Made by a program: the position numbers and the translations under genes
In this document: positions 1 to 64,000 of the stretch, piece by piece
Layout: every line of letters starts with the position of its first letter
Numbering within the stretch: the first letter of the stretch is position 1
Notes under the pieces: model-generated
The model's database searches: none
Told to the model about the DNA's origin: nothing
The model's input: only the letters and a program-made list of their open reading frames with translations
DNA from: Rubrobacter calidifluminis
Lineage (GTDB): Bacteria > Actinomycetota > Rubrobacteria > Rubrobacterales > Rubrobacteraceae
Assembly: GCF_028617075.1 (NCBI RefSeq)
Contig: NZ_JAQKGV010000009.1
Coordinates: 79,890-143,889, forward strand
Direction: 5' to 3'
DNA: 64,000 nt

Positions 1-183
1 CGAGATGATTCTGTGCCTGTCCGGGCGCTTCTTCATCGGGTTCGAGGAACCGGGCATGAAGGCCTCATCCTCGGGGACGGCCCTCAGGTCCCCTATGCCT
101 CGCCGCACCACGGCATATATGAACGCGAAGAGCAGCAAGAGGATGAGGGCCTTCGCCGCCAGAAGGGGGATCTGTAGGTCCAA
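1..183 (-). CDS. FhaB-like FHA-domain protein, N-terminal part only
   Basis: Cut by the left window edge; only about 61 N-terminal codons are visible. A TTG at 183 opens a frame starting MDLQIPLLAAKALIL, a single membrane anchor of about 20 residues, followed by a charged linker rich in Arg, Lys and Glu (about residues 28-61). This is the layout of mycobacterial FhaB (FipA): one N-terminal transmembrane helix, linker, then an FHA domain, which would lie outside the window. It starts 2 bases after the FhaA stop on the same strand, so it is cotranscribed with FhaA and the upstream Ser/Thr kinase. The FHA domain is inferred from context and is not seen. Confidence 0.7.
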   Translation of the reverse strand, partial: MDLQIPLLAAKALILLLLFAFIYAVVRRGIGDLRAVPEDEAFMPGSSNPMKKRPDRHRIIS

Positions 184-185
184 GC

Positions 186-1031
186 TTAACGCCTCCCGCC
201 GCGCCCGAAGTGGGTGGGGGATCCTCCGGAGGTCTCCGTGCGCCGGACGAAGCGCGCGGTGCTCTGGCCGAAGGTGAGCTCGTCCCCGTTGTCTATGCGC
301 TCGCGGTCTATCGGAACCCCATCGAGCAGCGTCCCGTTGGTGGAGCCGAGATCCTCGATGACGAAGCCGTCTTCGAGCCGCGAAATGCGTGCGTGGTGGC
401 GCGAAACGTTCGGGTCCGAGAGGACTATGTCGTTCCCGGCAGAGCGGCCTACCGTCCACGGGCCCTGACCTTCGAGCGGATATGCCTTGCCGTCGAGGAC
501 GAGCTGGACGACCTCGCGCGATAGCCCGAAGTTTCTCGCCTCCTCGGCTGAGATGGCCGCGGTGTCCTGGCCGGATTCTTCCTGGCGCATGTTCTCGGTG
601 CGGAAGATCCTGGTCTTCCCCGAGGTGTCTTGTGGCGCACCCTTCTCGCGCGGTCTGTCGGTGGGGCCGGTCAGTTTCGCCGTTATGCCGAACTCTCCGT
701 AGCTCAGCGAGTCCTCGACCACGAAGCGTATCTTCGGTGGGGTCATCAGATGGTAGTCGTGGTCGGCGGCGTGGGCGGAGACGTACTGGATGAGCTCCTC
801 CCTCAGCGCCTCCTGGTAAGCCTCTATCGGTTCGGCGTCCTCTTTCGAGAGGTGGACGGTGAAATCGTTCGGGGCATAGGTGCGTGAGACGGAGACCATC
901 CGCCCCTCGTCCATCTGCTTGGTGAGACCCTTCGCGATCTCTATCGGTTGGATCTGTCTCCGGAATGCCTTGCCGAACATCCCTTCCACCAGGGATTCCA
1001 TGCGCTTTTCTATGGCCTTGAGAAAACCCAA
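186..1031 (-). CDS. fhaA: FhaA-like protein (DUF3662 plus FHA domain)
   Basis: 281 residues. The N-terminal part (about 1-115) matches DUF3662, the FhaA N-terminal domain (start MGFLKAIEKRMESLVEG, then FRRQIQPIEIAKGL). A charged linker follows, then a C-terminal FHA domain at about 180-265 with the hallmark phosphothreonine-pocket residues GRS, SRHHA and LGSTNGT. FHA domains bind phosphothreonine peptides; FhaA in mycobacteria is a Ser/Thr-kinase substrate or adaptor linked to cell-wall synthesis. TTG start at 1031 with a GGAAGG-like ribosome site. It sits 6 bases downstream of the kinase gene and 2 bases upstream of the FhaB-like gene, so it is likely a partner of that kinase. Confidence 0.9.
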   Translation of the reverse strand: MGFLKAIEKRMESLVEGMFGKAFRRQIQPIEIAKGLTKQMDEGRMVSVSRTYAPNDFTVHLSKEDAEPIEAYQEALREELIQYVSAHAADHDYHLMTPPKIRFVVEDSLSYGEFGITAKLTGPTDRPREKGAPQDTSGKTRIFRTENMRQEESGQDTAAISAEEARNFGLSREVVQLVLDGKAYPLEGQGPWTVGRSAGNDIVLSDPNVSRHHARISRLEDGFVIEDLGSTNGTLLDGVPIDRERIDNGDELTFGQSTARFVRRTETSGGSPTHFGRGGRR

Positions 1032-1037
1032 GGAAAG

Positions 1038-2600
1038 CTACCTTCCCGCGCGGACGCCGAGATACCGTAACACAGCGTATATTATACCGGCGAGCCCCAG
1101 GGACGACATCGCCTTCGTCAGCGCTTCGGGCCCGAACGAGACCAGAAGAGCATACCCCAGCACCCCTCCAGCGACCGCGACCACAAGACCTGCCAACCAC
1201 CACCCGAGACGCTCGGCCACCGCAACGACCGCCGCTATCGCTCCCCAAAGCACCACCAGGTAGAGGGGCTGGTGGTAACTGCTCTGCAGGACCGCCTGCC
1301 CGTAAGCTGCGGCCTGCTGCAGGCCGGTGCCAGGGGAGAGCTTCTGGAAGATGAGCCCCGTATAAGGGATGTTCCCGTCACCAAGAGTGAGCTCGTAGCA
1401 GACGAGCACCGCCCCCGCCGCCGCTCCGGAGGCTGCCGCCCCGACCGGACGCATCAGGGCGCCGAAAAAGAGCGGCAACCCGGCCCCGAGCCCGACCCAG
1501 GAGAGCGGGACCGACAGCACCGGGCCGAGCGGTAGCCGCCCGATGCCCTTACTCTTGCTCCCGGCTATGATCCATCCGAGCGCGGCGAGCGGAAGCACCC
1601 CCGCCAGGCCGGCCCCGATCTGCCCGCTCTTGAGCAGCGCGACCGCGAGCGCGAGCACGGCCACCAGGGCGGCCAGGCGCGGCAGGAGATACCCCAGGAC
1701 GGCGAACCCGGCGGCGATGCCAAGGCTCTGAGCCCCGTTGAACAGGAGCCCGGCGGCGTAGTACCCGAGCCAGCCTGCCGCCAGGCTGTTCGCCCCCCGT
1801 AGCAGGTGCTCGGCGTACCTCTTCGGGATCTTCGCCGACCGGGTCCCGCCGAGCACCCTCTCGAAGAGGGGTGAGACCCTGCCACCGTGCAGGAGGGCGA
1901 GTGCCTCGCGGGCGCTCTGGGGTCTGTGGGTCGGGTTGGGTGAGGTCGTGCGGCTTATGAACTCCGAGAGGCGTTCGGGGGGCTCGTAGGGCTGGCGGGC
2001 GAGCAAGGTGCGTGCGGTGGCGCCGACGGCGTAGATGTCGGTGAGCACGCTCGGGTCCGCATCCCCGTTCATTATCTCGGGTGCCATGTACCCCGGCGTG
2101 CCGACCGCGTAGCCGACCCGCGTCAACCGGGTGTCTCCCGCCCGGTATGCGATGCCGAAGTCCGTGAGCTTGACCGTGCCTCGCCGGTCCACGAGCGCGT
2201 TCTGCGGCTTTATGTCCCGGTGGATGATGCCCTGGGCGTGGGCGTAAGAGAGCGCCTGGAGTATCTGCGAGAGGGCATCCTCTATCTCTTCTGGGGTGTA
2301 GCCCCTCGCTGCCTCGTCGAGCGGCATACCCTCGACGAACTCGGTGACCAGGTAGACCTCGGTCTCCCCGGCTATGACCTCTATGGTCTCGACGATGTTG
2401 GGGTGGTGGAGGCCCTCAGCGATCTGTCCCTCTCTCAGCGCCCGGGAGCGCTCCTGGGCGCTGTATATGGGGATGACCTTTATGGCGACCACCTCTCCCG
2501 CGCGAGCCCGGGCGCGCCAGACGGTGGCGAAGCCGCCGCGCCCCACCACCTCGTCGAGCACGTAGTGGCCCTGCCCTTCGATGACCCGTGCCTCGGCCAT
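1038..2600 (-). CDS. Ser/Thr protein kinase with polytopic membrane C-terminus
   Basis: 520 residues. Kinase domain at about 10-250: glycine loop GRGGFATVW (20-28), ATP-binding Lys41, catalytic HRDIKPQN (127-134), DFG (147-149) and the GTPGYMAPE activation segment, so all catalytic residues are present. From about 270 to the end the protein is strongly hydrophobic, with perhaps eight or nine transmembrane segments and no PASTA repeats, unlike PknB with its single anchor and extracellular sensor. Promoter-proximal in an apparent operon with FhaA and FhaB, which are probable phosphorylation targets or readers. What the membrane domain senses is unknown. A gap of about 110 bases separates it from the divergent tRNA-Leu. 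Confidence 0.92.
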   Translation of the reverse strand: MAEARVIEGQGHYVLDEVVGRGGFATVWRARARAGEVVAIKVIPIYSAQERSRALREGQIAEGLHHPNIVETIEVIAGETEVYLVTEFVEGMPLDEAARGYTPEEIEDALSQILQALSYAHAQGIIHRDIKPQNALVDRRGTVKLTDFGIAYRAGDTRLTRVGYAVGTPGYMAPEIMNGDADPSVLTDIYAVGATARTLLARQPYEPPERLSEFISRTTSPNPTHRPQSAREALALLHGGRVSPLFERVLGGTRSAKIPKRYAEHLLRGANSLAAGWLGYYAAGLLFNGAQSLGIAAGFAVLGYLLPRLAALVAVLALAVALLKSGQIGAGLAGVLPLAALGWIIAGSKSKGIGRLPLGPVLSVPLSWVGLGAGLPLFFGALMRPVGAAASGAAAGAVLVCYELTLGDGNIPYTGLIFQKLSPGTGLQQAAAYGQAVLQSSYHQPLYLVVLWGAIAAVVAVAERLGWWLAGLVVAVAGGVLGYALLVSFGPEALTKAMSSLGLAGIIYAVLRYLGVRAGR

Positions 2601-2708
2601 TGACCACGTATTGTATAGCTTTCGCCAGGGTGGGTTCCCCGTCCACCCGTGGTCTTCGAGCCCGGCTGCTGGTAAAATCTCCTCGCCCCGTGGCCGGGGC
2701 GACGGCGC

Positions 2709-2792
2709 GGGCGAGTGGCGGAATTGGTAGACGCGCTAGGTTCAGGGTCTAGTGTCCGAGAGGACGTGGGGGTTCGAGTCCCCCCTCGCCCA
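2709..2792 (+). tRNA. tRNA-Leu (anticodon CAG)
   Basis: Class II tRNA with a long variable arm. The acceptor stem GGGCGAG (2709-2715) pairs with CTCGCCC (2785-2791), and the discriminator base is A2792. The D arm contains GGCGGAATTGGTAGACGC. The anticodon stem-loop is CTAGG-TTCAGGG-TCTAG with CAG at 2743-2745, so it reads CUG leucine codons. The T arm is GGGGG-TTCGAGT-CCCCC. The 3' CCA is not encoded (ACA follows). A TAAAAT hexamer at 2673-2678 could be its -10 box. Confidence 0.97.
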
Positions 2793-3846
2793 CAGTCTAC
2801 TCCGGGAGGGCAGCGTAGAGCGGGAGGCCTACAGGAGCCCCGTCCGACGAGGGAGGAAGTGGGGGCGCCGGCGGGGAGGCAGGGCTCTGCCGCCCTGGGC
2901 GTCCGTCTGTGTTTCCGCACTGCTGTTCCTCGTCGTCGCCGGAGTCATCCTGTTGGTGGTGCGCGGCTGCGTCGCGACGCAACAGGCCACCGGGATCAGG
3001 AAGTACGTAGCGACCTCTGACTCCATCCTCCTCGAATCCCAGCACCTCGGCAACGGGCGGCTGCAGCGGGCGCTGGAGGACGCCTCGGACGGGCGCGTCT
3101 CTTCCAGACATCGGGAGGATCTCCGGTGGTCGGCCGAACGCTCACGCGAGCTCTACGAGAGGACGCTTGCCTCCCAGAAGGTGCCCCGGCGCTTCGCGCA
3201 GGTCCACCACTACCTGCAGAGTGCCCTCGGCATCAGGGCGCGGGCTACCGGGAGGATCGCCAGGGCAGCATCAGGGAGTCGGGAGCGGTTGCGCAGTGCC
3301 CTGTCGAGCGGGCTGAGAGACTACAAGATGAGCGATGCCGTGATCTCTCACTACTACATGCCCGCGGTGAGGGAGGTGTTGCGCGAGGAGGGACAGATCA
3401 ACGAGGACGACGCGATAATCTACCACCCGGCGCCCTTTGTGGATTACGGAGCGTCCGGTCTCGGGGGCGGGAGGAGAGAGGGAGCCGCACACGGGGTGAG
3501 GATCTCCGGCGTGAGCGTCGGCGGGCACCCGCTCTACCCCGGCGGCACCGTGATCCTCAAGGGGGCCGACCGGCCGGTCTTCAGGATCGAGGTGGCGAAC
3601 GACGGAGGGATGGTAGAGGATGGCGTTCCGGTCGAGATCTCCGTTGCCGGCGGCGTCGAAAGCCAGGTCCGTACTGCGCGCATCCGGCGGATAGAACCCG
3701 GGAGGACGGAGACCGTCACGCTCGGCGGGTTCAAGCCCGGCGTGGTGGACGAGACCTCCCGCGTCAGGGTGGAGGTCGGGCCGGTAAGATACGAGCAGTA
3801 CACCAGGGACAACACGCTATCTGGAAGGTTGACCTTCGGGATCTAG
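2752..3846 (+). CDS. Membrane-anchored protein with C-terminal CARDB/Ig-like domain
   Basis: An Arg-rich N-terminus is followed by one transmembrane helix (about residues 49-70 of the open frame, SVCVSALLFLVVAGV), a helical region (about 75-215) and a beta-rich C-terminal domain (about 245-364) that resembles CARDB/Ig-like domains of surface proteins. Inferred topology is a short cytoplasmic tail with the rest outside. The start is unresolved: the only GTG in frame before the helix, at 2752, lies inside the tRNA-Leu gene, and no ATG, GTG or TTG exists between the tRNA end and the helix. The true start may be a rare codon just downstream of the tRNA. No function recognised. An AGGAGG site overlapping its stop serves the next gene. 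Confidence 0.65.
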   Translation: MSERTWGFESPLAHSLLREGSVEREAYRSPVRRGRKWGRRRGGRALPPWASVCVSALLFLVVAGVILLVVRGCVATQQATGIRKYVATSDSILLESQHLGNGRLQRALEDASDGRVSSRHREDLRWSAERSRELYERTLASQKVPRRFAQVHHYLQSALGIRARATGRIARAASGSRERLRSALSSGLRDYKMSDAVISHYYMPAVREVLREEGQINEDDAIIYHPAPFVDYGASGLGGGRREGAAHGVRISGVSVGGHPLYPGGTVILKGADRPVFRIEVANDGGMVEDGVPVEISVAGGVESQVRTARIRRIEPGRTETVTLGGFKPGVVDETSRVRVEVGPVRYEQYTRDNTLSGRLTFGI

Positions 3847-3854
3847 GAGGGATT

Positions 3855-4139
3855 TTGGTAACCGCCGTGGTGCTCGTCACGACCGAGGGAGAGAGGGTGC
3901 AGGAGGCCGCTCAGGCGATGCTTGAGATAGAGGGGGTGACCGAGGCCTATTCGGTGACCGGACCATATGACATCGTGGTCATGGTGCGCATCCCGGACTT
4001 CGAACGGCTGGCCGAGATAGTTCCGGAGAAGATAGCCCAGGTGCCGGGGGTGGCGCGCACCGAGACCATGGTCGCCTTCCGCACCTACTCCAACTACGAC
4101 CTCGACCGGATGTGGTCGCTCGGGTTCGAGGAGGGCTAG
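3855..4139 (+). CDS. Stand-alone Lrp/AsnC ligand-binding (RAM) domain protein
   Basis: 94 residues forming only the RAM (ACT-like) domain of Lrp/AsnC regulators: a beta-alpha-beta-beta-alpha-beta pattern with the EGVTEAYSVTGPYDIVV core. No helix-turn-helix is present. Such stand-alone RAM proteins (SraD type) assemble as dimers or decamers and bind amino acids; they may modulate full-length Lrp proteins or act as ligand sensors. TTG start at 3855 preceded by an AGGAGG site at 3845-3850. It lies 8 bases after the membrane-protein stop, so likely the same transcript. Its stop overlaps the stop of the convergent ligase gene by four bases. Confidence 0.85.
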   Translation: MVTAVVLVTTEGERVQEAAQAMLEIEGVTEAYSVTGPYDIVVMVRIPDFERLAEIVPEKIAQVPGVARTETMVAFRTYSNYDLDRMWSLGFEEG

Positions 4140-5263
4140 CTCGGCTCCCCGGCCAGCGCAGGGCGGGTGCTCTCTATGAGGAAGGCCACGACCTCCAGAA
4201 AATCACCGCTCTCCCGGTAGATCCGCCGCTGGTGCTGGCTTCCGGTGCCGTTGTCGACGATCCAGAGCACGTCCTGAAGCTCGTCTTCGCACCCCAGGGA
4301 GGCGGCGTAGGGCCTCAGTTCCTCCACGAGTGAGCGGGCCATCTCTCCCGCCGGCACCGGTATCTTCCCCACCGGGTCGTAGAAGGTCGCATCCATACCG
4401 TACCGGGAAGCGCGCCACTTGTTCTCGAGCGTTATCTCCCGGTCGTAGGGGCCTCTCGGCTCCCCGTCGAGAGCGCGGGCGACGAGGCACTGGGTGATGG
4501 CGGTCAGGGCGGTGGCCGCCCTGAGGCTGGTCTGGGAGTCCAGGATGCGTAGCTCTATCGTCCCGAACTTCGGATGAGGACGCACGTCCCACCAGCAGAA
4601 GGTGTAGTCCTCGATCGCCCCGGAATCGACCATGCGATCCACATAATCCTCGAAAGCCGCGTAATCCTCGAACGCCGGCGGCAGCCCGGAGCGAGGGAAG
4701 GACTCGAATATCTTGATCCTGGTCGACTCGAACCCGGTGTCCATCCCCTGCCAGAAGGGAGAGTTGGCCGAGAGGGCCAGGAGGAGCGGGGCCTCTTCGG
4801 CGAGGCGGTTGTGAGCCTCTATCGCCGCCTCGGGACCCGGGACCGCCACGTGAACGTGCTGGCCGAAGATCACCTCCCGCTCGGCGATCCAGCGCAGCCG
4901 CTTCAGGACTTCCCGGTAGCGCTCCTGTTCGGTAACCTTCTGATCCCGGTAGCGGCTGAAGGGGTGGGTGCCGGCCGAGGCTATCGAGGCCCCGCAGGCC
5001 GCCGCCCACGAACCCACCCGGCTGCGCAGCTCCCGCAGCTTCTGGCCTATCTCTGAGGCCGAGGAGCACACCGGCGTCTTTATCTCCAGCACCGACTGGA
5101 AGAGTTCGTAGGAGACGTACTCGGAGAGTTCCTCAGGGAGGCGGCGCATGATCTCGTCCACCTTCGGGACCAGCTCTCCGGTGGAGCCGTCCACTATGTG
5201 CAACTCCTCTTCCAGGCCCAGCGTGTACTCTCTCTCGCCGGTGCTCTTGAACTCGAGGGGCAT
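4136..5263 (-). CDS. YbdK-type carboxylate-amine ligase (glutamate-cysteine ligase 2 family)
   Basis: About 375 residues, the usual length for the GCS2/YbdK family. Conserved features: N-terminal LGLEEELHIVD, the metal/ATP-binding HVHVAVP segment near the middle, WWDVRPHPKFGTIELR and the C-terminal DNGTGSQHQR. The family makes gamma-glutamyl or related amide bonds with ATP; the exact substrate cannot be told from sequence, and actinobacterial homologues include EgtA-like enzymes. The ATG at 5263 is preferred because GGGAGG lies 7 bases upstream; a second ATG at 5278 contains that ribosome site and is less likely. Convergent with the RAM-domain gene. The 235 bases upstream (to 5498) hold its promoter region and nothing else recognisable. 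Confidence 0.85.
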   Translation of the reverse strand: MPLEFKSTGEREYTLGLEEELHIVDGSTGELVPKVDEIMRRLPEELSEYVSYELFQSVLEIKTPVCSSASEIGQKLRELRSRVGSWAAACGASIASAGTHPFSRYRDQKVTEQERYREVLKRLRWIAEREVIFGQHVHVAVPGPEAAIEAHNRLAEEAPLLLALSANSPFWQGMDTGFESTRIKIFESFPRSGLPPAFEDYAAFEDYVDRMVDSGAIEDYTFCWWDVRPHPKFGTIELRILDSQTSLRAATALTAITQCLVARALDGEPRGPYDREITLENKWRASRYGMDATFYDPVGKIPVPAGEMARSLVEELRPYAASLGCEDELQDVLWIVDNGTGSQHQRRIYRESGDFLEVVAFLIESTRPALAGEPS

Positions 5264-5498
5264 GGTCTCTCCTCCCATCCGATACTTCAGGGTCGCGAAG
5301 GGGGTGCGGGACGAGGGGGAAGTTGCAGACGCCGGATGCTCCGGCGAACCTCCGCCCGGTGCGGAGTTGCGAACATCTCTACCGGACCTCTTCTACATCA
5401 GCGTAACCAGCCTGGGAAGACATATTACCCGCTGCGGTCGAAAATAACCAGAGAGACGACCGCATTGCATCGTCGTTCCTGCGGCGGGGCTGACACGC

Positions 5499-7310
5499 TC
5501 AGTGACGGTCGAGCTTGCGGGCTATCTCCCGGGTCCCGATGAGGAAGCATATCGACCGTCCGTGCGGGCAGGTGGCCGGAAGCCTGCTCGTGAGCCACTC
5601 TCTTATGAGGTTCTCCATCTCCTTCTGAGAGAGCCCGTCGCCCATCCTGACCGCGGAGTGGCAGGCTATGGTGGCCAGTATGCGCTCCTCGCGGCGGGGA
5701 CCGGGGTCGTCGCCGCCTATGACGGTCAGGGCTTCGAAGAGCGCTCCGGCCACTTCTCTTCCGGCCAGAATGGAGGGCGCGGAGCTGACGCGCACCGAGT
5801 GCGGCCCGAAGGGCTCCGCCCGGAACCCGTAGAGCGCGAGCTCCTCCAGGCTATCGGCCGCGTGCTCGGCCTCGGAGGGCGAGAGCTCCACCACCTCGGG
5901 CACCAGCAGATCCTGCACTTGCGGTGGGCCGTCCGGACCGGCCAGACGGTCCAGTATCGCCCTCTCGTGAGCCACGTGCTGGTCGACCACCCACAGGCCC
6001 GATGGGTCTTCCAGCAGGATGTAACACCGCGCGAGCTGGCCGATCACACGCGCCTCCTCCAGCGAGGGCAGCGCTCCGCGCTCCGGCACCTCCTCCGGAG
6101 GCGAACCTGATTCCTCCGCCGCCCGCGCTGCCCGGGAGGCTTCGCGCTGCAACTCCCGCAGGTCCGCCTCCGGATAGCTTCTCCGCTCTTCCGCAACCCG
6201 CAGGGGCCAGGCGCGCCGGGGTGTGGTCTCCTCCCGGCGCGCCTGGAACGTGAGGGGATGCTGCAGCGCAGGGGAGGAGGGGACTTCCGGCGGTCTCACC
6301 GTCGGGTGGGGGCGCCACTCGATCGCTAGCCTGACGGCGGCGGTCACCGCCTCGCGTGCCGCGCGCTCGTCCGAGAAGCGCACGATCTGCTTGGCGGGGT
6401 GGACGTTGACGTCCACCCTCTTCGGGTCCACCTCTATCAGCAGCGCCACCGGCGGATACCTGCCCGCCGGAACCGTCGCCCGGTAGGCGTCGTCGAGGCC
6501 CCTGTTGAGGTTCTCGGAGCGCACCCACCGGCCGTTCACCGAGACCGTCTGAGAGGCGTTGCGGCTGCTCGTGTGGACGCTGGGAAGCGCGGCGTACCCC
6601 TTTATCCTGAAGGCCCCTGACTCGTAGGAGACCTCCCTGAAGGCCCGCGCCCGGGCCACGCCGTGGATCTGGGCGAGCCGTTCCAGGAGGTCTTTCGCCG
6701 CAGGAAGCGAGAGGTGCTCTCGCCCCCCCTCCGAGAGCCTGAAGGCGACCTGCGGGTTGCAGATCGCCAGGTGCGTCACCACGTCCATTATGGTTGCCCG
6801 CTCGGATCGGATGCCCCTCAGAAAGGCCCGCCGCGCCGGGACGTTGTAGAAGAGACGCTCGACGATCACGGTGGTCCCCCTCGGATGGGAGGCTGCCGAG
6901 ACTTCTGCCTCGGAGCCCCCCTCCACGCAGACCCTCGTGCCGCTTCTGGATGCGCCGTCCGAAGTCGTGAGCTCGAAGCGGCAGACGCTCGCGATCGAGG
7001 GTAGAGCTTCACCCCTGAAGCCCAGGGTGCTCACCGCCTCGAGGTCTTCGACGGAGCGGATCTTGGAGGTCGCGTGACGCAGCACCGAGAGCCTGGCGTC
7101 CTCCTCCGACATGCCTTCGCCGTCGTCTCGCACCAGGATGCGGGAGGTGCCGCCGTCTTCTATCTCCACCTCTATCCGGGAGGCGTGGGCGTCGAGCGAG
7201 TTCTCGATGAGCTCCTTGACGACCGAGGCCGGCCTCTCGACGACTTCTCCCGCGGCGACCTGCTGGGCTACGAGCGGGTCTAGTATCCGGATCGTCTTTC
7301 GCGCTGCCAT
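5499..7310 (-). CDS. mutL: DNA mismatch repair protein MutL
   Basis: About 603 residues. The N-terminal GHKL ATPase (1-330) carries all motifs: [28 protein letters not shown] and the VNVHPAK segment. The C-terminal dimerisation domain (about 420-603) has [18 protein letters not shown] and CPHGRS, comparable with the endonuclease-type MutL C-terminus, although the last acidic position of the DQHA motif is Asp (DRL) rather than the usual Glu, so nicking activity is uncertain. MutL couples MutS mismatch recognition to downstream repair; mutS is not in this window. The ATG at 7310 ([10 protein letters not shown]) is chosen over the upstream in-frame ATG because the family starts here. Divergent from accB. 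Confidence 0.95.
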
Positions 7311-7361
7311 GGCCTTCGGGCATTGTACAACCGGGGGCAGGTTTTCCAAACGCGGGGAGTG

Positions 7362-7367
7362 TAGAAT
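7362..7367 (+). promoter_or_regulatory. Probable -10 box of accBC
   Basis: TAGAAT ends 8 bases before the accB ATG at 7376. A start point 6-8 bases downstream of this box would put the ATG at or within two bases of the 5' end, giving a nearly leaderless mRNA. No ribosome-binding purine run precedes the ATG, which fits. No clear -35 box is seen. Confidence 0.4.
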
Positions 7368-7375
7368 CGCGGGTC

Positions 7376-7879
<504 letters not shown>

Positions 7880-7881
7880 TG

Positions 7882-9258
7882 ATGATCGGCAAGGTCCTCA
7901 TAGCCAACCGGGGCGAGATAGCGCTGCGGGTCATACGGGCCTGCAGGGAGCTGGGCGTCCGGAGCGTCGCAGTCTACTCGACCGCCGACGCCGATTCGCT
8001 GCACCGGATCCTGGCGGACGAATCCGTCTGCATAGGTCCTCCGCCGGCTTCCGAGAGCTACCTGAACATCCCGGCGATAATCTCCGCGGCGGAGGTCTCC
8101 GGGGCGCAGGCCATCCACCCAGGCTACGGCTTCCTCTCGGAGAACGCGCGTTTCGCCGAGATCTGCGAGCGCAGCGGCGTCAGGTTCATCGGTCCTTCCT
8201 CGAAGGCGATAGCGCGCATGGGGGACAAGTCTGCCGCGCGTGAGACGGCGGCTCGGGCCGGGGTCCCGGTGGTGCCGGGCAGCGAGGGCACCTGTTCCAG
8301 CGCGGAGGAGGTCATGCGGGTCGGGGCGGAGGTCGGGTATCCGCTGCTGATAAAGGCCGCCGCGGGCGGCGGGGGGAAGGGGATGCGCGTCGTGGAGAAC
8401 GAGCGGGAGGCCAAGGCGGCCTTCGTGGCGGCGAGCCGGGAGGCGAAGGCGGCCTTCGGGGACGGCTCGGTCTACGTCGAGCGTTACCTGGAGCGGCTGC
8501 GGCACGTCGAGATACAGGTGCTCGCCGACGGCCGGGGGCGGGTGGCCGCCTTCCCGGAACGGGACTGCTCGATTCAGCGCCGCCACCAGAAGCTCCTGGA
8601 GGAGTCCCCGGCCCCGGATTTCCCCGAGGAGGTGCGCACCAGGATGATGGACGCGGCGGCCTCACTCGCTCTCTCGCTGGAGTACGAGGGGGCAGGGACG
8701 GTGGAATTCGTCTATTCGGGGGGCGAGTTCTACTTCATAGAGATGAACACCCGCCTGCAGGTGGAGCACCCGGTGACCGAGATGGTGGCCGGGGTGGATC
8801 TGGTCTCCGAGCAGATCCGGATAGCCTCCGGTGAGGGCATGAGCGTCCCCGAGAGGCCCACCGCCTCGGGATGCGCGATGGAGTTCAGGATCAACGCCGA
8901 AGACCCGCAGAAGAACTTCATCCCGCAGGCCGGTCAGGTCGAGTTCTACACGCCTCCCGGGGGGCCAGGCGTGCGGGTAGACTCGCACCTCTACCCTGGA
9001 TACCGCGTCCCGCCACACTACGACTCACTGCTGGCGAAGCTCATCGTGCACGCCCCCGACCGGGACGGAGCGATCCGGCGCGGGGTACGCGCCCTGGACG
9101 AGTTCGCCGTGGCCGGGCTGGAGACCACCCTGCCGCTGCACCTCGCCATACTGGAGGACAAGGGGTTCAGGAAAGGCGAAGTCTATACGGGCTTTCTCGC
9201 CGAACGCCGCCTGTCCGTCGAGGATGGCGTGCTGAGGCTCACCGCCCTTACCGCGTAG
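7882..9258 (+). CDS. accC: Acetyl-CoA carboxylase biotin carboxylase subunit
   Basis: 458 residues, full length. N-terminal Rossmann-like domain (MIGKVLIANRGEIALRVIRA), ATP-grasp domain with the glycine-rich KAAAGGGGKGM loop (about 160), the HVEIQVL and ERDCSIQRRHQK segments, and catalytic EMNTRLQVEHPVTE. It performs ATP-dependent carboxylation of biotin on AccB. ATG at 7882 is used; the GTG at 7879, overlapping the accB stop, is an alternative. No carboxyltransferase genes follow, so those subunits are encoded elsewhere. A GC-rich CCGCC/GGCGG repeat after the stop could form a short hairpin. Confidence 0.96.
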   Translation: MIGKVLIANRGEIALRVIRACRELGVRSVAVYSTADADSLHRILADESVCIGPPPASESYLNIPAIISAAEVSGAQAIHPGYGFLSENARFAEICERSGVRFIGPSSKAIARMGDKSAARETAARAGVPVVPGSEGTCSSAEEVMRVGAEVGYPLLIKAAAGGGGKGMRVVENEREAKAAFVAASREAKAAFGDGSVYVERYLERLRHVEIQVLADGRGRVAAFPERDCSIQRRHQKLLEESPAPDFPEEVRTRMMDAAASLALSLEYEGAGTVEFVYSGGEFYFIEMNTRLQVEHPVTEMVAGVDLVSEQIRIASGEGMSVPERPTASGCAMEFRINAEDPQKNFIPQAGQVEFYTPPGGPGVRVDSHLYPGYRVPPHYDSLLAKLIVHAPDRDGAIRRGVRALDEFAVAGLETTLPLHLAILEDKGFRKGEVYTGFLAERRLSVEDGVLRLTALTA

Positions 9259-9319
9259 CCGCCGCCGGCGGGCGGTGCTAACCTTTTGGGGTGGTTTTGG
9301 GTCCCGAAAGGAGAACGTA

Positions 9320-10150
9320 GTGGCTGAGTCGGCCACCGCGCACAGATCTGAGGAGAGCCTCATGCTCGGCGGGATGGCACGCTGGGATGGGATCGATTTT
9401 TTCGGGGCGCGTTATATGAGCACGGCCTACCGCAAGCGAAGCGGCGAGATCTTCGTCCGCGTGGACCCGGTGAGCGTCTGGAGGCCCGAGAACCTCACGG
9501 TGAGGCGTATCTCGGGCTGGCCGATAATCCGTTCTTTTTTCTTCTGGGGACAGCTCCTGGTGCAGGTGGGCGGTTCGGTGTGGACCCTCGCCTACTTCGT
9601 CGGTTCGATCGCCGCGCTGTGGCTTATTGTACGCGTGCTGGAGCTGGGCAGCGGCCTGGGGTCTCTCGGTGGGTTTCTGGGCTTCCTCGCTGATTTCCCG
9701 ATGCTGCCGCTCTTGGTGCTGTTCTTCGCGGCGATGAAGCTCACCGCCACGGGCCGCTACCACGGCGCCGAGCACAAGGCCGTCGCCGCCTACGAGAAGT
9801 ACGGCGAGGTGACCATGGAGAAGGCCCGGGCGAGCAGCCGCATCCACCCCCGGTGCGGCACGAACATCCTCATCTACATCGTGATAGCTGCCGCGCTCGA
9901 GCCGATCGTCCCATGGTGGTGGTATTCGATCGCCCAGTTTATCCTCATCTCCGAGCTGTGGTTCACCTTCGGGCGGAGCCGCCCCTCAATAGCAGTTGGC
10001 AACCTTCTGCAGCGCTACTTCACCACCTCGGAGCCCACCAGCCGGGAGCTGGAGGTCGCCGTCGCCTCGATAAACCGCCTGCTTGAGGCTGAGGGCGGAG
10101 ATCCCTCGGTGGAGATAGGCACCCGCGTGAGGATACCGGCCCGCTACTGA
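9320..10150 (+). CDS. DUF1385 family membrane protein (YqhQ-like)
   Basis: 276 residues. DUF1385 hallmarks: MLGGMARWDGIDFFGARYMS near the start, a central GRYHGAEHKAVAAYE motif, RIHPRCGTNIL and PSIAVGNLLQRY. About four transmembrane helices lie between residues 70 and 220. Function is unknown; the AEHK motif is invariant in the family, suggesting a catalytic or metal site. In Bacillus the homologue yqhQ also lies in the region of accBC, so the neighbourhood here is conserved. GTG start at 9320 with AAAGGAG 6 bases upstream. Confidence 0.88.
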   Translation: MAESATAHRSEESLMLGGMARWDGIDFFGARYMSTAYRKRSGEIFVRVDPVSVWRPENLTVRRISGWPIIRSFFFWGQLLVQVGGSVWTLAYFVGSIAALWLIVRVLELGSGLGSLGGFLGFLADFPMLPLLVLFFAAMKLTATGRYHGAEHKAVAAYEKYGEVTMEKARASSRIHPRCGTNILIYIVIAAALEPIVPWWWYSIAQFILISELWFTFGRSRPSIAVGNLLQRYFTTSEPTSRELEVAVASINRLLEAEGGDPSVEIGTRVRIPARY

Positions 10151-10198
10151 GCCTGCAGAGGACGCCGTTGCCGAATCGTTGCGGGGGCGCACGGATTC

Positions 10199-10227
10199 TT
10201 AGCGGTTATGAAACCTTTTCGTAAAAT
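10199..10227 (+). promoter_or_regulatory. Candidate promoter of the peptidoglycan-binding protein gene
   Basis: TTAGCG (10199-10204), a 17-base spacer, then TAAAAT (10222-10227). The -10 box is good and the -35 box poor. A start near 10234 would leave an untranslated leader of about 68 bases before the GTG at 10302. No known riboswitch was recognised in that leader. Confidence 0.35.
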
Positions 10228-10301
10228 CACCTCCTGCACAATCAGGGTGTCCGAGACCGGCGGGCGATTAATGGTGTCGGAGGGGGGGAGAGGAGAGAGG
10301 A

Positions 10302-10817
10302 GTGAGAAGGTTGCTGGTCCTGGCGTCCCTCGCCGCCCTGGCGGTGCTGCTGGCCGCCGTTCCCGCCCAGGCCAGGATGCGACCCCAGGTGGGGTGCGCC
10401 CCGACGGGCTGCTGGCCGGTTTATTCTTACGGGGATCAGGACACCGACGTGTACGCGATACAGTACTTCCTGCGAGACCGCGGCTTTGCGAGCTTCACGC
10501 CGACCGGCTACTACGGTGCGCTGACCACACAGGCAGTGGAGAGATTCCAGAAGGCCGGGAGCATCCCGGTGAGCGGGGTGGTCGGCGCGAAGACCTGGCC
10601 TGAGCTGGTGGTGCCGGTCAGGTACGGGCAGACCAACGACGCTGTGAGGGCACTGCAGACCGAACTGCAGCAGCAGTACGGCTACAACATACCCGTCACG
10701 GGGTATTACGGTAACATCACCAGATCCGATGTGATGAACTTCCAGAAGACCCACGGGTTGCGCGTCACGGGCAGCGCGAACCGCGCCACCTGGCACGTTT
10801 TGATCAGCGCCCGCTGA
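10302..10817 (+). CDS. Secreted protein with two peptidoglycan-binding (PG_binding_1) repeats
   Basis: 171 residues. Signal peptide at 1-25 (MRRLLVLASLAALAVLLAA, cleavage after AQA). Two tandem PG_binding_1 domains: about 40-100 (DTDVYAIQYFLRDRGF then TGYYGALTTQAVERFQ) and about 105-170 (NDAVRALQTELQQQ then GYYGNITRSDVMNFQ). There is no catalytic domain, so it is a wall-binding protein or subunit rather than a hydrolase by itself. GTG start at 10302 preceded by a purine-rich GGGGAGAGGAGAG run. Monocistronic, closed by a strong hairpin. Confidence 0.87.
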   Translation: MRRLLVLASLAALAVLLAAVPAQARMRPQVGCAPTGCWPVYSYGDQDTDVYAIQYFLRDRGFASFTPTGYYGALTTQAVERFQKAGSIPVSGVVGAKTWPELVVPVRYGQTNDAVRALQTELQQQYGYNIPVTGYYGNITRSDVMNFQKTHGLRVTGSANRATWHVLISAR

Positions 10818-10849
10818 TCTTTCCGGGACGACGGCCCGCCGGTGGACCT

Positions 10850-10878
10850 GGGGCGGGGCCCTCTGAGGGCCCCGCCCC
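10850..10878. terminator. Bidirectional hairpin terminator between convergent genes
   Basis: GGGGCGGGGCCC (10850-10861) pairs with GGGCCCCGCCCC (10867-10878), a perfect 12-bp stem with a five-base TCTGA loop. It lies between the convergent peptidoglycan-binding and SDR genes. No U tract follows, so it works by stem strength or as a shared bidirectional element. Confidence 0.75.
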
Positions 10879-10894
10879 TACTGTCCCCGGGCGG

Positions 10895-11641
10895 CTAGTT
10901 CGCCTGACGGGTCGGGCGGATCAAGACCTCGTTCACGCTCACCCGGGGCGGCTGGGTCGCGGCGTAGGCTATGGCTGCTGCTATGTCCTCCGCCTGCAGG
11001 GGCTCTATGGTACCGAATCTGCGGCGTTGCTCGGCCAGCGCATCCTCGTCTGTTATATGGCTCGCGAGCTCGGTCTCCACGGCGCCCGGCTCTATCACCG
11101 TGATGCGGATGTCATCCTCCAGGAGCTCCTGCCGCAGGCCTTCGGAGATGGCGTTCACAGCCCACTTGGTGCCGGAGTAGATCGCGCCCGTCGGGCGCAC
11201 CTTGCGCCCGGCGACGCTGGAGATGTTTATGATGTGCCCCGAGCCCTGCTCTTTCATTATCGGGAGGGCGGCGTTCGTGGCGTAGAGCAACCCCATCACG
11301 TTCACCTCGAACATCTGGCGCCACTGATCGGTGAGGCCCTTGTCCACGCGGGAGAGGAGCATCACCCCGGCGTTGTTGACGAGGATGTCGACCCTTCCGA
11401 ACTCCTCCTTCGCGCGCAGGATCATCCTTTGCGTCTGCTCCTCGTCGGTGACGTCGCAGGGAACGGCGATCGCTCTTCCTCCCGCCTCCTCTATCCGCCC
11501 GATCAGGGAGGAGAGCCGCTCCTTGCGGCGGGCGGCGGCGACGACGGCCGCCCCCTCGCGCGAGAGCGCCTCGGCGGTCGCCTCTCCTATGCCGCTGGAT
11601 GCTCCGGTCACCACGGCCACCTTTCCCTCAAGACGGGACAT
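10895..11641 (-). CDS. Short-chain dehydrogenase/reductase
   Basis: 248 residues, classical SDR. Cofactor loop TGASSGIG (13-20) with a downstream AARRKER segment that suggests NADP(H), NNAGV (about 88-92), catalytic Ser in NISSVAG (about 143) and YSGTK (Tyr/Lys about 156 and 160), then PGAVETEL. It is closest in feel to the YdfG/clavaldehyde-dehydrogenase type (serine or small hydroxy-acid and aldehyde reductases); the substrate is not deducible. It is 21 bases downstream of the ATP-grasp gene on the same strand, so they are probably cotranscribed. Confidence 0.9.
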   Translation of the reverse strand: MSRLEGKVAVVTGASSGIGEATAEALSREGAAVVAAARRKERLSSLIGRIEEAGGRAIAVPCDVTDEEQTQRMILRAKEEFGRVDILVNNAGVMLLSRVDKGLTDQWRQMFEVNVMGLLYATNAALPIMKEQGSGHIINISSVAGRKVRPTGAIYSGTKWAVNAISEGLRQELLEDDIRITVIEPGAVETELASHITDEDALAEQRRRFGTIEPLQAEDIAAAIAYAATQPPRVSVNEVLIRPTRQAN

Positions 11642-11662
11642 ATACGGGCTCCTTTCCCTCCT

Positions 11663-13054
11663 TCAGCGTTCCAGTACCCAGGTATCCTTCATCCTGCCGC
11701 CGCTGGAGATGTTGACCACGTGTCTGCCCGGCGCAGCCACGCGGGTGAGCGAGCCCGGGACCACCTCGACGGTCTCCGGGTCGGGTGCGAGTGCGATGAC
11801 TCGATAGTCGGCGTAGGAGTCGCGCAGCAGGATTCCCTCTCCATCGGTCTCGCAGACGAGGTGGGTGGAGAAGTCTATGACCTCCTGGGCGATGTACTCG
11901 ACCGGGTTCGCCTCGACCTTCCGGCGGAAGTTCTCCACCTTCTCCCTGCTCTCCTCCGGTCCGATCATGACCTCCTTGCCGCCGTAGCCGCCGCGGCTTT
12001 TGATGACGAGCTCGCCGAAGCGTTCCATCACGTATCGGTAGTCCGCCTCGACGGCGAGCGAGAGGGTCGGAGGGTTGTCGATCAGGGGCTCCTCGCCCAG
12101 GTAGTGCCGGACCATCTCCGGCACGAAGACGTAGACTCCCTTGTCGTCTATGATCTCGGAGTTCGGTGCGAAGAGGACGTGCACCCTACCCTGCAGGTGG
12201 CACTCGAGCAGCCCCGGAACCTCCGCGTAGAGTCTGTCCTCGTCCACCCGCTCGTAGACGACGTCTATCCTGCGGCCGGAGGAGCGGTGCACCAGGTAGC
12301 CCTCTCCATCCAACACGAGGTCTTTCGGTTCGGCGAGGATGGCGCCCATCTCGCTGGCGTAGATGTGGTGGTCGAGGTAGAACTGGTCGGCGGGACCTCC
12401 CGAGACGACCGCGAGCGTCGCCTCGTCGCCTTTCCGGGAGGCCGCGCGCAGGGAATGTCCGAGTCGCTCGAGACATCCGTCGAGCGGCCTCACCCCGAGC
12501 TCGCTGTAAGACTCTGGGAAGACCACCCCGGAGGTCATCCTGCGCCGGCGGGTCATCGGGGCGAGACCGACGGGCATCTTGGCGTTCTCCTCTATGACGA
12601 AGAACTCCGGGTCTTCGGGGTCTCCCGTCGCCACTATGTCGAAGGCGATCTGACGCACCGGCACCGGGCCGAAGCGGTTCGGGGTGGAGACATCGTAGAG
12701 GGTGCTCGTCTTCAGCACCTCCTCGGGAACGACCTCCTCTCTTCCCTGCTCGAGGCGCCTGAGGAATTCGTTTATCGCCCGGAGGCGCTGGGTCAGGCCT
12801 CGTTCGAGCTTCTCCCAGTTTCCGGACGTGACGACCCGGGGGATCCACTCGGTCGGGTGCGTCTTGTCCTCTCCGGTGAGGCCGAACGAGCGCTGCTCCG
12901 CGAGCAGGAGTTCGTGCGCCCGGCGTCGGCGTTCTTCCCAGCCCGCAGCCCCCATCTTCTCCAGCTCGTCGAGCACGGGGCGGTAGATCGGTCTCGGGGT
13001 ACCGTCGGGCAGGAAGACCTCGTTGGGACCGGCCAGAGAGCGTACGAATCTCAC
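11663..13054 (-). CDS. Circularly permuted ATP-grasp type 2 protein
   Basis: 463 residues. Matches the circularly permuted ATP-grasp family (DUF404/DUF407): N-terminal VFLPDGTPRPIYRPVLDELE, FFVIEENAKMPVGLAPM, the Asn-containing VHVLFAPNSEIIDDKGVYVFVPEM, and the late ATP-binding VIKSRGGYGGKEVMIGP. Relatives build peptide-like amide bonds. Usually such a gene sits beside an alpha-E domain protein and a transglutaminase-like protease; none is adjacent here, only an SDR downstream. GTG start at 13054. Product unknown. Confidence 0.85.
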   Translation of the reverse strand: MRFVRSLAGPNEVFLPDGTPRPIYRPVLDELEKMGAAGWEERRRRAHELLLAEQRSFGLTGEDKTHPTEWIPRVVTSGNWEKLERGLTQRLRAINEFLRRLEQGREEVVPEEVLKTSTLYDVSTPNRFGPVPVRQIAFDIVATGDPEDPEFFVIEENAKMPVGLAPMTRRRRMTSGVVFPESYSELGVRPLDGCLERLGHSLRAASRKGDEATLAVVSGGPADQFYLDHHIYASEMGAILAEPKDLVLDGEGYLVHRSSGRRIDVVYERVDEDRLYAEVPGLLECHLQGRVHVLFAPNSEIIDDKGVYVFVPEMVRHYLGEEPLIDNPPTLSLAVEADYRYVMERFGELVIKSRGGYGGKEVMIGPEESREKVENFRRKVEANPVEYIAQEVIDFSTHLVCETDGEGILLRDSYADYRVIALAPDPETVEVVPGSLTRVAAPGRHVVNISSGGRMKDTWVLER

Positions 13055-13098
13055 AGAAGAGGGATTATAGCGGCTTGCTCGCCCGGGCGTACTACGGC

Positions 13099-13130
13099 GA
13101 GAGACCGGGGGGGATCCCCCCCGGTCTCTC
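13099..13130 (-). terminator. Perfect palindromic terminator after the sedolisin gene
   Basis: A 15-bp arm GAGAGACCGGGGGGG (13099-13113) is repeated as its exact reverse complement at 13116-13130 with only AT between. It lies 22 bases beyond the sedolisin stop (read on the minus strand) and 45 bases upstream of the ATP-grasp start, so it should end the protease transcript. Confidence 0.75.
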
Positions 13131-13152
13131 GGGATGGGCCGTCCTGCCGGGC

Positions 13153-15078
13153 TCAGCCGGCCCCGGCGGTGAAGTAGACCCTGTCCGGGGATCCCACGCC
13201 GGTCACATCGTCCCAGCCCTTCTTCGTCTTGAGGCTCGAGTCGTCGTCGAAGGTCCGGACGCTGTAGACGATGCCGCCCTGCGCATCCACGCCGTTGGCG
13301 TAGTCCGGCCGGACGTTTGCAGCACCGTCGTGGGCCGGGGTTACATCACGAAACGCCTTGCTGTTGGACCGGGCGAGGTCGTAGATCCTGGGGTTCGCGA
13401 AGCCGAGCCTGCCGCCCTGGGCCTGGCTGGCGAGTGCCTCCATCCCGGCCATGAGCGGCGAGGCGAGGCTGGTCCCGCCTATGCGGTACTCATCGTAGTA
13501 GACCCCGTCCGGGAACTTCTGGGTCTCGCCCACGAGCATGCCCGTCGTGGGGTCGGCGTCCAGCGCCACGTCCGGCACCGCCCGGCCGGCCGGGGATCCC
13601 GCGGGCACCACGCCCTGCTGGTAGTCCGGTCGGTTGAACAGCGAGCTGAACCCGCCGCCCGCTCCGTAGATGAACCCCTGGGGGACCCAGGATTTTCCGG
13701 AGTCGGAGAGGACGTACTTGTCCGTCCCCCAGCCGGCCTCCCAGCGGTAGTTGTTGCCGGCCCCGACGGCGAGCGAGGTGCCCCCGACGGCGGTCACGTA
13801 CGGGTCGGAGGCCGGGTAGTCGGTCTGCAGCAGGCCGCTGGCCGCCACGTCGTCCCCATCGTCACCGGAGGAGAAGAAGAAACCTATCCCCTGGGCGGCC
13901 GCCTGCTCGAAGATGGTCTCGTAGGCGCGTATCGCGCCGGAGGTCTCGTTGGAGGAGAAATCGCCCCAGGAGTTCGACACGATGGAGGCCTTGTTGTCAT
14001 CTACCACCCGGGCCAGCGTGTCAAGGAAGTCGGTGTCGGTGCAGCTCCTGGAGGCGTAGTAGAGCACCTTCGACCCCGTGGCCATCCCATGCACCGCCTC
14101 CACGTCGAGGGTCTCCTCCCCGTACCACCCGGAAGGATCGCACAGCTTCTGGTTGCGGAAACCCTGCCCGGGGAGAACCTGCCTGAACTGCCCCTGCGAG
14201 AACCGGCCGTCCCCGTGTCTCGTCGCGTAGCGGTTCGCATCCTGCAGGATCGTCGGCGCGGCGTAGGCGTCGGTGATGGCTACGGTCGCGCCCGCTCCGG
14301 TGAGCCCGCTGGCCGTCACTCCGTAGGCCCCGCGCAGCTGGGAGGGGACGTAGCCGCAGACTGCGTACGGCCGGTAGCTGCCCTCGAACTTCGGTAGCGG
14401 GCTCTTGTAGTCGGCCTGGTAACGCGCCGTGAGCTGACCGTAGTAGAGCGAGCACGGACGGGCGTTGCGGAAGCCCGCCGGCGGCTGTGCCCGGCCGCTC
14501 TGCAGCGGTTTTACGGTGTGCGGCGGGGACTGCAGCCCGACCACGCCGAGGACCTTCTCCGAGAGCCCCGCAGGTACGGAGAGGTTGCCCGCCGGGGCGA
14601 GCACCGTGCGCCCGCCGCGGCGGAAGAGCCCCATCCTCACGCCGAAAGCCCTCTCGGCCTGCGCCACGGTGCCGCGCACCGCCACATAGCGGTTGCCCGC
14701 GCCGACCCCGCTGACACGCAGCCCGGCTCCAGAGAGCCAGCGACGGACCACCCGCACGTCGGACGCCGTCGGCGCGAAACGGGCCCGGTACTGGGCAGGG
14801 GTTATGAAGTGCCGGTAGCTGCCGCTCGTGGGATTCGAGACCGCACGTACCAGCGCGTCGAGGTCCGCCTTGTGACGCGGCCGCAGGTAGACCCGGGCAC
14901 TCACGTGGCGGGATGTCGGGGCGGGGCGCGCCGCAGATGGCTTGGCCCAAGCGGGCGAGCTTCCGCCCAGCGTTACCCGATCTCTGTTCTGGGCCAGGGC
15001 CTGACCCGCCAGCACCATGCCGGCCAGCACGAAGGCGAGGGCGGTGGCCAGAAGGCCCCGCCTCCCGTAGTTTCTCAT
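13153..15078 (-). CDS. Secreted sedolisin/kumamolisin-type serine-carboxyl peptidase (S53)
   Basis: 641 residues. Signal peptide at about 1-30 (RRGLLATALAFVLAGMVLAG, ending AQA). Pro-kumamolisin activation domain at about 50-200 (VYLRPRHKADLDALVRA then RHFITPAQYRARFAP). The catalytic domain follows with the S53 triad: Glu and Asp in YGEETLDVEAVHGMA, the oxyanion Asp in FFSSGDDGDD and nucleophilic Ser in GGTSLASPLMAGMEA, plus a C-terminal Ca-site region (DVTPAHDGAANV, DDVTGVGSPD). S53 enzymes are acid-active, often thermostable, self-processing endopeptidases. The ATG at 15078 is chosen because it starts the signal peptide and has AAGGAG upstream; the open frame extends much further. Preceded by a structured leader. 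Confidence 0.93.
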   Translation of the reverse strand: MRNYGRRGLLATALAFVLAGMVLAGQALAQNRDRVTLGGSSPAWAKPSAARPAPTSRHVSARVYLRPRHKADLDALVRAVSNPTSGSYRHFITPAQYRARFAPTASDVRVVRRWLSGAGLRVSGVGAGNRYVAVRGTVAQAERAFGVRMGLFRRGGRTVLAPAGNLSVPAGLSEKVLGVVGLQSPPHTVKPLQSGRAQPPAGFRNARPCSLYYGQLTARYQADYKSPLPKFEGSYRPYAVCGYVPSQLRGAYGVTASGLTGAGATVAITDAYAAPTILQDANRYATRHGDGRFSQGQFRQVLPGQGFRNQKLCDPSGWYGEETLDVEAVHGMATGSKVLYYASRSCTDTDFLDTLARVVDDNKASIVSNSWGDFSSNETSGAIRAYETIFEQAAAQGIGFFFSSGDDGDDVAASGLLQTDYPASDPYVTAVGGTSLAVGAGNNYRWEAGWGTDKYVLSDSGKSWVPQGFIYGAGGGFSSLFNRPDYQQGVVPAGSPAGRAVPDVALDADPTTGMLVGETQKFPDGVYYDEYRIGGTSLASPLMAGMEALASQAQGGRLGFANPRIYDLARSNSKAFRDVTPAHDGAANVRPDYANGVDAQGGIVYSVRTFDDDSSLKTKKGWDDVTGVGSPDRVYFTAGAG

Positions 15079-15121
15079 CGCATTGTTCTCCTTTCCCTCA
15101 AAAGGACGCATGCCTTTCCCC

Positions 15122-15180
15122 GATGATGGATGCAAGAGGACGGCCCTGCCCGCTACTCTCCGAGTGAGGCACCCATCATC
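15122..15180 (-). promoter_or_regulatory. Structured 5' leader of the sedolisin gene
   Basis: On the minus strand the transcript would begin around 15183-15180 and read straight into GATGATGG, which pairs with CCATCATC at its far end (15122-15129 with 15173-15180), with TGC/GCA extending the stem after one mismatch. The loop is about 35 bases and can fold further (CTC/GAG and GGGC/GCCC pairs). It lies 45 to 100 bases ahead of the start codon. No known riboswitch class was recognised. Confidence 0.45.
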
Positions 15181-15189
15181 CAGCCGGGC

Positions 15190-15195
15190 ATTATA
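15190..15195 (-). promoter_or_regulatory. -10 box of the sedolisin promoter
   Basis: Read on the minus strand this is a perfect TATAAT. No good -35 box stands 17 bases upstream (AGGCAC), suggesting an activator or an alternative sigma factor. Start expected about 15183, giving an untranslated leader of about 105 bases. Confidence 0.55.
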
Positions 15196-15278
15196 CAGGC
15201 CGCCGCACCCCCGTGCCTTTCTCTGGTTTTCGTGGCCGCTGGTCGCTTTCGGGGGTGTGGTTCGATCGCCGGGGCCGG

Positions 15279-15284
15279 TATACT
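15279..15284 (+). promoter_or_regulatory. -10 box for a leaderless transcript of the DnaD-like gene
   Basis: TATACT ends 8 bases before the GTG at 15293, and no ribosome-binding sequence lies between them. Transcription would begin at about the G of GTG. Divergent from the sedolisin promoter about 85 bases away. Confidence 0.5.
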
Positions 15285-15292
15285 GAACGGGC

Positions 15293-15976
15293 GTGGAGAG
15301 GATCCGGCTCACACCACCGGGAGAGAAGGGGGCCCGCGGAGAGCGTGCCCGGCTCTACGTGCGCTGGATGCCCCACCTGGGGGCCGAGGCGGTCGCTCTC
15401 TACGAGCTCCTGCGCATCCTGCCGGAGGTAGGTATGGATGAGCTGGATATCGAAGAACTCGCGGAACTCCTCGGCACGACGCCCCAGAAGGTGCAACGGG
15501 CGCTCGGGAGGCTCGTAAAGGCGGGTTTCGTGACGGAACGTGACGGATGGCTGGAGGTGGCAGAACATCCCCCCTCCAGCCGCCCCGAGCCGGATGCGGG
15601 GGATGGTGTAGAGGTCGTGCGCGCGGAGCCGGAGGGGATAACGCCGGACGACTACTTCCGGTACATGGGCACCCTGCCCGCCCCGCACATCCTGGAGTTC
15701 CTCAACGGCTACTGCGAGCGGGACGGAATCGAGCCGGACGCTGTGCGCGAGGCGCTCAGGATCGCCAGCGAGCGGGACGCCCGCCGCGTCGGCTATGTGA
15801 GAAGCATCCTGGAGCGGTGGGTCGAGCGTGGGGTGAAGACCCTTGAAGACGTCAGGCGCTTCGAGCAGGACCGCAGGCTCAGGCTCGTCGGAGAGGGGGT
15901 GAGCGGTGGAGCGGATCGACAGGCTGCTGCCCGACGCCGGGAGGGCTATGAGTGGCTCTTCGGCGAGGAAGAATAG
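15293..15976 (+). CDS. DnaD-like winged-helix replication protein
   Basis: 227 residues. N-terminal winged-helix region (about 20-85: a helix pair, then IEELAELLGTTPQKVQRALGRLVKAGFV and a short wing), a Glu/Pro linker, and a helical C-terminal domain (about 115-200) ending in a DnaD/DnaB2-like region with RVGYVRSILERWVERGVKTLEDV, equivalent to the YxxxIL-W motif of DnaD domains. DnaD-type proteins prime helicase loading at origins or stalled forks. The next gene is a DnaI/DnaC-like loader overlapping its 3' end by 71 bases, strongly supporting that role. GTG start, probably leaderless. Confidence 0.72.
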   Translation: MERIRLTPPGEKGARGERARLYVRWMPHLGAEAVALYELLRILPEVGMDELDIEELAELLGTTPQKVQRALGRLVKAGFVTERDGWLEVAEHPPSSRPEPDAGDGVEVVRAEPEGITPDDYFRYMGTLPAPHILEFLNGYCERDGIEPDAVREALRIASERDARRVGYVRSILERWVERGVKTLEDVRRFEQDRRLRLVGEGVSGGADRQAAARRREGYEWLFGEEE

Positions 15977-16769
15977 GGAGAAGAAGGCCCTCAGGCTCGA
16001 CGACAACGTCTGCCCCCACTGCGGGAGGGAGCTCGAGGTGGAGTGGGTCGAGTTTCCCCCCGCCCTGAAACGCAAGTACGGCAAAGACGGGGAGTGGTAC
16101 TACCATCCCTGCACTCCCGAGTGCGAGGCCAAGAACGAGCGGCGCGAGTGGGAGATGATGCGGCGTGAGGCGCGCATCGAGGCGCTGAAGGAGCGCAGCG
16201 GGCTCTCTAAGCGGATGCGGGGCTACACCTTCGCGAGCTTCAAGCCTTACGTCAGCCCCAGTGCGACGCGGGCGGCGGAGAAGGTGGAGAGCTACCTCAA
16301 GAACTGGGAGGAGAACCGCGAGGCCGGGCGGGGGCTGTACTTCTGCGGTGGGGTTGGGACCGGCAAGACCCATCTGGCGGTGGCGGTGATGAACGAGCTG
16401 ATGGAACGGCGCAGGGTGCCCTCGCTCTTCGTCACGGTCCCGGAGCTGCTCGACAATTTGCGCGGCGCCTACAACGAGCCGGGGCGCAACCTCGACGAAT
16501 GGATGGAATCGGTGAAGAACGCAGAACTTCTCGTGCTCGACGACCTGGGTTCCGAGCGTCCCACCGAGTGGGTACAGGAGCGGATCTTCGTGGTCGTCAA
16601 CCACCGCTACCGGGAGGCCCTGCCGACGATCTTCACCTCCAACATCGGACCCAAGGATCTCGCCGCGCAGCTCGGAGAGAGGACGGCGAGCCGGATCATC
16701 GCGATGTGCGAGTGGATCTCGCTCGAAGGAGAAGACTACAGGGAGCTGGAGGCCCGCAGGAGGCTATGA
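15906..16769 (+). CDS. DnaI/DnaC-like helicase loader ATPase
   Basis: 287 residues. N-terminal zinc-binding region (CPHC at about 37-40, later HPCTPEC) followed by a helical linker and an AAA+ domain with Walker A GGVGTGKTH (about 143-151), Walker B LLVLDDLG (about 209-216) and a sensor-type FTSN. An N-terminal zinc module plus a DnaC/IstB-type AAA+ core is the layout of Bacillus DnaI. It would load the replicative helicase with the preceding DnaD-like protein. GTG at 15906 has GAGAGGGGG upstream; ATG 15948 is an alternative. Its end overlaps the next gene by ATGA. There is no transposase beside it, which argues against an IstB assignment. Confidence 0.85.
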   Translation: MERIDRLLPDAGRAMSGSSARKNREKKALRLDDNVCPHCGRELEVEWVEFPPALKRKYGKDGEWYYHPCTPECEAKNERREWEMMRREARIEALKERSGLSKRMRGYTFASFKPYVSPSATRAAEKVESYLKNWEENREAGRGLYFCGGVGTGKTHLAVAVMNELMERRRVPSLFVTVPELLDNLRGAYNEPGRNLDEWMESVKNAELLVLDDLGSERPTEWVQERIFVVVNHRYREALPTIFTSNIGPKDLAAQLGERTASRIIAMCEWISLEGEDYRELEARRRL

Positions 16770-17401
16770 GGGAAGAGTTCATGATCACGAGGGGCGGCAG
16801 GCAGTACGTGCTGTTTGCCGGGCTTCTGGACGAGGCCCACTCGCTGGGCCTCAAGAGCATCGACACCGAGCTTCTGCAGGTGCCGGACGAGAGCAACGGG
16901 CAGGTGGCGGTGGTCAAGGCCACGGTCGAGATGGAGGACGGGCGCACCTTCAGCGGGCTCGGCGACGCCTCGCCCGAGAACGTCTCGCGCAACATCGCCT
17001 CGCACCTGATCCGGATGGCCGAGACCCGCGCGAAGGCCCGCGCCCTGCGCGACGCGGTGAATGTGGGGGCCACAGCCCTCGAGGAGCTCACCGACGGGGA
17101 CGATGCTCCCCCGGCTCCGGCTCAGCAGGAAGAGCGGCGCCCGCGCCCCTCCAGGGCGCACCTCAGAGACGCCACCGCGGCCCAGCGGTCCCGGGAGAAC
17201 GGGGAACCCCCGGCGCGTGACTCCTCCCAGAAGGCGCGGCCGAGCCAGGTGAACCTGCTCAGGACGCTCGCCGAGGAACTGCGGGGGGAGAACGGGGTGG
17301 CGAGGCTGGAGAGCAGGATCGGCAAGCCCCTGACAGAGCTCACCCGCGCCGAGGCGGACGAATGGATCGACCGGCTCACCCCTCCGGAGGACAGGGGGTA
17401 A
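16766..17401 (+). CDS. Probable single-strand annealing (Rad52-like) recombination protein
   Basis: 211 residues. Core at about 1-110 with FSGLGDASPENV followed by IRMAETRAKARALRDAVN; the AET-A-RALR pattern resembles the core helix of Rad52/Sak-type annealing proteins. A disordered Pro/Arg linker (about 118-155) leads to a C-terminal helical module (about 158-205, SQVNLLRTLAEELRGE then LTRAEADEWIDRL) of the kind that ends phage recombinases of this class. I have not confirmed the family; it may instead be an uncharacterised conserved protein. Overlap with the loader gene (ATGA) and the nearby ssb support a DNA-repair or replication-restart role. Confidence 0.6.
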   Translation: MREEFMITRGGRQYVLFAGLLDEAHSLGLKSIDTELLQVPDESNGQVAVVKATVEMEDGRTFSGLGDASPENVSRNIASHLIRMAETRAKARALRDAVNVGATALEELTDGDDAPPAPAQQEERRPRPSRAHLRDATAAQRSRENGEPPARDSSQKARPSQVNLLRTLAEELRGENGVARLESRIGKPLTELTRAEADEWIDRLTPPEDRG

Positions 17402-17447
17402 AGCCTTCACCTCCTCGCTCCGATAACCATCCTGCAGGACGGATGGT

Positions 17448-18362
17448 ATGCGGGGGACGCGTGGAGAAGAGTATGCCGGGGGGAGGCGTGAGCGGATCAC
17501 GTCTCTGGCACTCGGCATGCTCCTCGCGCTGGCCCTCTGCTCCGGCTGCGCCGCACCGCGGGCGGCGCTCGGGGAGCATCCGCCTCCCGCGGGGGCGCTC
17601 GTGGTGAGCTTCATAGACGTCGGGCAGGGGGATGCCATCCTGGTGCAGTCCGGCGGCAGGAACTACCTCGTCGACGGCGGGAGGCCCGAGGCGGGTCCGG
17701 AGGTGGTCGATTTCCTGCGGAGAAGCGGCGTGAAGAGGCTCGACGGTCTCGTCGCCACCCATCCTGACGCCGACCACGTCGGCGGGCTTCCGCAGGTTCT
17801 CGACGCCTTCGACGTCTCCACCGTCTACCTCTCCGGGGATACCAGCGCGACGACAACCTTCACCGCCTTCCTGCGCGGGGTGAAGGAAGAAGGAGCGAGG
17901 GTCGTCGAGAGCCGGGCCGGGATGCACTTCGACTGGGGCGGCACCCCGGTCACCGTCGTGGGCCCGCCACCCGACTCCGAGGGCGGTCTCTTCCCCGAGG
18001 ACAACGACAACTCCGTCGCGCTGCTCATCAGTCGGGGTGCCGCACGCATCCTGCTTGCCGGGGACGCCGGGGCCGAGGAGGAACGCTACATGAGCCTCGG
18101 GCCCTACGCCGGGCCGCTCACGATCCTCAAGGTCGACCACCACGGCTCAAGCTACAGCACGACCCCGCTCTTCCTCAGCCGCTTCCGACCCAGGGTGGCG
18201 GTAATCTCCGTCGGGGCGGACAACCCCTACGGGCATCCCACCTACCAGACCCTAAGACGCCTCAAGGTCGCGGGAGCGAAGATCTTCCGCACCGACGAGG
18301 ACGGGGACGTAGTCGCCACGATAAAAGACGACGAGCTGGAGGTGGCCGTGAGTAGACCTTGA
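17448..18362 (+). CDS. ComEC/Rec2-like metallo-beta-lactamase-fold lipoprotein
   Basis: 304 residues. Lipoprotein-type signal (hydrophobic about 17-33, then LCSGC), followed by a metallo-beta-lactamase fold: FIDVGQGDAILVQ, metal motif HPDADHVGG, LLAGDAGAEEE and VDHHGSSYST. It is the soluble hydrolase domain otherwise fused to the ComEC DNA-uptake channel, here alone and exported. Relatives are extracellular phosphodiesterases or nucleases; a role in degrading one strand of incoming DNA or scavenging nucleic acid is plausible but unproven. It lies between the annealing protein and ssb on the same strand, spaced 46 and 60 bases. Confidence 0.85.
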   Translation: MRGTRGEEYAGGRRERITSLALGMLLALALCSGCAAPRAALGEHPPPAGALVVSFIDVGQGDAILVQSGGRNYLVDGGRPEAGPEVVDFLRRSGVKRLDGLVATHPDADHVGGLPQVLDAFDVSTVYLSGDTSATTTFTAFLRGVKEEGARVVESRAGMHFDWGGTPVTVVGPPPDSEGGLFPEDNDNSVALLISRGAARILLAGDAGAEEERYMSLGPYAGPLTILKVDHHGSSYSTTPLFLSRFRPRVAVISVGADNPYGHPTYQTLRRLKVAGAKIFRTDEDGDVVATIKDDELEVAVSRP

Positions 18363-18422
18363 GAAGCGGGAGCCGTCCTTTAGACTGGAGACAGAGGTAG
18401 CGAAACGAGAAAGGATGCGAAG

Positions 18423-18827
18423 TTGGTCAGCTTCAACAGGGTGATACTCGCCGGAAACCTCACCCGCGACCCGGAGCTCAGGTTCACCCAGTCCGGGGTG
18501 CCCGTCTGTGGTTTCGGCCTCGCCGTGAACCGCGTCTACTCCAAGAACGAGGAGGTCGACTTCTTCGACGTCTCCGCCTGGCGCGACCTCGGCGAGCGGG
18601 TGGCGAACTACGTGAAGAAGGGCGACCCGGTCCTGGTCGAGGGGCGGCTGCAGTACCGCACCTGGGAGGCCCAGGACGGGACCAAGAGGAGCAAGGTCGA
18701 CGTGGTCGCCGACAACGTCCAGTTCCTCGGCCGCGGCGGAGGCGACTCGGGCGGCGAGCGGGGAGGCCGCACGGCGGACGACGTGCCCGAGATGAGCGAG
18801 GAAGACCTCGACGACATCCCGTTCTGA
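18423..18827 (+). CDS. ssb: Single-stranded DNA-binding protein
   Basis: 134 residues. OB fold at about 1-105 (VSFNRVILAGNLTRDPELRFT, FFDVSAWRDLGERVANYVKKGDPVLVEGRLQYRTWEAQDG), a short Gly-rich linker, and the acidic C-terminal tip ending DDIPF that binds partner proteins. TTG start at 18423 with AAAGGA upstream. There are no rpsF or rpsR neighbours, so this may be a second SSB paralogue devoted to repair, transformation or restart with the preceding genes; that is inferred. Closed by a UUCG-loop hairpin. Confidence 0.95.
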   Translation: MVSFNRVILAGNLTRDPELRFTQSGVPVCGFGLAVNRVYSKNEEVDFFDVSAWRDLGERVANYVKKGDPVLVEGRLQYRTWEAQDGTKRSKVDVVADNVQFLGRGGGDSGGERGGRTADDVPEMSEEDLDDIPF

Positions 18828-18854
18828 GTCCTCTGGAACCTGGCGGAGGCATCT

Positions 18855-18880
18855 GAGGGGAGACGTTCGCGTCTCCCCTC
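18855..18880 (+). terminator. Hairpin terminator with UUCG tetraloop after ssb
   Basis: GAGGGGAGACG (18855-18865) pairs perfectly with CGTCTCCCCTC (18870-18880) around a TTCG loop, the extra-stable C(UUCG)G-type tetraloop. It lies 27 bases after the ssb stop. The following sequence TCCTGTCGGG is not U-rich. Confidence 0.8.
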
Positions 18881-18914
18881 TCCTGTCGGGTGTGAGATGC
18901 TTTCCAGAAGCTCT

Positions 18915-18942
18915 TTTGCCGGGCTCCCTGCAGGGGTATAAA
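18915..18942 (+). promoter_or_regulatory. Promoter of the pentose-phosphate operon
   Basis: TTTGCC (18915-18920), a 16-base spacer, then TATAAA (18937-18942). An ATG at 18948 lies 5 bases after the -10 box, so the RNA could start on that ATG (leaderless) or be translated from the internal ATG at 19008. Confidence 0.5.
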
Positions 18943-19007
18943 GTCTCATGAGGGTCCGGAATGGATCCAGGAGCGGATTCGAGCGTTTTCGGAGGTTTTT
19001 CGAGGGT

Positions 19008-20105
19008 ATGAACGAGCGGCTTGACAGGATGCGGAAGATCGGGCAGGCCCCCTGGGTGGATGAGATCTCGCGCGAGGACACCCAAAGAGGAGGGCTTAAA
19101 AAGCTCGTCGAACAGGGAATAGTAGGGGTGACCTCCAACCCCACCATCTTCCAGCAGGCGATCTCGAACTCCGAGCTCTACGACGAGCAGCTCGCCGAGC
19201 TCGCCAGAGAGCTCGACGACCCGAAGGAGATCTTCTTCCGGGTCGCCCAGCGGGACATCCAGGACGCCTGCGACATCCTCGCCCCGGTCTACGAGGAGAC
19301 GGACCACCTCGACGGCTTCGTCTCTCTGGAGGTCTCCCCCGACCTCGCCTACGACACCGAAGGGACCATCGAAGAGGCCCAGAGGCTGCACGACATGGTC
19401 GACCGGCCCAACCTGTTCATCAAGATCCCCGCGACCAGGGAGGGCCTTCCGGCGATAGAGGAGATGATCTCGCGCGGCGTCCCGATAAACGTCACCCTGA
19501 TCTTCTCGATCGAGCGCTACCGGGAGGTGACCCGCGCCTACATCGACGGCCTGAAGAGGTTCGTCGAGGGTGGTGGCGACCCCTCGACGGTCGCTTCCGT
19601 CGCGAGCTTCTTCGTCTCCCGGGTGGACACCGAGACCGACAGGAGGCTCGATGAGGTCGGGCGTCCGGACCTCAAGGGCCGGCTCGCGGTGGACAACGCC
19701 AGGCTCGTCTACCAGGAGTTCAAGGAGATCTTCGGGTCGGACGAGTGGAGGGAGCTCGAGGCGCGAGGAGCGAGGAAGCAGCGGCCGCTTTGGGCCTCGA
19801 CCTCGACCAAGAACCCCGAGTACTCCGACGTCAAGTACGTCGAGGAGCTCGTCGGCCCCGACACCGTGAACACCATGCCGAAGAAGACCATCGAGGCCGT
19901 CATGGACCACGCCGAGATCCGGCCGACCATCGAGGAAGGCGTCGAGGAGGCGCGCGCCCTCTTCACCGAGCTCGAGAAGGCCGGGGTGGACTACGACGAC
20001 GTGACGGCCACGCTCGAGAGAGAGGGCGTCCAGAAGTTCTCGGACTCCTTCGAGGAGCTCATCGAGGTCATAGAGCAGAAGAGCGGGGAGCTCTCGCGCC
20101 GGTAG
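19008..20105 (+). CDS. tal: Transaldolase
   Basis: 365 residues from ATG 19008, the length of the larger bacterial transaldolases. Conserved features: APWVDEISRE, VTSNPTIFQQAI, DGFVSLEVSPDLAYDT, Schiff-base Lys in NLFIKIPAT, and VNVTLIFS-type segment (INVTLIFSIERY). It transfers a dihydroxyacetone unit between sedoheptulose-7-P and glyceraldehyde-3-P. First gene of tal-gnd-zwf-opcA-pgl. The start is debatable: ATG 18948 would add 20 Arg-rich residues and be leaderless; 19008 matches the family N-terminus and has GAGGGT close by. Confidence 0.93.
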   Translation: MNERLDRMRKIGQAPWVDEISREDTQRGGLKKLVEQGIVGVTSNPTIFQQAISNSELYDEQLAELARELDDPKEIFFRVAQRDIQDACDILAPVYEETDHLDGFVSLEVSPDLAYDTEGTIEEAQRLHDMVDRPNLFIKIPATREGLPAIEEMISRGVPINVTLIFSIERYREVTRAYIDGLKRFVEGGGDPSTVASVASFFVSRVDTETDRRLDEVGRPDLKGRLAVDNARLVYQEFKEIFGSDEWRELEARGARKQRPLWASTSTKNPEYSDVKYVEELVGPDTVNTMPKKTIEAVMDHAEIRPTIEEGVEEARALFTELEKAGVDYDDVTATLEREGVQKFSDSFEELIEVIEQKSGELSRR

Positions 20106-20153
20106 CGCGGGGTTCGGTCCGGGACACCAAAAAGAGAGGAGAGCACAGGGGAC

Positions 20154-21074
20154 ATGGAGCTGGGGATCTACGGGCTCGGGAGGATGGGCGCCAACATGGT
20201 GCGGCGCCTCGTCGACAAGGGAGATCACCGGGTGGTGGCCGGGAACCGTTCGCCCGGCAAGGTCGACGAGGCCGTCGAGCACGGGGCCGAAGGGGCGTAC
20301 TCGGTCGAGGAGTTCGTGCAGAAGCTTTCGCCGCCTCGGGTTCTGTGGTCGATGCTCCCGGCCGGGGATGTGACCGAAGAGATGCTCCACCGCTTCGCCG
20401 AGCTCGCCGACGAGGGCGATATCATCGTCGATGGGGCCAACTCCTACTTCCGAGATTCGGTGAGGCGGGCGAAGGAGATCGAGGCGAAGGGCCTGCGTTT
20501 CCTCGACGCCGGCATCTCCGGCGGCATCTGGGGGTACGAGGTCGGCTACTGCACGATGGTCGGCGGCGACCGGAGCGCCTTCGAGCACGTCGAGCCCGCG
20601 CTCAAGACGCTCGCCCCGCCCGACGGCTACGCCTACCTCGGGGAGGCCGGCGCCGGGCACTTCGCCAAGATGGTCCACAACGGGGTCGAGTACGGCATGA
20701 TGCAGGCCTACGCCGAGGGGTTCGAGATCCTCAAGAGCAGCCGCTACGACTACGACCTGAGGGCCATCTCGCACCTGTGGAACCAGGGGAGCGTCGTGCG
20801 CAGCTGGCTCCTGGAGCTGGCGGAGGACGCCTTCTCCAAGGACGCGGATCTCGAGAAGATAGCCGGTTACGTCGAGGACTCCGGTGAGGGGCGCTGGACG
20901 GTCTTCGAGGCGATACACGAGGACGTGCCCGCCCCGATCATCACCGGCGCGCTCTTCGCCCGGTTCGCCTCGCGGCAGGACGACTCCTTCGCCGCGAAGG
21001 TGCTCGCGGCCCTGCGCAACGAGTTCGGCGGGCACGCGGTGAAGGAGGCCGGGACCCGCGGCGGGGAAGGGTAG
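20154..21074 (+). CDS. gnd: 6-phosphogluconate dehydrogenase, short (GndA/YqeC) type
   Basis: 306 residues, much shorter than the 470-residue Gnd. Rossmann motif GLGRMGANM at 7-15 and GDHRVVAGNRSP after strand 2, the substrate-binding DGANSYFRDS and GISGGIWG segments, and catalytic GHFAKMVHNGVEY (Lys and Asn). It oxidatively decarboxylates 6-phosphogluconate to ribulose-5-P. The short class is often NAD-dependent; here strand 2 ends in AGNRS, not acidic, so NADP use is possible. Preceded by AAAGAGAGGAG about 10 bases upstream. Second gene of the pentose-phosphate operon. Confidence 0.92.
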   Translation: MELGIYGLGRMGANMVRRLVDKGDHRVVAGNRSPGKVDEAVEHGAEGAYSVEEFVQKLSPPRVLWSMLPAGDVTEEMLHRFAELADEGDIIVDGANSYFRDSVRRAKEIEAKGLRFLDAGISGGIWGYEVGYCTMVGGDRSAFEHVEPALKTLAPPDGYAYLGEAGAGHFAKMVHNGVEYGMMQAYAEGFEILKSSRYDYDLRAISHLWNQGSVVRSWLLELAEDAFSKDADLEKIAGYVEDSGEGRWTVFEAIHEDVPAPIITGALFARFASRQDDSFAAKVLAALRNEFGGHAVKEAGTRGGEG

Positions 21075-21084
21075 GAGCAGGAGG

Positions 21085-22626
21085 ATGGCCCTGACGACCC
21101 GCGAGAGCCGGCCTCAGGAAGTCCTGAGGGACGAGACGCGCCTGCCGCAGACCCCTGAGCCCGGCGTGATCGTCATCTTCGGCGCCTCGGGGGACCTCAC
21201 ATCGCGCAAGCTCGTCCCCGCCCTCTACGACCTCGCCGCGGCCAGGCGGCTCCCGATGGAGTTCGCGGTGGTCGGCATCTCCCGCACGACGATGAGCCAC
21301 GAGGAGTTCCGCGCGCGGCTGCGCAGGGCGCTCGAAGAGCAGCGGCCCGGCCGGGTGAGCGAGGAGGTGTGGGAGTCCTTCTCCGAGGGGATCTTCTACC
21401 TGCCCGGAGACTCGAAGAAGCCCGAGACCTACCGGGAGCTAAAGGACTTCCTTGAAAAGCTCGACCGCGAGCGGGGGACGGGAGGCAACCGGGCGTACTA
21501 CATGGCATCCTCCCCTTCGCTCTTCCCCGCGATAGTCGAGCACCTCGGGGAGGCCGGGATGAGCCGGGAGGAGGACGGCGGCTACGCCCGCCTCGTCGTC
21601 GAGAAGCCCTTCGGGAGGGACCTCGAGAGCGCCCGGGCGCTCAACGCGGACATCCAGCGCTACTTCAGGGAAGATCAGATCTACCGCATAGACCACTACC
21701 TGGGCAAGGAGACGGTCCAGAACATCCTGGCTTTGCGCTTCGCCAACGGCATCTTCGAGCCGGTCTGGAACCAGCACTACGTCGATCATGTCCAGATCAC
21801 CGTCGCCGAGGACATCGGCATCGAAGGCAGGGGGGCCTTCTACGAGGAGGCGGGTGCTCTCCGGGACATCGTGCAGAACCACCTGATGCAGGTTCTTTGC
21901 CTGACGGCGATGGAGCCGCCGGTGGCCTTCGATGCCACCCCGGTGCGCGAGGAGAAGGTGAAGGTCTTGAAGGCCGTGAGGCCGATCCGCCGCGAGGAGG
22001 TCGGGGAGGTCGCCGTCCGGGGGCAGTACGATCGCGGCTGGATCTTCGGTGAGGAGGTGCCGGGCTACCGCGAGGAGGAGGGGGTCGCACCGGATTCGGA
22101 GACCGAGACCTACGTCGCGCTCAAGCTCTTCATAGACAACTGGCGGTGGGCCGGGGTGCCGTTCTACGTGCGGGCCGGGAAACGACTGCCGAAGAAGGTG
22201 ACGGAGATAGCGATCCAGTTCCACAGGACCCCGCACACCCCGTTCTCCGGCAGCGACACCCGCCAGCTCGAGCCCAACCTCCTGGTCATCCGCATCCAGC
22301 CCGAGGAGGGCGTCTCGCTCAAGATCGGGGCGAAGGTCCCCGGGACGGGCTTCGAGGTACGCTCGGTGAACATGGACCTGCTCTACGGGACCGCGTTCAT
22401 GACCGAGGTGCCCGACGCATACCAGCGACTGCTCCTGGATTTGATGCTCGGCGACCCGACGCTCTTCATCCGGGCCGACGAGGCCGAGGGAGCCTGGAGC
22501 ATCCTGCAACCGGTTCTGGAGGCCTGGTCGGAGGGCGAAGTCTCCCGTTATCCGGCCGGGAGCTGGGGGCCCAAAGAGGCCGAAGAGCTCCTGGCCCGCG
22601 ACGGGCGGCGCTGGAGGCGGCCGTGA
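21085..22626 (+). CDS. zwf: Glucose-6-phosphate 1-dehydrogenase
   Basis: 513 residues, full length. NADP-binding GASGDLTSRK at 33-42, the active-site signature RIDHYLGKE (about 206), ALRFANGIFEPVWN and the C-terminal VRAGKRLPKKVTEI. It catalyses the first step of the oxidative pentose-phosphate path. It starts 10 bases after gnd with GGAGCAGGAGG upstream and overlaps opcA by GTGA, so Zwf and its OpcA partner are translationally coupled. Confidence 0.97.
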   Translation: MALTTRESRPQEVLRDETRLPQTPEPGVIVIFGASGDLTSRKLVPALYDLAAARRLPMEFAVVGISRTTMSHEEFRARLRRALEEQRPGRVSEEVWESFSEGIFYLPGDSKKPETYRELKDFLEKLDRERGTGGNRAYYMASSPSLFPAIVEHLGEAGMSREEDGGYARLVVEKPFGRDLESARALNADIQRYFREDQIYRIDHYLGKETVQNILALRFANGIFEPVWNQHYVDHVQITVAEDIGIEGRGAFYEEAGALRDIVQNHLMQVLCLTAMEPPVAFDATPVREEKVKVLKAVRPIRREEVGEVAVRGQYDRGWIFGEEVPGYREEEGVAPDSETETYVALKLFIDNWRWAGVPFYVRAGKRLPKKVTEIAIQFHRTPHTPFSGSDTRQLEPNLLVIRIQPEEGVSLKIGAKVPGTGFEVRSVNMDLLYGTAFMTEVPDAYQRLLLDLMLGDPTLFIRADEAEGAWSILQPVLEAWSEGEVSRYPAGSWGPKEAEELLARDGRRWRRP

Positions 22627-23669
22627 CCGAGACGCGCGCCTCGGACGCCTCCGGCCGGATGAGCGTCGGCGCCATAGAGCACGAGCTCGCCCGGCTCAGG
22701 ATGAACGACGACGGGACCATCGGCCTGAGGGCGAGCGTGCTGAACCTCGTCGTGGTGACCTCGGAGGAGGCGGCCCCCGCGGTGACGGAGCTCGTCTCCG
22801 GGCTCTCGGGGCGTTTCCCGTGCCGGGCGATAGTCTTCATCTCCGAGCCGGAGGCGCCCCACGACGACTTCGACGTGGGGCTGGCTGCCTTCTGCAGCAC
22901 GCGCGGGGGCGGGCAGGTGTGCGCCGAGCAGATCACGATCCACGCCTGTGGGGCCCCGGCGCGGCACCTGGAGAGCCTCGCCGAGCCGCTCCTCATCCCG
23001 GACCTTCCGGTCTTCCTCTTCTATCCGGATGAATTCGACCCGGACGCCGGGGAGTTCGAGAGCATGGTCTCGCTCGCGGACCGGCTCATCGTCGACTCCG
23101 GGCGGGCGTCCGACCCGGAGGGTTTCCTGCGCCGGCTTTCGCTGTTAGCGGAGGATCCCGGCGTTCCCGACCTCGGGGATCTCGAATGGGTGGCGCTCTC
23201 GCCCTGGCGGGCTCTTCTCGCGGACATGTTCTCTCCTCCAGAGAGGGCCGGAATGCTGGAGGGGATAGAGCGTGTCCGGATAATCCACGACGGCGGGGGC
23301 GAGGGCAGGGCGCGTGCGCTGCTCTTCGCCGGTTGGCTCGCCGCCTCGCTCGGATGGAAGCCCGAGGAGGGAGGTTCGTTCTCCGGGCCCGGGGGCGGGA
23401 TCGAAGTCCTCTTCGAGGAGGGGGATGGAGCACCGCTGCGCCGGGTCGAGGTCTCCGTCCGGGATCTCGTCTTCCGGGTCAGCCGGTGCCGGGATGCGGC
23501 GGAGTTCCGGGCCGAGGTCGAACGTGGGGGAGAGATACTGGCCGGGCGGACGGTGCATCTGGGCTACTCCAGCGTGGAGGAGATCCTCGGCGAGGAGCTC
23601 CAGCACCGGGGCGACGACCGCAACCTGCTGGACGCCCTCAAGGTCGTGGGAAGGATGGTGGAGCGGTGA
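22623..23669 (+). CDS. opcA: OpcA, glucose-6-phosphate dehydrogenase assembly protein
   Basis: 348 residues. OpcA features: SVLNLVVVT with the following receptor-like domain, CRAIVFISEPEAP, the LPVFLFYPDEF segment and a C-terminal domain of about 130 residues. OpcA binds Zwf and raises its activity in cyanobacteria and actinobacteria. GTG at 22623 overlaps the zwf stop (GTGA), and its own stop overlaps the GTG of pgl in the same way, so Zwf-OpcA-Pgl are made in step. An internal ATG at 22659 is less likely as start. Confidence 0.93.
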   Translation: MTETRASDASGRMSVGAIEHELARLRMNDDGTIGLRASVLNLVVVTSEEAAPAVTELVSGLSGRFPCRAIVFISEPEAPHDDFDVGLAAFCSTRGGGQVCAEQITIHACGAPARHLESLAEPLLIPDLPVFLFYPDEFDPDAGEFESMVSLADRLIVDSGRASDPEGFLRRLSLLAEDPGVPDLGDLEWVALSPWRALLADMFSPPERAGMLEGIERVRIIHDGGGEGRARALLFAGWLAASLGWKPEEGGSFSGPGGGIEVLFEEGDGAPLRRVEVSVRDLVFRVSRCRDAAEFRAEVERGGEILAGRTVHLGYSSVEEILGEELQHRGDDRNLLDALKVVGRMVER

Positions 23670-24397
23670 AGGTCTCGGTCTTCGAGGACCCGCACCGGCT
23701 CGCCGGGGCTGCGGCCGAGGAGTTCGCCCGCCGGGCGCGGGAGGCCGTGGAGCGGACGGGCTCTTTCACGGTGGCTCTCGCCGGTGGCTCGACCCCGCGG
23801 GAGACCTACCGCCGGCTCGCGGAGGAGTACGCCACGATGGTCGAGTGGAGCCGGGTGCACTTCTTCTTCGGCGACGAGCGCGGCGTTCCCCCGGGCAGCG
23901 AAGATTCCAACTACCGCATGGCGAGCGAGGCGCTGCTCTCGCGGGTTCCGGCCGGGGGCGTGCACCGCATCCGCGGGGAGAGGCCGCCCGAGGAGGCCGC
24001 CGCCCTGTACGAGGCCGAGCTGCACCGCTTCTTCGGGGTGAGAAGGAGGCCGCCCGAGATGGATCTCATCCTGCTCGGCCTCGGGGACGATGGACACACG
24101 GCGAGCCTCTTCCCGAAGACGCCCGCGCTGCGGGAGCGCCGCAGGTGGGTGGTGGCCAACCCGGTGGAGAAGCTCTCTACCACCAGGATCACGCTGACCC
24201 TCCCCGTCATAAACGCCGCCCGGGCTGTGATGTTCCTCGTCGCCGGGGAGGGCAAGGCGAAGGCGCTGAAGATGGTGCTCGAGGAGAACGCCGATCCGGC
24301 GGAGTATCCGGCCAGGCTGGTGAGGCCCTCAGGAGATCTCACCTGGATGGTCGATCGGGCGGCAGCCTCTCTCCTGGAGAGGGTGGGTCGTGGGTGA
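23666..24397 (+). CDS. pgl: 6-phosphogluconolactonase
   Basis: 243 residues. DevB/Pgl family: VALAGGSTPRETYRRLAE, HFFFGDERGVPPGSEDSNYRM, and LLGLGDDGHTASLFP. It hydrolyses 6-phosphogluconolactone between Zwf and Gnd. GTG start overlapping the opcA stop (GTGA). Last gene of the operon. Its 3' end overlaps by 69 bases with the convergent histidine kinase gene, and no hairpin terminator separates them. Confidence 0.95.
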   Translation: MKVSVFEDPHRLAGAAAEEFARRAREAVERTGSFTVALAGGSTPRETYRRLAEEYATMVEWSRVHFFFGDERGVPPGSEDSNYRMASEALLSRVPAGGVHRIRGERPPEEAAALYEAELHRFFGVRRRPPEMDLILLGLGDDGHTASLFPKTPALRERRRWVVANPVEKLSTTRITLTLPVINAARAVMFLVAGEGKAKALKMVLEENADPAEYPARLVRPSGDLTWMVDRAAASLLERVGRG

Positions 24398-25858
24398 GAC
24401 GTGCGGGCTGCTCGATATGGGGAGGGTGAAGCGGGCCTCACATCCCCCTCCGGGATGGTTGTTGAGAGAGATCTCGCCCCCCTGCCTCTCTATTAGCATC
24501 CGAGAGATATAGAGCCCAAGCCCGGAGGATTTCCCTCCTCTCGGGCTTTCAGCGCTGTAGAACCTTTCGAAGACGTGTGGCAGGTGACGGGGGTCGACGC
24601 CGGGTCCCGTATCCCTGACCGAGACCTCCAACTCGTGCTCGTGATGTGCGACCTCGACCTTTATGTCCCCTCCGGGGGGTGTGAAGCGCAGGGCGTTTTC
24701 AAAGAGGTTGTCTAGCACCTCCTCTAACCGGTATAGATCCAGGCAGATTTCCCCTCCGGGGGGCGTCCCGTAGATCTCGAGAGAGAGCGCTATTCCCTGC
24801 TCCGAGGCCCGCAGACGGTACTCTCTTTCCTTGCGCTCCATCTCCCGTGTAAGGGAGATGGGGCGCGGTTCGAGCTTGAGAGAGCCCTGCTCCAGCTCGG
24901 TGAGCAGGAGGATGTCGTTCAGGAGGTAGGATATCTTCCGGCTTGCCCCCTCCAGTACCGGCAGGTAGCGCTCCAGCCTCTGCGCGCGCCGACTTCCACT
25001 CACCCGGGAGAGCCCCTCTACGTGGCCCAGGATCACGGTGGCCGGGGTGCGCAGATCGTGTGAGAGGACGGCCAGCGTATCCTCTATCTGCTGTCTCTGA
25101 CGCCACTCCCGCTCCAGAGAATCCCGAAGCTCACTGCGCAGCCTGTCTACGGCCCGGCAGAGGTCTCCCAACTCGTCGTCTCCATCGTAGCTGATCTCGA
25201 AGTCCAGATCCCTGTTGCGGATCTTCTCGGTGGCGTCCATCAGTTCCGTGATGGGGGTGCCCAGTTTTCTAGTAGCCCGGCGAGCGAAGAATACCGTCGA
25301 TGCCGCGAGCAGTGCTGCCGGAAGTAACGCTGCGAGCAGCATAAGCAGGAGCAGGCCGACCTCCTTCGCTGGTCTCAGGGCCGGGTTTAGGATCGAAGAG
25401 TACCTCACCAGGATATAACCCCCGACGCGTCCGCCGTAGACCAGCGGCACGATATCCTGGATGTGCCGCTGATCTGGTGTGGCGCGTGAGGTGTTCAGAA
25501 GAGAGGCGAGCTGCTTCACTTTGGGGAGAGGTTGAAAGGTGGATTTGTCTCCTCCTACCGGCTTCCCGTAGGAATCGAGGATCACGTAGTCCATACCGTC
25601 GGCCCGGTGGGCGAGCTCCCTGAGCGAGACGGGGTCTCCAGAGAGTAATTTCGCCGCGTGCCTGGCGGCATAGTGCTCCAGACCCCGGGCCGGCTTATCG
25701 ATCTTCGGGGTGCCCTGCACCTCGTGATAGATCAGGAACAGAATCGCGCTCACAGCGATGATCGAGGAGAGGGCGGTGGTGAACACCACCCCGGTGAGCC
25801 CCTTTATAAACAGGCGTTGGATGCCGGATCCGTTCCTCACTGGGGGCCCGGGTTCCAT
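24329..25858 (-). CDS. Sensor histidine kinase of a peptide-antibiotic detoxification module
   Basis: 509 residues. Helix 1 at about 19-44, an extracytoplasmic region of about 120 residues, helix 2 at about 168-192, HAMP at about 193-250, HisKA with LSHDLRTPATVILGHVEG (phospho-His), then HATPase with NALRFTPPGGD (N box), RDTGPGVDP (G1), HVFERF and SSGLGLYIS. It would phosphorylate the response regulator whose gene it overlaps. Start: ATG 25858, or GTG 25840, which would give a neat GTGA overlap. The C-terminal 23 residues run antisense into pgl. Order is ABC ATPase, two permeases, regulator, kinase. Confidence 0.92.
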   Translation of the reverse strand: MEPGPPVRNGSGIQRLFIKGLTGVVFTTALSSIIAVSAILFLIYHEVQGTPKIDKPARGLEHYAARHAAKLLSGDPVSLRELAHRADGMDYVILDSYGKPVGGDKSTFQPLPKVKQLASLLNTSRATPDQRHIQDIVPLVYGGRVGGYILVRYSSILNPALRPAKEVGLLLLMLLAALLPAALLAASTVFFARRATRKLGTPITELMDATEKIRNRDLDFEISYDGDDELGDLCRAVDRLRSELRDSLEREWRQRQQIEDTLAVLSHDLRTPATVILGHVEGLSRVSGSRRAQRLERYLPVLEGASRKISYLLNDILLLTELEQGSLKLEPRPISLTREMERKEREYRLRASEQGIALSLEIYGTPPGGEICLDLYRLEEVLDNLFENALRFTPPGGDIKVEVAHHEHELEVSVRDTGPGVDPRHLPHVFERFYSAESPRGGKSSGLGLYISRMLIERQGGEISLNNHPGGGCEARFTLPISSSPHVSPTTHPLQERGCRPIDHPGEIS

Positions 25859-26550
25859 CTGTAGCCCACCCCCCAGACCGTCTCTATGTAGCTGGTTTCT
25901 GGGGCTGCCTCCGCGAGCTTCTTGCGGACGCGCTTCACGTGCTCGGTGACAGTCTCCAGACTTCCCATGGAGTCCATCTCCCAGACTCTATCGTAGATCT
26001 GTTCGCGCGAGAACACCTGTCTGGGGTGGAGCGCCAGAAACCGCACGAGGTCGAACTCCCTGCGTGTTAGCGGCACCCGCTTCCCCAGGTAGCGGACTTC
26101 GCGCCTGATCATGTCTATGGAAAGGCCGCCGAAGGCTACGGCAGGCGCCCCCTCCCTGCGCGAGAGGAGCCTCCTCTCCCTCCTCAGGTGGGCCTCCACG
26201 CGGGCGATGAGCTCCCGGGTCCCGAAAGGTTTGACTACATAGTCATCGGCGCCCATCCCGAATCCAAGCACCTTGTCGGTCTCGCTCTGGCGGGCCGTGA
26301 GCAGGATTATGGGGATCTCCATCTCCTCCCGCAAGGCCCGACAGACTGTATACCCGTCGACCTTCGGCATCATTATGTCCAGCAGGACCAAATCTGGGCT
26401 GCTCCGACGGGCTTCTTCGATCGCCTCCTCGCCGTCGAAGGCGGGGATTACCCGGTAGCCTTCGTCCTCCAGCACGTCGCGCACGAACCCGACCACGTCC
26501 CGCTCGTCGTCCACCACCAGGATGGTGCCTTTCCGTGCGTTCATGACCAC
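25837..26550 (-). CDS. OmpR/PhoB-type response regulator
   Basis: 237 residues. Receiver with the acidic pair DDE (about 14-16), phospho-acceptor Asp in LVLLDIMMPKVDG, Thr in ILLTAR and Lys in VVKPFG. C-terminal winged helix (about 140-235) with LTRREFDLVRFLALHPRQVFSREQ and the recognition-helix region VTEHVKRVRKKL, ending in IETVWGVGYRW. GTG start 26550 or ATG 26544. It lies 23 bases after the permease gene and overlaps the kinase gene; the likely target is the promoter of the ABC operon upstream of 28806. Confidence 0.94.
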   Translation of the reverse strand: MVMNARKGTILVVDDERDVVGFVRDVLEDEGYRVIPAFDGEEAIEEARRSSPDLVLLDIMMPKVDGYTVCRALREEMEIPIILLTARQSETDKVLGFGMGADDYVVKPFGTRELIARVEAHLRRERRLLSRREGAPAVAFGGLSIDMIRREVRYLGKRVPLTRREFDLVRFLALHPRQVFSREQIYDRVWEMDSMGSLETVTEHVKRVRKKLAEAAPETSYIETVWGVGYRWNPGPQ

Positions 26551-26573
26551 CAGTGTAGCCTACCTGCGCGTCT

Positions 26574-27338
26574 TCACTTTGCTTCTGAATGGGAGAACCA
26601 GAGCAGGCTCGCCGCGGCTAACGCTGCTGCGAGCGTGAGGGAGGATGCGCAGGTGTGGGTCAGGATGCCGCCCGCGGGAAACCCGGCCTGCTGCGGGGTC
26701 TCAGGGCCGAAGTAGGAGATCGCCAGCGAAACGGCCCGGGCAGGCCAGGCCCAGGGAACGTATCTCCACGGGCCGCCCGGTCCCCCTCCGAGGGGCGTCC
26801 CTCCGATGAGTGAGGCAATCAGAACACCCGCGATGCCCAACGCCGCGGCTGCGCCCGCTCCCCAGGCCTCCGCCACCCAGACCTCGAGAAAGAGGAGGGG
26901 GAGTGCGCACAACCATGAGATGAAACCGGACGCCAGCAACGTTTCCCACGGGACCTTCCCATCCGCTTTCAACACCAGGCCGCAGGCTCCAGTTAGCATG
27001 CCGATCAGCAGCGAACTTGTAAGGGTGCAGGATGAGAGCAGTACGAGTCGTCCTCCCAGGAGTTCGGCGGGATGGACTGGACGGGTCCGCAAAGAGATCC
27101 AACGTCCCGCGCCCTCCTCTAAGGAGGATGTGATCCCGGCCAGCAGCGCCGCGCCGGCGGGGATGAAGACCATGGTCCACACTTCGAATACCGTTCGCAA
27201 CAGGCCGTCCCACGAGGCATCCCCTTCGGAGACGTACCAGGAGCAGAGCAGGGCCAGCCCGGCGGGGGACCCCACGACCAGCGGCAGTACCGGGGTGCGG
27301 CGGTACTTCAGCGCTTCGGATGAGAGCGACCCGGGCAC
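26574..27338 (-). CDS. ABC-2 permease, lantibiotic-immunity type (second subunit)
   Basis: 254 residues with about six transmembrane helices and an N-terminal SSEALKYRRTP element, the ALK-KRT start typical of MutE/EpiE/NisE-like permeases. The GTG at 27338 is chosen because it overlaps the TAG of the preceding permease by one base and has GGAGGTG 8 bases upstream. Homologous to the preceding permease (shared SE-LKYRRT start, SxLExGAGRWISLRTRPVHP-like loop, and RYVPWAWP motif), so the pair probably forms a heterodimeric channel driven by the ATPase at 28099-28806. Confidence 0.85.
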   Translation of the reverse strand: MPGSLSSEALKYRRTPVLPLVVGSPAGLALLCSWYVSEGDASWDGLLRTVFEVWTMVFIPAGAALLAGITSSLEEGAGRWISLRTRPVHPAELLGGRLVLLSSCTLTSSLLIGMLTGACGLVLKADGKVPWETLLASGFISWLCALPLLFLEVWVAEAWGAGAAAALGIAGVLIASLIGGTPLGGGPGGPWRYVPWAWPARAVSLAISYFGPETPQQAGFPAGGILTHTCASSLTLAAALAAASLLWFSHSEAK

Positions 27339-28102
27339 TACTTCACCTCCCGGCGGGAGAACCAGGCGCACCCGAACCCTGCCAGCATGAGGCCCACAGT
27401 GATGGAGACCGCGATGACGGGAATGATCAGCCCGGGATCTGAGAGCGCGCTGCCCGGCTTCAGCGGAAGGCCATTCGCGTGTGTCTCCGCAACCGGGATG
27501 TCAGCGCGGATGGGCCAGGCCCATGGAATATAGATCCATCGGGAGCCTTCCGCCATCAGCACCCCGGCTATCATGCCCAAAACGCCCAACACCACCGAAG
27601 ACCACATCCCCGCCATCTCCGAGACCAGCAACCCGATCGACATCAGGGGAAGCGAGCACGCGCAGGGCAGGAGCGGCACCATCACCGCCCGGGATACCGG
27701 CACCGGATCCGGCGCGAGCAGGAGGCCGACGGTGAGGGTGGAGGCGGCCATGACCACAGCCGCGAGGAGATTCCAGAGTTCCACCACGGCCAGCTTCGAG
27801 GCGTACATCATCCACGGCTGTACCGGCCTGGATCGCAGGGCGATCCAGGAACCGGCGCCCCTCTCCATCCTGCTCGCCAGCGCTGGCAGGAGCGCCGATT
27901 CCAGAGGTACCCACACCGTGGTCCACCAGGTGAATACCACGGCCAGGAGCAGCGGCCAGCTCAGAGGTCTCGTCCCGAGCGAAATCTGCGCCAGGGCGTA
28001 GAGCACGCCCACCAGCGCGGGGCCCACTACCAGGATCCGTCGTACGAGCGTCCGGCGGTATTTCAGAACCTCAGAGCGCGCGGCTTTCAGCAGCGGGTTC
28101 AT
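27338..28102 (-). CDS. ABC-2 permease, lantibiotic-immunity type (first subunit)
   Basis: 254 residues with about six transmembrane helices. N-terminus NPLLKAARSEVLKYRRTLV, cytoplasmic loop MERGAGSWIALRSRPVQPW and a late IYIPWAWPIRAD motif shared with its neighbour. ATG 28102 overlaps the ATPase stop as ATGA, with GGAGG 5 bases upstream. With its paralogue it would expel or relocate membrane-active peptides (bacitracin or lantibiotic type), inferred from family and the linked two-component system. Confidence 0.87.
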   Translation of the reverse strand: MNPLLKAARSEVLKYRRTLVRRILVVGPALVGVLYALAQISLGTRPLSWPLLLAVVFTWWTTVWVPLESALLPALASRMERGAGSWIALRSRPVQPWMMYASKLAVVELWNLLAAVVMAASTLTVGLLLAPDPVPVSRAVMVPLLPCACSLPLMSIGLLVSEMAGMWSSVVLGVLGMIAGVLMAEGSRWIYIPWAWPIRADIPVAETHANGLPLKPGSALSDPGLIIPVIAVSITVGLMLAGFGCAWFSRREVK

Positions 28103-28806
28103 GCCTCCTCCCCCACGAGCCTCATGAACGCTGACTCGATGTCCTCCCCCGGGCCGGCCAGTCCTTCCGGCGTTCCCTGGTAGAGCAGGCGGCCGTCGGA
28201 GATCACCCCGATCACATCGGCCGTCCTGGCTACCTCGGAGAGGATGTGGCTCGAGAGCATGACGGTGACGTTCTGCGCGCTGAATTCCCGGATGGTCTCC
28301 CGCAGCCACCTTATGCCGTGGGGGTCGAGGCCGTTGGCCGGCTCATCAAGGATCAGGAGCTCCGGGCTGCCCAGCAGGGCACCGGCTATCCCCAGCCGTT
28401 GCTTCATCCCCATCGAATACTCCCGGACCTTCCGATCCGCAGCCTCCGACAGGCCCACCAGCTCCAGCACCTCCCTTATCCTGCGCTCGTGCAGCCCGAG
28501 CAGCCTGGTATGGACCTCCAGGTTCTCGCGCCCGGTGAGATGGCCGTACGGGGTCGGGCCCTCGATCATGGCGCCGATCCTGCCCAGTTGTTCGCGCCGC
28601 CACCGTGCCCCGAAGAGCAGGATCTCACCCTGAGTGGGGCGGAGCAGCCCGACGAGCAGCTTGAGGAGCGTCGTCTTCCCCGCGCCGTTGGGTCCGAGCA
28701 GGCCGTAGACCGTGCCTTCCTCCACGCGCAGCCCAATATCTTCTAGCGCCGCGTGTTTTCCGAAGTGTTTGCTCAGATGCATGGTCTGGACAGCATATCC
28801 ACCCAT
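28099..28806 (-). CDS. ABC transporter ATPase, BcrA/LanF type
   Basis: 235 residues. Walker A GLLGPNGAGKTT, Q loop MIEGPTPYGHLTGRENL, signature YSMGMKQRLGIA and Walker B LLILDEPANGLDP, then SSHILSE. The YS-GMKQRL signature and short length are those of BcrA/NisF/MutF antibiotic-immunity ATPases. ATG 28806 has GGGAGGA upstream. First gene of the five-gene module; the 152 bases upstream (28807-28958) are partly AT-rich and must hold the promoter, with no confident operator identified. Confidence 0.93.
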   Translation of the reverse strand: MGGYAVQTMHLSKHFGKHAALEDIGLRVEEGTVYGLLGPNGAGKTTLLKLLVGLLRPTQGEILLFGARWRREQLGRIGAMIEGPTPYGHLTGRENLEVHTRLLGLHERRIREVLELVGLSEAADRKVREYSMGMKQRLGIAGALLGSPELLILDEPANGLDPHGIRWLRETIREFSAQNVTVMLSSHILSEVARTADVIGVISDGRLLYQGTPEGLAGPGEDIESAFMRLVGEEA

Positions 28807-28958
28807 CTGTTGGAGTCCTCCCGGCTTGCCTGCGTTTCACAGAGGGAGCGTATACGGCGTTCCTAAACCGGGCATAAACCGGAGGGCTCCAAAACAAAAC
28901 ATTTTCCAAACTCTTTCCCGTGGCGTGCCGGATGGGGGGGCGATGTCGGCGAGGAGAC

Positions 28959-29303
28959 TTAACGCGGCCGGCTGCTGAAGGGGATCGTCCCGTGCGGCTT
29001 GTCCGAGATCCAATCGACGAAACGCCGCACCTGCGGGTGGGCGGCGAGCGCCTCGACGGTGTTGTAATCGCTCTCGAGCTCTTTCTCCGAGAAGACGGTG
29101 TGCACGTGACGGTGGCAGGGACCGCACAGCGGGACGGTGCGCTCCAGTTCCTCCCTGCGGTACGCCCTGCCGCCGCGCTTCCTCTTGCGCAACCTCCTGT
29201 GCCGGGAGCGGGGGATCAGGTGATGTCGCGTTATCCTCTCTACCTCCCGCCCGCAGAGGGCGCAGCGTCCTCCGCGCGTATCAGGAGACGGCGTCCGGGT
29301 CAT
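28959..29303 (-). CDS. Small HNH nuclease-domain protein
   Basis: 114 residues. Zinc-knuckle HNH domain: CALCGREVERITRHHLIPRS, a basic stretch of Arg/Lys, then VPLCGPCHRHVHTVF; the HH pair, the Cys pairs and HxH are all present. The C-terminal part (about 75-110) is a helical tail (VEALAAHPQVRRFVDWI). Stand-alone HNH proteins of this form are widespread and mostly uncharacterised; a role in DNA cleavage is plausible. Its start overlaps the preceding small gene by 23 bases, so they are coupled. Confidence 0.8.
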   Translation of the reverse strand: MTRTPSPDTRGGRCALCGREVERITRHHLIPRSRHRRLRKRKRGGRAYRREELERTVPLCGPCHRHVHTVFSEKELESDYNTVEALAAHPQVRRFVDWISDKPHGTIPFSSRPR

Positions 29304-29481
29304 CCTGGGTGGATGGAGGAGGTTGCAGGGTACCTTTCCTCACCAGCTCCACGGCGACCTCCTGGGGGTAGAGGCGACCGCTCTTTGGGTTTCTCCAGAC
29401 GATGGGGCCCTCGCCGTCTTCGACCGGCTCCCAGCCTGCCTCCTCGAGCTGCCGGCGCTGTATGACGCTCTCGGTCTCCAA
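29281..29481 (-). CDS. Small conserved-looking protein, function unknown
   Basis: 66 residues from TTG 29481 (start METESVIQRRQLEEAGWEP), with AAGGAGG about 13 bases upstream; the open frame extends further but that extension looks non-coding. The body GWEPVEDGEGPIVWRNPKSG then YPQEVAVELVRKG resembles a small beta-hairpin plus helix. Not recognised. It overlaps the HNH gene start by 23 bases, so it is likely expressed with it. Confidence 0.5.
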   Translation of the reverse strand: METESVIQRRQLEEAGWEPVEDGEGPIVWRNPKSGRLYPQEVAVELVRKGTLQPPPSTQDDPDAVS

Positions 29482-29585
29482 GTGGTTTGCCTCGCCTCCT
29501 TCCGGGCTATTCGTGCTTCCGGGTAAGGGAGTATCGCACCCTCTTCGCGGACCATCGGTGAGCGAGACGACAGGTTCCGGCACGA

Positions 29586-30695
29586 TCACCGCAGCCCGAG
29601 TATCTTGCGGTACCGCTCGACCATGAGATCCCGACCTTTCAGAAGCCTGGTGGTGCGCCTCCCCACGACGAGACCACCCGCGACCGGGAATTGCGTCACG
29701 CCGTCGTCGGGTCCGACGGGTACGATCACGGGGGGATTCTGGTTCGGGGTGTAGGCCTTGAGCGCCTTCTTGCGTCCGCCCTCGGTGGCCCGGATGTTTC
29801 TGGCGGCCACCTCGGCGTGTTTCTGCGCCAGATAGGCTGTTTTCGGTTCCTCGAGGTTCGTTATGTCTCCGATCGCGAATGCGTTGTCGTACCCCGTCAC
29901 CCTGAGGTAGCGGTCCACCCGTACGCGACCGGCCTCGTCGAGCGGGAACCTCCCGCGCAGAAACGATGTGTTGGGCCTCACGCCGAAGCAGATGAACCCC
30001 ATCACCCCGGAGAGCGGGTGCGGGCGGAGGAGAGAGGCCTCTATTGTGGTGCCCTTGTCTGTTACGAAGGTCGTCTCGGGGTCGTTCTCATCCTCGGGCA
30101 TGACGGCCTCCTCGAGGATGACCCGGACCCCTTTGGCCTCGAGTTTCTCGAGCAGCTTCCCGCCGAGCGAAGGGTTGAACCAGCCTCCCATGAGCGCCCC
30201 GTGGCTGTGTACGAGCGCGACGCCCTTCTTCGGGTAGCAGCTCTTTATCTCCCCAGCGAGCTCTATGCCGACGGGCCCGCCGCCGAAGAGCAGGGCTCCG
30301 TCGGCCTCCTCGAGCTGACTGCCGGCCCACCTTATCGCCGCGATGGAGGGTGCTTTCTCGTCGAAGGGCGTCTTGGCGGGGAAGGGGTAGCTCGATCCGC
30401 TGGCCAGAACGAGGTAGTCGTAGGCGATCCTGCGCCCGTCTCCCAGCACGACCGTGCCTGGCTCGACGTCCTGTGCCTCCCCGCGCACCACGCTGCCGCG
30501 TGAGAGCAGGTTGTCGTAGGGCATGAAGAGCTCTTCGAGGAACCCGTGGTCGACCAACCCCCGCAGGGCGCCGATGTTGTGGAAGAAGGTGTCCTTCTTC
30601 TCCACGAGGACGACCTCGAAGTCTCTGTCGAGCAGCTTGGCGGCGGTTACGCCGCCGTAACCGCCGCCGACTATCACGACCCTCGAAGGGCTCAC
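29586..30695 (-). CDS. FAD-dependent NAD(P)H oxidoreductase, FSP1/NDH-2-like
   Basis: 369 residues. Two dinucleotide-binding folds: FAD site VVIVGGGYGGVTAAKLLD (5-22) and an NAD(P) site with LLFGGGPVGIELAGEI (about 138-153). Also YDYLVLASGSSYPFP and the second FAD motif NAFAIGDITNLEEP. Family members oxidise NAD(P)H and reduce quinones or act as AIF/FSP1-like reductases. No transmembrane segment; a membrane-surface role is possible. It lies 27 bases downstream of two SPW membrane-protein genes on the same strand. Confidence 0.87.
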   Translation of the reverse strand: MSPSRVVIVGGGYGGVTAAKLLDRDFEVVLVEKKDTFFHNIGALRGLVDHGFLEELFMPYDNLLSRGSVVRGEAQDVEPGTVVLGDGRRIAYDYLVLASGSSYPFPAKTPFDEKAPSIAAIRWAGSQLEEADGALLFGGGPVGIELAGEIKSCYPKKGVALVHSHGALMGGWFNPSLGGKLLEKLEAKGVRVILEEAVMPEDENDPETTFVTDKGTTIEASLLRPHPLSGVMGFICFGVRPNTSFLRGRFPLDEAGRVRVDRYLRVTGYDNAFAIGDITNLEEPKTAYLAQKHAEVAARNIRATEGGRKKALKAYTPNQNPPVIVPVGPDDGVTQFPVAGGLVVGRRTTRLLKGRDLMVERYRKILGLR

Positions 30696-30722
30696 CGGGA
30701 ACGCTCCTCCCCCTGGCTATTG

Positions 30723-31007
30723 TCAGCTACGTTCCGTCTGATCTCCTCCGTCCTCACCACCTGCCTCGATCCGGGCCTGCGCCGCGTCGCGCAGCGCGAA
30801 GGAGCCGTGCAGGATCAGGGTGAGCCCGGAGAAGAAGACCAGTCCGGCTCCGATCCACATGCTGTTGGTCGTAGCCTCGGTCCAGTGGGCGCCGATCTTC
30901 TGGTAGCCGATCGCGAACGGGGCGAAGAACAGCCACAGGCCTACGAAGAAGGTGAGCAGCGTGGTGGCCCGGGCTATCAGCAGACTCCTCGTGCTGCGGT
31001 CCCTCAT
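30723..31007 (-). CDS. SPW-repeat membrane protein (short)
   Basis: 94 residues with two transmembrane helices (about 12-34 and 50-70) in one SPW-type unit: GLWLFFAPFAIGY, a loop HWTEATTNSMWIGAGL, then a charged tail. Function of the family is unknown. Its ATG overlaps the upstream paralogue's stop (31004-31007, ATGA) and the two proteins are clearly homologous. Confidence 0.75.
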   Translation of the reverse strand: MRDRSTRSLLIARATTLLTFFVGLWLFFAPFAIGYQKIGAHWTEATTNSMWIGAGLVFFSGLTLILHGSFALRDAAQARIEAGGEDGGDQTERS

Positions 31008-31456
31008 GCGTTATCAGAGCTCCTTCCGTATTGCTCCTGCTGGTGGTAGGGAGTGTCGTTGTTGGGCCTGTTTTCGCGCTCCTCCTGCTGGTGCTGGCGC
31101 TGCATGTCCTTGAGCATCTCGTTCAGGAGGGGTACTATCGCCTGCTCGATGGAGGCGTTGCCGGCGTAGGCGGCCTGTTCCTGCGGCTGAGGCTCCGGGG
31201 CGGCCTCCTCCTTGCGCTCGCGCCGCTCGAGGATGCCGCGCGCGATCATCTCCTCCCTCAGGCTGAGGCCGTAAGCTGCGAATCCGATCAGTGAGACCAG
31301 CGCCAGGCCTGTCCCGACCCAGAAATCGTTCACCGTGGCGTCGGCCCAGGAGGCCCCGGAGGGCTGATACCCCTGGGCGAAGGGGGCAAGGATCAGCCAG
31401 AGTCCGCCCAAAAATCCCAGAACGGCACCAACCATTCCCACGATTTGTTTTGTCAT
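31004..31456 (-). CDS. SPW-repeat membrane protein with Gln/Glu-rich tail
   Basis: 150 residues. SPW-type unit at about 1-75: GLWLILAPFAQGYQP, loop SWADATVNDFWVGTGL, second helix. A cytoplasmic tail (about 80-150) is rich in Glu, Gln and Arg with coiled-coil potential (NEMLKDMQRQHQQEERE). ATG 31456 has AGGAGG about 8 bases upstream. Leads the tandem pair and the oxidoreductase gene. Confidence 0.78.
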   Translation of the reverse strand: MTKQIVGMVGAVLGFLGGLWLILAPFAQGYQPSGASWADATVNDFWVGTGLALVSLIGFAAYGLSLREEMIARGILERRERKEEAAPEPQPQEQAAYAGNASIEQAIVPLLNEMLKDMQRQHQQEERENRPNNDTPYHQQEQYGRSSDNA

Positions 31457-31516
31457 GTTACATACCTCCTGTTAGCACTCTCGGGAAGGACCTTGATCCG
31501 GGACGCGTGCCCTCGC

Positions 31517-33376
31517 CTACACGCCCGTCTTCCCCTCGGCCTCTTTCCTTGAGGCCAGGGCGCTGACGAGCAGGGTCCTTGCGAGGGGTTTGAGTACCTC
31601 CTCATTCGCCTTCGCCGCCCTTTCGTGTTCGCTCAGGGACCCGTTCGAACGTACCAGGCGCGCCGCGGCGCGGGAGAGAGCGGGGGAGTCTCCGTCGGCG
31701 CTCTCCAGGCGCTTGCTGATGAGGTAGAGCGCCATCCCGTAGAGCAGAAGCCTGCCACGCTCGTCGTCGGGCTGCGCGAGCCCGGGGTGCTGGCCGCCGT
31801 CGCGATCCATGTCGGCGAAGGCGACCGTGCGCAGCGGCAGCTCCTTCACGAACAGTGCGGCCAGGAGCGCCACCCCAATTATCGGCAGGCCGGTAACGAA
31901 GACCGGATGCAGCGAGGCCGCCATCCCCTGCTGAATGCCGTGGACGATCGGGGCGGGCAGCCTCGAGAGCGCATTACCCCCGAGCACGTCACCAAGCGCC
32001 GAGCTGCCGTTCGTGAGCTTGGAGGCACCGGGCCCATGCAGTGCCTGCGGCGGCAGGTGCTTGGGGATCTCGGTCTTCATCCGGCTGGTCATGATCGTGC
32101 CCATGATCGCGATGCCGATCGTGGCGCCGACCGAACGGGTGAACTGGGAGGCTGCGGTGGCCACCCCGAGATCCTCGCGGGTCACGGCGTTCTGGACGAT
32201 GAGGGTGAAGGTCTGCATCACAGCGCCGAGCCCGAGACCGACGACCACCATCGCCAGGCGCATGTCGTTCTGGGTCGAGTTATAGCCCAGACGAGAGAGC
32301 AGAAGATACCCGAGCCCCATCACGATTATCCCGGCGATGACGAAGATCTTGTAGCGTCCGGTCCGGGTGATGAGCCGCCCGACGACGACGCTCACCGGTA
32401 TCGCGGCGATCATGAGCGGGATCGTAATCGTGCCGGAGTTGGTCGCATCCACCCCGAGGACGCCCTGGGCGAAGACGGGGATGTAGTAGATCGCCCCGAA
32501 CATTCCCATCGCGATCGCGATGTTGGAGATGTTCGAGAGGGTGAAGACGGAGTTCTTCCAGAGCCTGAGCGGAAGCACCGGCTCCTTCGCCCGCGTCTCG
32601 TTGAAGATGAAGATCGCCAGCAGGACCGCACCGACGGCGTAGGTGCCGATGATGTGCGCCGAGCCCCAAGGATACTGGGTTCCACCCTGAGTGGTGGCGA
32701 GCAACACGGCGGTGAGCCCGGCGGCGAGCGTCACGAAGCCCACGTAGTCCACGTCGTGCTTCTTGGCGGTGTGCGGGAAGTGGAAGAAACGCACGATGAA
32801 GGCGAGCGCGACGATGCCGATGGGCAGGTTGATGTAGAACAGCCACCGCCAGGAGAAGTGGTCGGTGATCCAACCGCCCGCCAGCGGGCCGAGGATCGAG
32901 GCGGCTCCGAAGACCGCTCCGAGGTAGCCGGTGTACTTCCCGCGCTCCCGGGGGCTTATGATGTCCCCGATTATCGTCTGCGAGAGCGGCAGAAGCATCC
33001 CCATCCCGAGACCCTGCACGGCCCGCGATCCGACAAGCCACCAGAAGTCCTGCGAGGCGCCCGCCGCACTCGAGCCGATCATGAATGTCACGAGCCCGGC
33101 GATGTAGAAGCCGCGCCGGCCGTACATGTCCGAGAGCTTGCCGACTATCGGGACGGTGACCGCCGAGGCGAGCAGCGCCGAGGTCGCAACCCAGCTGTAG
33201 TGGGCTGTCCCGCCGAGATCAGAGACTATGATCGGCAGCGCCGGAGAGACTATCGTCTGCGCCGCAGCCGCGGCGAGCATGCCGAGCGCCACCCCGATGA
33301 AGATTATGTTCTTGTGGCTCACCCCGTTCTTGCCGCCACCCCGGGATTTCGCCACCCTGCTCGTCATCGCCGCCAA
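31517..33376 (-). CDS. MFS multidrug efflux protein, DHA2 (EmrB/QacA) family
   Basis: 619 residues with 14 predicted transmembrane helices. DHA2 motifs: [16 protein letters not shown] in helix 1, [11 protein letters not shown] (motif A), [18 protein letters not shown], and motif C in [13 protein letters not shown]. An unusual cytoplasmic C-terminal tail of about 100 residues follows the last helix. TTG 33376 has GGAGG 9 bases upstream; ATG 33367 is the alternative. Probably cotranscribed with and controlled by the MarR regulator 55 bases upstream. Confidence 0.92.
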
Positions 33377-33431
33377 CTTGTCCTACCTCCGTCCTTCATC
33401 GCACCAACCCCTTTACTTCTTCCACTCTTTC

Positions 33432-33890
33432 TCAGTCTTTGAAACCTTCGGCGAGCGCGTAGAGCGAATCCCTCAGATGCTCGAGAGCGCCCTCGTCGAG
33501 AACTTCGCTGACACGGCGCTCGAACCGCTCGCGCTGCCCGGGGAGCGACGCGAGGAGCGACCTCCCCTTCCCGGTAAGGTAGACCCTCACAACCCGGTTG
33601 TCCTCCGGGTCGCGCTGGCGCCTGACGAGCCCCTCTTCCTCCATCGACTTCGCCAGCCGGCTTATGCGGGAAGGGTCCAGGTGGAAGGGCTTGCACAGCT
33701 CCCCCTGGCTCATCCCGTCCTCGCGGTTCAGGATGGCCAGGAGGAACCACCTCGAGGCTGCCACACCCGTCTCCCGCTCGATCGAAGCCATGATCCGCTT
33801 GGACGCCAGCGCGAGCGGCGCTAGGATCGGGTTTACCTCCTCTACAGCCTCGATGATCCGCTCTTTCTGCGTGCCGCTCTCGGTCTCCAT
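33432..33890 (-). CDS. MarR-family transcriptional regulator
   Basis: 152 residues. Winged helix at about 40-110: FLLAILNREDGMSQGELCKPFHLDPSRISRLAKSMEEEGLVRR and the wing RDPEDNRVVRVYLTGKGR, flanked by dimerisation helices. ATG 33890 is used, with GAGG 6 bases upstream; an in-frame TTG at 33905 is an alternative. Same strand as and 55 bases upstream of the efflux gene, the standard arrangement of a ligand-released repressor with its pump. An inverted repeat lies 26 bases upstream. Confidence 0.9.
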   Translation of the reverse strand: METESGTQKERIIEAVEEVNPILAPLALASKRIMASIERETGVAASRWFLLAILNREDGMSQGELCKPFHLDPSRISRLAKSMEEEGLVRRQRDPEDNRVVRVYLTGKGRSLLASLPGQRERFERRVSEVLDEGALEHLRDSLYALAEGFKD

Positions 33891-33915
33891 TTGTTGCCTC
33901 GTCAAACTTTGCCGA

Positions 33916-33932
33916 TGGCACGTATTCTGCCA
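33916..33932. promoter_or_regulatory. Candidate operator of marR-MFS
   Basis: TGGCA (33916-33920), seven bases, TGCCA (33928-33932): an inverted repeat with 12-base centre spacing, upstream of the marR start and close to the trmB 3' end. Position and symmetry fit a MarR site, but the arms are short. Confidence 0.3.
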
Positions 33933-33951
33933 CGGATGTGTGCGCCGTCAA

Positions 33952-34647
33952 CTAACGGGCGTGAGCGGATTCACGCGGCGGCTTTTGCAGGGTGAGCCAG
34001 AAGGCGGGGCGGCCTCTGCTCATCCACAGCCGCTCGAAGCGCGAGACGGGGCGTTCTTCGTCGGGGGAGGGTTTTTTCACCCCGTTGGAGATGAGCCATC
34101 TGCCGTCCCTCCTGGCGAGCGCGAGCATTTCCTCGAAGTACTCCCGGTGGTCCGTCACTACGAGGAGGCAGCCTGAGGACTGGAGGGAACGGAAGGATTC
34201 GTCGAGGAGGCGGCGGTCGAAGAGGCGTTTCTTGCGCTCGCGCGGTTTCATGCCCGGGTCCGGGAAGCGGAGGTGGATGGCGCGCAGTGAGGAATCCGGC
34301 AGGAGGGGATAGACGAGGCGGAAGTCTGCGCTCACGAAGAGGATGTTGGGCAGGTCTTGCGAGGCGGCGGTTCTCACCGCTTTGTAGAGGGATTTTTTGT
34401 GGATATCGAAGCCGACGAAGTTGGCGTCCGGGTTTTGGGAGGCGAGGTGGCACAGGAACTCTCCCGTGCCGCAGCCCACCTCTATCTCCAGCGGTCGGCG
34501 GTTGCCGAAGAGGGTAGGCGAGGAGATCTCCGGGAAGGAGTGGGGCTGCTCGTAGAGCCTCTTGCCGGGCATCCAGAGCAGGTATCGCCGGGCGGTCTGC
34601 TCGTCCGGTGGGGGTACGCGCATCCTGCCGAGCTTCTTGCGCGGCAT
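33952..34647 (-). CDS. trmB: tRNA (guanine-N7-)-methyltransferase
   Basis: 231 residues. SAM-binding EVGCGTGEFLCHLASQNPD (about 55-73), FVGFDIHKKSL, and the TrmB-specific LRFPDPGMKPRERKKRL with a C-terminal ERLWMSRGRPAFWL. Makes m7G46 in tRNA. The usual PDPW is PDPG here, a minor deviation. The 173 bases upstream (34648-34820) contain no gene; I see only purine-rich sequence and weak complementary stretches. Confidence 0.9.
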   Translation of the reverse strand: MPRKKLGRMRVPPPDEQTARRYLLWMPGKRLYEQPHSFPEISSPTLFGNRRPLEIEVGCGTGEFLCHLASQNPDANFVGFDIHKKSLYKAVRTAASQDLPNILFVSADFRLVYPLLPDSSLRAIHLRFPDPGMKPRERKKRLFDRRLLDESFRSLQSSGCLLVVTDHREYFEEMLALARRDGRWLISNGVKKPSPDEERPVSRFERLWMSRGRPAFWLTLQKPPRESAHAR

Positions 34648-34820
34648 GTTCTCCTCTAGGGTATCGGAGGTGATTGAGGAGCGGGCCGGGGGACCTTCGG
34701 GGCGGCGGAAGTATGAAGGAGTGAGAGCAGATGGTTAACTGAAGACGATTCTGCCGTACTCCGGTCCGCTCCTCTCACCCGGTTATTACGCAGTCGGGGG
34801 ATATCCCGGATCACTGCCGG

Positions 34821-35873
34821 CTAGAAAACCTTCTTCAGGAGCGCGATCGCGCCCTGGCTCCAGGGCACGCGGTGCGAGACCCCCGAGGAGTTCTCGAAGC
34901 GTGGGCGGTTCTCGACGTACCAGGCGTAGTTTCTGAGCAGCGCGTCCTTGTTCGAGTACTTCGGGGAGAAGCCCAACTGGCGTTCGGCCTTCTCGATCGA
35001 GACGAAAGAGTCCTTGCCCGCTGTCTCGTAGACCCACTTGTAGAGCGGGGAGAGTCCCAGGGCGTCGAGCGCCCTCAGCGCCCAGATGGCCGGGGCCTCG
35101 ACCGGGAAGCCTATGACCCGCTTTCCGTGGCCCGCCGCGTCGAGGACGGCCTGGAAGTCCTCCTTCATCGTGGTGAACTCCTTCGCGCCGATGTTGAAGG
35201 TGTCGTTGACCCTCTCCTCCGGGAGCCTCAGGCACAGCTCTATCGCGTCGCAGAGGTCTTCGACGTCCAGGAGCTGGTAGCGGTTGTTCCCGCTGCCGAT
35301 CATGGGGAAGTTGTGCCCGGTGTAGGCCCAGTCGTAGAGCAGGTCGAAGACCCCCAGGCGCTCGGGGCCGACGAACGACTTCGGGCGGATTATCGGGACG
35401 ACGAGCCCCTTCGCGCGGTACTCCAGGCAGATCATCTCGGCCTGTATCTTGGCCTGACCGTAGGGGCCGACGCCCTCGAGACGGTCGTCTTCGTGGATCG
35501 GATGATGGTCCGGGATGCCGTAGACCGCAGTCGAGGAGATGTGGACGAAGCGCTCGACGCCGTGCCGGTGGGCGGCCTCGAGTAGCGTGCGCGTCCCCAC
35601 CACGTCGGTGGTGTAGATGTCGCGGGGAGAGTAGAGCGGGAGCGCGGCCGCGGTATGTACGACGAAGTCCACCCCCTCCATCACCCTCTCCACGAGCGAT
35701 CGGTTGCGGATGTCCCCCTTTATGACCTCGATGCGGTCTCTCTCGGGGTAGTCGAACTCCGCGATGTCCAGCGAGGCCGGCTCGTAGTTGCCTTTCAGGA
35801 GGTGGCGGATGAGGTTGATCCCCAGAAATCCAGCCCCGCCGGTGACAAGCACCTTCTTTTTTGCCTGTGTCAT
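34821..35873 (-). CDS. NAD-dependent epimerase/dehydratase (extended SDR)
   Basis: 350 residues. N-terminal [34 protein letters not shown], catalytic SSTAVYG and the YGQAK (YxxxK) pair, then [12 protein letters not shown] and [16 protein letters not shown]. Acts on a nucleotide-sugar or steroid-like substrate; identity unknown. ATG 35873 is chosen: it has GGGAGGCGAG just upstream and begins right before the Rossmann fold; a longer frame to 35933 is open. Monocistronic; 175 bases upstream (35874-36048) separate it from the divergent transporter gene. Confidence 0.88.
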
Positions 35874-36048
35874 CTCGCCTCCCGTCGTTCCTGCAGAGAT
35901 CTCGCCGCCCGTGCAGAAGAAAAATCCTAGCACAGGGGCCGGTGGGACCGTAGGCGCGCCGGAACTCCGGGGGCCTTAGAATAAAAGTGAGCGGGATTTG
36001 AGCTAGAGAGGTCTGGAGATAGCTCTGCGCAAGAGGCGCGTCATCAGA

Positions 36049-37203
36049 GTGGCCGCGGTCAGGCCGAGGTTCAGACGCAAGGTGAGACAGCGGCGGTACC
36101 GGGGTGTCTCCATAACCCCCATACCCGTCTCCCGGCGGGTGCTGTTCATCATCATCTCGCTGGTGCTGGTCGCTCTCGCCTGGATCGTCTACAAGGCACC
36201 GACCGTCGCCGTGGTTGCGATCGGTGGCGCGGCCGCTGCGGTCATCCTCTCCTACCCCGTCAGGCTGCTCTCGCGGTTTATGCCCCGCAAGCTGGCCATC
36301 CTCGCCACCTTTCTAATCCTGATAGGCGCCGTCTCGCTCGGGATCTTCTTCCTGATCCCGGTGGTCATAGAGCAGGTGAACCAGCTGGCCAGGCTGGCAC
36401 CGGAGGTTGTTGCCAACGCCAGACACTTCTTCAACGATCGTCTGCAGCCGCTCTACCGCAACAGCCCCCTGAGCCAGATGCTGCCCAGGAACCTGACCTC
36501 CGGGCTCACCTCGAACCTCGCCGGCAGGATACAGGGGATCGCCGAGGGGCTGCTCGGCAGCATAACCGGCTTCGCCTCCAGCCTCTTCAGCGCGGCCGTC
36601 ACCCTCTTCGGGATACTCTTCGTCGCCGTCTACCTGCTCATAGACGTGCGCAAGGTGAAGGCGGTCTACCTCAAGCTCGTTCCCAAGGGCTACCGTAGGG
36701 ACGCCTGGGAGCTGTGGGAGGCGTTCGGGATCTCGCTCTCCCGCTACCTCGGCGGCCTGCTCTTCACGGTGGCCATAGAGGGATTCCTTGCCGGGATCGC
36801 GATGTGGATCATCGGCATACCCTACCCCGTGGCGCTCGGGGTCTGGATCGCGATAGCCGCGATAATCCCGTATATTGGAGCGGTGATCGGCGCCATACCA
36901 GCCGTCGTGCTGGCTTTTCTGCAGTCGCCGACGACTTTTTTCCTCGTCTGTCTCTCCTACGCGATAATCCAGCAGCTCGACAGCCACATCCTCACCCCCC
37001 GTATCCAGGGACAGGCCTTGCGGGTGCACCCGATCATAGTCCTGCTCGCGGTGCTCGCCGGAGCCGAGATAGGCGGGTTTTTAGGAGTGATCTTCACCGT
37101 GCCCATTCTCGCCGTCTTGCGGGTCCTCTTCGATTTCTTCTGGCTTCGCCTGAGGCTCAGCGAACAGGAGGAGGAGGGTGGAACGGACGGGGCCGTCCCC
37201 TGA
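36049..37203 (+). CDS. AI-2E family transporter (UPF0118/PerM)
   Basis: 384 residues with an Arg-rich cytoplasmic N-terminus and about eight transmembrane helices (pairs at about 30-95, then 175-200 and four or more from 235 to 370). Family signatures include the late IPYIGAVIGAIPAVVLAF and QLDSHILTPRIQGQALRVHPI. Members export AI-2 or act as Na/H antiporters; the substrate here is unknown. GTG start at 36049 has only a weak purine run upstream. Convergent with the decarboxylase gene, 6 bases apart. Confidence 0.88.
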   Translation: MAAVRPRFRRKVRQRRYRGVSITPIPVSRRVLFIIISLVLVALAWIVYKAPTVAVVAIGGAAAAVILSYPVRLLSRFMPRKLAILATFLILIGAVSLGIFFLIPVVIEQVNQLARLAPEVVANARHFFNDRLQPLYRNSPLSQMLPRNLTSGLTSNLAGRIQGIAEGLLGSITGFASSLFSAAVTLFGILFVAVYLLIDVRKVKAVYLKLVPKGYRRDAWELWEAFGISLSRYLGGLLFTVAIEGFLAGIAMWIIGIPYPVALGVWIAIAAIIPYIGAVIGAIPAVVLAFLQSPTTFFLVCLSYAIIQQLDSHILTPRIQGQALRVHPIIVLLAVLAGAEIGGFLGVIFTVPILAVLRVLFDFFWLRLRLSEQEEEGGTDGAVP

Positions 37204-37209
37204 GGTTGC

Positions 37210-38637
37210 TCACCGGCGAGCCAGGCGCCGGCCGATCTCTCCGGCTGCTTCCAGCACAAGGGCGACCTCTTCGGGTGTGGTGCGGAAGTTGACGAAGCAA
37301 ACTCTGAGGCAGGCCTTCCCGTCGAGGCTTGCGGGTGCGAGATAAACCCTGCCGTCACGCTGCATCTCGCGGGCCAGCCTGAGGTTGTGAGCATCGAGAT
37401 CCCCGACACCCGCGGGGACGTGCCTGAAACACACCACGGAGAGCATCGGCTCGTGCAGCAGCTCGAACTCCGGGTCTTCCCGCACCAGGGAAGCCAGATG
37501 CCGGGCGTTGGCGAGTGTCTTCCCGATCCAGACCCTGTACTGCGCGGCCCCGTGCACCCGGAAGGCCATCCACAGCCTGAGAGAGCGCAGCGGGCGCGAG
37601 TACTCGAGCGTCCGGTCCACCGGGTTGGCCACATCACCCTCGTGCGGCATGTAGCTCTCCTCGTGACCGAATGCCGCCCGGAGCCTTCCGGCATCCCGCA
37701 AAAGGACCGCGCTGCAGCTCTTCTGCACCCCGAGCCACTTGTGTGCATCCACGGTGGCGGAATCCGCCAGCTCCACCCCCGAGAAGAGCGGGGCCGTCTC
37801 CGGTGCCGCCGCGGCCGGAAGGCCGTACGCCCCGTCCACGTGCAGCCATACCCCATACCTTTTGCAGACCCCCGCGACCTCCGCAATGGGGTCGACGGCG
37901 CCGGTGAGCGTCGTGCCGGCGGTCGCGACCACCGCGACGGGCACGACCCCGGAGGAGATATCCCTCGAGAGTGCCTCCTCTAGCGCCTCAGGGTTCATCC
38001 TGTGCGACCCGTCAACCGGGATGCGCCGGGCCGACCGGCTCCCGAAGCCGCAGACTTCGGCTGCGCGTACGACCGAGTGGTGGGCCTCCTCGGAGCAGTA
38101 GACCGCCACATGGTCCCCGGTCAGACCCCTGACGCGCGAGCCGGGCAGAGCCCGCTCGCGGGCGGCGAGCAGCGCCGTCAGGTTCGAGGTCATGCCCCCG
38201 CTCGTGAACGCCCCCTCAGCGAACGGGAACCCCACGAACTGCGCTAGCCAGCGCAGGGCCTGCTCCTCCACCAGGTCCGCCCCCCCGGCGGCGGTGGCCA
38301 GGTTGACATCGTAGGTGGCAGAGAGCGCCGAGGCGAGAACTCCCATCTCGAGCCCCGTCGAGCCTATGTACCCGAGAAAGAGCGGCCTGGAAGGGGAGAC
38401 GCTGGCGTCGAGCACGCGCGCGGCGTCCGCGAGGGCACTCTCCGCGTCCCCGGCACCCTCGGGGAGAGGCTCCCCGAGTCGCCGAACGAGCTCCGCGTCG
38501 AGCTCGGGCTCCCGCGGTCGTGGCTCGTCGAAAGAAGCCCAGGCTTCGTCTACCACGCGGGCGAGGTCCGCGAGCACCCCGGCCCGATTCGCCAGCGCCG
38601 GAGGATCGGCCTGCTCGTGCTGCGGATCAGACCCCAT
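37210..38637 (-). CDS. PLP-dependent decarboxylase, aromatic amino acid/glutamate (group II) family
   Basis: 475 residues from ATG 38637, which has GGGAGGGGG just upstream; ATG 38661 is also in frame. Group II decarboxylase features: SRPLFLGYIGS, FTSGGMTSNLTALLAAR, HHSVVRAAEVCG, TAGTTLTGAVDPI, LHVDGAYG (Asp for PLP nitrogen) and DAHKWLGVQKSCS with the PLP Lys. It could decarboxylate aromatic amino acids, aspartate or 2,4-diaminobutyrate; the substrate is not deducible. Monocistronic. Confidence 0.88.
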   Translation of the reverse strand: MGSDPQHEQADPPALANRAGVLADLARVVDEAWASFDEPRPREPELDAELVRRLGEPLPEGAGDAESALADAARVLDASVSPSRPLFLGYIGSTGLEMGVLASALSATYDVNLATAAGGADLVEEQALRWLAQFVGFPFAEGAFTSGGMTSNLTALLAARERALPGSRVRGLTGDHVAVYCSEEAHHSVVRAAEVCGFGSRSARRIPVDGSHRMNPEALEEALSRDISSGVVPVAVVATAGTTLTGAVDPIAEVAGVCKRYGVWLHVDGAYGLPAAAAPETAPLFSGVELADSATVDAHKWLGVQKSCSAVLLRDAGRLRAAFGHEESYMPHEGDVANPVDRTLEYSRPLRSLRLWMAFRVHGAAQYRVWIGKTLANARHLASLVREDPEFELLHEPMLSVVCFRHVPAGVGDLDAHNLRLAREMQRDGRVYLAPASLDGKACLRVCFVNFRTTPEEVALVLEAAGEIGRRLARR

Positions 38638-38726
38638 CCGCCCCCTCCCCCCACCGCTCATGGTTGCACCACCAGAACTTTCATGCCAGCCCCCGGCTCT
38701 CCCCCCAAGAGTCCATCCCGTGACAG

Positions 38727-38752
38727 TACTGAATAATGTATCCAGTAATGTA
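38727..38752. promoter_or_regulatory. AT-rich repeat element upstream of the decarboxylase
   Basis: TAATGTA occurs at 38734-38740 and 38746-38752, a direct repeat with a 12-base period; overlapping it, TACTG (38727-38731) and CAGTA (38743-38747) form an inverted repeat. It lies about 90 bases upstream of the decarboxylase start and 33 bases past the LuxR stop, so it is a plausible operator or promoter core in otherwise GC-rich DNA. Confidence 0.35.
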
Positions 38753-38784
38753 GCCGGACTGACTCGGGCCGTCAAGCGGGGTGT

Positions 38785-39393
38785 TCAGCGGGCCCGGTGC
38801 GTACGTCCGGGCGGGTGTCTCCCGGAGGCATGCATGAGTCGGGCTGCTTCCGTGCGGTTTTTGACGCCGAGGAGCTTGTAGGCGCCCCGCAGGTGCTGTT
38901 TCACGGTGGATTCCGATAGGTAGAGGCGGGAGGCTATCTGGGCGTTGGAGAGTCCCTCGCAGGCGAGGGTGAGCACCTCCCGCTGGCGGGGTGAGAGGCT
39001 CTCGAGGTCGGGGGAGCTTTCGTCCTCTATGAGGTACTCGATGAGCCTCCTGGGAGCTGCGAGCTCGCCTTGCAGCACGACCTCGACCGCGCGCACCACC
39101 TGGGCGGGGGACATACCGGCGTGGACGAAGCCCCGCGCTCCTGCCCGCAGGGCCTGCTCGGCCAGGGCCAGATCCTCACGCGGTGCGAAGGCCACGATGG
39201 GTGCGCCGCCCGCCCGCTCTCCTGCCTGCGCCACCAGCCCTCCGTCCTCCTCTCCCGAGACGCACAGGATCACGCAATCCGGCGGTGTCTCTCCTTCCGT
39301 GAGCAGCCGGAAGTGGTCCTCCAGGGCCCTCTCCAGCCCGAGCTCCAGCACCGAGTCGCCGCAGGAAATCCTGACTTTCGGGCGTTCGTCCAT
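38785..39393 (-). CDS. LuxR/NarL-type regulator with degenerate receiver
   Basis: 202 residues. The C-terminal LuxR HTH (about 132-195) is intact: LSPRQREVLTLACEGLSNAQIASRLYLSESTVKQHL. The N-terminal domain keeps a receiver-like fold but at the phospho-acceptor position reads PPDCVILCVSG instead of a DLVLLD-type motif, and the acidic pair is missing (ISCGDS), so it is probably a pseudo-receiver controlled by binding or oligomerisation. Last gene of the mannosidase-ABC operon, 2 bases after the permease stop; a likely regulator of glycan uptake. Confidence 0.82.
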   Translation of the reverse strand: MDERPKVRISCGDSVLELGLERALEDHFRLLTEGETPPDCVILCVSGEEDGGLVAQAGERAGGAPIVAFAPREDLALAEQALRAGARGFVHAGMSPAQVVRAVEVVLQGELAAPRRLIEYLIEDESSPDLESLSPRQREVLTLACEGLSNAQIASRLYLSESTVKQHLRGAYKLLGVKNRTEAARLMHASGRHPPGRTHRAR

Positions 39394-39395
39394 GG

Positions 39396-40262
39396 CTAGC
39401 CTTTGATCGCGCCGCTCGTGAGCGCGCTCACGATGTAGCGCTGCAGCAGGACGAAGATGAAGATCACCGGGGCTATCGCGACGATGCTCGCCGCCGAGAG
39501 GTAGTGCAGCGTTATGCTCTCGGTGTTCGACTGCAGGTTGACGAGGCCCTCCGAGACCGGGAACATCCCCGGGCTGTCGATGAGGATGAATGGGATCACG
39601 AACTGCGACCAGGAGAGGACCGCCGCCAGGATCGCCGCCGTAGCTATCCCCGGGGCGCTCACCGGCAGGATTATCCTGGTCAAAACCTGCCAGCGGGTCG
39701 CGCCGTCGACGATCGCCGCCTCGTCCACCTCGTAGGGGATCGTGTCGAAGTACCCCTTGAGGAACCAGGTTATGAACGGGAGCACCACCGCCACGTAGAC
39801 CAGAACCAGCGAGGCGTAGTTGTTGAGCAGGTGCAGCGCGGCGAAGGTCCGGTAGAGCGGGATCGCGATCACGACCGGCGAGATCATCTGGAAGGCCAGG
39901 ACCGCGAGCAGCGAGGGCCGCTTGTAGCGGAAGGTGAAGCGCGAGAAGCCGTAGGCCGCGAGCGTCGCGATGAGCAGCGCGAAGAAGACCGTCGCCGCCA
40001 CTATCACCGCCGAGTTGAACAGGTAGCGCAAAATCGGGGTGTTCTCGAAGACGTAGGAGTAGTTCGAGAACTGCGGCGGGATCGGGAACCACACCGGGGG
40101 TGTGGCGAAGAGCTGCGGCACGGTCTTCAGCGACATCGAAAGCACCCAGTAGATCGGGAAGAGGAAGAAGACGATTATCGCGGTGTAGGCCACGTAGAGC
40201 CAGACGCGCACCATACGCTCCTTCCGCCGCTGGCTTGCGCGTGGCTTGTACAGGGTCCTCAT
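39396..40262 (-). CDS. Carbohydrate ABC permease, MalG type
   Basis: 288 residues with six transmembrane helices. The EAA loop reads EVDEAAIVDGATRWQVLTRIILP, the docking site for the ATPase, and the end is ALTSGAIKG as in MalG homologues. ATG 40262 overlaps the stop of the MalF-type gene (ATGA). No ATPase gene is in the operon, so a shared MsiK-like ATPase elsewhere probably powers it. Confidence 0.93.
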   Translation of the reverse strand: MRTLYKPRASQRRKERMVRVWLYVAYTAIIVFFLFPIYWVLSMSLKTVPQLFATPPVWFPIPPQFSNYSYVFENTPILRYLFNSAVIVAATVFFALLIATLAAYGFSRFTFRYKRPSLLAVLAFQMISPVVIAIPLYRTFAALHLLNNYASLVLVYVAVVLPFITWFLKGYFDTIPYEVDEAAIVDGATRWQVLTRIILPVSAPGIATAAILAAVLSWSQFVIPFILIDSPGMFPVSEGLVNLQSNTESITLHYLSAASIVAIAPVIFIFVLLQRYIVSALTSGAIKG

Positions 40263-41176
40263 GAGAGCTCCTCCGGGCGCTCGAGCCTCAGGTAGACGAA
40301 GGTCATTATCGCGTTTATCGCCAGCAGCACGACGGCGGTAGCCGCACCGGGCCCGAGGTCGAACTGCTGGAAGATCTGGTCGTAGATGCTCAGCGCCACC
40401 ACCTCGGTCGCCCGCCCCGGTCCTCCGCCGGTGAGCGCGAGCACCATGTCGAAGGTGTTGAAGGTGTCTATCGAGACGATGACCAGCGTGACGAGCAGTA
40501 TCGGCGCCAGAAGCGGCAGCACGACCATTCTCAGTCTCTGCCAGGCGTTCGCCCCGTCCACCCTCGCCGCCTCGAGCACGTCGGCCGGGAGCGTCTGGAT
40601 GCCGGCGTAGAGCAGGATCATCGAGAAGGCCGTCCCGCGCCAGATGTTCGCCACCGTCACCGAGGCGAGCGCCGCCCTGGGGCTGGAGAGGAACGGTATC
40701 TGCCCGAAGCCCAGGAGCTGCGCCAGGTAGTTGAGCACCCCCGCCCCGGACTCCTGGTAGAGGATGCCCCAGATGATCCCGATGATCACCCCCGGTATCG
40801 CCCACGCCGAGAGCACCGCGGTGCGGGTGACGATCGAGGCCCGCATCCCCCTCCGCGCTCCCTGGTCCACGGCGAGCGCGATCAGAAACCCGAGCAGGAT
40901 CTGGAAGACGACGCTGAAGAACACGAAGATCACGGTGACCCGCACCATGCTCGCGAAGTACGGCGAGCCGAAGAGCCTCGCGTAGGAGCCAAGGGTGTAC
41001 GAGTAGTTCCCTCCCGTAAGGGAGGCGTTGGTGAAGCTCAGACGGATTATCTCGACGATCGGGTAGAGGAAGGTCGCCGCCAGGACAAGCCCGAGCGGGG
41101 CCAGCCAGAGGATGGGAGAGGCGGCGAGCCTCTCGGTCCACGACCGGCCCCGCACCGCTCTGACCTGGCTCGCCAT
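40259..41176 (-). CDS. Carbohydrate ABC permease, MalF type
   Basis: 305 residues with six transmembrane helices (the first at about 19-43). EAA loop DVLEAARVDGANAWQRLRMVVLP is followed by LTGGGPGRATEVVALSIYDQ, typical of sugar permeases. Starts 10 bases after the binding-protein gene. Forms the channel with the MalG-type subunit it overlaps. Confidence 0.93.
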   Translation of the reverse strand: MASQVRAVRGRSWTERLAASPILWLAPLGLVLAATFLYPIVEIIRLSFTNASLTGGNYSYTLGSYARLFGSPYFASMVRVTVIFVFFSVVFQILLGFLIALAVDQGARRGMRASIVTRTAVLSAWAIPGVIIGIIWGILYQESGAGVLNYLAQLLGFGQIPFLSSPRAALASVTVANIWRGTAFSMILLYAGIQTLPADVLEAARVDGANAWQRLRMVVLPLLAPILLVTLVIVSIDTFNTFDMVLALTGGGPGRATEVVALSIYDQIFQQFDLGPGAATAVVLLAINAIMTFVYLRLERPEELS

Positions 41177-41186
41177 CGTCCTCTCC

Positions 41187-42488
41187 CTAGGAGACGGTCT
41201 TCACCGCGGTAGCGAGCGCCTGCTCGGGGGTCTTCTGGCCCGAGACCACCTGGGTCACCGCCACCTGCAGCGCGGTGGAGATGTTCTGGTAGGAGTCCAC
41301 GCCGGGACGGTTGCGGGCGTACTTCTGCAGGTACTCGCGGAAGTTGCCGGTGTACTTGTCGCCTTTGTAAGTCTTGACGTCGTAGACGGACTTGCGCACC
41401 GGCAGGTACCCCCCGACGTTGCACCACTTCGCCATCCCCTCGTTTCCGACGAAGACCGCCTTGAGGAAGTCCACCGCCGCCTTCTGCTTCTTCTTGTCCT
41501 TGGTGAACACCCCCCACATCTGGCCCCCGGCCGAGGTGACGAAGTTCGTGCCGCTCTTGGAAGGGATGATCGAGACCTCCCACTGCGAGGTGAACTTGTC
41601 GCCCATTATCTGCTGCAGCAGGGGAACCTGGAAGTTGGCCCCCTGGAACATCGCCACGTCCCCCGAGGCCACGTCCCCGTCCAGATCGGTCTCGAGCCCG
41701 TACTGGGAGACCTTCTTCGGGGTTATCCCGCTCTTCACGCACCGGTCTATGAAGCTCAGGGCGTTCAGCATCGCCTGACGGTTCTTGCCCTGCCCGAAGG
41801 TCGGGTTGCCCTTCGCATCGGTGAGCTCCCCGCCCTGCGACCAGAAGTACGGCAGAAGCGTCGTCGTCATCGTCCCCTCGTCGCGACCGGCCGGGAAGAG
41901 GAACGGGCTCTTGACCCTGCCCTTGAGCTTATGGCCGGTCGAGAGCACCTCGTCCCAGGACTTCGGCGGGGTCGGAACGAGATCCTTGCGGTAGAAGAGC
42001 ACCCGCACGTCGGTCGTAAACTGGAGCCCTTTTACCTTGCCCCCGCTCACCATGTGCGCCCTGGCGAACGGAAACCAGTCGTCGAGCGAGAGGTTGCCCA
42101 GATAGTCGTCGAGCGGCTGGGCGTACTGGAAGAAGCGGGGGAAGATGTAGGAGTCGACCTGCGAGATGTCCGGCGCCCGGCCCTGCTGCGCCTGCTGCAG
42201 GAGCTTCGCGTTAGCCGCGGTTATGTCCGAGGAGCTCACGAGCGGCTTCACGCTCCAGCCGCTCTTCTTCTCCCAGCCGGAGATTGCCCCCTTGAGGTAG
42301 TCGACCCGCTTCTGGTCGGTGTTCTGCTCGGTCGAGTAGGTCGGGATGGCCTGCCACTGAAGCGTGCCCTTCGACCCCTGGCCCTGCTGGTTGCCGCCGC
42401 CGCAGCCGGCGACGCCGAAGAGCGCGGCCCCCGCGAGCGTCGTCCCCCCGAGCTTTAGAAAGTCCTTGCGGCTCACGTTCCCGGACAT
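41187..42488 (-). CDS. Sugar ABC transporter substrate-binding lipoprotein
   Basis: 433 residues. Signal with SRKDFLKLGGTTLAGAALFG ending at the lipobox VAGC (Cys about 28); the SRKDFLK segment is Tat-like but has only one Arg. The mature part is a family-1 extracellular solute-binding protein (DVRVLFYRKDLVPTPPKSWDEV, DVASGDVAMFQGANFQ, FTKDKKKQKAAVDFLK). ATG 42488 has GGAGGAG 6 bases upstream and starts right after the mannosidase stop. Substrate probably a mannose-containing oligosaccharide, judged from the neighbouring GH38. Confidence 0.92.
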   Translation of the reverse strand: MSGNVSRKDFLKLGGTTLAGAALFGVAGCGGGNQQGQGSKGTLQWQAIPTYSTEQNTDQKRVDYLKGAISGWEKKSGWSVKPLVSSSDITAANAKLLQQAQQGRAPDISQVDSYIFPRFFQYAQPLDDYLGNLSLDDWFPFARAHMVSGGKVKGLQFTTDVRVLFYRKDLVPTPPKSWDEVLSTGHKLKGRVKSPFLFPAGRDEGTMTTTLLPYFWSQGGELTDAKGNPTFGQGKNRQAMLNALSFIDRCVKSGITPKKVSQYGLETDLDGDVASGDVAMFQGANFQVPLLQQIMGDKFTSQWEVSIIPSKSGTNFVTSAGGQMWGVFTKDKKKQKAAVDFLKAVFVGNEGMAKWCNVGGYLPVRKSVYDVKTYKGDKYTGNFREYLQKYARNRPGVDSYQNISTALQVAVTQVVSGQKTPEQALATAVKTVS

Positions 42489-42490
42489 CT

Positions 42491-45289
42491 CTACTCCTCC
42501 CTCCATCTCCAGCGGGAAGCCCTCCTCACTTTCTCGGCCCACCTCTCGGGACGGTCGAGCTTGACCATCAGCGTCTGTATCTTGCCCGCCCCGAGCGTCA
42601 CGTTCAACCTGTCGCCGCGGGGCGCTATCTGCTCCTCCACCTCCTCGGCGAGGTTCGTCCGGTAGGCGGAGGCTATGGGAAAGCCGAACCGGACGGTGGC
42701 CTCGGAGGGCTCGTCGGAGGCGTTGAAGAGCCGCAGGATCAGGGCTTCCTTGTCTATGGCCTTCTTGAGCGCCGAGAGCACGATGCCCCTGCCGCCGACC
42801 TTCAGGAAGGAGCCCGGAGCCCCGCCGGTTGACTCCTCCTCGCGGCCCTCCTTCTGCTGCGCGGCCCGCGCCTCCAGCGGGAGCCAGTATTCCTCTGCCT
42901 CCCGGAAGATCTCCGCATCGAGCCAGCTTTCGGTGTATGGAACTATGGCATACTCGAAGATGTGGCGACCCTGGCACTGGGCCTCGGGGGTGGAGAGGGC
43001 CGGCCCCGCGTGCCCCCGGCGGGTCGCGAGGTCGTTCCTGGAGAGCCAGCCGACCGAGCGCAGGAGCGTCAGCCTTATCTCACCCTCCGGCGTCACCTCG
43101 TACTCGGGCAGCCCCTTGTTGAGGATCGCGAGCCCACCCTGTCCGTCCTCGACGCACACGAAGCGTCGCTGGGCGAAGGTGGTGCTCTCCAGCTCGCGCC
43201 AGTCGTGGTGTTGCTCGACCCGCGTGGGGCGGCGCACGACGCCGAAGGCGCTCTCGGCTATAGACTCCTCCGCCTCCATCCCGCTCGGGAAGCAGGCCCG
43301 GAGCCGGTGGTCCTTGACCCGGTTGTAAAACTCGGTCTTCACCTCTACCCTGCGGGAGCCGGGGTCGAGGCGGACGTGCACGTTGACCGGGCAGCGCACC
43401 AGCTCCTCCGAGCGGGAGGCGCGCCCGGCCGAGAGGCCCCGGGGAAGCCTCAGGGCTCCACGCAGGACCAGGCTCTGCTGGTCCTCTCCGCGTTCGATCT
43501 CCCAGTCGGTCTCCGAGGAGTAGAAGGTCTCCTGCTCCCTCGGCGGCGAGAAGTTGTACTCGTCACCCGCATCCCCCTCGTCCATGAGCAGGTTCATGCC
43601 CCTGTAGAACCGGCCGGACCGTTTGTCCAGCACGCCCAGCGTGAAGTCGCCCTCGACCGTGACCTTGAGGTTCTCGTTCTCCAGCTCGACCTCCCACGGG
43701 GGCTCGGCTGGCTCCTCCACGCTCTCCTGGCCGACCCCGGACCTGAGGTGGTAGACCTTGTACCCGAGTGGTGGGATGCCCGAGGCATGAAACTCTATCG
43801 TCGCCCTCCTGACGGCCTTGCGCCGGTAGAGGGCGTCCTCGATGTGCAGCGTCTCGCCCCTGGTCGTGAACGGGATCCTCTTCCCCCCACCGTCCACGAG
43901 CACGGAATGCCTGAGATCGAGGCGCTTCTCGCCGATCCAGTCGAAGATCCTGCGCCGGAAGGGTACGTCTATGTCGAGGGAGACCTCGACCGCGACCCGC
44001 CCGCTCCTCTCCCACGGGCTCGGGTTGAAGACGGCTATCGGGATCGAACCCTCATCGGAGGGCGGGGCGACCCTGGCGGCCAGATAGTCGAGCGACTCCT
44101 CGACGATCTTCTGCCCGACGCGGGTCGCGGTGTCGAAGCGCCCGAACATCTGCCGGTGGACGGCGTCCGCCGAGCACCCCCCGATCGAGTCGTGGGCGTG
44201 GTTGGCGATGAGCGTCCTCCAGGCGTACTTGAGAAACGGCGAGTAGTCCCTTCCACCCATCGAGTAGACCACCGCGGCGGCCCGCTCGGCGAGCCCCTCC
44301 AGGAGCTGCTGGTTGCGCTCGTTCTCCTGCTTTATCGGTATCCTGGAGGAGTAGGTCCCCTTGAGCACCGGCTGGTAGCGGGGCTGGCGCAGCTCTCCCC
44401 GGTAGACCTTGAGCTCCGGGCGGCTGCGCAGCACGCTGCGGGCGAAGTCCGCGAGGCTGCCGTTGAAGACGCGGTCCCGCATCGCCCGGTTCAGCTCGAA
44501 GACGTACCGGGAGAAGCGGGGCTGGACGGTGACGTGGTCGCTGCCGTTCAGGAGGAGTATTGCCCTTCCCGCCGCCCGCGAGGCGAGCCGGTCCCTGAGC
44601 TCGTAGAGCGAGTCGTAGCTCACGAAGTAGCTCGACGGCTCCGAGATGCGGTCGTGGCGGAACGAGATCCTCTCGGGGTCCGGGCCCAGAACGGCGGCGT
44701 TGGAGTAGGTCTCGGAGAGGAAGTGGGCCAGGACGCGCGAGCCGTCCGGCGCCTCCCAGAGAAACTCCGAGCGCAGCTCCTCCACGTCCTCCCCGAGCCC
44801 GCGCATGAAGTAGAAGGTCTCGATCCCAAAACCCCGCAGGATCTGCGGCAGCTGCTGGACGTGGCCGAAGGTGTCCGGCACGTACCCCTGTTTCATCACC
44901 GGCCCGAACTCCCGGCCCCGCCGGTCGCCGAGCAGCAAATTCCGGACCAGGGCCTCCCCGGAGACGAGGAACTCGTCGGGCTGGACGTACCACGGTCCGA
45001 TCTCGAGCCGCCCCTCCCGCACCAGCTTCCTCAGCTCCTCCCGTTTCTCGGGCCTCACCTCCAGGTAGTCGTCGAGCAGCGAGACCTGCCCGTCGAGCAG
45101 GAACGTCCTGAAGCCCTCGTCCTCGTCGAGGAGCTCCAGCAGCTCGTCCATGAACTCGACCAGGTAGAAGCGGAATTCCTCGAAGGTCGCGTACCACTCC
45201 CTGTCCCAGTGAGAGTGGGGGATGACGACGATGTCCAGAGGTTCTCTGGCTTCCTCGCTGCGCTCGGCGATCTCCCTGGCGGTGCTCAT
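42491..45289 (-). CDS. Alpha-mannosidase, glycoside hydrolase family 38
   Basis: 932 residues. GH38 N-terminal catalytic domain: zinc ligands in PHSHWDREW (His25, Asp29), nucleophile Asp139 in GYVPDTFGHVQQLPQIL, and a third zinc region in NHAHDSIGGCSAD. A middle helical domain and C-terminal beta-sandwiches follow. No signal peptide, so it acts in the cytoplasm on imported mannosides. ATG 45289 has GAGGAG upstream. First gene of the operon; its stop lies 2 bases before the binding-protein ATG. Fits uptake of a mannoside through the ABC system and its hydrolysis inside. Confidence 0.95.
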   Translation of the reverse strand: MSTAREIAERSEEAREPLDIVVIPHSHWDREWYATFEEFRFYLVEFMDELLELLDEDEGFRTFLLDGQVSLLDDYLEVRPEKREELRKLVREGRLEIGPWYVQPDEFLVSGEALVRNLLLGDRRGREFGPVMKQGYVPDTFGHVQQLPQILRGFGIETFYFMRGLGEDVEELRSEFLWEAPDGSRVLAHFLSETYSNAAVLGPDPERISFRHDRISEPSSYFVSYDSLYELRDRLASRAAGRAILLLNGSDHVTVQPRFSRYVFELNRAMRDRVFNGSLADFARSVLRSRPELKVYRGELRQPRYQPVLKGTYSSRIPIKQENERNQQLLEGLAERAAAVVYSMGGRDYSPFLKYAWRTLIANHAHDSIGGCSADAVHRQMFGRFDTATRVGQKIVEESLDYLAARVAPPSDEGSIPIAVFNPSPWERSGRVAVEVSLDIDVPFRRRIFDWIGEKRLDLRHSVLVDGGGKRIPFTTRGETLHIEDALYRRKAVRRATIEFHASGIPPLGYKVYHLRSGVGQESVEEPAEPPWEVELENENLKVTVEGDFTLGVLDKRSGRFYRGMNLLMDEGDAGDEYNFSPPREQETFYSSETDWEIERGEDQQSLVLRGALRLPRGLSAGRASRSEELVRCPVNVHVRLDPGSRRVEVKTEFYNRVKDHRLRACFPSGMEAEESIAESAFGVVRRPTRVEQHHDWRELESTTFAQRRFVCVEDGQGGLAILNKGLPEYEVTPEGEIRLTLLRSVGWLSRNDLATRRGHAGPALSTPEAQCQGRHIFEYAIVPYTESWLDAEIFREAEEYWLPLEARAAQQKEGREEESTGGAPGSFLKVGGRGIVLSALKKAIDKEALILRLFNASDEPSEATVRFGFPIASAYRTNLAEEVEEQIAPRGDRLNVTLGAGKIQTLMVKLDRPERWAEKVRRASRWRWREE

Positions 45290-45349
45290 GACTCCTCGTT
45301 CTTAGATCGGAACGCTTCCCCTATCTGATTCGCCAGCGTTGAATTTATC

Positions 45350-45829
45350 CTAGCACGGGTGGTTCGCCGTGGAGGATCGCGCGTCTTCGAGGAGGAAGAT
45401 CCTTATCTCCCTCCCGCAGCGCCGCTGGTAGGCGGCGTAGGCGGGCCAGAGCTCGATGAAACGCGGCCAGAGCTTCTCGCGCTCTTCGGATGTAGCGAGG
45501 CGTGCCCGGCGCTCTTCCAGCGCGGCGCCAAGCCGGACGAGCGCCCGCGGGTTCGCCAGAAGGTTCCCGGACCACTCTGGATGGCGCTCCCGCCCCCAGT
45601 TGCTCGCGGCGACCGCCAGACGCTCCCCGTCCCGCACGTACAGCAGCGGGACGGTCCGCTGCCGGCCGGTCCTCCTGCCGAACGTGGTGAGCAGCAGGGT
45701 CGGGGGGCCGGCGCCGAGCGTCCTGCCCCCGAGCCACCGGTAGAGCGCCCGGTCCACCGGCGGCGCCACCTTCGAGGCGACGGCGGCGAAGAGGCGGCTG
45801 CCCCCGATCTTCTCCGCCAGGATCTTCAC
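45350..45829 (-). CDS. Deazaflavin-dependent oxidoreductase (DDN/nitroreductase-like)
   Basis: 159 residues from GTG 45829, which has GGGAGG about 9 bases upstream; the open frame continues to 45889 but is unlikely coding. F420-binding split-barrel family: LLLTTFGRRTGRQRTVPLLYVRDGERLAVAASNWG followed by HPEWSGNLLANPRALVRLG, ending in RIFLLE. DDN-type enzymes reduce quinones or xenobiotics with F420H2, which suggests an F420-producing host. Divergent from the bacteriocin-locus kinase gene. Confidence 0.88.
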   Translation of the reverse strand: MKILAEKIGGSRLFAAVASKVAPPVDRALYRWLGGRTLGAGPPTLLLTTFGRRTGRQRTVPLLYVRDGERLAVAASNWGRERHPEWSGNLLANPRALVRLGAALEERRARLATSEEREKLWPRFIELWPAYAAYQRRCGREIRIFLLEDARSSTANHPC

Positions 45830-45972
45830 GAACACGATCCTCCCTCTCTCTGCCCGGGAAGCATTGTACCTTGACCCGGCCCGCCGCATGGCCTAGCCTG
45901 TTCTTGCAACCGGCGGGGAGCTTCGTCTTCGGGGGGCTGCGGGTTTTGTCGCACGGCAGGAATGCCTTTTCG

Positions 45973-47544
45973 ATGCCGGTGTATGGCCGGGCGCTGGTCG
46001 CACTCGCCCTGTGGAGTGCGGCGGTCGCTGGCGTGCTGGCCGGGACGAGGGGCGGGTTTGCCGGGTGGGATCTGCCGCTGGCGGTTCTGTATCTTCCTGT
46101 CGTACTCTTGGTTGCCTTTTCGCTTGCCGGGGCCTGTGCGGGGTCCCGGGGGGCCGGGAGGCTTTTCTGGGGAGCGATGTGCGCCGGGTTTCTCCTCTAC
46201 CTCGTGGGGAGTCCCCTGTGGAGCCCGGCCCGCGAGCCCGGCCTGCCCTTCTCGACGGTGTGCCACGCGGCCGGGGTCCTGCTGCTGTTCGGGGCGCTGC
46301 TGCTGGGCATCTTCGCGGTCAGCAGGAGGGCGGGGTACGTGGCCTGGGCCGACGCGCTCGCCGTCGGGCTCTCGCTGGGGGTGCTCTTCTCGGTATTCGT
46401 GGCCTCCCCGGCGGAGCTCGCGGCCGATTACGGCTGGCCGGAGACGCTCGCCGACTTCTGCGGGCCCGTGGCAGAGGCCGCGCTGCTCTACCTGGGGCTC
46501 GTGCTCGCCGGGGTGGACGGGAGCCCGCCGTTCGCGCGGCCGCTGGCTCTGGGGGTGCTGGCGCTCTTCGCAGCCGAGTTCGCCTATCTTCTGGGCGTGC
46601 GCCATTCCGGCGGTGGTCCGCCGGCCCTGTGGCAGCATCTCCTCTGGCTCTGCGGTCCCGTCCTCGTCTCCCTCGCCGCCCGGCGCTCCTCGGCGCTAGA
46701 GAGCTCGCCGCTGGAGCTGGGCGTCCACCCCTGGCGCCAGGCGGCCTTCTGGTTCGGGCCGCTCTCCCCGGCCGTGCAGTTCGCTGTGGTCTTTCTCTGG
46801 ACCTCCCTGCATCCCCCGGTGCCCCGATTCGTCGCGTTCTCCGGGGCCGTGCTTGCGCTCTATCTGGCCGTGAGGATCTCCGTCTTCGCCTACGCGGTCC
46901 ATCGCCTGCGCCGCCAGCGCGACGGGGCCATAGGCCGGTTGGAGCAGGCCCGGATCTCGGAGGAGCTGCACGACACCGTGAAGCAGAACGTGCACGCCGC
47001 GGCGCTGCTCATCGGCTCCTACAGGGAGGTGCGCGAGAAGGAAGGCGAGGAGGCCGCCGAGAGGATCCTCGACGAGGCCGTAGCCGCCTCCAGGGAGGCG
47101 AGCCACCAGGTGGGGCGCTCGATCGAAGAGATCCAGGCCCGCTGCGGGGAGGGCGGCGAGCTGGACGTCGTCGGCATGCTCCGGGAGCGGCTCTGTGAGA
47201 CCAGGGAGCACTTCGCGATCGCAACCCGCGAGGATCTGCGGGCCGATCTCTCGGATCTCGGTCCTGAGGAGCGGGCCGCGGCCTACCGGGTGCCCAGCGA
47301 AGCCCTGTGGAACGCCGCCAGGCACTCTGGAGCGAGGAACGTCTGGCTGGAGTCCCGTCGCGTGGGCCCCACCTTCATCCTGCGGATCAGGGACGATGGC
47401 CGGGGGCTTCCGGAGGGCGCGGTGCGGCGGGGAACGGGCTTCGCCATCATGCGCAAGAGGGCCCGGAGGGCCGAGGGAGAGCTGGAGGTGATCTCCTCCC
47501 CGGGCAGAGGGACCACCGTGCAGTTGAGGTTCGAGGAGGGATGA
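45973..47544 (+). CDS. NarL-type sensor histidine kinase of the bacteriocin locus
   Basis: 523 residues from ATG 45973. The N-terminal ~310 residues hold about eight to ten transmembrane helices with short loops and no large external domain, so the signal is probably membrane-embedded or a small peptide. HisKA_3 dimerisation helix with ISEELHDTVKQNVHAAALLIG (phospho-His), then HATPase with ALWNAARHSG, DDGRGLPEG and SPGRGTTV. TTG 45871 is a longer alternative start. Its stop overlaps the regulator gene as ATGA. It most likely controls the two repeat-containing promoters downstream. Confidence 0.87.
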   Translation: MPVYGRALVALALWSAAVAGVLAGTRGGFAGWDLPLAVLYLPVVLLVAFSLAGACAGSRGAGRLFWGAMCAGFLLYLVGSPLWSPAREPGLPFSTVCHAAGVLLLFGALLLGIFAVSRRAGYVAWADALAVGLSLGVLFSVFVASPAELAADYGWPETLADFCGPVAEAALLYLGLVLAGVDGSPPFARPLALGVLALFAAEFAYLLGVRHSGGGPPALWQHLLWLCGPVLVSLAARRSSALESSPLELGVHPWRQAAFWFGPLSPAVQFAVVFLWTSLHPPVPRFVAFSGAVLALYLAVRISVFAYAVHRLRRQRDGAIGRLEQARISEELHDTVKQNVHAAALLIGSYREVREKEGEEAAERILDEAVAASREASHQVGRSIEEIQARCGEGGELDVVGMLRERLCETREHFAIATREDLRADLSDLGPEERAAAYRVPSEALWNAARHSGARNVWLESRRVGPTFILRIRDDGRGLPEGAVRRGTGFAIMRKRARRAEGELEVISSPGRGTTVQLRFEEG

Positions 47545-48143
47545 AAAGAGCGCGGGTTCTGCTGGTGGAGGACCACCCGGCCATGCGGCTGGGCATCAGG
47601 ACGGCGCTCGGGCTGGAGGGTGGCGTCGAGATCGTCGGAGAGGCCCCGGACGCCGCCGGAGCGCTGCGGCTCGCCTCCGAGCTGCGTCCCGACCTGGTGC
47701 TCCTGGACCTCCGCCTGAGGGGAGGCGACGGCCTCCCGCTGTGCCGCAGCCTGAAGTGTCTTGCCGATCCGCCGTACGTCCTCGTATACACCGCGTACAA
47801 CGCCCCGGCAGAAGTTCGGGAGGCCATGCTCTGCGGGGCCGACTCCTTCGTGCACAAGGGTGAGGATCCGGCCAGGCTCCGGGAGGCCGTCCGGGAGACC
47901 TGCGCCGGCAAGAGGGTGTGGTTGCTCGGGGAGCAGGGTGACGAGGCGGGCCCCGCCGCCCTCACGCCCAGGGAGCGGGAGGTCTACGAGCGGCTGCTGC
48001 TCGGCCACCCCAACCGCCAGATAGCAGAAGAGCTCGGCGTGAGTCTCCCTACCGTAAAGAGCCACGTCACCAACATCCTCAAGAAACTCGGAGTCTCAAG
48101 CAGAAGGGATCTCCTTCCGGGAGACGGAGAAGAGCAGCTCTAG
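47541..48143 (+). CDS. LuxR/NarL-type response regulator of the bacteriocin locus
   Basis: 200 residues. Complete receiver: acidic EDH (about 10-12), phospho-Asp in LVLLDLRLRGGDG, Thr in VYTAYN and Lys in FVHKGED. LuxR HTH at about 135-195: LTPREREVYERLLLGHPNRQIAEELGVSLPTVKSHV. It is the obvious candidate to bind the GGTATGA/TCATACC elements, the first of which begins only 6 bases after its stop. The kinase gene overlaps it (ATGA), so the pair is coexpressed. Confidence 0.9.
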   Translation: MKRARVLLVEDHPAMRLGIRTALGLEGGVEIVGEAPDAAGALRLASELRPDLVLLDLRLRGGDGLPLCRSLKCLADPPYVLVYTAYNAPAEVREAMLCGADSFVHKGEDPARLREAVRETCAGKRVWLLGEQGDEAGPAALTPREREVYERLLLGHPNRQIAEELGVSLPTVKSHVTNILKKLGVSSRRDLLPGDGEEQL

Positions 48144-48148
48144 AGTAT

Positions 48149-48220
48149 GGTATGAGAAAAATTCATACCGAAATTCATACCAAAAGGATGATGTGCCCGT
48201 GAAGCTCCTGCTCTAAGGTG
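48149..48220 (+). promoter_or_regulatory. Bacteriocin-locus promoter element, copy 1
   Basis: 72 bases, repeated at 50087-50158 with 65 of 72 positions identical. GGTATGA (48149-48155) and TCATACC (48163-48169) form a perfect 7-7-7 inverted repeat, and a further TTCATACC starts at 48174, exactly 12 bases after the TTCATACC at 48162. A conserved TAAGGT at 48214-48219 is a suitable -10 box with no good -35 box, so an activator bound at the repeats is expected. It drives the gene at 48258. Confidence 0.75.
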
Positions 48221-48257
48221 TTTCCTGCAGGGAGCAGAGAGCAAAGGGGGAGAGAGC

Positions 48258-49136
48258 ATGAGAGGCAGGCGTCTCGTTCTGGGCTACGATGGGGGGTGTG
48301 CGGCGTGTAGCGCTCTGGCGCAGCGCATAGAGGAGGCTGTCGGAGAGAGGCTTGAGGTCAGGAGCCTCCACGAGCCGCAGGTCGAGCACTGGCGGGAGCA
48401 GGCTTTGGGCAAGGATGCCCCGTGGGCGCCGACGCTGTTAGAGGTAGGCAACAACGGTGAGGTTAGGGTCTGGACCGGCTTGCGGATGGTGATTATGCTG
48501 AGCCGTTCTCTGGGTCTTTCCGACACTTGGAAGATTATGAGGATCTTGGGCGACATGGGCGCTGCCTGCGAAGGTTCGGACCTATCGACTGGCAGGGGCG
48601 TGGATGGGATGAGTCGCGGGCAGTTCTTGAGAGGCTTGGGTGGAGCTGCTTTGGTATTCGGTGTTCTTGGAATGGCCTCCCCAGCCTATGCTGCGCGAAG
48701 CGAGATAGATCAGCAAGCACTCGTTGACACTTTTTCTGCAGTTGAGGATCTTCCGGACTCGGTAATAGTGCAGGGAGAAAAAGCAACCAGGGAATGGTTG
48801 AGTAATAGAATCGGAGTTGACGCGGAACTGGCTGGAATCTACCAGCCACAAGGTATCTTTGGATGTGCATCTGCTATAGGTGTTGCCCTTGTCTCTAACG
48901 CTATAGGGATAGCTAAGATCTTGAAGATCAGAGCTGCTATCAGGGCTGTTGGTGGGGCATATAGATTTGCGCGGATAATTGTGAACGCTTACCGAGTAGC
49001 TCGAGGCAGAGGCCTTGGGAGGCTGGCTGCCATCAGGTACGCGGCGAGAAGAGCAGCCATAGTATCCGGGGAGGATGTGTATGGTCCGCTTCTCGCGTTG
49101 TTCAGCCTTGGTAGTGTGGTTGACGCCTGTTTCTAA
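48258..49136 (+). CDS. DCC-type thioredoxin-fold domain fused to a bacteriocin-like precursor domain
   Basis: 292 residues. Residues 1-100 form a DCC/DUF393-like thiol-disulfide domain with YDGGCAACSAL (CxxC). Around 118-145, MSRGQFLRGLGGAALVFG ending in SPAYA looks like an internal signal or Tat-like sequence. Then a polar stretch of about 60 residues, and from about 200 a hydrophobic, strongly Arg-rich domain bracketed by two cysteines (IFGCASAIG near its start and VVDACF at the C-terminus). The layout of signal, propeptide and membrane-active C-terminus recalls SdpC or halocin precursors, but I do not recognise the family. AAGGGGGAG upstream of ATG 48258. First gene after repeat copy 1. 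Confidence 0.6.
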   Translation: MRGRRLVLGYDGGCAACSALAQRIEEAVGERLEVRSLHEPQVEHWREQALGKDAPWAPTLLEVGNNGEVRVWTGLRMVIMLSRSLGLSDTWKIMRILGDMGAACEGSDLSTGRGVDGMSRGQFLRGLGGAALVFGVLGMASPAYAARSEIDQQALVDTFSAVEDLPDSVIVQGEKATREWLSNRIGVDAELAGIYQPQGIFGCASAIGVALVSNAIGIAKILKIRAAIRAVGGAYRFARIIVNAYRVARGRGLGRLAAIRYAARRAAIVSGEDVYGPLLALFSLGSVVDACF

Positions 49137-49317
49137 GTAGGAGGTACGCTGTCGCGAAGACTCCACCGTTTGTTGGTATATGCGTAGTCGCAACTAGAGA
49201 TACACCGGGGCGGCTATAGCCTTGGTATATTGGCGATGAATCCTCCAAAACAACTGTATGGAACGCAGATATCTACGATAAATCTCAGGAATGCAGGTGT
49301 GCGGAAAGGGGTTCTTT

Positions 49318-49509
49318 TTGAGACTGGTGCCAAAGACCCATAGAGGCAGGAGACTTCTCGCCCTAGCGCTTCTCATTCTGCTGAACTTCGTAGCTGAGCG
49401 GCTGAATGCTCCAGATTGGGTGTTTGTCTTACTGATCGCAGCACTTGTGACGCTGGTAGTTTGGACTCTGGTCAGGATGAAATTCGAAGGGGCTGACAGA
49501 GAGCGGTGA
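49318..49509 (+). CDS. Small two-helix membrane protein, possible immunity protein
   Basis: 63 residues from TTG 49318, preferred because GAAAGGGG ends 7 bases upstream; ATG 49291 is in frame but has a poorly placed site. A basic N-terminus (KTHRGRRL), two transmembrane helices (LLALALLILLNFVAERL and WVFVLLIAALVTLVVW) and a charged tail. Small cationic two-helix proteins often give immunity to membrane-active peptides; this is inferred from position after the DCC-fusion gene. The 181 bases before it are AT-rich and contain TTGGTATAT twice (49173 and 49222). Confidence 0.55.
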   Translation: MRLVPKTHRGRRLLALALLILLNFVAERLNAPDWVFVLLIAALVTLVVWTLVRMKFEGADRER

Positions 49510-49558
49510 AATGGTTTAGCGAGGGAGGCAAAGCGTCATCGTTCCGGTAGAAAATATA

Positions 49559-50071
49559 TTGAAGATCTGCATCGCAGCGTTTATCGTTTTCGGATTTTTC
49601 TGGATCGCACCGGTGCTGTTAGTAACCACGGCTGGCATCTTTGTGATGTTGGTAACGGCTTTCATTGCTACAACTGCCATCACCTCGGTGGTGGCGCTGC
49701 TGGTGATAGACTTCCTGTACCCGCAGACGGTAATCAGCGCCGGGCTATTGGATCTGCTGTGGCTGGTGGTGATGGCCTCCACGGCATCCGTACTCCTCTT
49801 TGATTTCCTGATCGACGGATTCTTGCTTTGGGCTTTGAGGTACCTGGTATCCAGCAAATTATGGGTCGGCATGGGGGAGGCTTTCGCCGGGGGAATAGTC
49901 ACTGCCCTGATGCTGGCTTTGTGCGCACGCCTCATGCCCGGTGGTGTTGAGCTCTCAGCCGGTGCAGCGCTGGCGGCAGCCCAGATAAGCGCTTTTGTCC
50001 GCTACTACATGGGGCTGTACCTGGGTGACACGAGCGACAAGGACCGTTACATCGAGCACATGAGCTCCTGA
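49559..50071 (+). CDS. Polytopic membrane protein of the bacteriocin locus, unknown function
   Basis: About 170 residues with four to five transmembrane helices (about 5-45, 45-60, 60-90, 100-125) and a polar end (YLGDTSDKDRYIEHMSS). Not recognised. The start is uncertain: TTG 49559 has no ribosome site directly ahead, whereas GGGAGG at 49523-49528 faces a stretch that is open in this frame but has no ATG, GTG or TTG. Last gene of unit 1; repeat copy 2 begins 16 bases after its stop. Confidence 0.6.
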   Translation: MKICIAAFIVFGFFWIAPVLLVTTAGIFVMLVTAFIATTAITSVVALLVIDFLYPQTVISAGLLDLLWLVVMASTASVLLFDFLIDGFLLWALRYLVSSKLWVGMGEAFAGGIVTALMLALCARLMPGGVELSAGAALAAAQISAFVRYYMGLYLGDTSDKDRYIEHMSS

Positions 50072-50086
50072 TGCACTCCAGAGAGT

Positions 50087-50158
50087 GGTATGAGAAAAAT
50101 TCATACCAAAAATCATACCTCAAGGATGATGTGCCCATGAGGTTCCTGCTCTAAGGTG
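50087..50158 (+). promoter_or_regulatory. Bacteriocin-locus promoter element, copy 2
   Basis: Second copy of the 72-base element at 48149-48220. GGTATGA (50087-50093) and TCATACC (50101-50107) form the same inverted repeat; the third half-site reads ATCATACC at 50112-50119, again 12 bases on. The -10-like TAAGGT is at 50152-50157. It precedes the unit encoding the circular-bacteriocin precursor. Confidence 0.75.
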
Positions 50159-50256
50159 CCCTCTGTATTGCTGTGATGGGCGTGGGTGTATCTATGTCTG
50201 CAGCACGACTTAACATGATATGCTTTGGGTAAAACCATATACAAGGAGGTACAGCG

Positions 50257-50709
50257 ATGGACCACAGAGAGAGGAGCCGACCGATGAAACCGTATCGGTC
50301 GGCTCTGGTTGCCCTGGTGTTCTCAGCTGCGGTCTTTGCCGTTATCTCACTTGTGATTCTCGACTGGAACGAGACCAGCTCCGCGGTCGGTTTGATACAG
50401 GTCAGATTCTTCCTGGCCATCTGGGCGGCGGCCGCTATGGCCCTTGTGATTGCAGGTCTCTTATTACGCAGTGGACGAGCCTCTTTACTGAGACCGCCGC
50501 TGGAGACCCTTTATCATCTGCTAATGGGGCTGGAGCTGGGTCTCATGGTGGGAACCACGGCCTGGGAGGAAGGAGTGCGTCTGGCCGGCTGGACTCAATT
50601 CTGGTTGACGATACCGCTCTTTACAGGCTATGTGTTCACGTTGTTCGACCTCTGGAGGGAGCGGCGTGCCTCAGCGCAGGAGCTGCGCCGCGAGCGGACG
50701 CGCCCTTGA
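50257..50709 (+). CDS. Four-helix membrane protein preceding the bacteriocin gene
   Basis: 150 residues. Four transmembrane helices (about 14-36, 47-68, 83-102, 113-130), with a basic N-terminus and an Arg-rich C-terminus. Excellent AAGGAGG 7 bases before ATG 50257. Not recognised by family. It ends 2 bases before the bacteriocin structural gene, whose own ribosome site is weak, so translation of the two is probably coupled. A role in maturation, leader removal or immunity is possible. Confidence 0.65.
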   Translation: MDHRERSRPMKPYRSALVALVFSAAVFAVISLVILDWNETSSAVGLIQVRFFLAIWAAAAMALVIAGLLLRSGRASLLRPPLETLYHLLMGLELGLMVGTTAWEEGVRLAGWTQFWLTIPLFTGYVFTLFDLWRERRASAQELRRERTRP

Positions 50710-50711
50710 GA

Positions 50712-50942
50712 ATGAGGGAAAATCCTGGTTCCGTCGGGATAGCCGATCTTGCGACCAACCTCGGCATCAGCTACTACGCGGCCAAAAAGGCCATCGATAT
50801 AATCGTGACCTTCTCCAATATAGCGTTGATACTCTCGCTTTTGGCTTCGGTTGTCGAAGCGGGCATCTTTACTGCCGGCATCGTCGCCATTGCCAAGAGG
50901 CTGGCGCTGCGTTACGGCGAGAGGTACGCGGCAGCCTGGTAG
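50712..50942 (+). CDS. Circular bacteriocin precursor, uberolysin/circularin-like
   Basis: 76 residues. Short leader MRENPGSVGIAD, then a hydrophobic, cationic core inferred as Leu13 to Trp76 (64 residues). The core begins LATNLGISYYAAKKAID, matching the uberolysin pattern of LA, GI, AKK and D at equivalent spacing, and ends ERYAAAW; a C-terminal aromatic residue joined to an N-terminal Leu is typical of AS-48/uberolysin-type head-to-tail cyclised bacteriocins. Core size is in the 58-70 range of the class. No cysteines. Flanked by the expected accessory genes (large membrane protein, ABC ATPase, DUF95 protein, small hydrophobic protein). The exact cyclisation site is inferred. Confidence 0.85.
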   Translation: MRENPGSVGIADLATNLGISYYAAKKAIDIIVTFSNIALILSLLASVVEAGIFTAGIVAIAKRLALRYGERYAAAW

Positions 50943-50973
50943 GGGGTATCCGGGGTCGCCAATTGCGTACACA

Positions 50974-51015
50974 GCAGATCGGGGCTCGGCCGGCTAGGTC
51001 GTAGCCCCGATCTGC
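50974..51015 (+). terminator. Perfect 13-bp hairpin between bacteriocin gene and export genes
   Basis: GCAGATCGGGGCT (50974-50986) pairs exactly with AGCCCCGATCTGC (51003-51015) around a 16-base loop. It lies 32 bases after the precursor stop and 25 bases before the next start. There is no U tract, so it probably acts as a partial terminator or mRNA-end stabiliser that keeps precursor message in excess over transporter message. Confidence 0.7.
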
Positions 51016-51039
51016 AGCGCAGAGAAGAGAGATTGGCCC

Positions 51040-52902
51040 GTGAGTCCCAAACCAAGGATCGAGCTTCGGGGTATCGAGCGAGTTCTCCGGAAGGGTTCGC
51101 CCGCTGAGCGAATCGCGGGACGGGGCCCGGCTGGTGGTGCTCACCGTTTCGGCGGGGACGGTGCCTGGAGGGCGGCGCTCGCGCTGTCGCTCGTGGATTT
51201 CCATAGAGCGTACAATCGACTGCTCGAAGCCCTTCCCGGGACCCTGGAATCGTCGCTCAGGGAACGTTCGTTCCGGACTCGAACTCTCGGGTGGTTCATC
51301 GTCGGGCTGGCCGTGGCCGCGCTCATCGCGACGGTTGCGTTCGCGCTCTTCGCCGCCGTTTTCGAGGCCATCGAAATCGCGGTGGGGGCGGGAATGGCGG
51401 ACCTGAAGGAGATAGGTGCCATCGCCGTGGTCACGGTGTTGCTGGGAGAGACCAGAGGTGCTGTCAAGGGTCTGGAGCGGGCGGCTCATCCGGAGGACTA
51501 CGAGCTTCTCTACCGGAGCCCTGTACCAGCGAGCGCCTTCGTGCTGTGCCGCTTCTTGCTCGCCGCTGCCGTGCGTTCGACCTCGATATGGCTCTTCGTG
51601 GTCGGCCCCGCTGTAGCCGCTTCTATCTGGATCCTCGGAAACTCCCCGCTCGCATTTCTGGCCTGGGCGGCCCTGTACGCACCCTTCTTGGCGGCTGTGG
51701 TCACCCTTCGGAGCGCATGGGGGGTGGTCGGGTACAGGATCAAAAGCTCCACGCACGCGGCTTTCGGGTCCTCTGCAGCCGGCATCGCGCTGGGTTGCGG
51801 GGTCGCCGCGGGGCTTGCAGGCGTCCTTGCGTTACTCGTTACGCGTCTGTTGGGAGGGGCGCAGGAGGTTGTGGCTTCGATCAGAACCTTTCTAGCGAGC
51901 CGCAGCGTGGAAACCTTCGCCGAACGGGCCTGGCTTCCTTCTAACTGGTTCGTCTTCTCGCTGGCGGACGCGGCTTCCGGACGGGCCGTGTCGGCTTTCT
52001 GGTGGACTGTCCTCGCGTACGTGGTTGTCGTTCCCGTCGCCATCATTGTCATTTGGGCGACTGCGCGCCTCATACCGATGGGCTCCCAGTGGGGCTACGA
52101 GCGATCCATGCGGGAGGACGGGGTTACCCGGTTTGTCGCCTCTGGCGTGTCCGCCGTGGCTGGCAGGTTTGGTCCCATCCTTGCCAAAGACCTTCGCGCT
52201 CTATCCCGGGCAACTCCGGTGGTGCGTCGACGGTTTTCGACGATGTTGTTCCTGATGGCTACCTTAATCGGCTTCGTGGTCGGGCTCGGTGTCGGAGGCG
52301 CCTACCAGGCTCACTCGTGGCAGGCTGTTTTTCCTCTTCTGATCTTCTCTTATACGCTGTGTTCTTTCGCCGGGGAGGCCCTGCTTCCCGTGACGGCGAT
52401 CGACGCGGAGGGTGAAGCCATAGATCTGTTGCGTCGGGCGTCGGTGCCGCTGATGCGCATCTTCGCGGCTAAGGCGACCCTTCAGGTCGTGCTCCTTACG
52501 GTGTTCTGCTCAACCTTGTTGGTTTCCTCTCACGCCTTCTTGCGGTATCCGTCAGCGTTGTTCGGTGCCGCGCTGTGCATCGGAATCGCGTCCGCGCTGG
52601 CGTGTGGGGTGAGTCAGGTGGGGAGCAGCGCGGTCTATCCCAGGTTCGACTGGGAGCACCACCGGGAGATCGGCAACTCTCCACGCGCCTCGACGCTCTC
52701 CAGCATAGCTTCGGGCCTCTACCTGACGCTGGCGCTGGAGGCCGCGGCGATATGCGGCATCCTGCACTACTTCGGTTACCTGGAAGAGGACACGATGCTC
52801 CTTGCCACCGGAGCAGGTGTGCTCCTGTCGGCCGCGTTGGTTACTTTTGGATTGGTACTGTTGGTCCGGCAGCGCGGGCACCGGCATTGGGGAGGAGCCT
52901 GA
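51040..52902 (+). CDS. Large polytopic membrane protein, circular-bacteriocin maturation/export type
   Basis: 620 residues with roughly ten to twelve transmembrane helices and a polar N-terminus of about 80 residues. It has the permease-like look of the large membrane proteins (about 550-600 residues) of circular-bacteriocin operons, which are thought to act in cyclisation or secretion. No ATPase domain is present; the separate ATPase gene starts 3 bases after its stop. GTG start 51040. Function assigned mainly from context. Confidence 0.72.
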   Translation: MSPKPRIELRGIERVLRKGSPAERIAGRGPAGGAHRFGGDGAWRAALALSLVDFHRAYNRLLEALPGTLESSLRERSFRTRTLGWFIVGLAVAALIATVAFALFAAVFEAIEIAVGAGMADLKEIGAIAVVTVLLGETRGAVKGLERAAHPEDYELLYRSPVPASAFVLCRFLLAAAVRSTSIWLFVVGPAVAASIWILGNSPLAFLAWAALYAPFLAAVVTLRSAWGVVGYRIKSSTHAAFGSSAAGIALGCGVAAGLAGVLALLVTRLLGGAQEVVASIRTFLASRSVETFAERAWLPSNWFVFSLADAASGRAVSAFWWTVLAYVVVVPVAIIVIWATARLIPMGSQWGYERSMREDGVTRFVASGVSAVAGRFGPILAKDLRALSRATPVVRRRFSTMLFLMATLIGFVVGLGVGGAYQAHSWQAVFPLLIFSYTLCSFAGEALLPVTAIDAEGEAIDLLRRASVPLMRIFAAKATLQVVLLTVFCSTLLVSSHAFLRYPSALFGAALCIGIASALACGVSQVGSSAVYPRFDWEHHREIGNSPRASTLSSIASGLYLTLALEAAAICGILHYFGYLEEDTMLLATGAGVLLSAALVTFGLVLLVRQRGHRHWGGA

Positions 52903-52905
52903 TCC

Positions 52906-53628
52906 GTGTTTCCGATAGAGCTAGACGGGGTCACCAGGTCTTACGGCGAGGTGCGGGCATTGGATGGAGTGTCGCTCCGGGTGCGGGCAGGGGAGATCCA
53001 CGGCCTGCTGGGCCCCAACGGTGCCGGCAAGACCACCCTCATGCGCATCATCGCCGGGCTGGTCTCGCAGGACTCCGGAGAGGTGTTCATCGCGGGTCTG
53101 AACGTGCGAGACGCTCCACGGCGAACACGCAGGGCCGTGGGCTTCGTACCGGATTCGCCCTTCCTCTACAGGTACCTGACCGGGCGGCAGTATCTGGAGT
53201 TCGTCGCCGATCTCTGGGGTCTTCCGGAGGATGAGAAGATAAAGGCCGTCGAGGATGGTTTGAAGCGGTTTGGCCTCGCAGATCGCGCGCAACACGTGAT
53301 CGGCTCGTACTCGTTCGGTATGCGCCAGAAGCTGGCCGTGGCCGGAGCACTTCTGCAGGGGCCGACCGTGCTCGTTCTGGACGAACCTCTGACCGGGTTC
53401 GACCCGCCAAGCTCCCGGTTCATGAAAGACTTTCTGCGCTCCTTCGCAGACGCTGGGAGAGCTGTTTTCCTGTCGACCTACATCCTAGAGCTTGCCCACG
53501 GCCTCTGCGACCGCGTGAGCATAATATCCGACGGGAGGATAATCCTTGAGCGTGAGACCGACGGAGACACGTCCGGTTTCGAGCGGTCGGTGCTGAACGC
53601 GATAGATCAATCCGGGGGCTCATCTTGA
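52906..53628 (+). CDS. ABC transporter ATPase of the circular bacteriocin operon
   Basis: 240 residues. Walker A GLLGPNGAGKTTLM, signature YSFGMRQKLAVA, Walker B VLVLDEPLTGFDP and the switch region STYILELAHG, in which Tyr replaces the usual switch His (SSH). GTG start 52906 behind GGAGGAG. It should power the large membrane protein encoded directly upstream. Its stop overlaps the DUF95 gene as TTGA. Confidence 0.9.
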   Translation: MFPIELDGVTRSYGEVRALDGVSLRVRAGEIHGLLGPNGAGKTTLMRIIAGLVSQDSGEVFIAGLNVRDAPRRTRRAVGFVPDSPFLYRYLTGRQYLEFVADLWGLPEDEKIKAVEDGLKRFGLADRAQHVIGSYSFGMRQKLAVAGALLQGPTVLVLDEPLTGFDPPSSRFMKDFLRSFADAGRAVFLSTYILELAHGLCDRVSIISDGRIILERETDGDTSGFERSVLNAIDQSGGSS

Positions 53629-54239
53629 GCGAGCGCGACTCGTCACAGAGCAGGACCACTCCCGGGCCGTTGGAGTCAGTGTTCTACCCCGGCGCCTGCT
53701 TGGCAGGACGTTTCCTGCGGCGTAATGCGATCCTCTTCGCTCTCTGTCTGAGTTGCTATCTGGCGGGTGCCCTTGCGGGAGGCGTAATGGCTGTGAACGG
53801 CTTCTCTGGAGGTGAGACGATCGGCGCAGACCAGTTCGGGGCACCAGGCAACCCGCTCGGGATCGCCGGCAATAACCTTGTAGCGGTCGCGCTGGTGGCG
53901 CTCGGCTCTGTCACCTTCGGCGTCCTCGCGGCGCTTCTCCTGTTCGGCAACGGGATGGGTGCCGGTATAGCAGTCGGCGCAAAGCTGAACGAGGGCTGGT
54001 CTCTGGTGGAGATCACCGCGGGGGTCCTGCCTCACGGTCTCCTCGAGATACCCGGGCTGCTGTTCGCTGGTGTCGTTGGTTTCAAGGGTTTGCACTGGTG
54101 TCTGGCGACGATAAAAGGCAAGTCAGTGGAGAACCCGTTCGGAGACTGCCTGGTCGGCCTGGCGCTTGCGGCTCTGCTGATAATCTGCGCTGCGCCCGTT
54201 GAGGCGTACGTGACGCCCGTGCTTATGGAAGCGTTCTGA
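53625..54239 (+). CDS. SpoIIM/DUF95 family membrane protein of the bacteriocin operon
   Basis: 204 residues with about five transmembrane helices. DUF95 hallmark VLPHGLLEIPGLLFAG at about 135-150. DUF95 proteins occur in nearly all circular-bacteriocin operons (for example AS-48, uberolysin and circularin loci), where they are needed for secretion, maturation or full immunity. TTG start 53625 overlaps the ATPase stop. Its presence beside the 76-residue precursor is the strongest context evidence for the class. Confidence 0.88.
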   Translation: MSERDSSQSRTTPGPLESVFYPGACLAGRFLRRNAILFALCLSCYLAGALAGGVMAVNGFSGGETIGADQFGAPGNPLGIAGNNLVAVALVALGSVTFGVLAALLLFGNGMGAGIAVGAKLNEGWSLVEITAGVLPHGLLEIPGLLFAGVVGFKGLHWCLATIKGKSVENPFGDCLVGLALAALLIICAAPVEAYVTPVLMEAF

Positions 54240-54252
54240 GGAGGAGAACTTG

Positions 54253-54504
54253 ATGCGAGAGGGGAGAGACAGAGATCTGGACACATCGGAGAAGCTGCTG
54301 GTACTGGCCATACCCGCCAGCGCGATCTCCGCTCTCGTCGTCTCGTTCTTCGAGCCCAGGCTCGTGCTGCTGTTTCTCTTTGGCGGACCTTGCGCGGCCT
54401 TTGTCGCCAGACCACTTCGGGGCTCGAAGACGTTGAGGTTCATAGCCGCCGGCGGCTTCGCTCTCCTCTTAATATCGACTGTGGTGATGTTCTTGGAAGG
54501 ATGA
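54253..54504 (+). CDS. Small hydrophobic protein, probable bacteriocin immunity
   Basis: 83 residues with two to three transmembrane stretches (about 13-32, 35-50 and 60-80) and basic residues near the N-terminus and between helices (RPLRGSKTLR). GAGGAG is 6 bases before ATG 54253. Small cationic hydrophobic proteins at this place in circular-bacteriocin operons give self-immunity; assignment is by position and character, not by recognised sequence. Confidence 0.6.
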   Translation: MREGRDRDLDTSEKLLVLAIPASAISALVVSFFEPRLVLLFLFGGPCAAFVARPLRGSKTLRFIAAGGFALLLISTVVMFLEG

Positions 54505-54510
54505 TCCTGC

Positions 54511-55413
54511 ATGCACGCTGATGCGATAGTCGAGACCCGAAATCTGACCAAGCGCTACGGCCGGATAAATGCCGTGGACGGCCTCGACCTCACGGTGCGC
54601 CGGGGCGAGGTCTACGGCTTCCTCGGCCCCAACGGCGCCGGCAAAACCACCACCCTGAAGATGCTGTTGGGCCTGGTCCGCCCGACTTCCGGTTCGGCAA
54701 GCGTGCTCGGCGGGGAGCCGGGGGCTCCTGAGGGCCTGAAGAGGGTGGGCGCGCTGGTGGAGTCCCCCGCCTTCTACCCCTACCTTTCAGGCAGGGACAA
54801 CCTCAGGGTGATCGCCCGCTACTGTGGTGCGCTGCCCTCACGGGTGGACGAGATGCTCGAGACGGTCGAGCTCTCGGGGAGGGCCAAAGACAGGTTCAAG
54901 AAATATTCGCTCGGGATGAAGCAGCGGCTCGGGGTGGCCGCGGCGCTCCTGAAGGACCCGGAGCTCCTCATCCTCGACGAGCCTACCAACGGGCTGGACC
55001 CGAAGGGGATGGCGGACATGCGCGAGCTGATAAGGAGGCTCGGTCGCGGCGAGAGGACCGTGCTGCTCTCCAGCCATCTCCTCAGGGAGGTCGAGCAGAT
55101 CTGCGACCGGGTCGGCGTCATCCGCAAGGGCCGCCTCGTCGCCGAGGGCACCGTCGCCGAGCTGCGCAGTAAAGCAGGCCTGCTCGTGCGCGCCGCGCCG
55201 CTGGAGGACGCCGCGAAGATAGCGGAGGGGCTCGTGGGCGTCGAAGAAGTCGAGGTCTCGGGCGGCCTGCTGAGGCTCACCACCGACCCGGGACGCGCCG
55301 CCGAGATAAACCGCAGGCACGTCTCAGCGGGCCTGGACGTCAGCGAGCTCAGGCCGGCGGAGCAGTCGCTGGAGGAGGTCTTCCTGGAACTTACTGCAGA
55401 GGAGGTGCTCTGA
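54511..55413 (+). CDS. ABC transporter ATPase, BcrA/LanF-type immunity
   Basis: 300 residues. Walker A GFLGPNGAGKTTT, signature YSLGMKQRLGVA, Walker B LLILDEPTNGLDP and SSHLLREVEQ; a C-terminal domain of about 80 residues ends in QSLEEVFLELT. The YSLGMKQRL motif places it with bacitracin/lantibiotic-resistance ATPases. Begins 6 bases after the small hydrophobic gene, and its stop overlaps the permease start (TGATG). A second immunity layer for the bacteriocin is likely. Confidence 0.92.
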   Translation: MHADAIVETRNLTKRYGRINAVDGLDLTVRRGEVYGFLGPNGAGKTTTLKMLLGLVRPTSGSASVLGGEPGAPEGLKRVGALVESPAFYPYLSGRDNLRVIARYCGALPSRVDEMLETVELSGRAKDRFKKYSLGMKQRLGVAAALLKDPELLILDEPTNGLDPKGMADMRELIRRLGRGERTVLLSSHLLREVEQICDRVGVIRKGRLVAEGTVAELRSKAGLLVRAAPLEDAAKIAEGLVGVEEVEVSGGLLRLTTDPGRAAEINRRHVSAGLDVSELRPAEQSLEEVFLELTAEEVL

Positions 55414-56279
55414 TGCTCGCGAGCTTCGCGGCGGAGCTGCTCAAGCTCAGGAAGCGCCCGGCGACATTGATCCTCTGGACGATCTTCGGGCTCTCGATCG
55501 TGCTTTTGGGGTATCTGCTTACATATCTGCTGCTCACGGCGCTGGACGGCGGGGCTTCCTTGCAGGGACCCCGGCAGGATGCACCGGTCGCGGCAAAGGG
55601 CGCTGTCGCCGAGCTCTACCCGCGAAACGTGCTGGCCACCACCCTGCGGTCGTTCGGAGGGATCGGCGCAGGGGTGGCCCTTATCTTCGGCGCGCTGTCT
55701 GTCAGCGGCGAATACGGATGGGATACCCTGAAGATCGTCCTGACGCAGCGTCCGGGCAGGCTCTCTGTGCTCGCGGGCAAAGTAACCGCGGTCGGGGTCG
55801 TAGTGCTCGTCGGCGCTGCCGCCGGCCTGGTGCTCGGCGCCCTGTGCAGCTACTCGGTCTCCCTCGCCGAAGGAGCCCCCGTAAGCTGGCCGTCTGCAGG
55901 CCGGTGGCTCGAAGCGCTCGGGGCGGGCTGGCTGATCCTCGCCACCAACGCCTACATGGGTCTCTTCCTCGCCGTCTTGCTTCGCAGCGGCGCCCTGAGC
56001 GTCGGGATCGGGCTCGTCTACCTGCTCGTCGTGGAGGGCCTTCTGACCGGCCTTGCGGCTTTCAACGATCGCCTGGAGACCTTTGTTGGAGCGCTGCCCG
56101 GCCGCAACTCTACAGACCTCGTGGCAGCTTTCGGTCAAAGCGCTCTGACTCCGCAGTCCGGTCCTCTCCCTGCAGAGCCCGTAGAACCTCAGCAGACCTC
56201 GCTCGTGCTGGCAGCCTACCTGACAGGGTTTGTAGTGCTCTCCGCGCTCGTCTTCACCCGGCGAGAGGTCACATCCTGA
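55413..56279 (+). CDS. ABC-2 permease partner of the immunity ATPase
   Basis: 288 residues, six transmembrane helices, starting with AELLKLRKRPATLILW and containing SVSGEYGWDTLKIVLTQRPGR, both standard in ABC-2 bacitracin/multidrug-type permeases. ATG 55413 overlaps the ATPase stop. It closes the bacteriocin locus; the 269 bases that follow (to 56548) contain no gene or hairpin I can support. Confidence 0.9.
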   Translation: MLASFAAELLKLRKRPATLILWTIFGLSIVLLGYLLTYLLLTALDGGASLQGPRQDAPVAAKGAVAELYPRNVLATTLRSFGGIGAGVALIFGALSVSGEYGWDTLKIVLTQRPGRLSVLAGKVTAVGVVVLVGAAAGLVLGALCSYSVSLAEGAPVSWPSAGRWLEALGAGWLILATNAYMGLFLAVLLRSGALSVGIGLVYLLVVEGLLTGLAAFNDRLETFVGALPGRNSTDLVAAFGQSALTPQSGPLPAEPVEPQQTSLVLAAYLTGFVVLSALVFTRREVTS

Positions 56280-56548
56280 ACTTCAACCTGCATGGGCGAT
56301 ACTGGAGCAGCTTTCTCAGTACATGCCCGAGAGGTGTTCGTTCGTTTGCCCACCGCGGGGCCGGTATGGCGGGCCTTTCCCTGCTTCCCAGATCCAGCTG
56401 CTGGTCTTGGCGGTATTTCTGCTGCTGTAAGTCTGCGAGTCATTACTCTTTGAGCTTGGCGCTCTGCATGGTGCTCAGGGGCGCGCAGGCTTCGTCGCGG
56501 TGATGGGGGATAGCCGCCGGGTGTCCCTGCTCCTGCCGGGATGACAGG

Positions 56549-57625
56549 CTATATCGCCCTCCGGATGGCGCTGAGGTAATCCTTCAGACGCCGGTAACAT
56601 CCCTTAAGTACGGAGAGCCTGACGTGCTCCTCGTCCTGGTGGGCCTGCTCGGGGATGCCGGGACCGTAGTTCGCAGCCGGGACCCCGGCCGCGGCGAAGC
56701 GGGCGACGTCGGTCCAGCCCTGCTTGGCCCGCACCTCGGTCTCCGAGGCGAGCTCCTGCAGCAGAGGGTCACCGAGCGCGGGGGGCGCCCCGGCGGCGAA
56801 ATCCTTCACCTCGAAGGAGAACCCGTGCTCGCGCGCCAGTTTCGCGAAGGTCCGCTCCACGTGATCGCGGCCCCTTCCCGGCGCGAAGCGGTGGTTGACG
56901 TTGATACGAAACTCGTCCGGGACGACGTTGGTCGCGACCCCGCCGCGGGCGAGGGTTGGCGTGAGAACCTCGTAGAACCTGAGTCCCTCGATCTCGACCT
57001 CCTCCGGCATACTCTCGTGCAGCGCGGCGAGGAACCCACCGGCTTTCGAGATCGCGTTCTCCCCCAGCCAGGGCCTCGCGGCGTGCGCGGATCTTCCCCG
57101 GAAGACGACCTCGACCTGCGCGGTCCCGGCGCAGCCGGCCTCGAGCGCCCCGGCGGTGGGCTCCGGGATGAGCGCGAGCCTCGCCTCCAGCACCTCCGGA
57201 TACTCCTCGAAGACCCTCCCGAGACCGTTCTCCTCGTGCGGCCCTTCCTCCCGCTCGTAGAAGACGAAGAGGGGTTCAACCCGCGCCTCATCCCAGTCCA
57301 GGTTCTCCATCAGGGCGAGCATCAGGGCGTCCCCACCCTTCATGTCCGAGGCCCCGCGGCCGTAGACCTCATCTCCCTCCACCCGCACCGGGATACCGCC
57401 CTCCGGCTCCGGCACGGTGTCCAGGTGGCCGGCGAAGACCAGCTTCGGGCGCGAAGGGTCGGGGGTGCGGCGTCGGACGACGAGGTTGTTGGAGGTGCGC
57501 CCGACGCTCCAGAGCCCGGAGCCTGCCAGCCGCGCCTCGAGGTCGTCGCAGAGGCGCTTCTCCTCTCCGGTGACGCTCGGGCGCTCGAGGAAGAAGAGCA
57601 GCGCCTCGAGCAGCCTCTCCCTCAA
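56549..57625 (-). CDS. dapE: Succinyl-diaminopimelate desuccinylase
   Basis: 358 residues. M20 peptidase fold: FAGHLDTVPEP (first metal His/Asp), RGASDMKGGDALML (bridging Asp), FYEREEGPHEENGL (general-base and metal Glu), a lid domain with RSAHAARPWLGENAI, and a late metal His in EQAHQDEE. It removes succinate from N-succinyl-LL-DAP. TTG 57625 overlaps the dapD stop (TTGA); a longer open frame upstream runs antisense to nothing and through dapD, so is discarded. Third gene of dapC-dapD-dapE. Confidence 0.88.
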   Translation of the reverse strand: MRERLLEALLFFLERPSVTGEEKRLCDDLEARLAGSGLWSVGRTSNNLVVRRRTPDPSRPKLVFAGHLDTVPEPEGGIPVRVEGDEVYGRGASDMKGGDALMLALMENLDWDEARVEPLFVFYEREEGPHEENGLGRVFEEYPEVLEARLALIPEPTAGALEAGCAGTAQVEVVFRGRSAHAARPWLGENAISKAGGFLAALHESMPEEVEIEGLRFYEVLTPTLARGGVATNVVPDEFRINVNHRFAPGRGRDHVERTFAKLAREHGFSFEVKDFAAGAPPALGDPLLQELASETEVRAKQGWTDVARFAAAGVPAANYGPGIPEQAHQDEEHVRLSVLKGCYRRLKDYLSAIRRAI

Positions 57626-58455
57626 GAGGGCACCCCGAACTCGCGCAGCGCCTGGTTGAGCGAGGTCTTGCGGTCGGTCGACTCCCTGCGCCGCCCGATG
57701 ATGAGCGCCGCCTGAAGCTGGTAGGTGCCGCTCGGGAACTCGCGCGGGCGGCTCCCCGCGACGACGACCGAGCGCGGCGGGACGTAGCCGCGGTGGACGA
57801 CCTCCCTCTCCCCGGTAACGTCTATTATCGGGGTGGAGGCCGTGAGCACCACGTTCGCCCCCAGCACCGCCTCCTCCCCGACGCGCACCCCCTCGACGAC
57901 GATGGCGCGAGATCCGATGAACGCTCCGTCTTCGATCACGACCGGCATCGCCCCCGGCGGCTCGAGCACCCCGCCTATTCCCGCGCCGCCGGAGAGGTGG
58001 ACGTTGCGTCCGATCTGGGCGCCCGAGCCCACCGTCGCCCAGGTGTCGACCATCGTCCCGCTTCCGACCCAGGCTCCGATGTTGACGTAGCCGGGCATCA
58101 CCACCACGCCGGGCTCGAGGTAGGCTCCGTAGCGCACCGTCCCCGGCGGCACGACCCTCACCCCCGCCTCGGCGAGGTTCTTCTTCGTCGGTATTCTGTC
58201 GCGGTATTCGAAGGGACCCGAGTTTATCGTGCGCATCTCGGCTACGACGAAGTAGAGGTTTATCGCCTGCATCACCCAGGCGTTCGAGCGCCACTCGCCG
58301 CCGTGCTTCTCGGCGACCCGGATCTCACCGCGGTCCAGGGCCGCGATGGCGTCGAAGACTGCCTGCCTGTACTCCTCTTCCTCGAGCAGCCCGCGGTCTC
58401 GATAGGCGGCCTCTATCCTCTCTCTCAAAGGCTTCCCTCCGGTATCCTCGAACAC
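57622..58455 (-). CDS. dapD: Tetrahydrodipicolinate N-succinyltransferase
   Basis: 277 residues. N-terminal helical domain (about 8-60), then a left-handed beta-helix of hexapeptide repeats (about 105-230: GAYLEPGVVVMPGYVNIGAWVG, TWATVGSGAQIGRNVHLSGG), as in DapD. Uses succinyl-CoA. GTG start at 58455. 22 bases after dapC and overlapping dapE, so the lysine/DAP succinylase branch is encoded as one unit. Confidence 0.93.
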   Translation of the reverse strand: MFEDTGGKPLRERIEAAYRDRGLLEEEEYRQAVFDAIAALDRGEIRVAEKHGGEWRSNAWVMQAINLYFVVAEMRTINSGPFEYRDRIPTKKNLAEAGVRVVPPGTVRYGAYLEPGVVVMPGYVNIGAWVGSGTMVDTWATVGSGAQIGRNVHLSGGAGIGGVLEPPGAMPVVIEDGAFIGSRAIVVEGVRVGEEAVLGANVVLTASTPIIDVTGEREVVHRGYVPPRSVVVAGSRPREFPSGTYQLQAALIIGRRRESTDRKTSLNQALREFGVPS

Positions 58456-58477
58456 CTCTTCCCGGACCGGGAGCAGT

Positions 58478-59638
58478 TTAGCAAAGCCTCTCCCAGCGCC
58501 CTATGGCCCTGCGGCACTCCTCGATCGAGGGGACGAGCGCGACCCTTACGTAGCCCTCTCCTCCGGGGCCGAACGAGCGGCCGGGGGCGACTATGATGCC
58601 CTCCTCGAGCAGCCGCAGGGCGTACGCCTCGTCGTCCCCGTCGGGGGCTGCGACCCACAGGTAGAAGCTCGCCTCTGTGGGAAGGTAGGGGATGCCCGTC
58701 CTCTCGAAGAACTCCGTGAAGAGCGCGCGCTTCTCGCCGAAGATGCGCCGGCGGCGCTCGACGTGGGCGTCGTCGGACCAGGCGGCGGTCGCGGCGGCCT
58801 GCACGAAGGAGGGGGTCGCGACACCGACGGAGGGTCGCATCCGCTTCAGGGCGGAGATCATCTCCGCGTCCCCGGCGATCATCGCCGTGCGGTAACCGGT
58901 CATGCCGCTGCGCTTGGACAGAGAGCAGACGGCCAGGGTGCGCTCCCTGCTCACCTCCAGTATCGAAGGCGGCGGCTCGCCGGAGTAGATCTCGCTGTAG
59001 CACTCGTCGGAGAGGAGCAGGATGTCATGCTCGCGGCAGAAGGCGGCCACCTCCTCCAGGTAGGTGCGTGGGGCGGAGGAGCCCGTCGGGTTGTGCGGGT
59101 AGTTGATCCAGAGCATCCTGGCCCTCTCCGGGTCTACCTCTTCGAGCGGTAGCAAAAAACCATCCTCGCGGCGCAGGTGCACCGGCAGCGGCTCCCCCCC
59201 GGCGTAGGCGGTCCCGCGCTCGTAGACTGGGTAGCCCGGCGTGCCGTAGGCGACGCCTTTGCGGGCGTGGGAGTGGTGCAGAAAGGCGAACGGGAGGTGG
59301 AAGATCGCCTCCTTGGAGCCGTTCGCGGGGATAACCTCCGTCTCCGGGTCTAGCGTCACGCCGTGGCGGCGCCGCATCCAGCCGCAGAAAGCCTCGCGCA
59401 GTTCCCTCGAGCCGCTCACGGTCGGGTAGCGGCTCACCTCTGGGACGGCGTTTGTAAGGGCCTGCCTTATCCTCTCGTCGGTCGGCTCGCGCGGGTCACC
59501 GGTGCCGAAGTCGAAGAGTTCGACGCCCCGCCGCTCCAGCTCCCGGCGGCGTTCGTCGAGCTGCAGGAGGGGGTAATCCCCGCCGGCTTCCAGCGCGGGG
59601 TTCAGGATCAGCCGTTTCGTGTGGGGTTTTCGTTCCAT
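58478..59638 (-). CDS. dapC: Succinyldiaminopimelate aminotransferase
   Basis: 386 residues. Fold-type I aminotransferase: FDFGTGDPREPT, ANGSKEAIFHL, NYPHNPTGSSAP, DECYSEIY (PLP Asp/Tyr) and SLSKRSGMTGYR with the PLP Lys. By sequence alone it could be any class I/II aminotransferase; DapC is assigned because it heads dapC-dapD-dapE. ATG 59638 has GAGGAG 5 bases upstream; the longer frame to 59869 would run into the divergent lysA. Confidence 0.88.
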   Translation of the reverse strand: MERKPHTKRLILNPALEAGGDYPLLQLDERRRELERRGVELFDFGTGDPREPTDERIRQALTNAVPEVSRYPTVSGSRELREAFCGWMRRRHGVTLDPETEVIPANGSKEAIFHLPFAFLHHSHARKGVAYGTPGYPVYERGTAYAGGEPLPVHLRREDGFLLPLEEVDPERARMLWINYPHNPTGSSAPRTYLEEVAAFCREHDILLLSDECYSEIYSGEPPPSILEVSRERTLAVCSLSKRSGMTGYRTAMIAGDAEMISALKRMRPSVGVATPSFVQAAATAAWSDDAHVERRRRIFGEKRALFTEFFERTGIPYLPTEASFYLWVAAPDGDDEAYALRLLEEGIIVAPGRSFGPGGEGYVRVALVPSIEECRRAIGRWERLC

Positions 59639-59676
59639 CTTCTCCTCGCCCGTCGTTCCGGAGAGAGACGATAAGG

Positions 59677-59682
59677 AGTATA
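59677..59682 (-). promoter_or_regulatory. -10 box of the dapC promoter
   Basis: TATACT on the minus strand, 38 bases upstream of the dapC ATG, within the 129-base divergent region shared with lysA. No confident -35 box or operator is seen. Confidence 0.45.
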
Positions 59683-59767
59683 TTCCGGTCGAGGGTCGAC
59701 TTCGACGGGCGGGAAATGTAACATCCGGGTCAGGTGAGGTGAAAGGGCGAGAAGGAGGTAACTTCCG

Positions 59768-61024
59768 TTGGACGAGTTCCACAGCGAGGGGGGCGCTCTC
59801 TTCTGCGAGGACGTACCCCTCTCCGAGATAGCCCGCGAGGCGGGAACCCCGGTCTACGTCTACAGCCACGCGGCGCTCGAGCGGGCCTACCGCGGGCTAG
59901 ACGAGGCCTTCTCGGGGGCCGGGCTGGAGCACATGATCTGCTACGCGGTCAAGGCGAACGGCAACCTGGCCATCCTGAGGGCGCTCTCCTCTTTCGGGGC
60001 CGGGGCGGACGTGGTCTCCGGCGGAGAGCTCTACCGGGTGATGCGGGCCGGCTTCGACCCCAAGAAGGTCGTCTTCTCCGGCGTGGGGAAGACGGAGGAC
60101 GAGCTGGTGAGTGGTCTCGGGGAGCGCATCCTGATGTTCAACGTCGAGTCGGCGGGCGAGCTGGAGTGCATCTCGCGGCTCGCGGTGATGCACGGCAAGC
60201 GGGCCCGGGTCGCTCTCAGGGTCAACCCGGACGTCGAGGCCGAGACGCACCCTCACATCGCCACCGGGCACTCCTACGCCAAGTTCGGCATCCCTCTCGA
60301 GGAGGCCGCCGCGCTCGCGCGCAGGATGGAAGAGTACCGGTGTGTCGACCTGATCGGGATCCACCAGCACATCGGCTCCCAGCTGCTCAAGACCTCCCCC
60401 TACGTCGAGTCGGTCGAGAAGACGGCCGCGCTCGTCGAGGACCTGAGGGACGCCGGACACGACATCCGCTACTTCAACATCGGCGGGGGCTTAGGCATCC
60501 GCTACCACGACGAGGAGACACCCACCCCCAGGGAGCTCGTCGAAGCGCTACGATCCTCGCTCGCCGCGACGGGGGCCACGATACTCTGCGAGATGGGCCG
60601 CTACATCGCCGGCAACGCCGGGGTCCTTCTGACGAGCGTGCTCTACCGCAAGCAGGGGGGCGAGAAGACGTTCCTGGTCGCCGACGCCGGGATGAACGAC
60701 CTGCTCCGCCCGAGCCTCTACGATGCCTACCACGAGGTGCTCCCGCTCGAGGACGGCCGGGGTACGGTGCACGCTGACCTCGTCGGGCCGGTCTGCGAGA
60801 GCGGGGACTTCCTCGCCCGCGACCGCGAGCTCCCCGACGCGCGCGAGGGGGATGTGCTCGCGGTGATGGGCGCCGGAGCGTACGGCTTCTCGATGGCCTC
60901 CAACTATAACTCCCGCCGCCGCCCGGCGGAGGTCCTGGTGCGGGGTGACCGCTGGGCCGTGGTGCGCGAGCGCGAACACTACGCCGACCTGATAAAGGGG
61001 GAGCTCATCCCGGCCTTTCTCTGA
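59768..61024 (+). CDS. lysA: Diaminopimelate decarboxylase
   Basis: 418 residues. Fold-type III PLP enzyme: Lys62 in ICYAVKANGNLAIL, GIHQHIGSQ, NIGGGLGIRY (phosphate-binding Gly run), EMGRYIAGNAGVLL, CESGDFLARDR and GAYGFSMASNYN. Converts meso-DAP to lysine. TTG 59768 has AAGGAGGT 8 bases upstream. Divergent from dapC-dapD-dapE, allowing joint control of DAP and lysine synthesis. Confidence 0.96.
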   Translation: MDEFHSEGGALFCEDVPLSEIAREAGTPVYVYSHAALERAYRGLDEAFSGAGLEHMICYAVKANGNLAILRALSSFGAGADVVSGGELYRVMRAGFDPKKVVFSGVGKTEDELVSGLGERILMFNVESAGELECISRLAVMHGKRARVALRVNPDVEAETHPHIATGHSYAKFGIPLEEAAALARRMEEYRCVDLIGIHQHIGSQLLKTSPYVESVEKTAALVEDLRDAGHDIRYFNIGGGLGIRYHDEETPTPRELVEALRSSLAATGATILCEMGRYIAGNAGVLLTSVLYRKQGGEKTFLVADAGMNDLLRPSLYDAYHEVLPLEDGRGTVHADLVGPVCESGDFLARDRELPDAREGDVLAVMGAGAYGFSMASNYNSRRRPAEVLVRGDRWAVVREREHYADLIKGELIPAFL

Positions 61025-61119
61025 GTCTTCCCATCCAGGCGGAACCACCGGGTTCGCCGGGGCGTATAACTCCTGCAGCGAGTGGAAGGTGCCGGCGAGC
61101 GAAGGAGGAGGAGGATGTC

Positions 61120-61569
61120 TTGGATGGGATGATCTCGCGCGGGAGGTTCATCCGGCTCGGATTGTCTCTCGGGGCGGGGGCGGCTTCGGGCGCGGTGCTC
61201 GCCGCCTGCGGCGGGACGGGGGGCGGCTCCGGAAGCCCCGGCTCGGGAAGGAAGGGCACGTCCTCCACCGGCAAGGCTATAGCGAAGGCCCGGGACGTGC
61301 CACCGGGCTCGGCGGTGAAGTTCACCAGCTCCGGTCAGCCGGCCGTCCTGATCCACCTGAAGACCGGACGGTTCGTGGCCTACTCCGCGGTGTGCACCCA
61401 CATGGGATGCACCGTCGCCTACCAGAAGTCTAGCGGGGATCTCGTCTGCCCCTGTCACGGCTCGGTCTACGACCCGGCCCACGGGGCGAAGGTCCTGCGT
61501 GGCCCGGCCCCGCGGCCGCTCCCGAAGATCCCGGTGAAGATGGAAGGCGGAGAGGTCGTGAAGACCTGA
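61120..61569 (+). CDS. Rieske [2Fe-2S] lipoprotein
   Basis: 149 residues. Signal with SRGRFIRLGLSLGAGAAS and lipobox LAAC (Cys about 31), a Gly/Ser linker, then a Rieske domain with cluster ligands CTHMGC and CPCHGSVYDPAHG, ending GPAPRPLP. The usual QcrA helices are absent and there is no cytochrome b beside it, so it is a stand-alone surface-anchored Rieske protein, perhaps an electron carrier. TTG 61120 follows GGAGGAGGAGG; ATG 61129 is an alternative. Confidence 0.9.
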   Translation: MDGMISRGRFIRLGLSLGAGAASGAVLAACGGTGGGSGSPGSGRKGTSSTGKAIAKARDVPPGSAVKFTSSGQPAVLIHLKTGRFVAYSAVCTHMGCTVAYQKSSGDLVCPCHGSVYDPAHGAKVLRGPAPRPLPKIPVKMEGGEVVKT

Positions 61570-61606
61570 GGTTCCAGAAGGCTCGAAGCTAAAGTAGAAT
61601 GCCCGT

Positions 61607-62215
61607 ATGGATCCTTCAGAGGAGCGCATCGGGCTGGGGGGCGCGGCGGCGATCCTGGGGTGCTCCACCGATGAGGTCCGCCGCCACGTAGAGGAAGGTC
61701 GCCTGGAGGCCGCACGCTCGGAGGAGGGCGAATACTCCTTCGCGCTCTCCGAGGTGCGCCGTCTCGCCCGGGAACTCAGGGAGGAAGAAGAGATATTCGA
61801 GGGCGAGGTGATAGGGGACGAAGGCTCCTCCCGGCTCCCCGCCGTCCCGTTCGAACGCTACGAGCGCCTGCTGCAGCAGGGGCAGGACTACAAGACGCGC
61901 CTGGAGGAGCGCAACCGCCAGCTCGAGGAGATAAGGCGTGAACGCGACGCCGCCCGCGTCGAGATAGACCGCCTCTGGTCCGAGATAGAACGGCTCAACC
62001 TCGTCGAGTACCAGCGCGAGCTGCAGGAGAAGACGATCTCCACCCTCGAAGAGGAGAAGTCCCGCCTCGAAGCCGAGCGCGAGCGTCTCATCCAGGAACG
62101 CATCAGGCTCGTCGAAGAGAAGTCCGCCCTCGCCGAAGAACGTACCCGCCTCGAAGCCGAACTCGAGTCGCTCAAAAAACGCCGGGGCTTCTTCCGCCGC
62201 CTCTTCGGTGGGTGA
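61607..62215 (+). CDS. HTH (excisionase/MerR-like) protein with long coiled coil
   Basis: 202 residues. N-terminal HTH_17/MerR-like domain (about 7-50: GLGGAAAILGCSTDEVRRHVEEGRLEA then YSFALSEVRRLARE), a linker, then a coiled coil from about 85 to 195 with clear Glu/Arg/Leu heptads, and a basic end KKRRGFFRRLFGG that could touch the membrane. The same layout occurs in actinobacterial proteins of unknown function. Possibly a DNA- or division-related scaffold. 37 bases after the Rieske gene. Confidence 0.65.
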   Translation: MDPSEERIGLGGAAAILGCSTDEVRRHVEEGRLEAARSEEGEYSFALSEVRRLARELREEEEIFEGEVIGDEGSSRLPAVPFERYERLLQQGQDYKTRLEERNRQLEEIRRERDAARVEIDRLWSEIERLNLVEYQRELQEKTISTLEEEKSRLEAERERLIQERIRLVEEKSALAEERTRLEAELESLKKRRGFFRRLFGG

Positions 62216-62294
62216 TTTGATCTGGCTCACACCACACCGTCCTCTCGCTTGACTCCCGAGCCCCGTCGGGGTTACCTTGCCAGTGTGGTTGTTG

Positions 62295-62311
62295 CGAATG
62301 ATTGTCATTTG
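62295..62311 (+). promoter_or_regulatory. Fur-like box upstream of the iron permease
   Basis: AATGA (62297-62301) TTG TCATT (62305-62309): an inverted repeat whose extended form (GAATGAT-T-GTCATTT) follows the 7-1-7 Fur pattern. Just downstream TATAGCC occurs at 62314-62320 and 62326-62332, 12 bases apart. Position before an iron transporter gene supports iron control. Confidence 0.45.
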
Positions 62312-62364
62312 TATATAGCCGATGCTATAGCCGGGGTGCTGGATCCCGGAGGGGGTAGGTTTTC

Positions 62365-63381
62365 ATGCTGCAAAACTCCAAACTACGCAACCTCGTGAAC
62401 CCCTGGTCCTTCGCGGTGGCGCTGATAGCGGCGCTGGTCGCTGGGATCATGGTGTGGCAGGCGGTCGAGTGGGGTGGCAACCCGCCGGACCCGAGCCAGG
62501 CGAGTAACCTGAGCCCGGCCTCCGCGATACTGAACAGCGGCATACTCGTCTTCCGCGAGGGGCTCGAGGCGATACTCGTCCTCTCGGCGATAACCGCCGG
62601 TCTGATGCGTAACAAGGGAGGATTCTGGAAGCCGGTCGCGACCGGATCGGGGGTGGGCTTCGCCGCAACGATAGCGACCTGGTTCATCGTCGTCGCGATA
62701 ATCTCCGCGGTAAACGCGCCGGCGCTCGACGTGCAGGCCGCGACCGGGCTCCTGGCGATCCTGGTCCTCCTCGTGGTGATGAACTGGTTCTTCCACAAGA
62801 TCTACTGGACCGGTTGGATCGGGATGCACCACCGCCGGCGCCGACAGGTGATGGAGCGCTCGGGGGGCGCGCTCTCCGGAGCGTTCTGGGGCCTCGCCCT
62901 GCTCGGCTTCTCCGCCATCTACCGGGAGGGTTTCGAGGTCGTCCTCTTCCTGCAGAACCTGAGGCTTAAGGTGGGCTCCGAGGAGGTGCTTCTGGGGACC
63001 GCCGTCGGGCTCGGGCTCACCCTCGGCGTCGCCGTGCTCACCTTCTCCATGCAGCACAAGCTCCCCTACAAGAAGATGCTCATCGTCACCGGCGTTATGC
63101 TCGGCCTCGTGCTCGTCGTCATGGTCGGCGAGAGCGTGCAGGAGATGCAGCTCGCCCACTGGCTCCCGACCACCACCCTCCCGATACCCATCCCCGGCTG
63201 GATGGGGATGTGGTTCGCCGTCTTCCCCACCCTCGAAGGCCTCCTCGCCCAGGTCGTCGCCGCCCTCCTCGTCATCGGTTCCTACCTCGGCGCGGAGTAC
63301 GTCCGTATCTGGCGTCCCCGCCGGAAGGCCCGCGAGGAGGGACGCGAAATGACCCTCCGCGAAAATACCTGGGAAGCCTAG
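62365..63381 (+). CDS. FTR1-family iron permease
   Basis: 338 residues with seven or so transmembrane helices. Two iron-binding REGxE motifs: VFREGLEAILVLSAI (about 63-77) and IYREGFEVVLFLQ (about 190-202), as in EfeU/Ftr1. Moves ferric iron across the membrane. There is no EfeO or EfeB beside it. GGAGGGGG upstream of ATG 62365. Followed by a textbook terminator. Confidence 0.92.
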   Translation: MLQNSKLRNLVNPWSFAVALIAALVAGIMVWQAVEWGGNPPDPSQASNLSPASAILNSGILVFREGLEAILVLSAITAGLMRNKGGFWKPVATGSGVGFAATIATWFIVVAIISAVNAPALDVQAATGLLAILVLLVVMNWFFHKIYWTGWIGMHHRRRRQVMERSGGALSGAFWGLALLGFSAIYREGFEVVLFLQNLRLKVGSEEVLLGTAVGLGLTLGVAVLTFSMQHKLPYKKMLIVTGVMLGLVLVVMVGESVQEMQLAHWLPTTTLPIPIPGWMGMWFAVFPTLEGLLAQVVAALLVIGSYLGAEYVRIWRPRRKAREEGREMTLRENTWEA

Positions 63382-63409
63382 ATGTACGCCACCCGCTGAA
63401 ACCACACCG

Positions 63410-63436
63410 GGGCCGCTCGCGCGGCCCTTTTCTTTT
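63410..63436 (+). terminator. Rho-independent terminator of the FTR1 gene
   Basis: GGGCCGC (63410-63416), loop TCGC, GCGGCCC (63421-63427), then TTTTCTTTT. The best canonical terminator in the window, 28 bases after the stop. Confidence 0.9.
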
Positions 63437-63461
63437 GCTTGGTTTTTCAAAAAATATTGAA

Positions 63462-63473
63462 ATTTTCGAAAAT
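63462..63473. promoter_or_regulatory. Palindromic operator candidate for the GbsR-type regulator
   Basis: ATTTTCGAAAAT, a perfect 12-bp palindrome in an AT-rich island (63440-63480) just 11 bases upstream of the regulator start. This is a likely autoregulatory site overlapping the promoter. Confidence 0.45.
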
Positions 63474-63483
63474 ACCGAATAGA

Positions 63484-63963
63484 ATGGGTCGTATGGGAGT
63501 TTCGCTGGACGAGGAGCGGCGGGAGTACGTCGAGGGGTTTGCGACTTTTTGGGCTGGATTCGGGCTGCCGAGGGTGCAGGGGAGGGTGATGGGGCTTCTG
63601 CTGGTCTCCGACCCGCCGGAGAGGACGGCGGAGGAGATCGCGGGTGCGCTGGGGGTGAGCCGGGGGTCGGTGAGTGGGGCTACGCGCAGTCTCGTACGGC
63701 TCGGTATCGTGGAGCGGGGCAGGCGGCCGGGGGAGAGGAAGGACTACTTCAGGGCGCGGGCGGACTGGAGCGAGCTGGTGCGGCAGCAGGCCGGGACGTA
63801 CGCGACGTTCCGGTCCCTCGCCGAGCGGGGGCTCGGGGTGATGGAGGGGGCGAGCCCGCGCTCCCGGCGGGCGCTCGAGGAGGTCAGGAGCCTCTACGGG
63901 TATCTGGAGCGGGAGATGCCCCGGCTGCTGGAGCGCTGGGTCCGGGAGCGGGGGGAGGGCTGA
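63484..63963 (+). CDS. GbsR/MarR-type transcriptional regulator
   Basis: 159 residues from ATG 63484 (ATG 63493 also possible; neither has a clear ribosome site, so the mRNA may be nearly leaderless). N-terminal FATFWAGFGLPRVQGRVMGLLLVSDPP is the GbsR-like start, followed by a winged helix (EEIAGALGVSRGSVSGATRSLVRLGIVERGRRPGERKDYF) and a helical dimerisation region. Overlaps the following ABC ATPase gene (TGATG), so it probably represses that transporter. Confidence 0.85.
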   Translation: MGRMGVSLDEERREYVEGFATFWAGFGLPRVQGRVMGLLLVSDPPERTAEEIAGALGVSRGSVSGATRSLVRLGIVERGRRPGERKDYFRARADWSELVRQQAGTYATFRSLAERGLGVMEGASPRSRRALEEVRSLYGYLEREMPRLLERWVRERGEG

Positions 63964-64000
63964 TGGGGGCCGTGATCCGGACGGCGGGCCTCACCAAGAC
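63963..64000 (+). CDS. ABC transporter ATPase, first codons only
   Basis: Cut by the right window edge. ATG 63963 overlaps the regulator stop and the visible residues MGAVIRTAGLTKT match the usual first strand of an ABC ATPase. Walker motifs lie outside the window. Confidence 0.5.
   Translation, partial: MGAVIRTAGLTK

Follow-up and report, generated by a model that had tools for sequence, protein, structure and literature searches.

A locus in the window (the whole 64,000-nucleotide stretch of DNA analysed here) encodes a precursor whose core belongs to the circularin A/uberolysin family of circular bacteriocins. We regard it as reasonably probable that this precursor works with an amylocyclicin-type gene set, behind a leader changed by crossover, with a maturation machinery that reads the core and with control through a DNA dyad. 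The 12-residue leader would be removed, Leu1 of the core joined to Trp64 and the resulting ring exported, which would likely kill competing bacteria via membrane leakage. Positions are those of the window, and all features lie on its forward strand (+).

The precursor and its core peptide

The 76-aa precursor gene (50712..50942) matches PF09221 (E 1.4e-11; 44.8 bits against a curated cut-off of 23.6) and TIGR03651 (E 6.7e-10; 39.2 bits against 30.7). It is the sole profile match within its own genome. Because both curated cut-offs are passed and a family search in 14 control genomes gave no match, this likeness is not ascribed to chance. A predicted leader of 12 aa (50712..50747) precedes a core of 64 aa (50748..50939), in which Leu1-Trp64 closure is predicted by alignment to enterocin NKR-5-3B (PDB 2mp8), the only PDB sequence match at E <= 1. 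Precursor residues 13-76 align without gaps to residues 1-64 of the mature enterocin (39/64 identical, E 1.2e-16), which likewise has 64 residues with Leu first and Trp last.

With six Lys/Arg and three Asp/Glu residues, no Cys and a pI of 9.6, the core has the features of group i (cationic, about 60-70 residues, pI over 9, no disulfides, L...W ends), for which the available text of PMC6131525 and PMC10028692 gives a hydrophobic N-terminus, often Leu, and a hydrophobic C-terminus, often Trp. It differs from NKR-5-3B in having Glu rather than Gly at position 37 of the core (49 in the precursor); Gly stands there in 6/6 relatives compared, and Glu costs 3.8 bits in a small profile of five relatives. 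The computed average mass of the cyclic core is 6,783.0 Da for the window and 6,710.9 Da for the core of Rubrobacter naiadicus and of G015, a genome from another Rubrobacteraceae genus. Ring closure, activity and expression of the window peptide are predictions. The saposin-like bundle of four to five helices expected in the preliminary description could be read neither way: AlphaFold on eight aligned sequences gave a three-helix model of low confidence (pLDDT 54.8), with which Foldseek returned 25 matches, none in the PDB at E <= 0.001.

Among relatives whose products are known, in a comparison without uberolysin, enterocin NKR-5-3B and amylocyclicin come closest by sequence. Uberolysin as nearest relative is not supported; besides NKR-5-3B, Heyndrickxia (P0003) and Bacillus were the nearest. 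The R. naiadicus relative (P0001, genome G027) has a core 63/64 identical to that of the window within the same operon and neighbours, and the two genomes share 97.8% DNA identity over 14.3 kb.

Operon genes and their known counterparts

All genes named in the preliminary description were found where it placed them, and its circular-bacteriocin identification is borne out by the two profiles and the end-to-end NKR-5-3B alignment. The accessory set that it listed is present, and its Rubrobacter-like host proved to be a Rubrobacteraceae genome with a relative, P0001, labelled Rubrobacter naiadicus. Directly upstream of the precursor lies a 150-aa membrane protein (50257..50709) with a full-length Shine-Dalgarno match; no profile from Pfam or NCBIfam reaches its cut-off there. 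Downstream follows a polytopic membrane protein of 620 aa (51040..52902; 11 Kyte-Doolittle hydrophobic segments, no Pfam match), whose residues 377-612 share 30% identity with the amylocyclicin-type locus of Bacillus velezensis, L007 (tblastn, E 3e-20); it is the counterpart of the 551-aa protein of that locus and may be the membrane part of the exporter. Next come a 240-aa ABC transporter ATPase (52906..53628; PF00005 3.4e-29; 42% to L007), a SpoIIM/DUF95 membrane protein (53625..54239; PF01944 3.7e-16; 29-31% to L007-L009), presumed to be the cyclisation partner, and an 84-aa hydrophobic protein (54250..54504) with three hydrophobic segments and no Pfam or NCBIfam match. The last is likely an immunity protein, judged by position and character only; the L007 gene in its place encodes 89 aa and matches PF19395.

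The operon does not end at 54504, as had been proposed, and runs on to 56279 through a second ABC pair. Its ATPase (54511..55413; PF00005 5.6e-29) matches the lantibiotic protection ATPase profile TIGR03740 at 2.5e-70, under the curated cut-off, and its permease (ABC2_membrane_2, 55413..56279; PF12679 6.4e-08) is the last gene of a block shared with G015. This pair may serve accessory self-protection or export, and together with the 84-aa protein it would protect the producer. SpoIIM, transporter and precursor form a published cluster signature, according to the accessible part of PMC8659200; the SpoIIM/DUF95 protein, the ABC ATPase and the large membrane protein are all in the window cluster.

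In L007, whose core is 36/64 identical to that of the window, the gene order is the same: precursor, large membrane protein, ATPase, SpoIIM, small hydrophobic protein. Counterparts of acnC, acnD and acnE follow the window precursor in order by tblastn, and that of acnF is assigned by place and size only; acnACDEF of the amylocyclicin locus are described as indispensable in the available text of PMC6131525. The two loci differ upstream, where L007 has a 190-aa gene with a faint likeness to Yip1 (E 0.0025, below cut-off), in contrast to the 150-aa gene of the window. The latter was considered as an AcnB counterpart and rejected, there being no tblastn match to L007 at E <= 1. Of the second ABC pair, the ATPase matches L007 only at the place of the first ATPase and the permease matches nothing.

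The shared block and the leader

A block of 5,551 bp (50730-56280), ending past the second ABC pair, is 98.4% identical to G015, whereas its flanks are 76-83% identical; because of this difference, the block likely moved recently, and we infer that recombination carried it between Rubrobacteraceae genera. G014 belongs to the genus of G015; its flanks are 74-75% identical to those of the window, and between them it has 0.69 kb in place of window positions 45826-56580. Several other lines on its origin were discarded. Phages gave no match, and none of 168 pattern matches in viral contigs was confirmed; 109 plasmid records matched (108 Enterococcus, 1 Staphylococcus), and since every one was below 60% identity, there is no close plasmid carrier. 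G+C was unused as a sign of transfer, the block genes having 56-68% against 65.8% for the window, with third-position values overlapping those of a flanking gene. An apparent lack of the operon in G026 was also dropped, as that contig begins inside the 620-aa gene and the precursor likely lies off its end.

The match to G015 stops inside the leader, 18 nt ahead of the core. The last six leader residues, SVGIAD, resemble the end (SAGIAD) of the 51-aa G015 leader and the rest is unlike it. G015 has a hydrophobic leader, a Shine-Dalgarno match and an upstream Yip1-domain gene, so that the operon, previously called complete, lacks these on its 5' side here; the 150-aa gene occupies the place of the Yip1-domain gene, outside the block common to both genera. 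G015 further differs in that its SpoIIM and 84-aa frames are fused by a 1-nt gap. Within the operon, window and G027 diverge strongly only in 50200-50745, and the G027 leader has another sequence; it is 19 aa long, or 3 aa if an internal ATG is the start, the counterpart ORF starting at most 19 codons ahead of the core. Three genomes thus carry three different leaders, with a core and machinery that hardly vary among them (proteins 92-100% identical). The core DNA is identical between G027 and G015 (192/192 nt), and that of the window differs from both by one nt.

The leader is of interest considering that the recognition, cutting and closure of circular bacteriocin precursors is an unsolved problem. 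The available texts of PMC6131525 and PMC10028692 report that leader truncation blocks maturation of NKR-5-3B, and that of PMC10028692 that a one-Met leader is enough for circularin A, with recognition probably in the core; the role of the leader is accordingly disputed, and near-identical cores and machinery behind three leaders offer a ready-made test of it. Leader lengths of 48 aa for amylocyclicin and 23 aa for NKR-5-3B are given in PMC6131525, as far as its text was available. The five relatives compared, from the other genus and from Bacillota, have leaders of 37-51 residues with a hydrophobic stretch; that of L007 is a hydrophobic one of 48 aa. The window has an amylocyclicin-type core yet would fall outside the long-leader subgroup of amylocyclicin and NKR-5-3B, because its predicted leader has 12 aa without a hydrophobic stretch. 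The leader stands behind a different upstream gene. Its start is a prediction, because the frame stays open upstream to an ATG at 50220 (240 aa) and runs across the 150-aa gene, which is read in a different frame; a longer N-terminus is conceivable.

On these grounds, one crossover inside the leader may have shortened what was once a long-leader precursor. Its translation would now be coupled to that of the 150-aa gene, and the maturation machinery would recognise the core and not the leader, a mode already proposed for circularin A. A peptide behind a mostly different leader would then likely still be made. The changed leader, the Gly-to-Glu substitution and the lack of a Shine-Dalgarno match ahead of the precursor start codon count against production in the window strain and make 'complete' too strong a word for the operon. 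The same features, with the intolerance of NKR-5-3B to leader truncation, would fit a relic, in which a functional leader and ribosome site were lost by the crossover, change has set in within the core and the strain keeps mainly transport and immunity. Substitution rates lean the same way, as dN/dS in the block common to the genera, with few changes to count, does not fall clearly under one: 0.90 (window-G027) and 2.9 (window-G015) for the ABC ATPase, 0.47 and 0.66 for the 620-aa protein, 0.49 for SpoIIM, 0.31 and 0.36 for the second ATPase. For the 150-aa gene against G027, dS is 0.27 and dN/dS 0.20. We nevertheless judge a relic rather unlikely, as the operon ORFs are intact in both window and G027, the precursor starts 2 nt past the stop codon of an upstream gene with a full Shine-Dalgarno match, G027 keeps the G015 core, Gly included, unchanged behind another short leader, and circularin A matures with one leader residue.

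Dyad, regulatory genes and distribution

A perfect dyad, GGTATGA-N7-TCATACC, lies ahead of the bacteriocin operon (50087..50107), in a block of some 75 nt that is repeated, and a second copy precedes a DCC-like gene (48149..48169); these are the only two copies of the 21-nt dyad in the 3.09-Mb assembly. The exact sequence occurs twice in G027 and five times in G015, which has one further dyad with a 5-nt spacer. It is absent from the other 7/10 genomes examined, and a reversed-pattern control gave 0 in all 10. The copy at 50087..50107 is probably the operator of the bacteriocin operon. Upstream, a sensor histidine kinase (45871..47544; HATPase_c 3.3e-11, HisKA_3 6.5e-06) is a candidate regulator from its position, and a LuxR/NarL-type response regulator (47541..48143; Response_reg 1.2e-22, GerE 6.4e-17) is a candidate dyad binder; this two-component system may control both the bacteriocin operon and the DCC-like gene through the dyad. 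Rfam gave no match over 45000-58500, and neither the sigma-70 scan (1 against 1.8) nor the terminator scan (5 against 6.7) exceeded shuffled sequence.

In the family alignment, the DCC-like gene (48258..49136) has a DCC1-like N-terminus, a Tat-like signal and a cationic hydrophobic tail, its match to PF04134 being under cut-off (E 0.0087). A bolder reading, possible though doubtful, holds that in one Rubrobacter lineage a natural leader swap at the leader/core border made a short-leader precursor out of a long-leader, membrane-anchored one, that maturation goes on by core-only recognition, and that the ring is put to use alongside exported thioredoxin-domain/Cys-rich peptides, a second and undescribed family, under a shared operator. 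A halocin C8-like reading of the Cys-rich tails, suggested by their likeness to halocin C8, was rejected, with no such NCBIfam match and nothing on it among the literature matches listed.

The adjoining two-component system and the dyad common to a second exported-looking gene could also suit a peptide that is exported and cyclised yet serves for signalling or to trigger self-protection instead of killing. This is very improbable, considering that the window core is cationic and hydrophobic like the characterised members, which the available text of PMC6131525 describes as membrane-disrupting antimicrobial peptides. That an ORF with weak HTH profile contacts (E 0.09-0.17) and its neighbours merely form an unrelated ABC/SpoIIM membrane locus, such genes being common, is next to negligible against two curated profiles passed, a 64/64-residue alignment to NKR-5-3B and the amylocyclicin gene order.

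Circular bacteriocins are known mainly from Firmicutes. In a sample of the window's phylum, 3/396 genomes were over the cut-off, each of them from the family of the window, which the P0001 label gives as Rubrobacteraceae, so the bacteriocin family is rare in the phylum; G184 matched weakly (23.1 bits, under cut-off), and tblastn of the operon proteins found nothing in it. Rubrobacters are often heat-tolerant. No paper on the R. naiadicus precursor was among the literature matches listed. The peptide is a new member, as the preliminary description suggested, but its like is already in databases, and actinobacterial examples have been published: the 96% relative P0001 had been named by NCBI, and the accessible parts of PMC8534725 and PMC5695211 report two precursors from Actinobacteria and five circular-bacteriocin clusters in propionibacteria, respectively.

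Identification of the precursor and its relatives

All open reading frames named in the preliminary description were found in the window, and the product of 50712-50942 exceeded the curated cut-offs of both PF09221 and TIGR03651, in agreement with its proposed role as a circular-bacteriocin precursor. A profile search returned it as the sole PF09221 match over cut-off in the 3.09-Mb assembly. The leader/core border is placed at 50747/50748 because precursor residues 13-76 align gap-free with mature enterocin NKR-5-3B over its full 64-residue length (E 1.2e-16). As originally described, the core comprises 64 residues and lacks cysteine; its computed pI is 9.6, and at one position the window copy carries Glu in place of the Gly found in all six relatives compared. 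Membership of the locus in the circular-bacteriocin family is close to certain, and this strain probably produces the circular peptide from a precursor with the predicted leader.

The precursor is a further member of an already recognised family, given its profile matches and the NCBI name of the Rubrobacter naiadicus precursor (P0001). Passages of two earlier studies describe the mining of actinobacterial clusters of this family (PMC5695211; PMC8534725). A literature search found no paper linking Rubrobacter with 'circular bacteriocin', papers on related terms contained no mention of Rubrobacter among the matches listed, and in passages of one paper covering Rubrobacter and bacteriocin, no bacteriocin is attributed to the Rubrobacter strain studied.

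A protein search yielded four relatives from seven candidates, namely the R. naiadicus precursor (96% identity with 88% query coverage), a precursor of 115 aa found in JGI data (80% identity), a Heyndrickxia coagulans protein (58% identity), and a partial Rubrobacteraceae entry of 50 aa. In a named-genome scan, at least four loci were confirmed among 594 pattern matches, those among the matches listed belonging to B. velezensis, B. siamensis, B. nakamurai, and Sporolactobacillus vineae. Precursor matches occurred in 3 of 39 genomes of the window's family; phylum-wide, 4 of 396 genomes matched at E <= 0.001, and the three over cut-off all belong to that family. G026, whose contig starts inside the 620-aa gene, is a fourth genome of the family with the operon body.

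Gene order and the block shared between genera

When window proteins were compared by tblastn with the amylocyclicin-type locus of B. velezensis (L007), the same gene order was recovered, including a small hydrophobic ORF after SpoIIM. Identity reached 55% for the precursor and 42% for the ATPase, 29-31% for SpoIIM (L007-L009), and 30% for the large membrane protein, covering only residues 377-612 of the 620-aa protein. For the Sporolactobacillus locus (L010), the precursor and ABC ATPases alone gave matches. Beyond the amylocyclicin-type order, the window has another ABC ATPase with its permease (54511-56279), located within the block shared with G015, a genome of another Rubrobacteraceae genus. 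For AS-48 and carnocyclin A, passages of PMC6131525 describe accessory ABC operons by which both production and immunity are increased.

The block at 50730-56280 is 98.4% identical to G015 over 5,551 bp. Identity to the left is 82.5% (42394-48445) and 83% (49133-50167), and to the right 79% (56549-58455) and 76% (56560-60000). G027, of the window's genus, matches G015 at 99.1% over 5,548 bp, and its 620-aa gene differs from that of G015 at 2 of 1,860 nt versus 9 from the window, so its block is nearer G015 despite the shared genus. In G014, of the same genus as G015, counterparts of 40008-45825 and 56581-60000, most at 74-75%, are separated by just 0.69 kb, so G014 lacks the whole run of genes that begins with the histidine kinase and ends with the second permease. 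The simplest reading of these comparisons is transfer of the block between genera, in either direction.

Two local features concern SpoIIM. Against G026, 53653-54052 forms a divergence peak (31 and 16 mismatches per 200, elsewhere 0-10), possibly another recombination patch. In the G015 locus L005 (7605-8483, minus strand), alignment to the window shows a 1-nt gap, which merges the SpoIIM and 84-aa frames into a single 292-aa ORF with altered final SpoIIM residues.

The leader and the variable front end

The left end of the shared block lies 18 nt upstream of the core. The window leader has 12 residues from the predicted start at 50712, the same frame being open upstream to an ATG at 50220, and its final six, SVGIAD, resemble the G015 end SAGIAD. 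The G027 leader has 19 residues, or 3 if an internal ATG is used, and no ribosome-site match was found before the precursor start in the window or G027. The G015 leader comprises 51 aa with a hydrophobic stretch, and 35 of these 51 residues recur in the leader of the JGI relative. Upstream of the G015 leader are GGAG, a short match to a ribosome site spaced by 5 nt, and a gene with a Yip1 domain (PF04893, 9.2e-15). Heyndrickxia, B. velezensis, and Sporolactobacillus leaders span 37-48 aa, likewise with a hydrophobic stretch.

Across 48500-57400, window and G027 differ at 0-6 positions per 100, apart from 50200-50745, where five of the 100-base bins have 9 to 26 differences and the sixth (50500) has 2; past the core start, divergence drops to about zero. 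The dS value is 0.27 in the 150-aa gene (50257-50709) versus 0.008-0.03 in genes 3' of the core. Because the five relatives just named carry long leaders and divergence is confined to the front end, a long leader appears to be the ancestral state, with a front end that can be exchanged. Leader truncation abolishes NKR-5-3B production, according to passages of PMC6131525 and PMC10028692; a single-Met leader is enough for circularin A, as stated in the latter.

The dyad, its candidate regulators, and DCC-like genes

A ~75-nt block upstream of the 150-aa gene is repeated upstream of the neighbouring DCC-like gene (48258-49136). It contains GGTATGAGAAAAATTCATACC. In G015, this block precedes four intact DCC-like genes and one remnant, the latter lying immediately upstream of the Yip1 gene and the precursor. 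The gapped dyad pattern (5-9 nt spacer) occurs at two places in the window's assembly, two in G027, and six in G015 (five with the exact sequence). It is absent from the other seven of ten genomes examined, including G026, whose contigs break here, and a reversed-pattern control matched nowhere in the ten. With up to three mismatches, the window again shows the same two sites, both perfect; shuffles at this setting averaged 0.86 sites, 22 of 100 reaching two. For the second DCC-like gene of the window's assembly (contig C5), matching begins only at the coding part, and the pattern search found no such dyad. Profile matches identify a histidine kinase and LuxR-type regulator at 45871-48143, and we infer that this pair acts on the dyad.

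At G015:C1:2230831-2250262 (L005, L042), the operon is surrounded by four intact DCC-family genes (336, 347, 381, and 391 aa) and the truncated remnant. Their 5' ends are 84-95% identical and their tails different, so that the copies resemble tail-swapping cassettes. Between two copies, at about 2246600-2247193 (L042), lies an ORF that by eye resembles an IS5-type transposase, a possible vehicle of rearrangements. Between window and G027, 47900-48099 and 48300-48499, corresponding to the regulator gene's end and the 5' region of the DCC-like gene, show 9, 9, 12, and 7 differences per 100, with about 1 in bins between and after, as would be expected of exchanged repeats.
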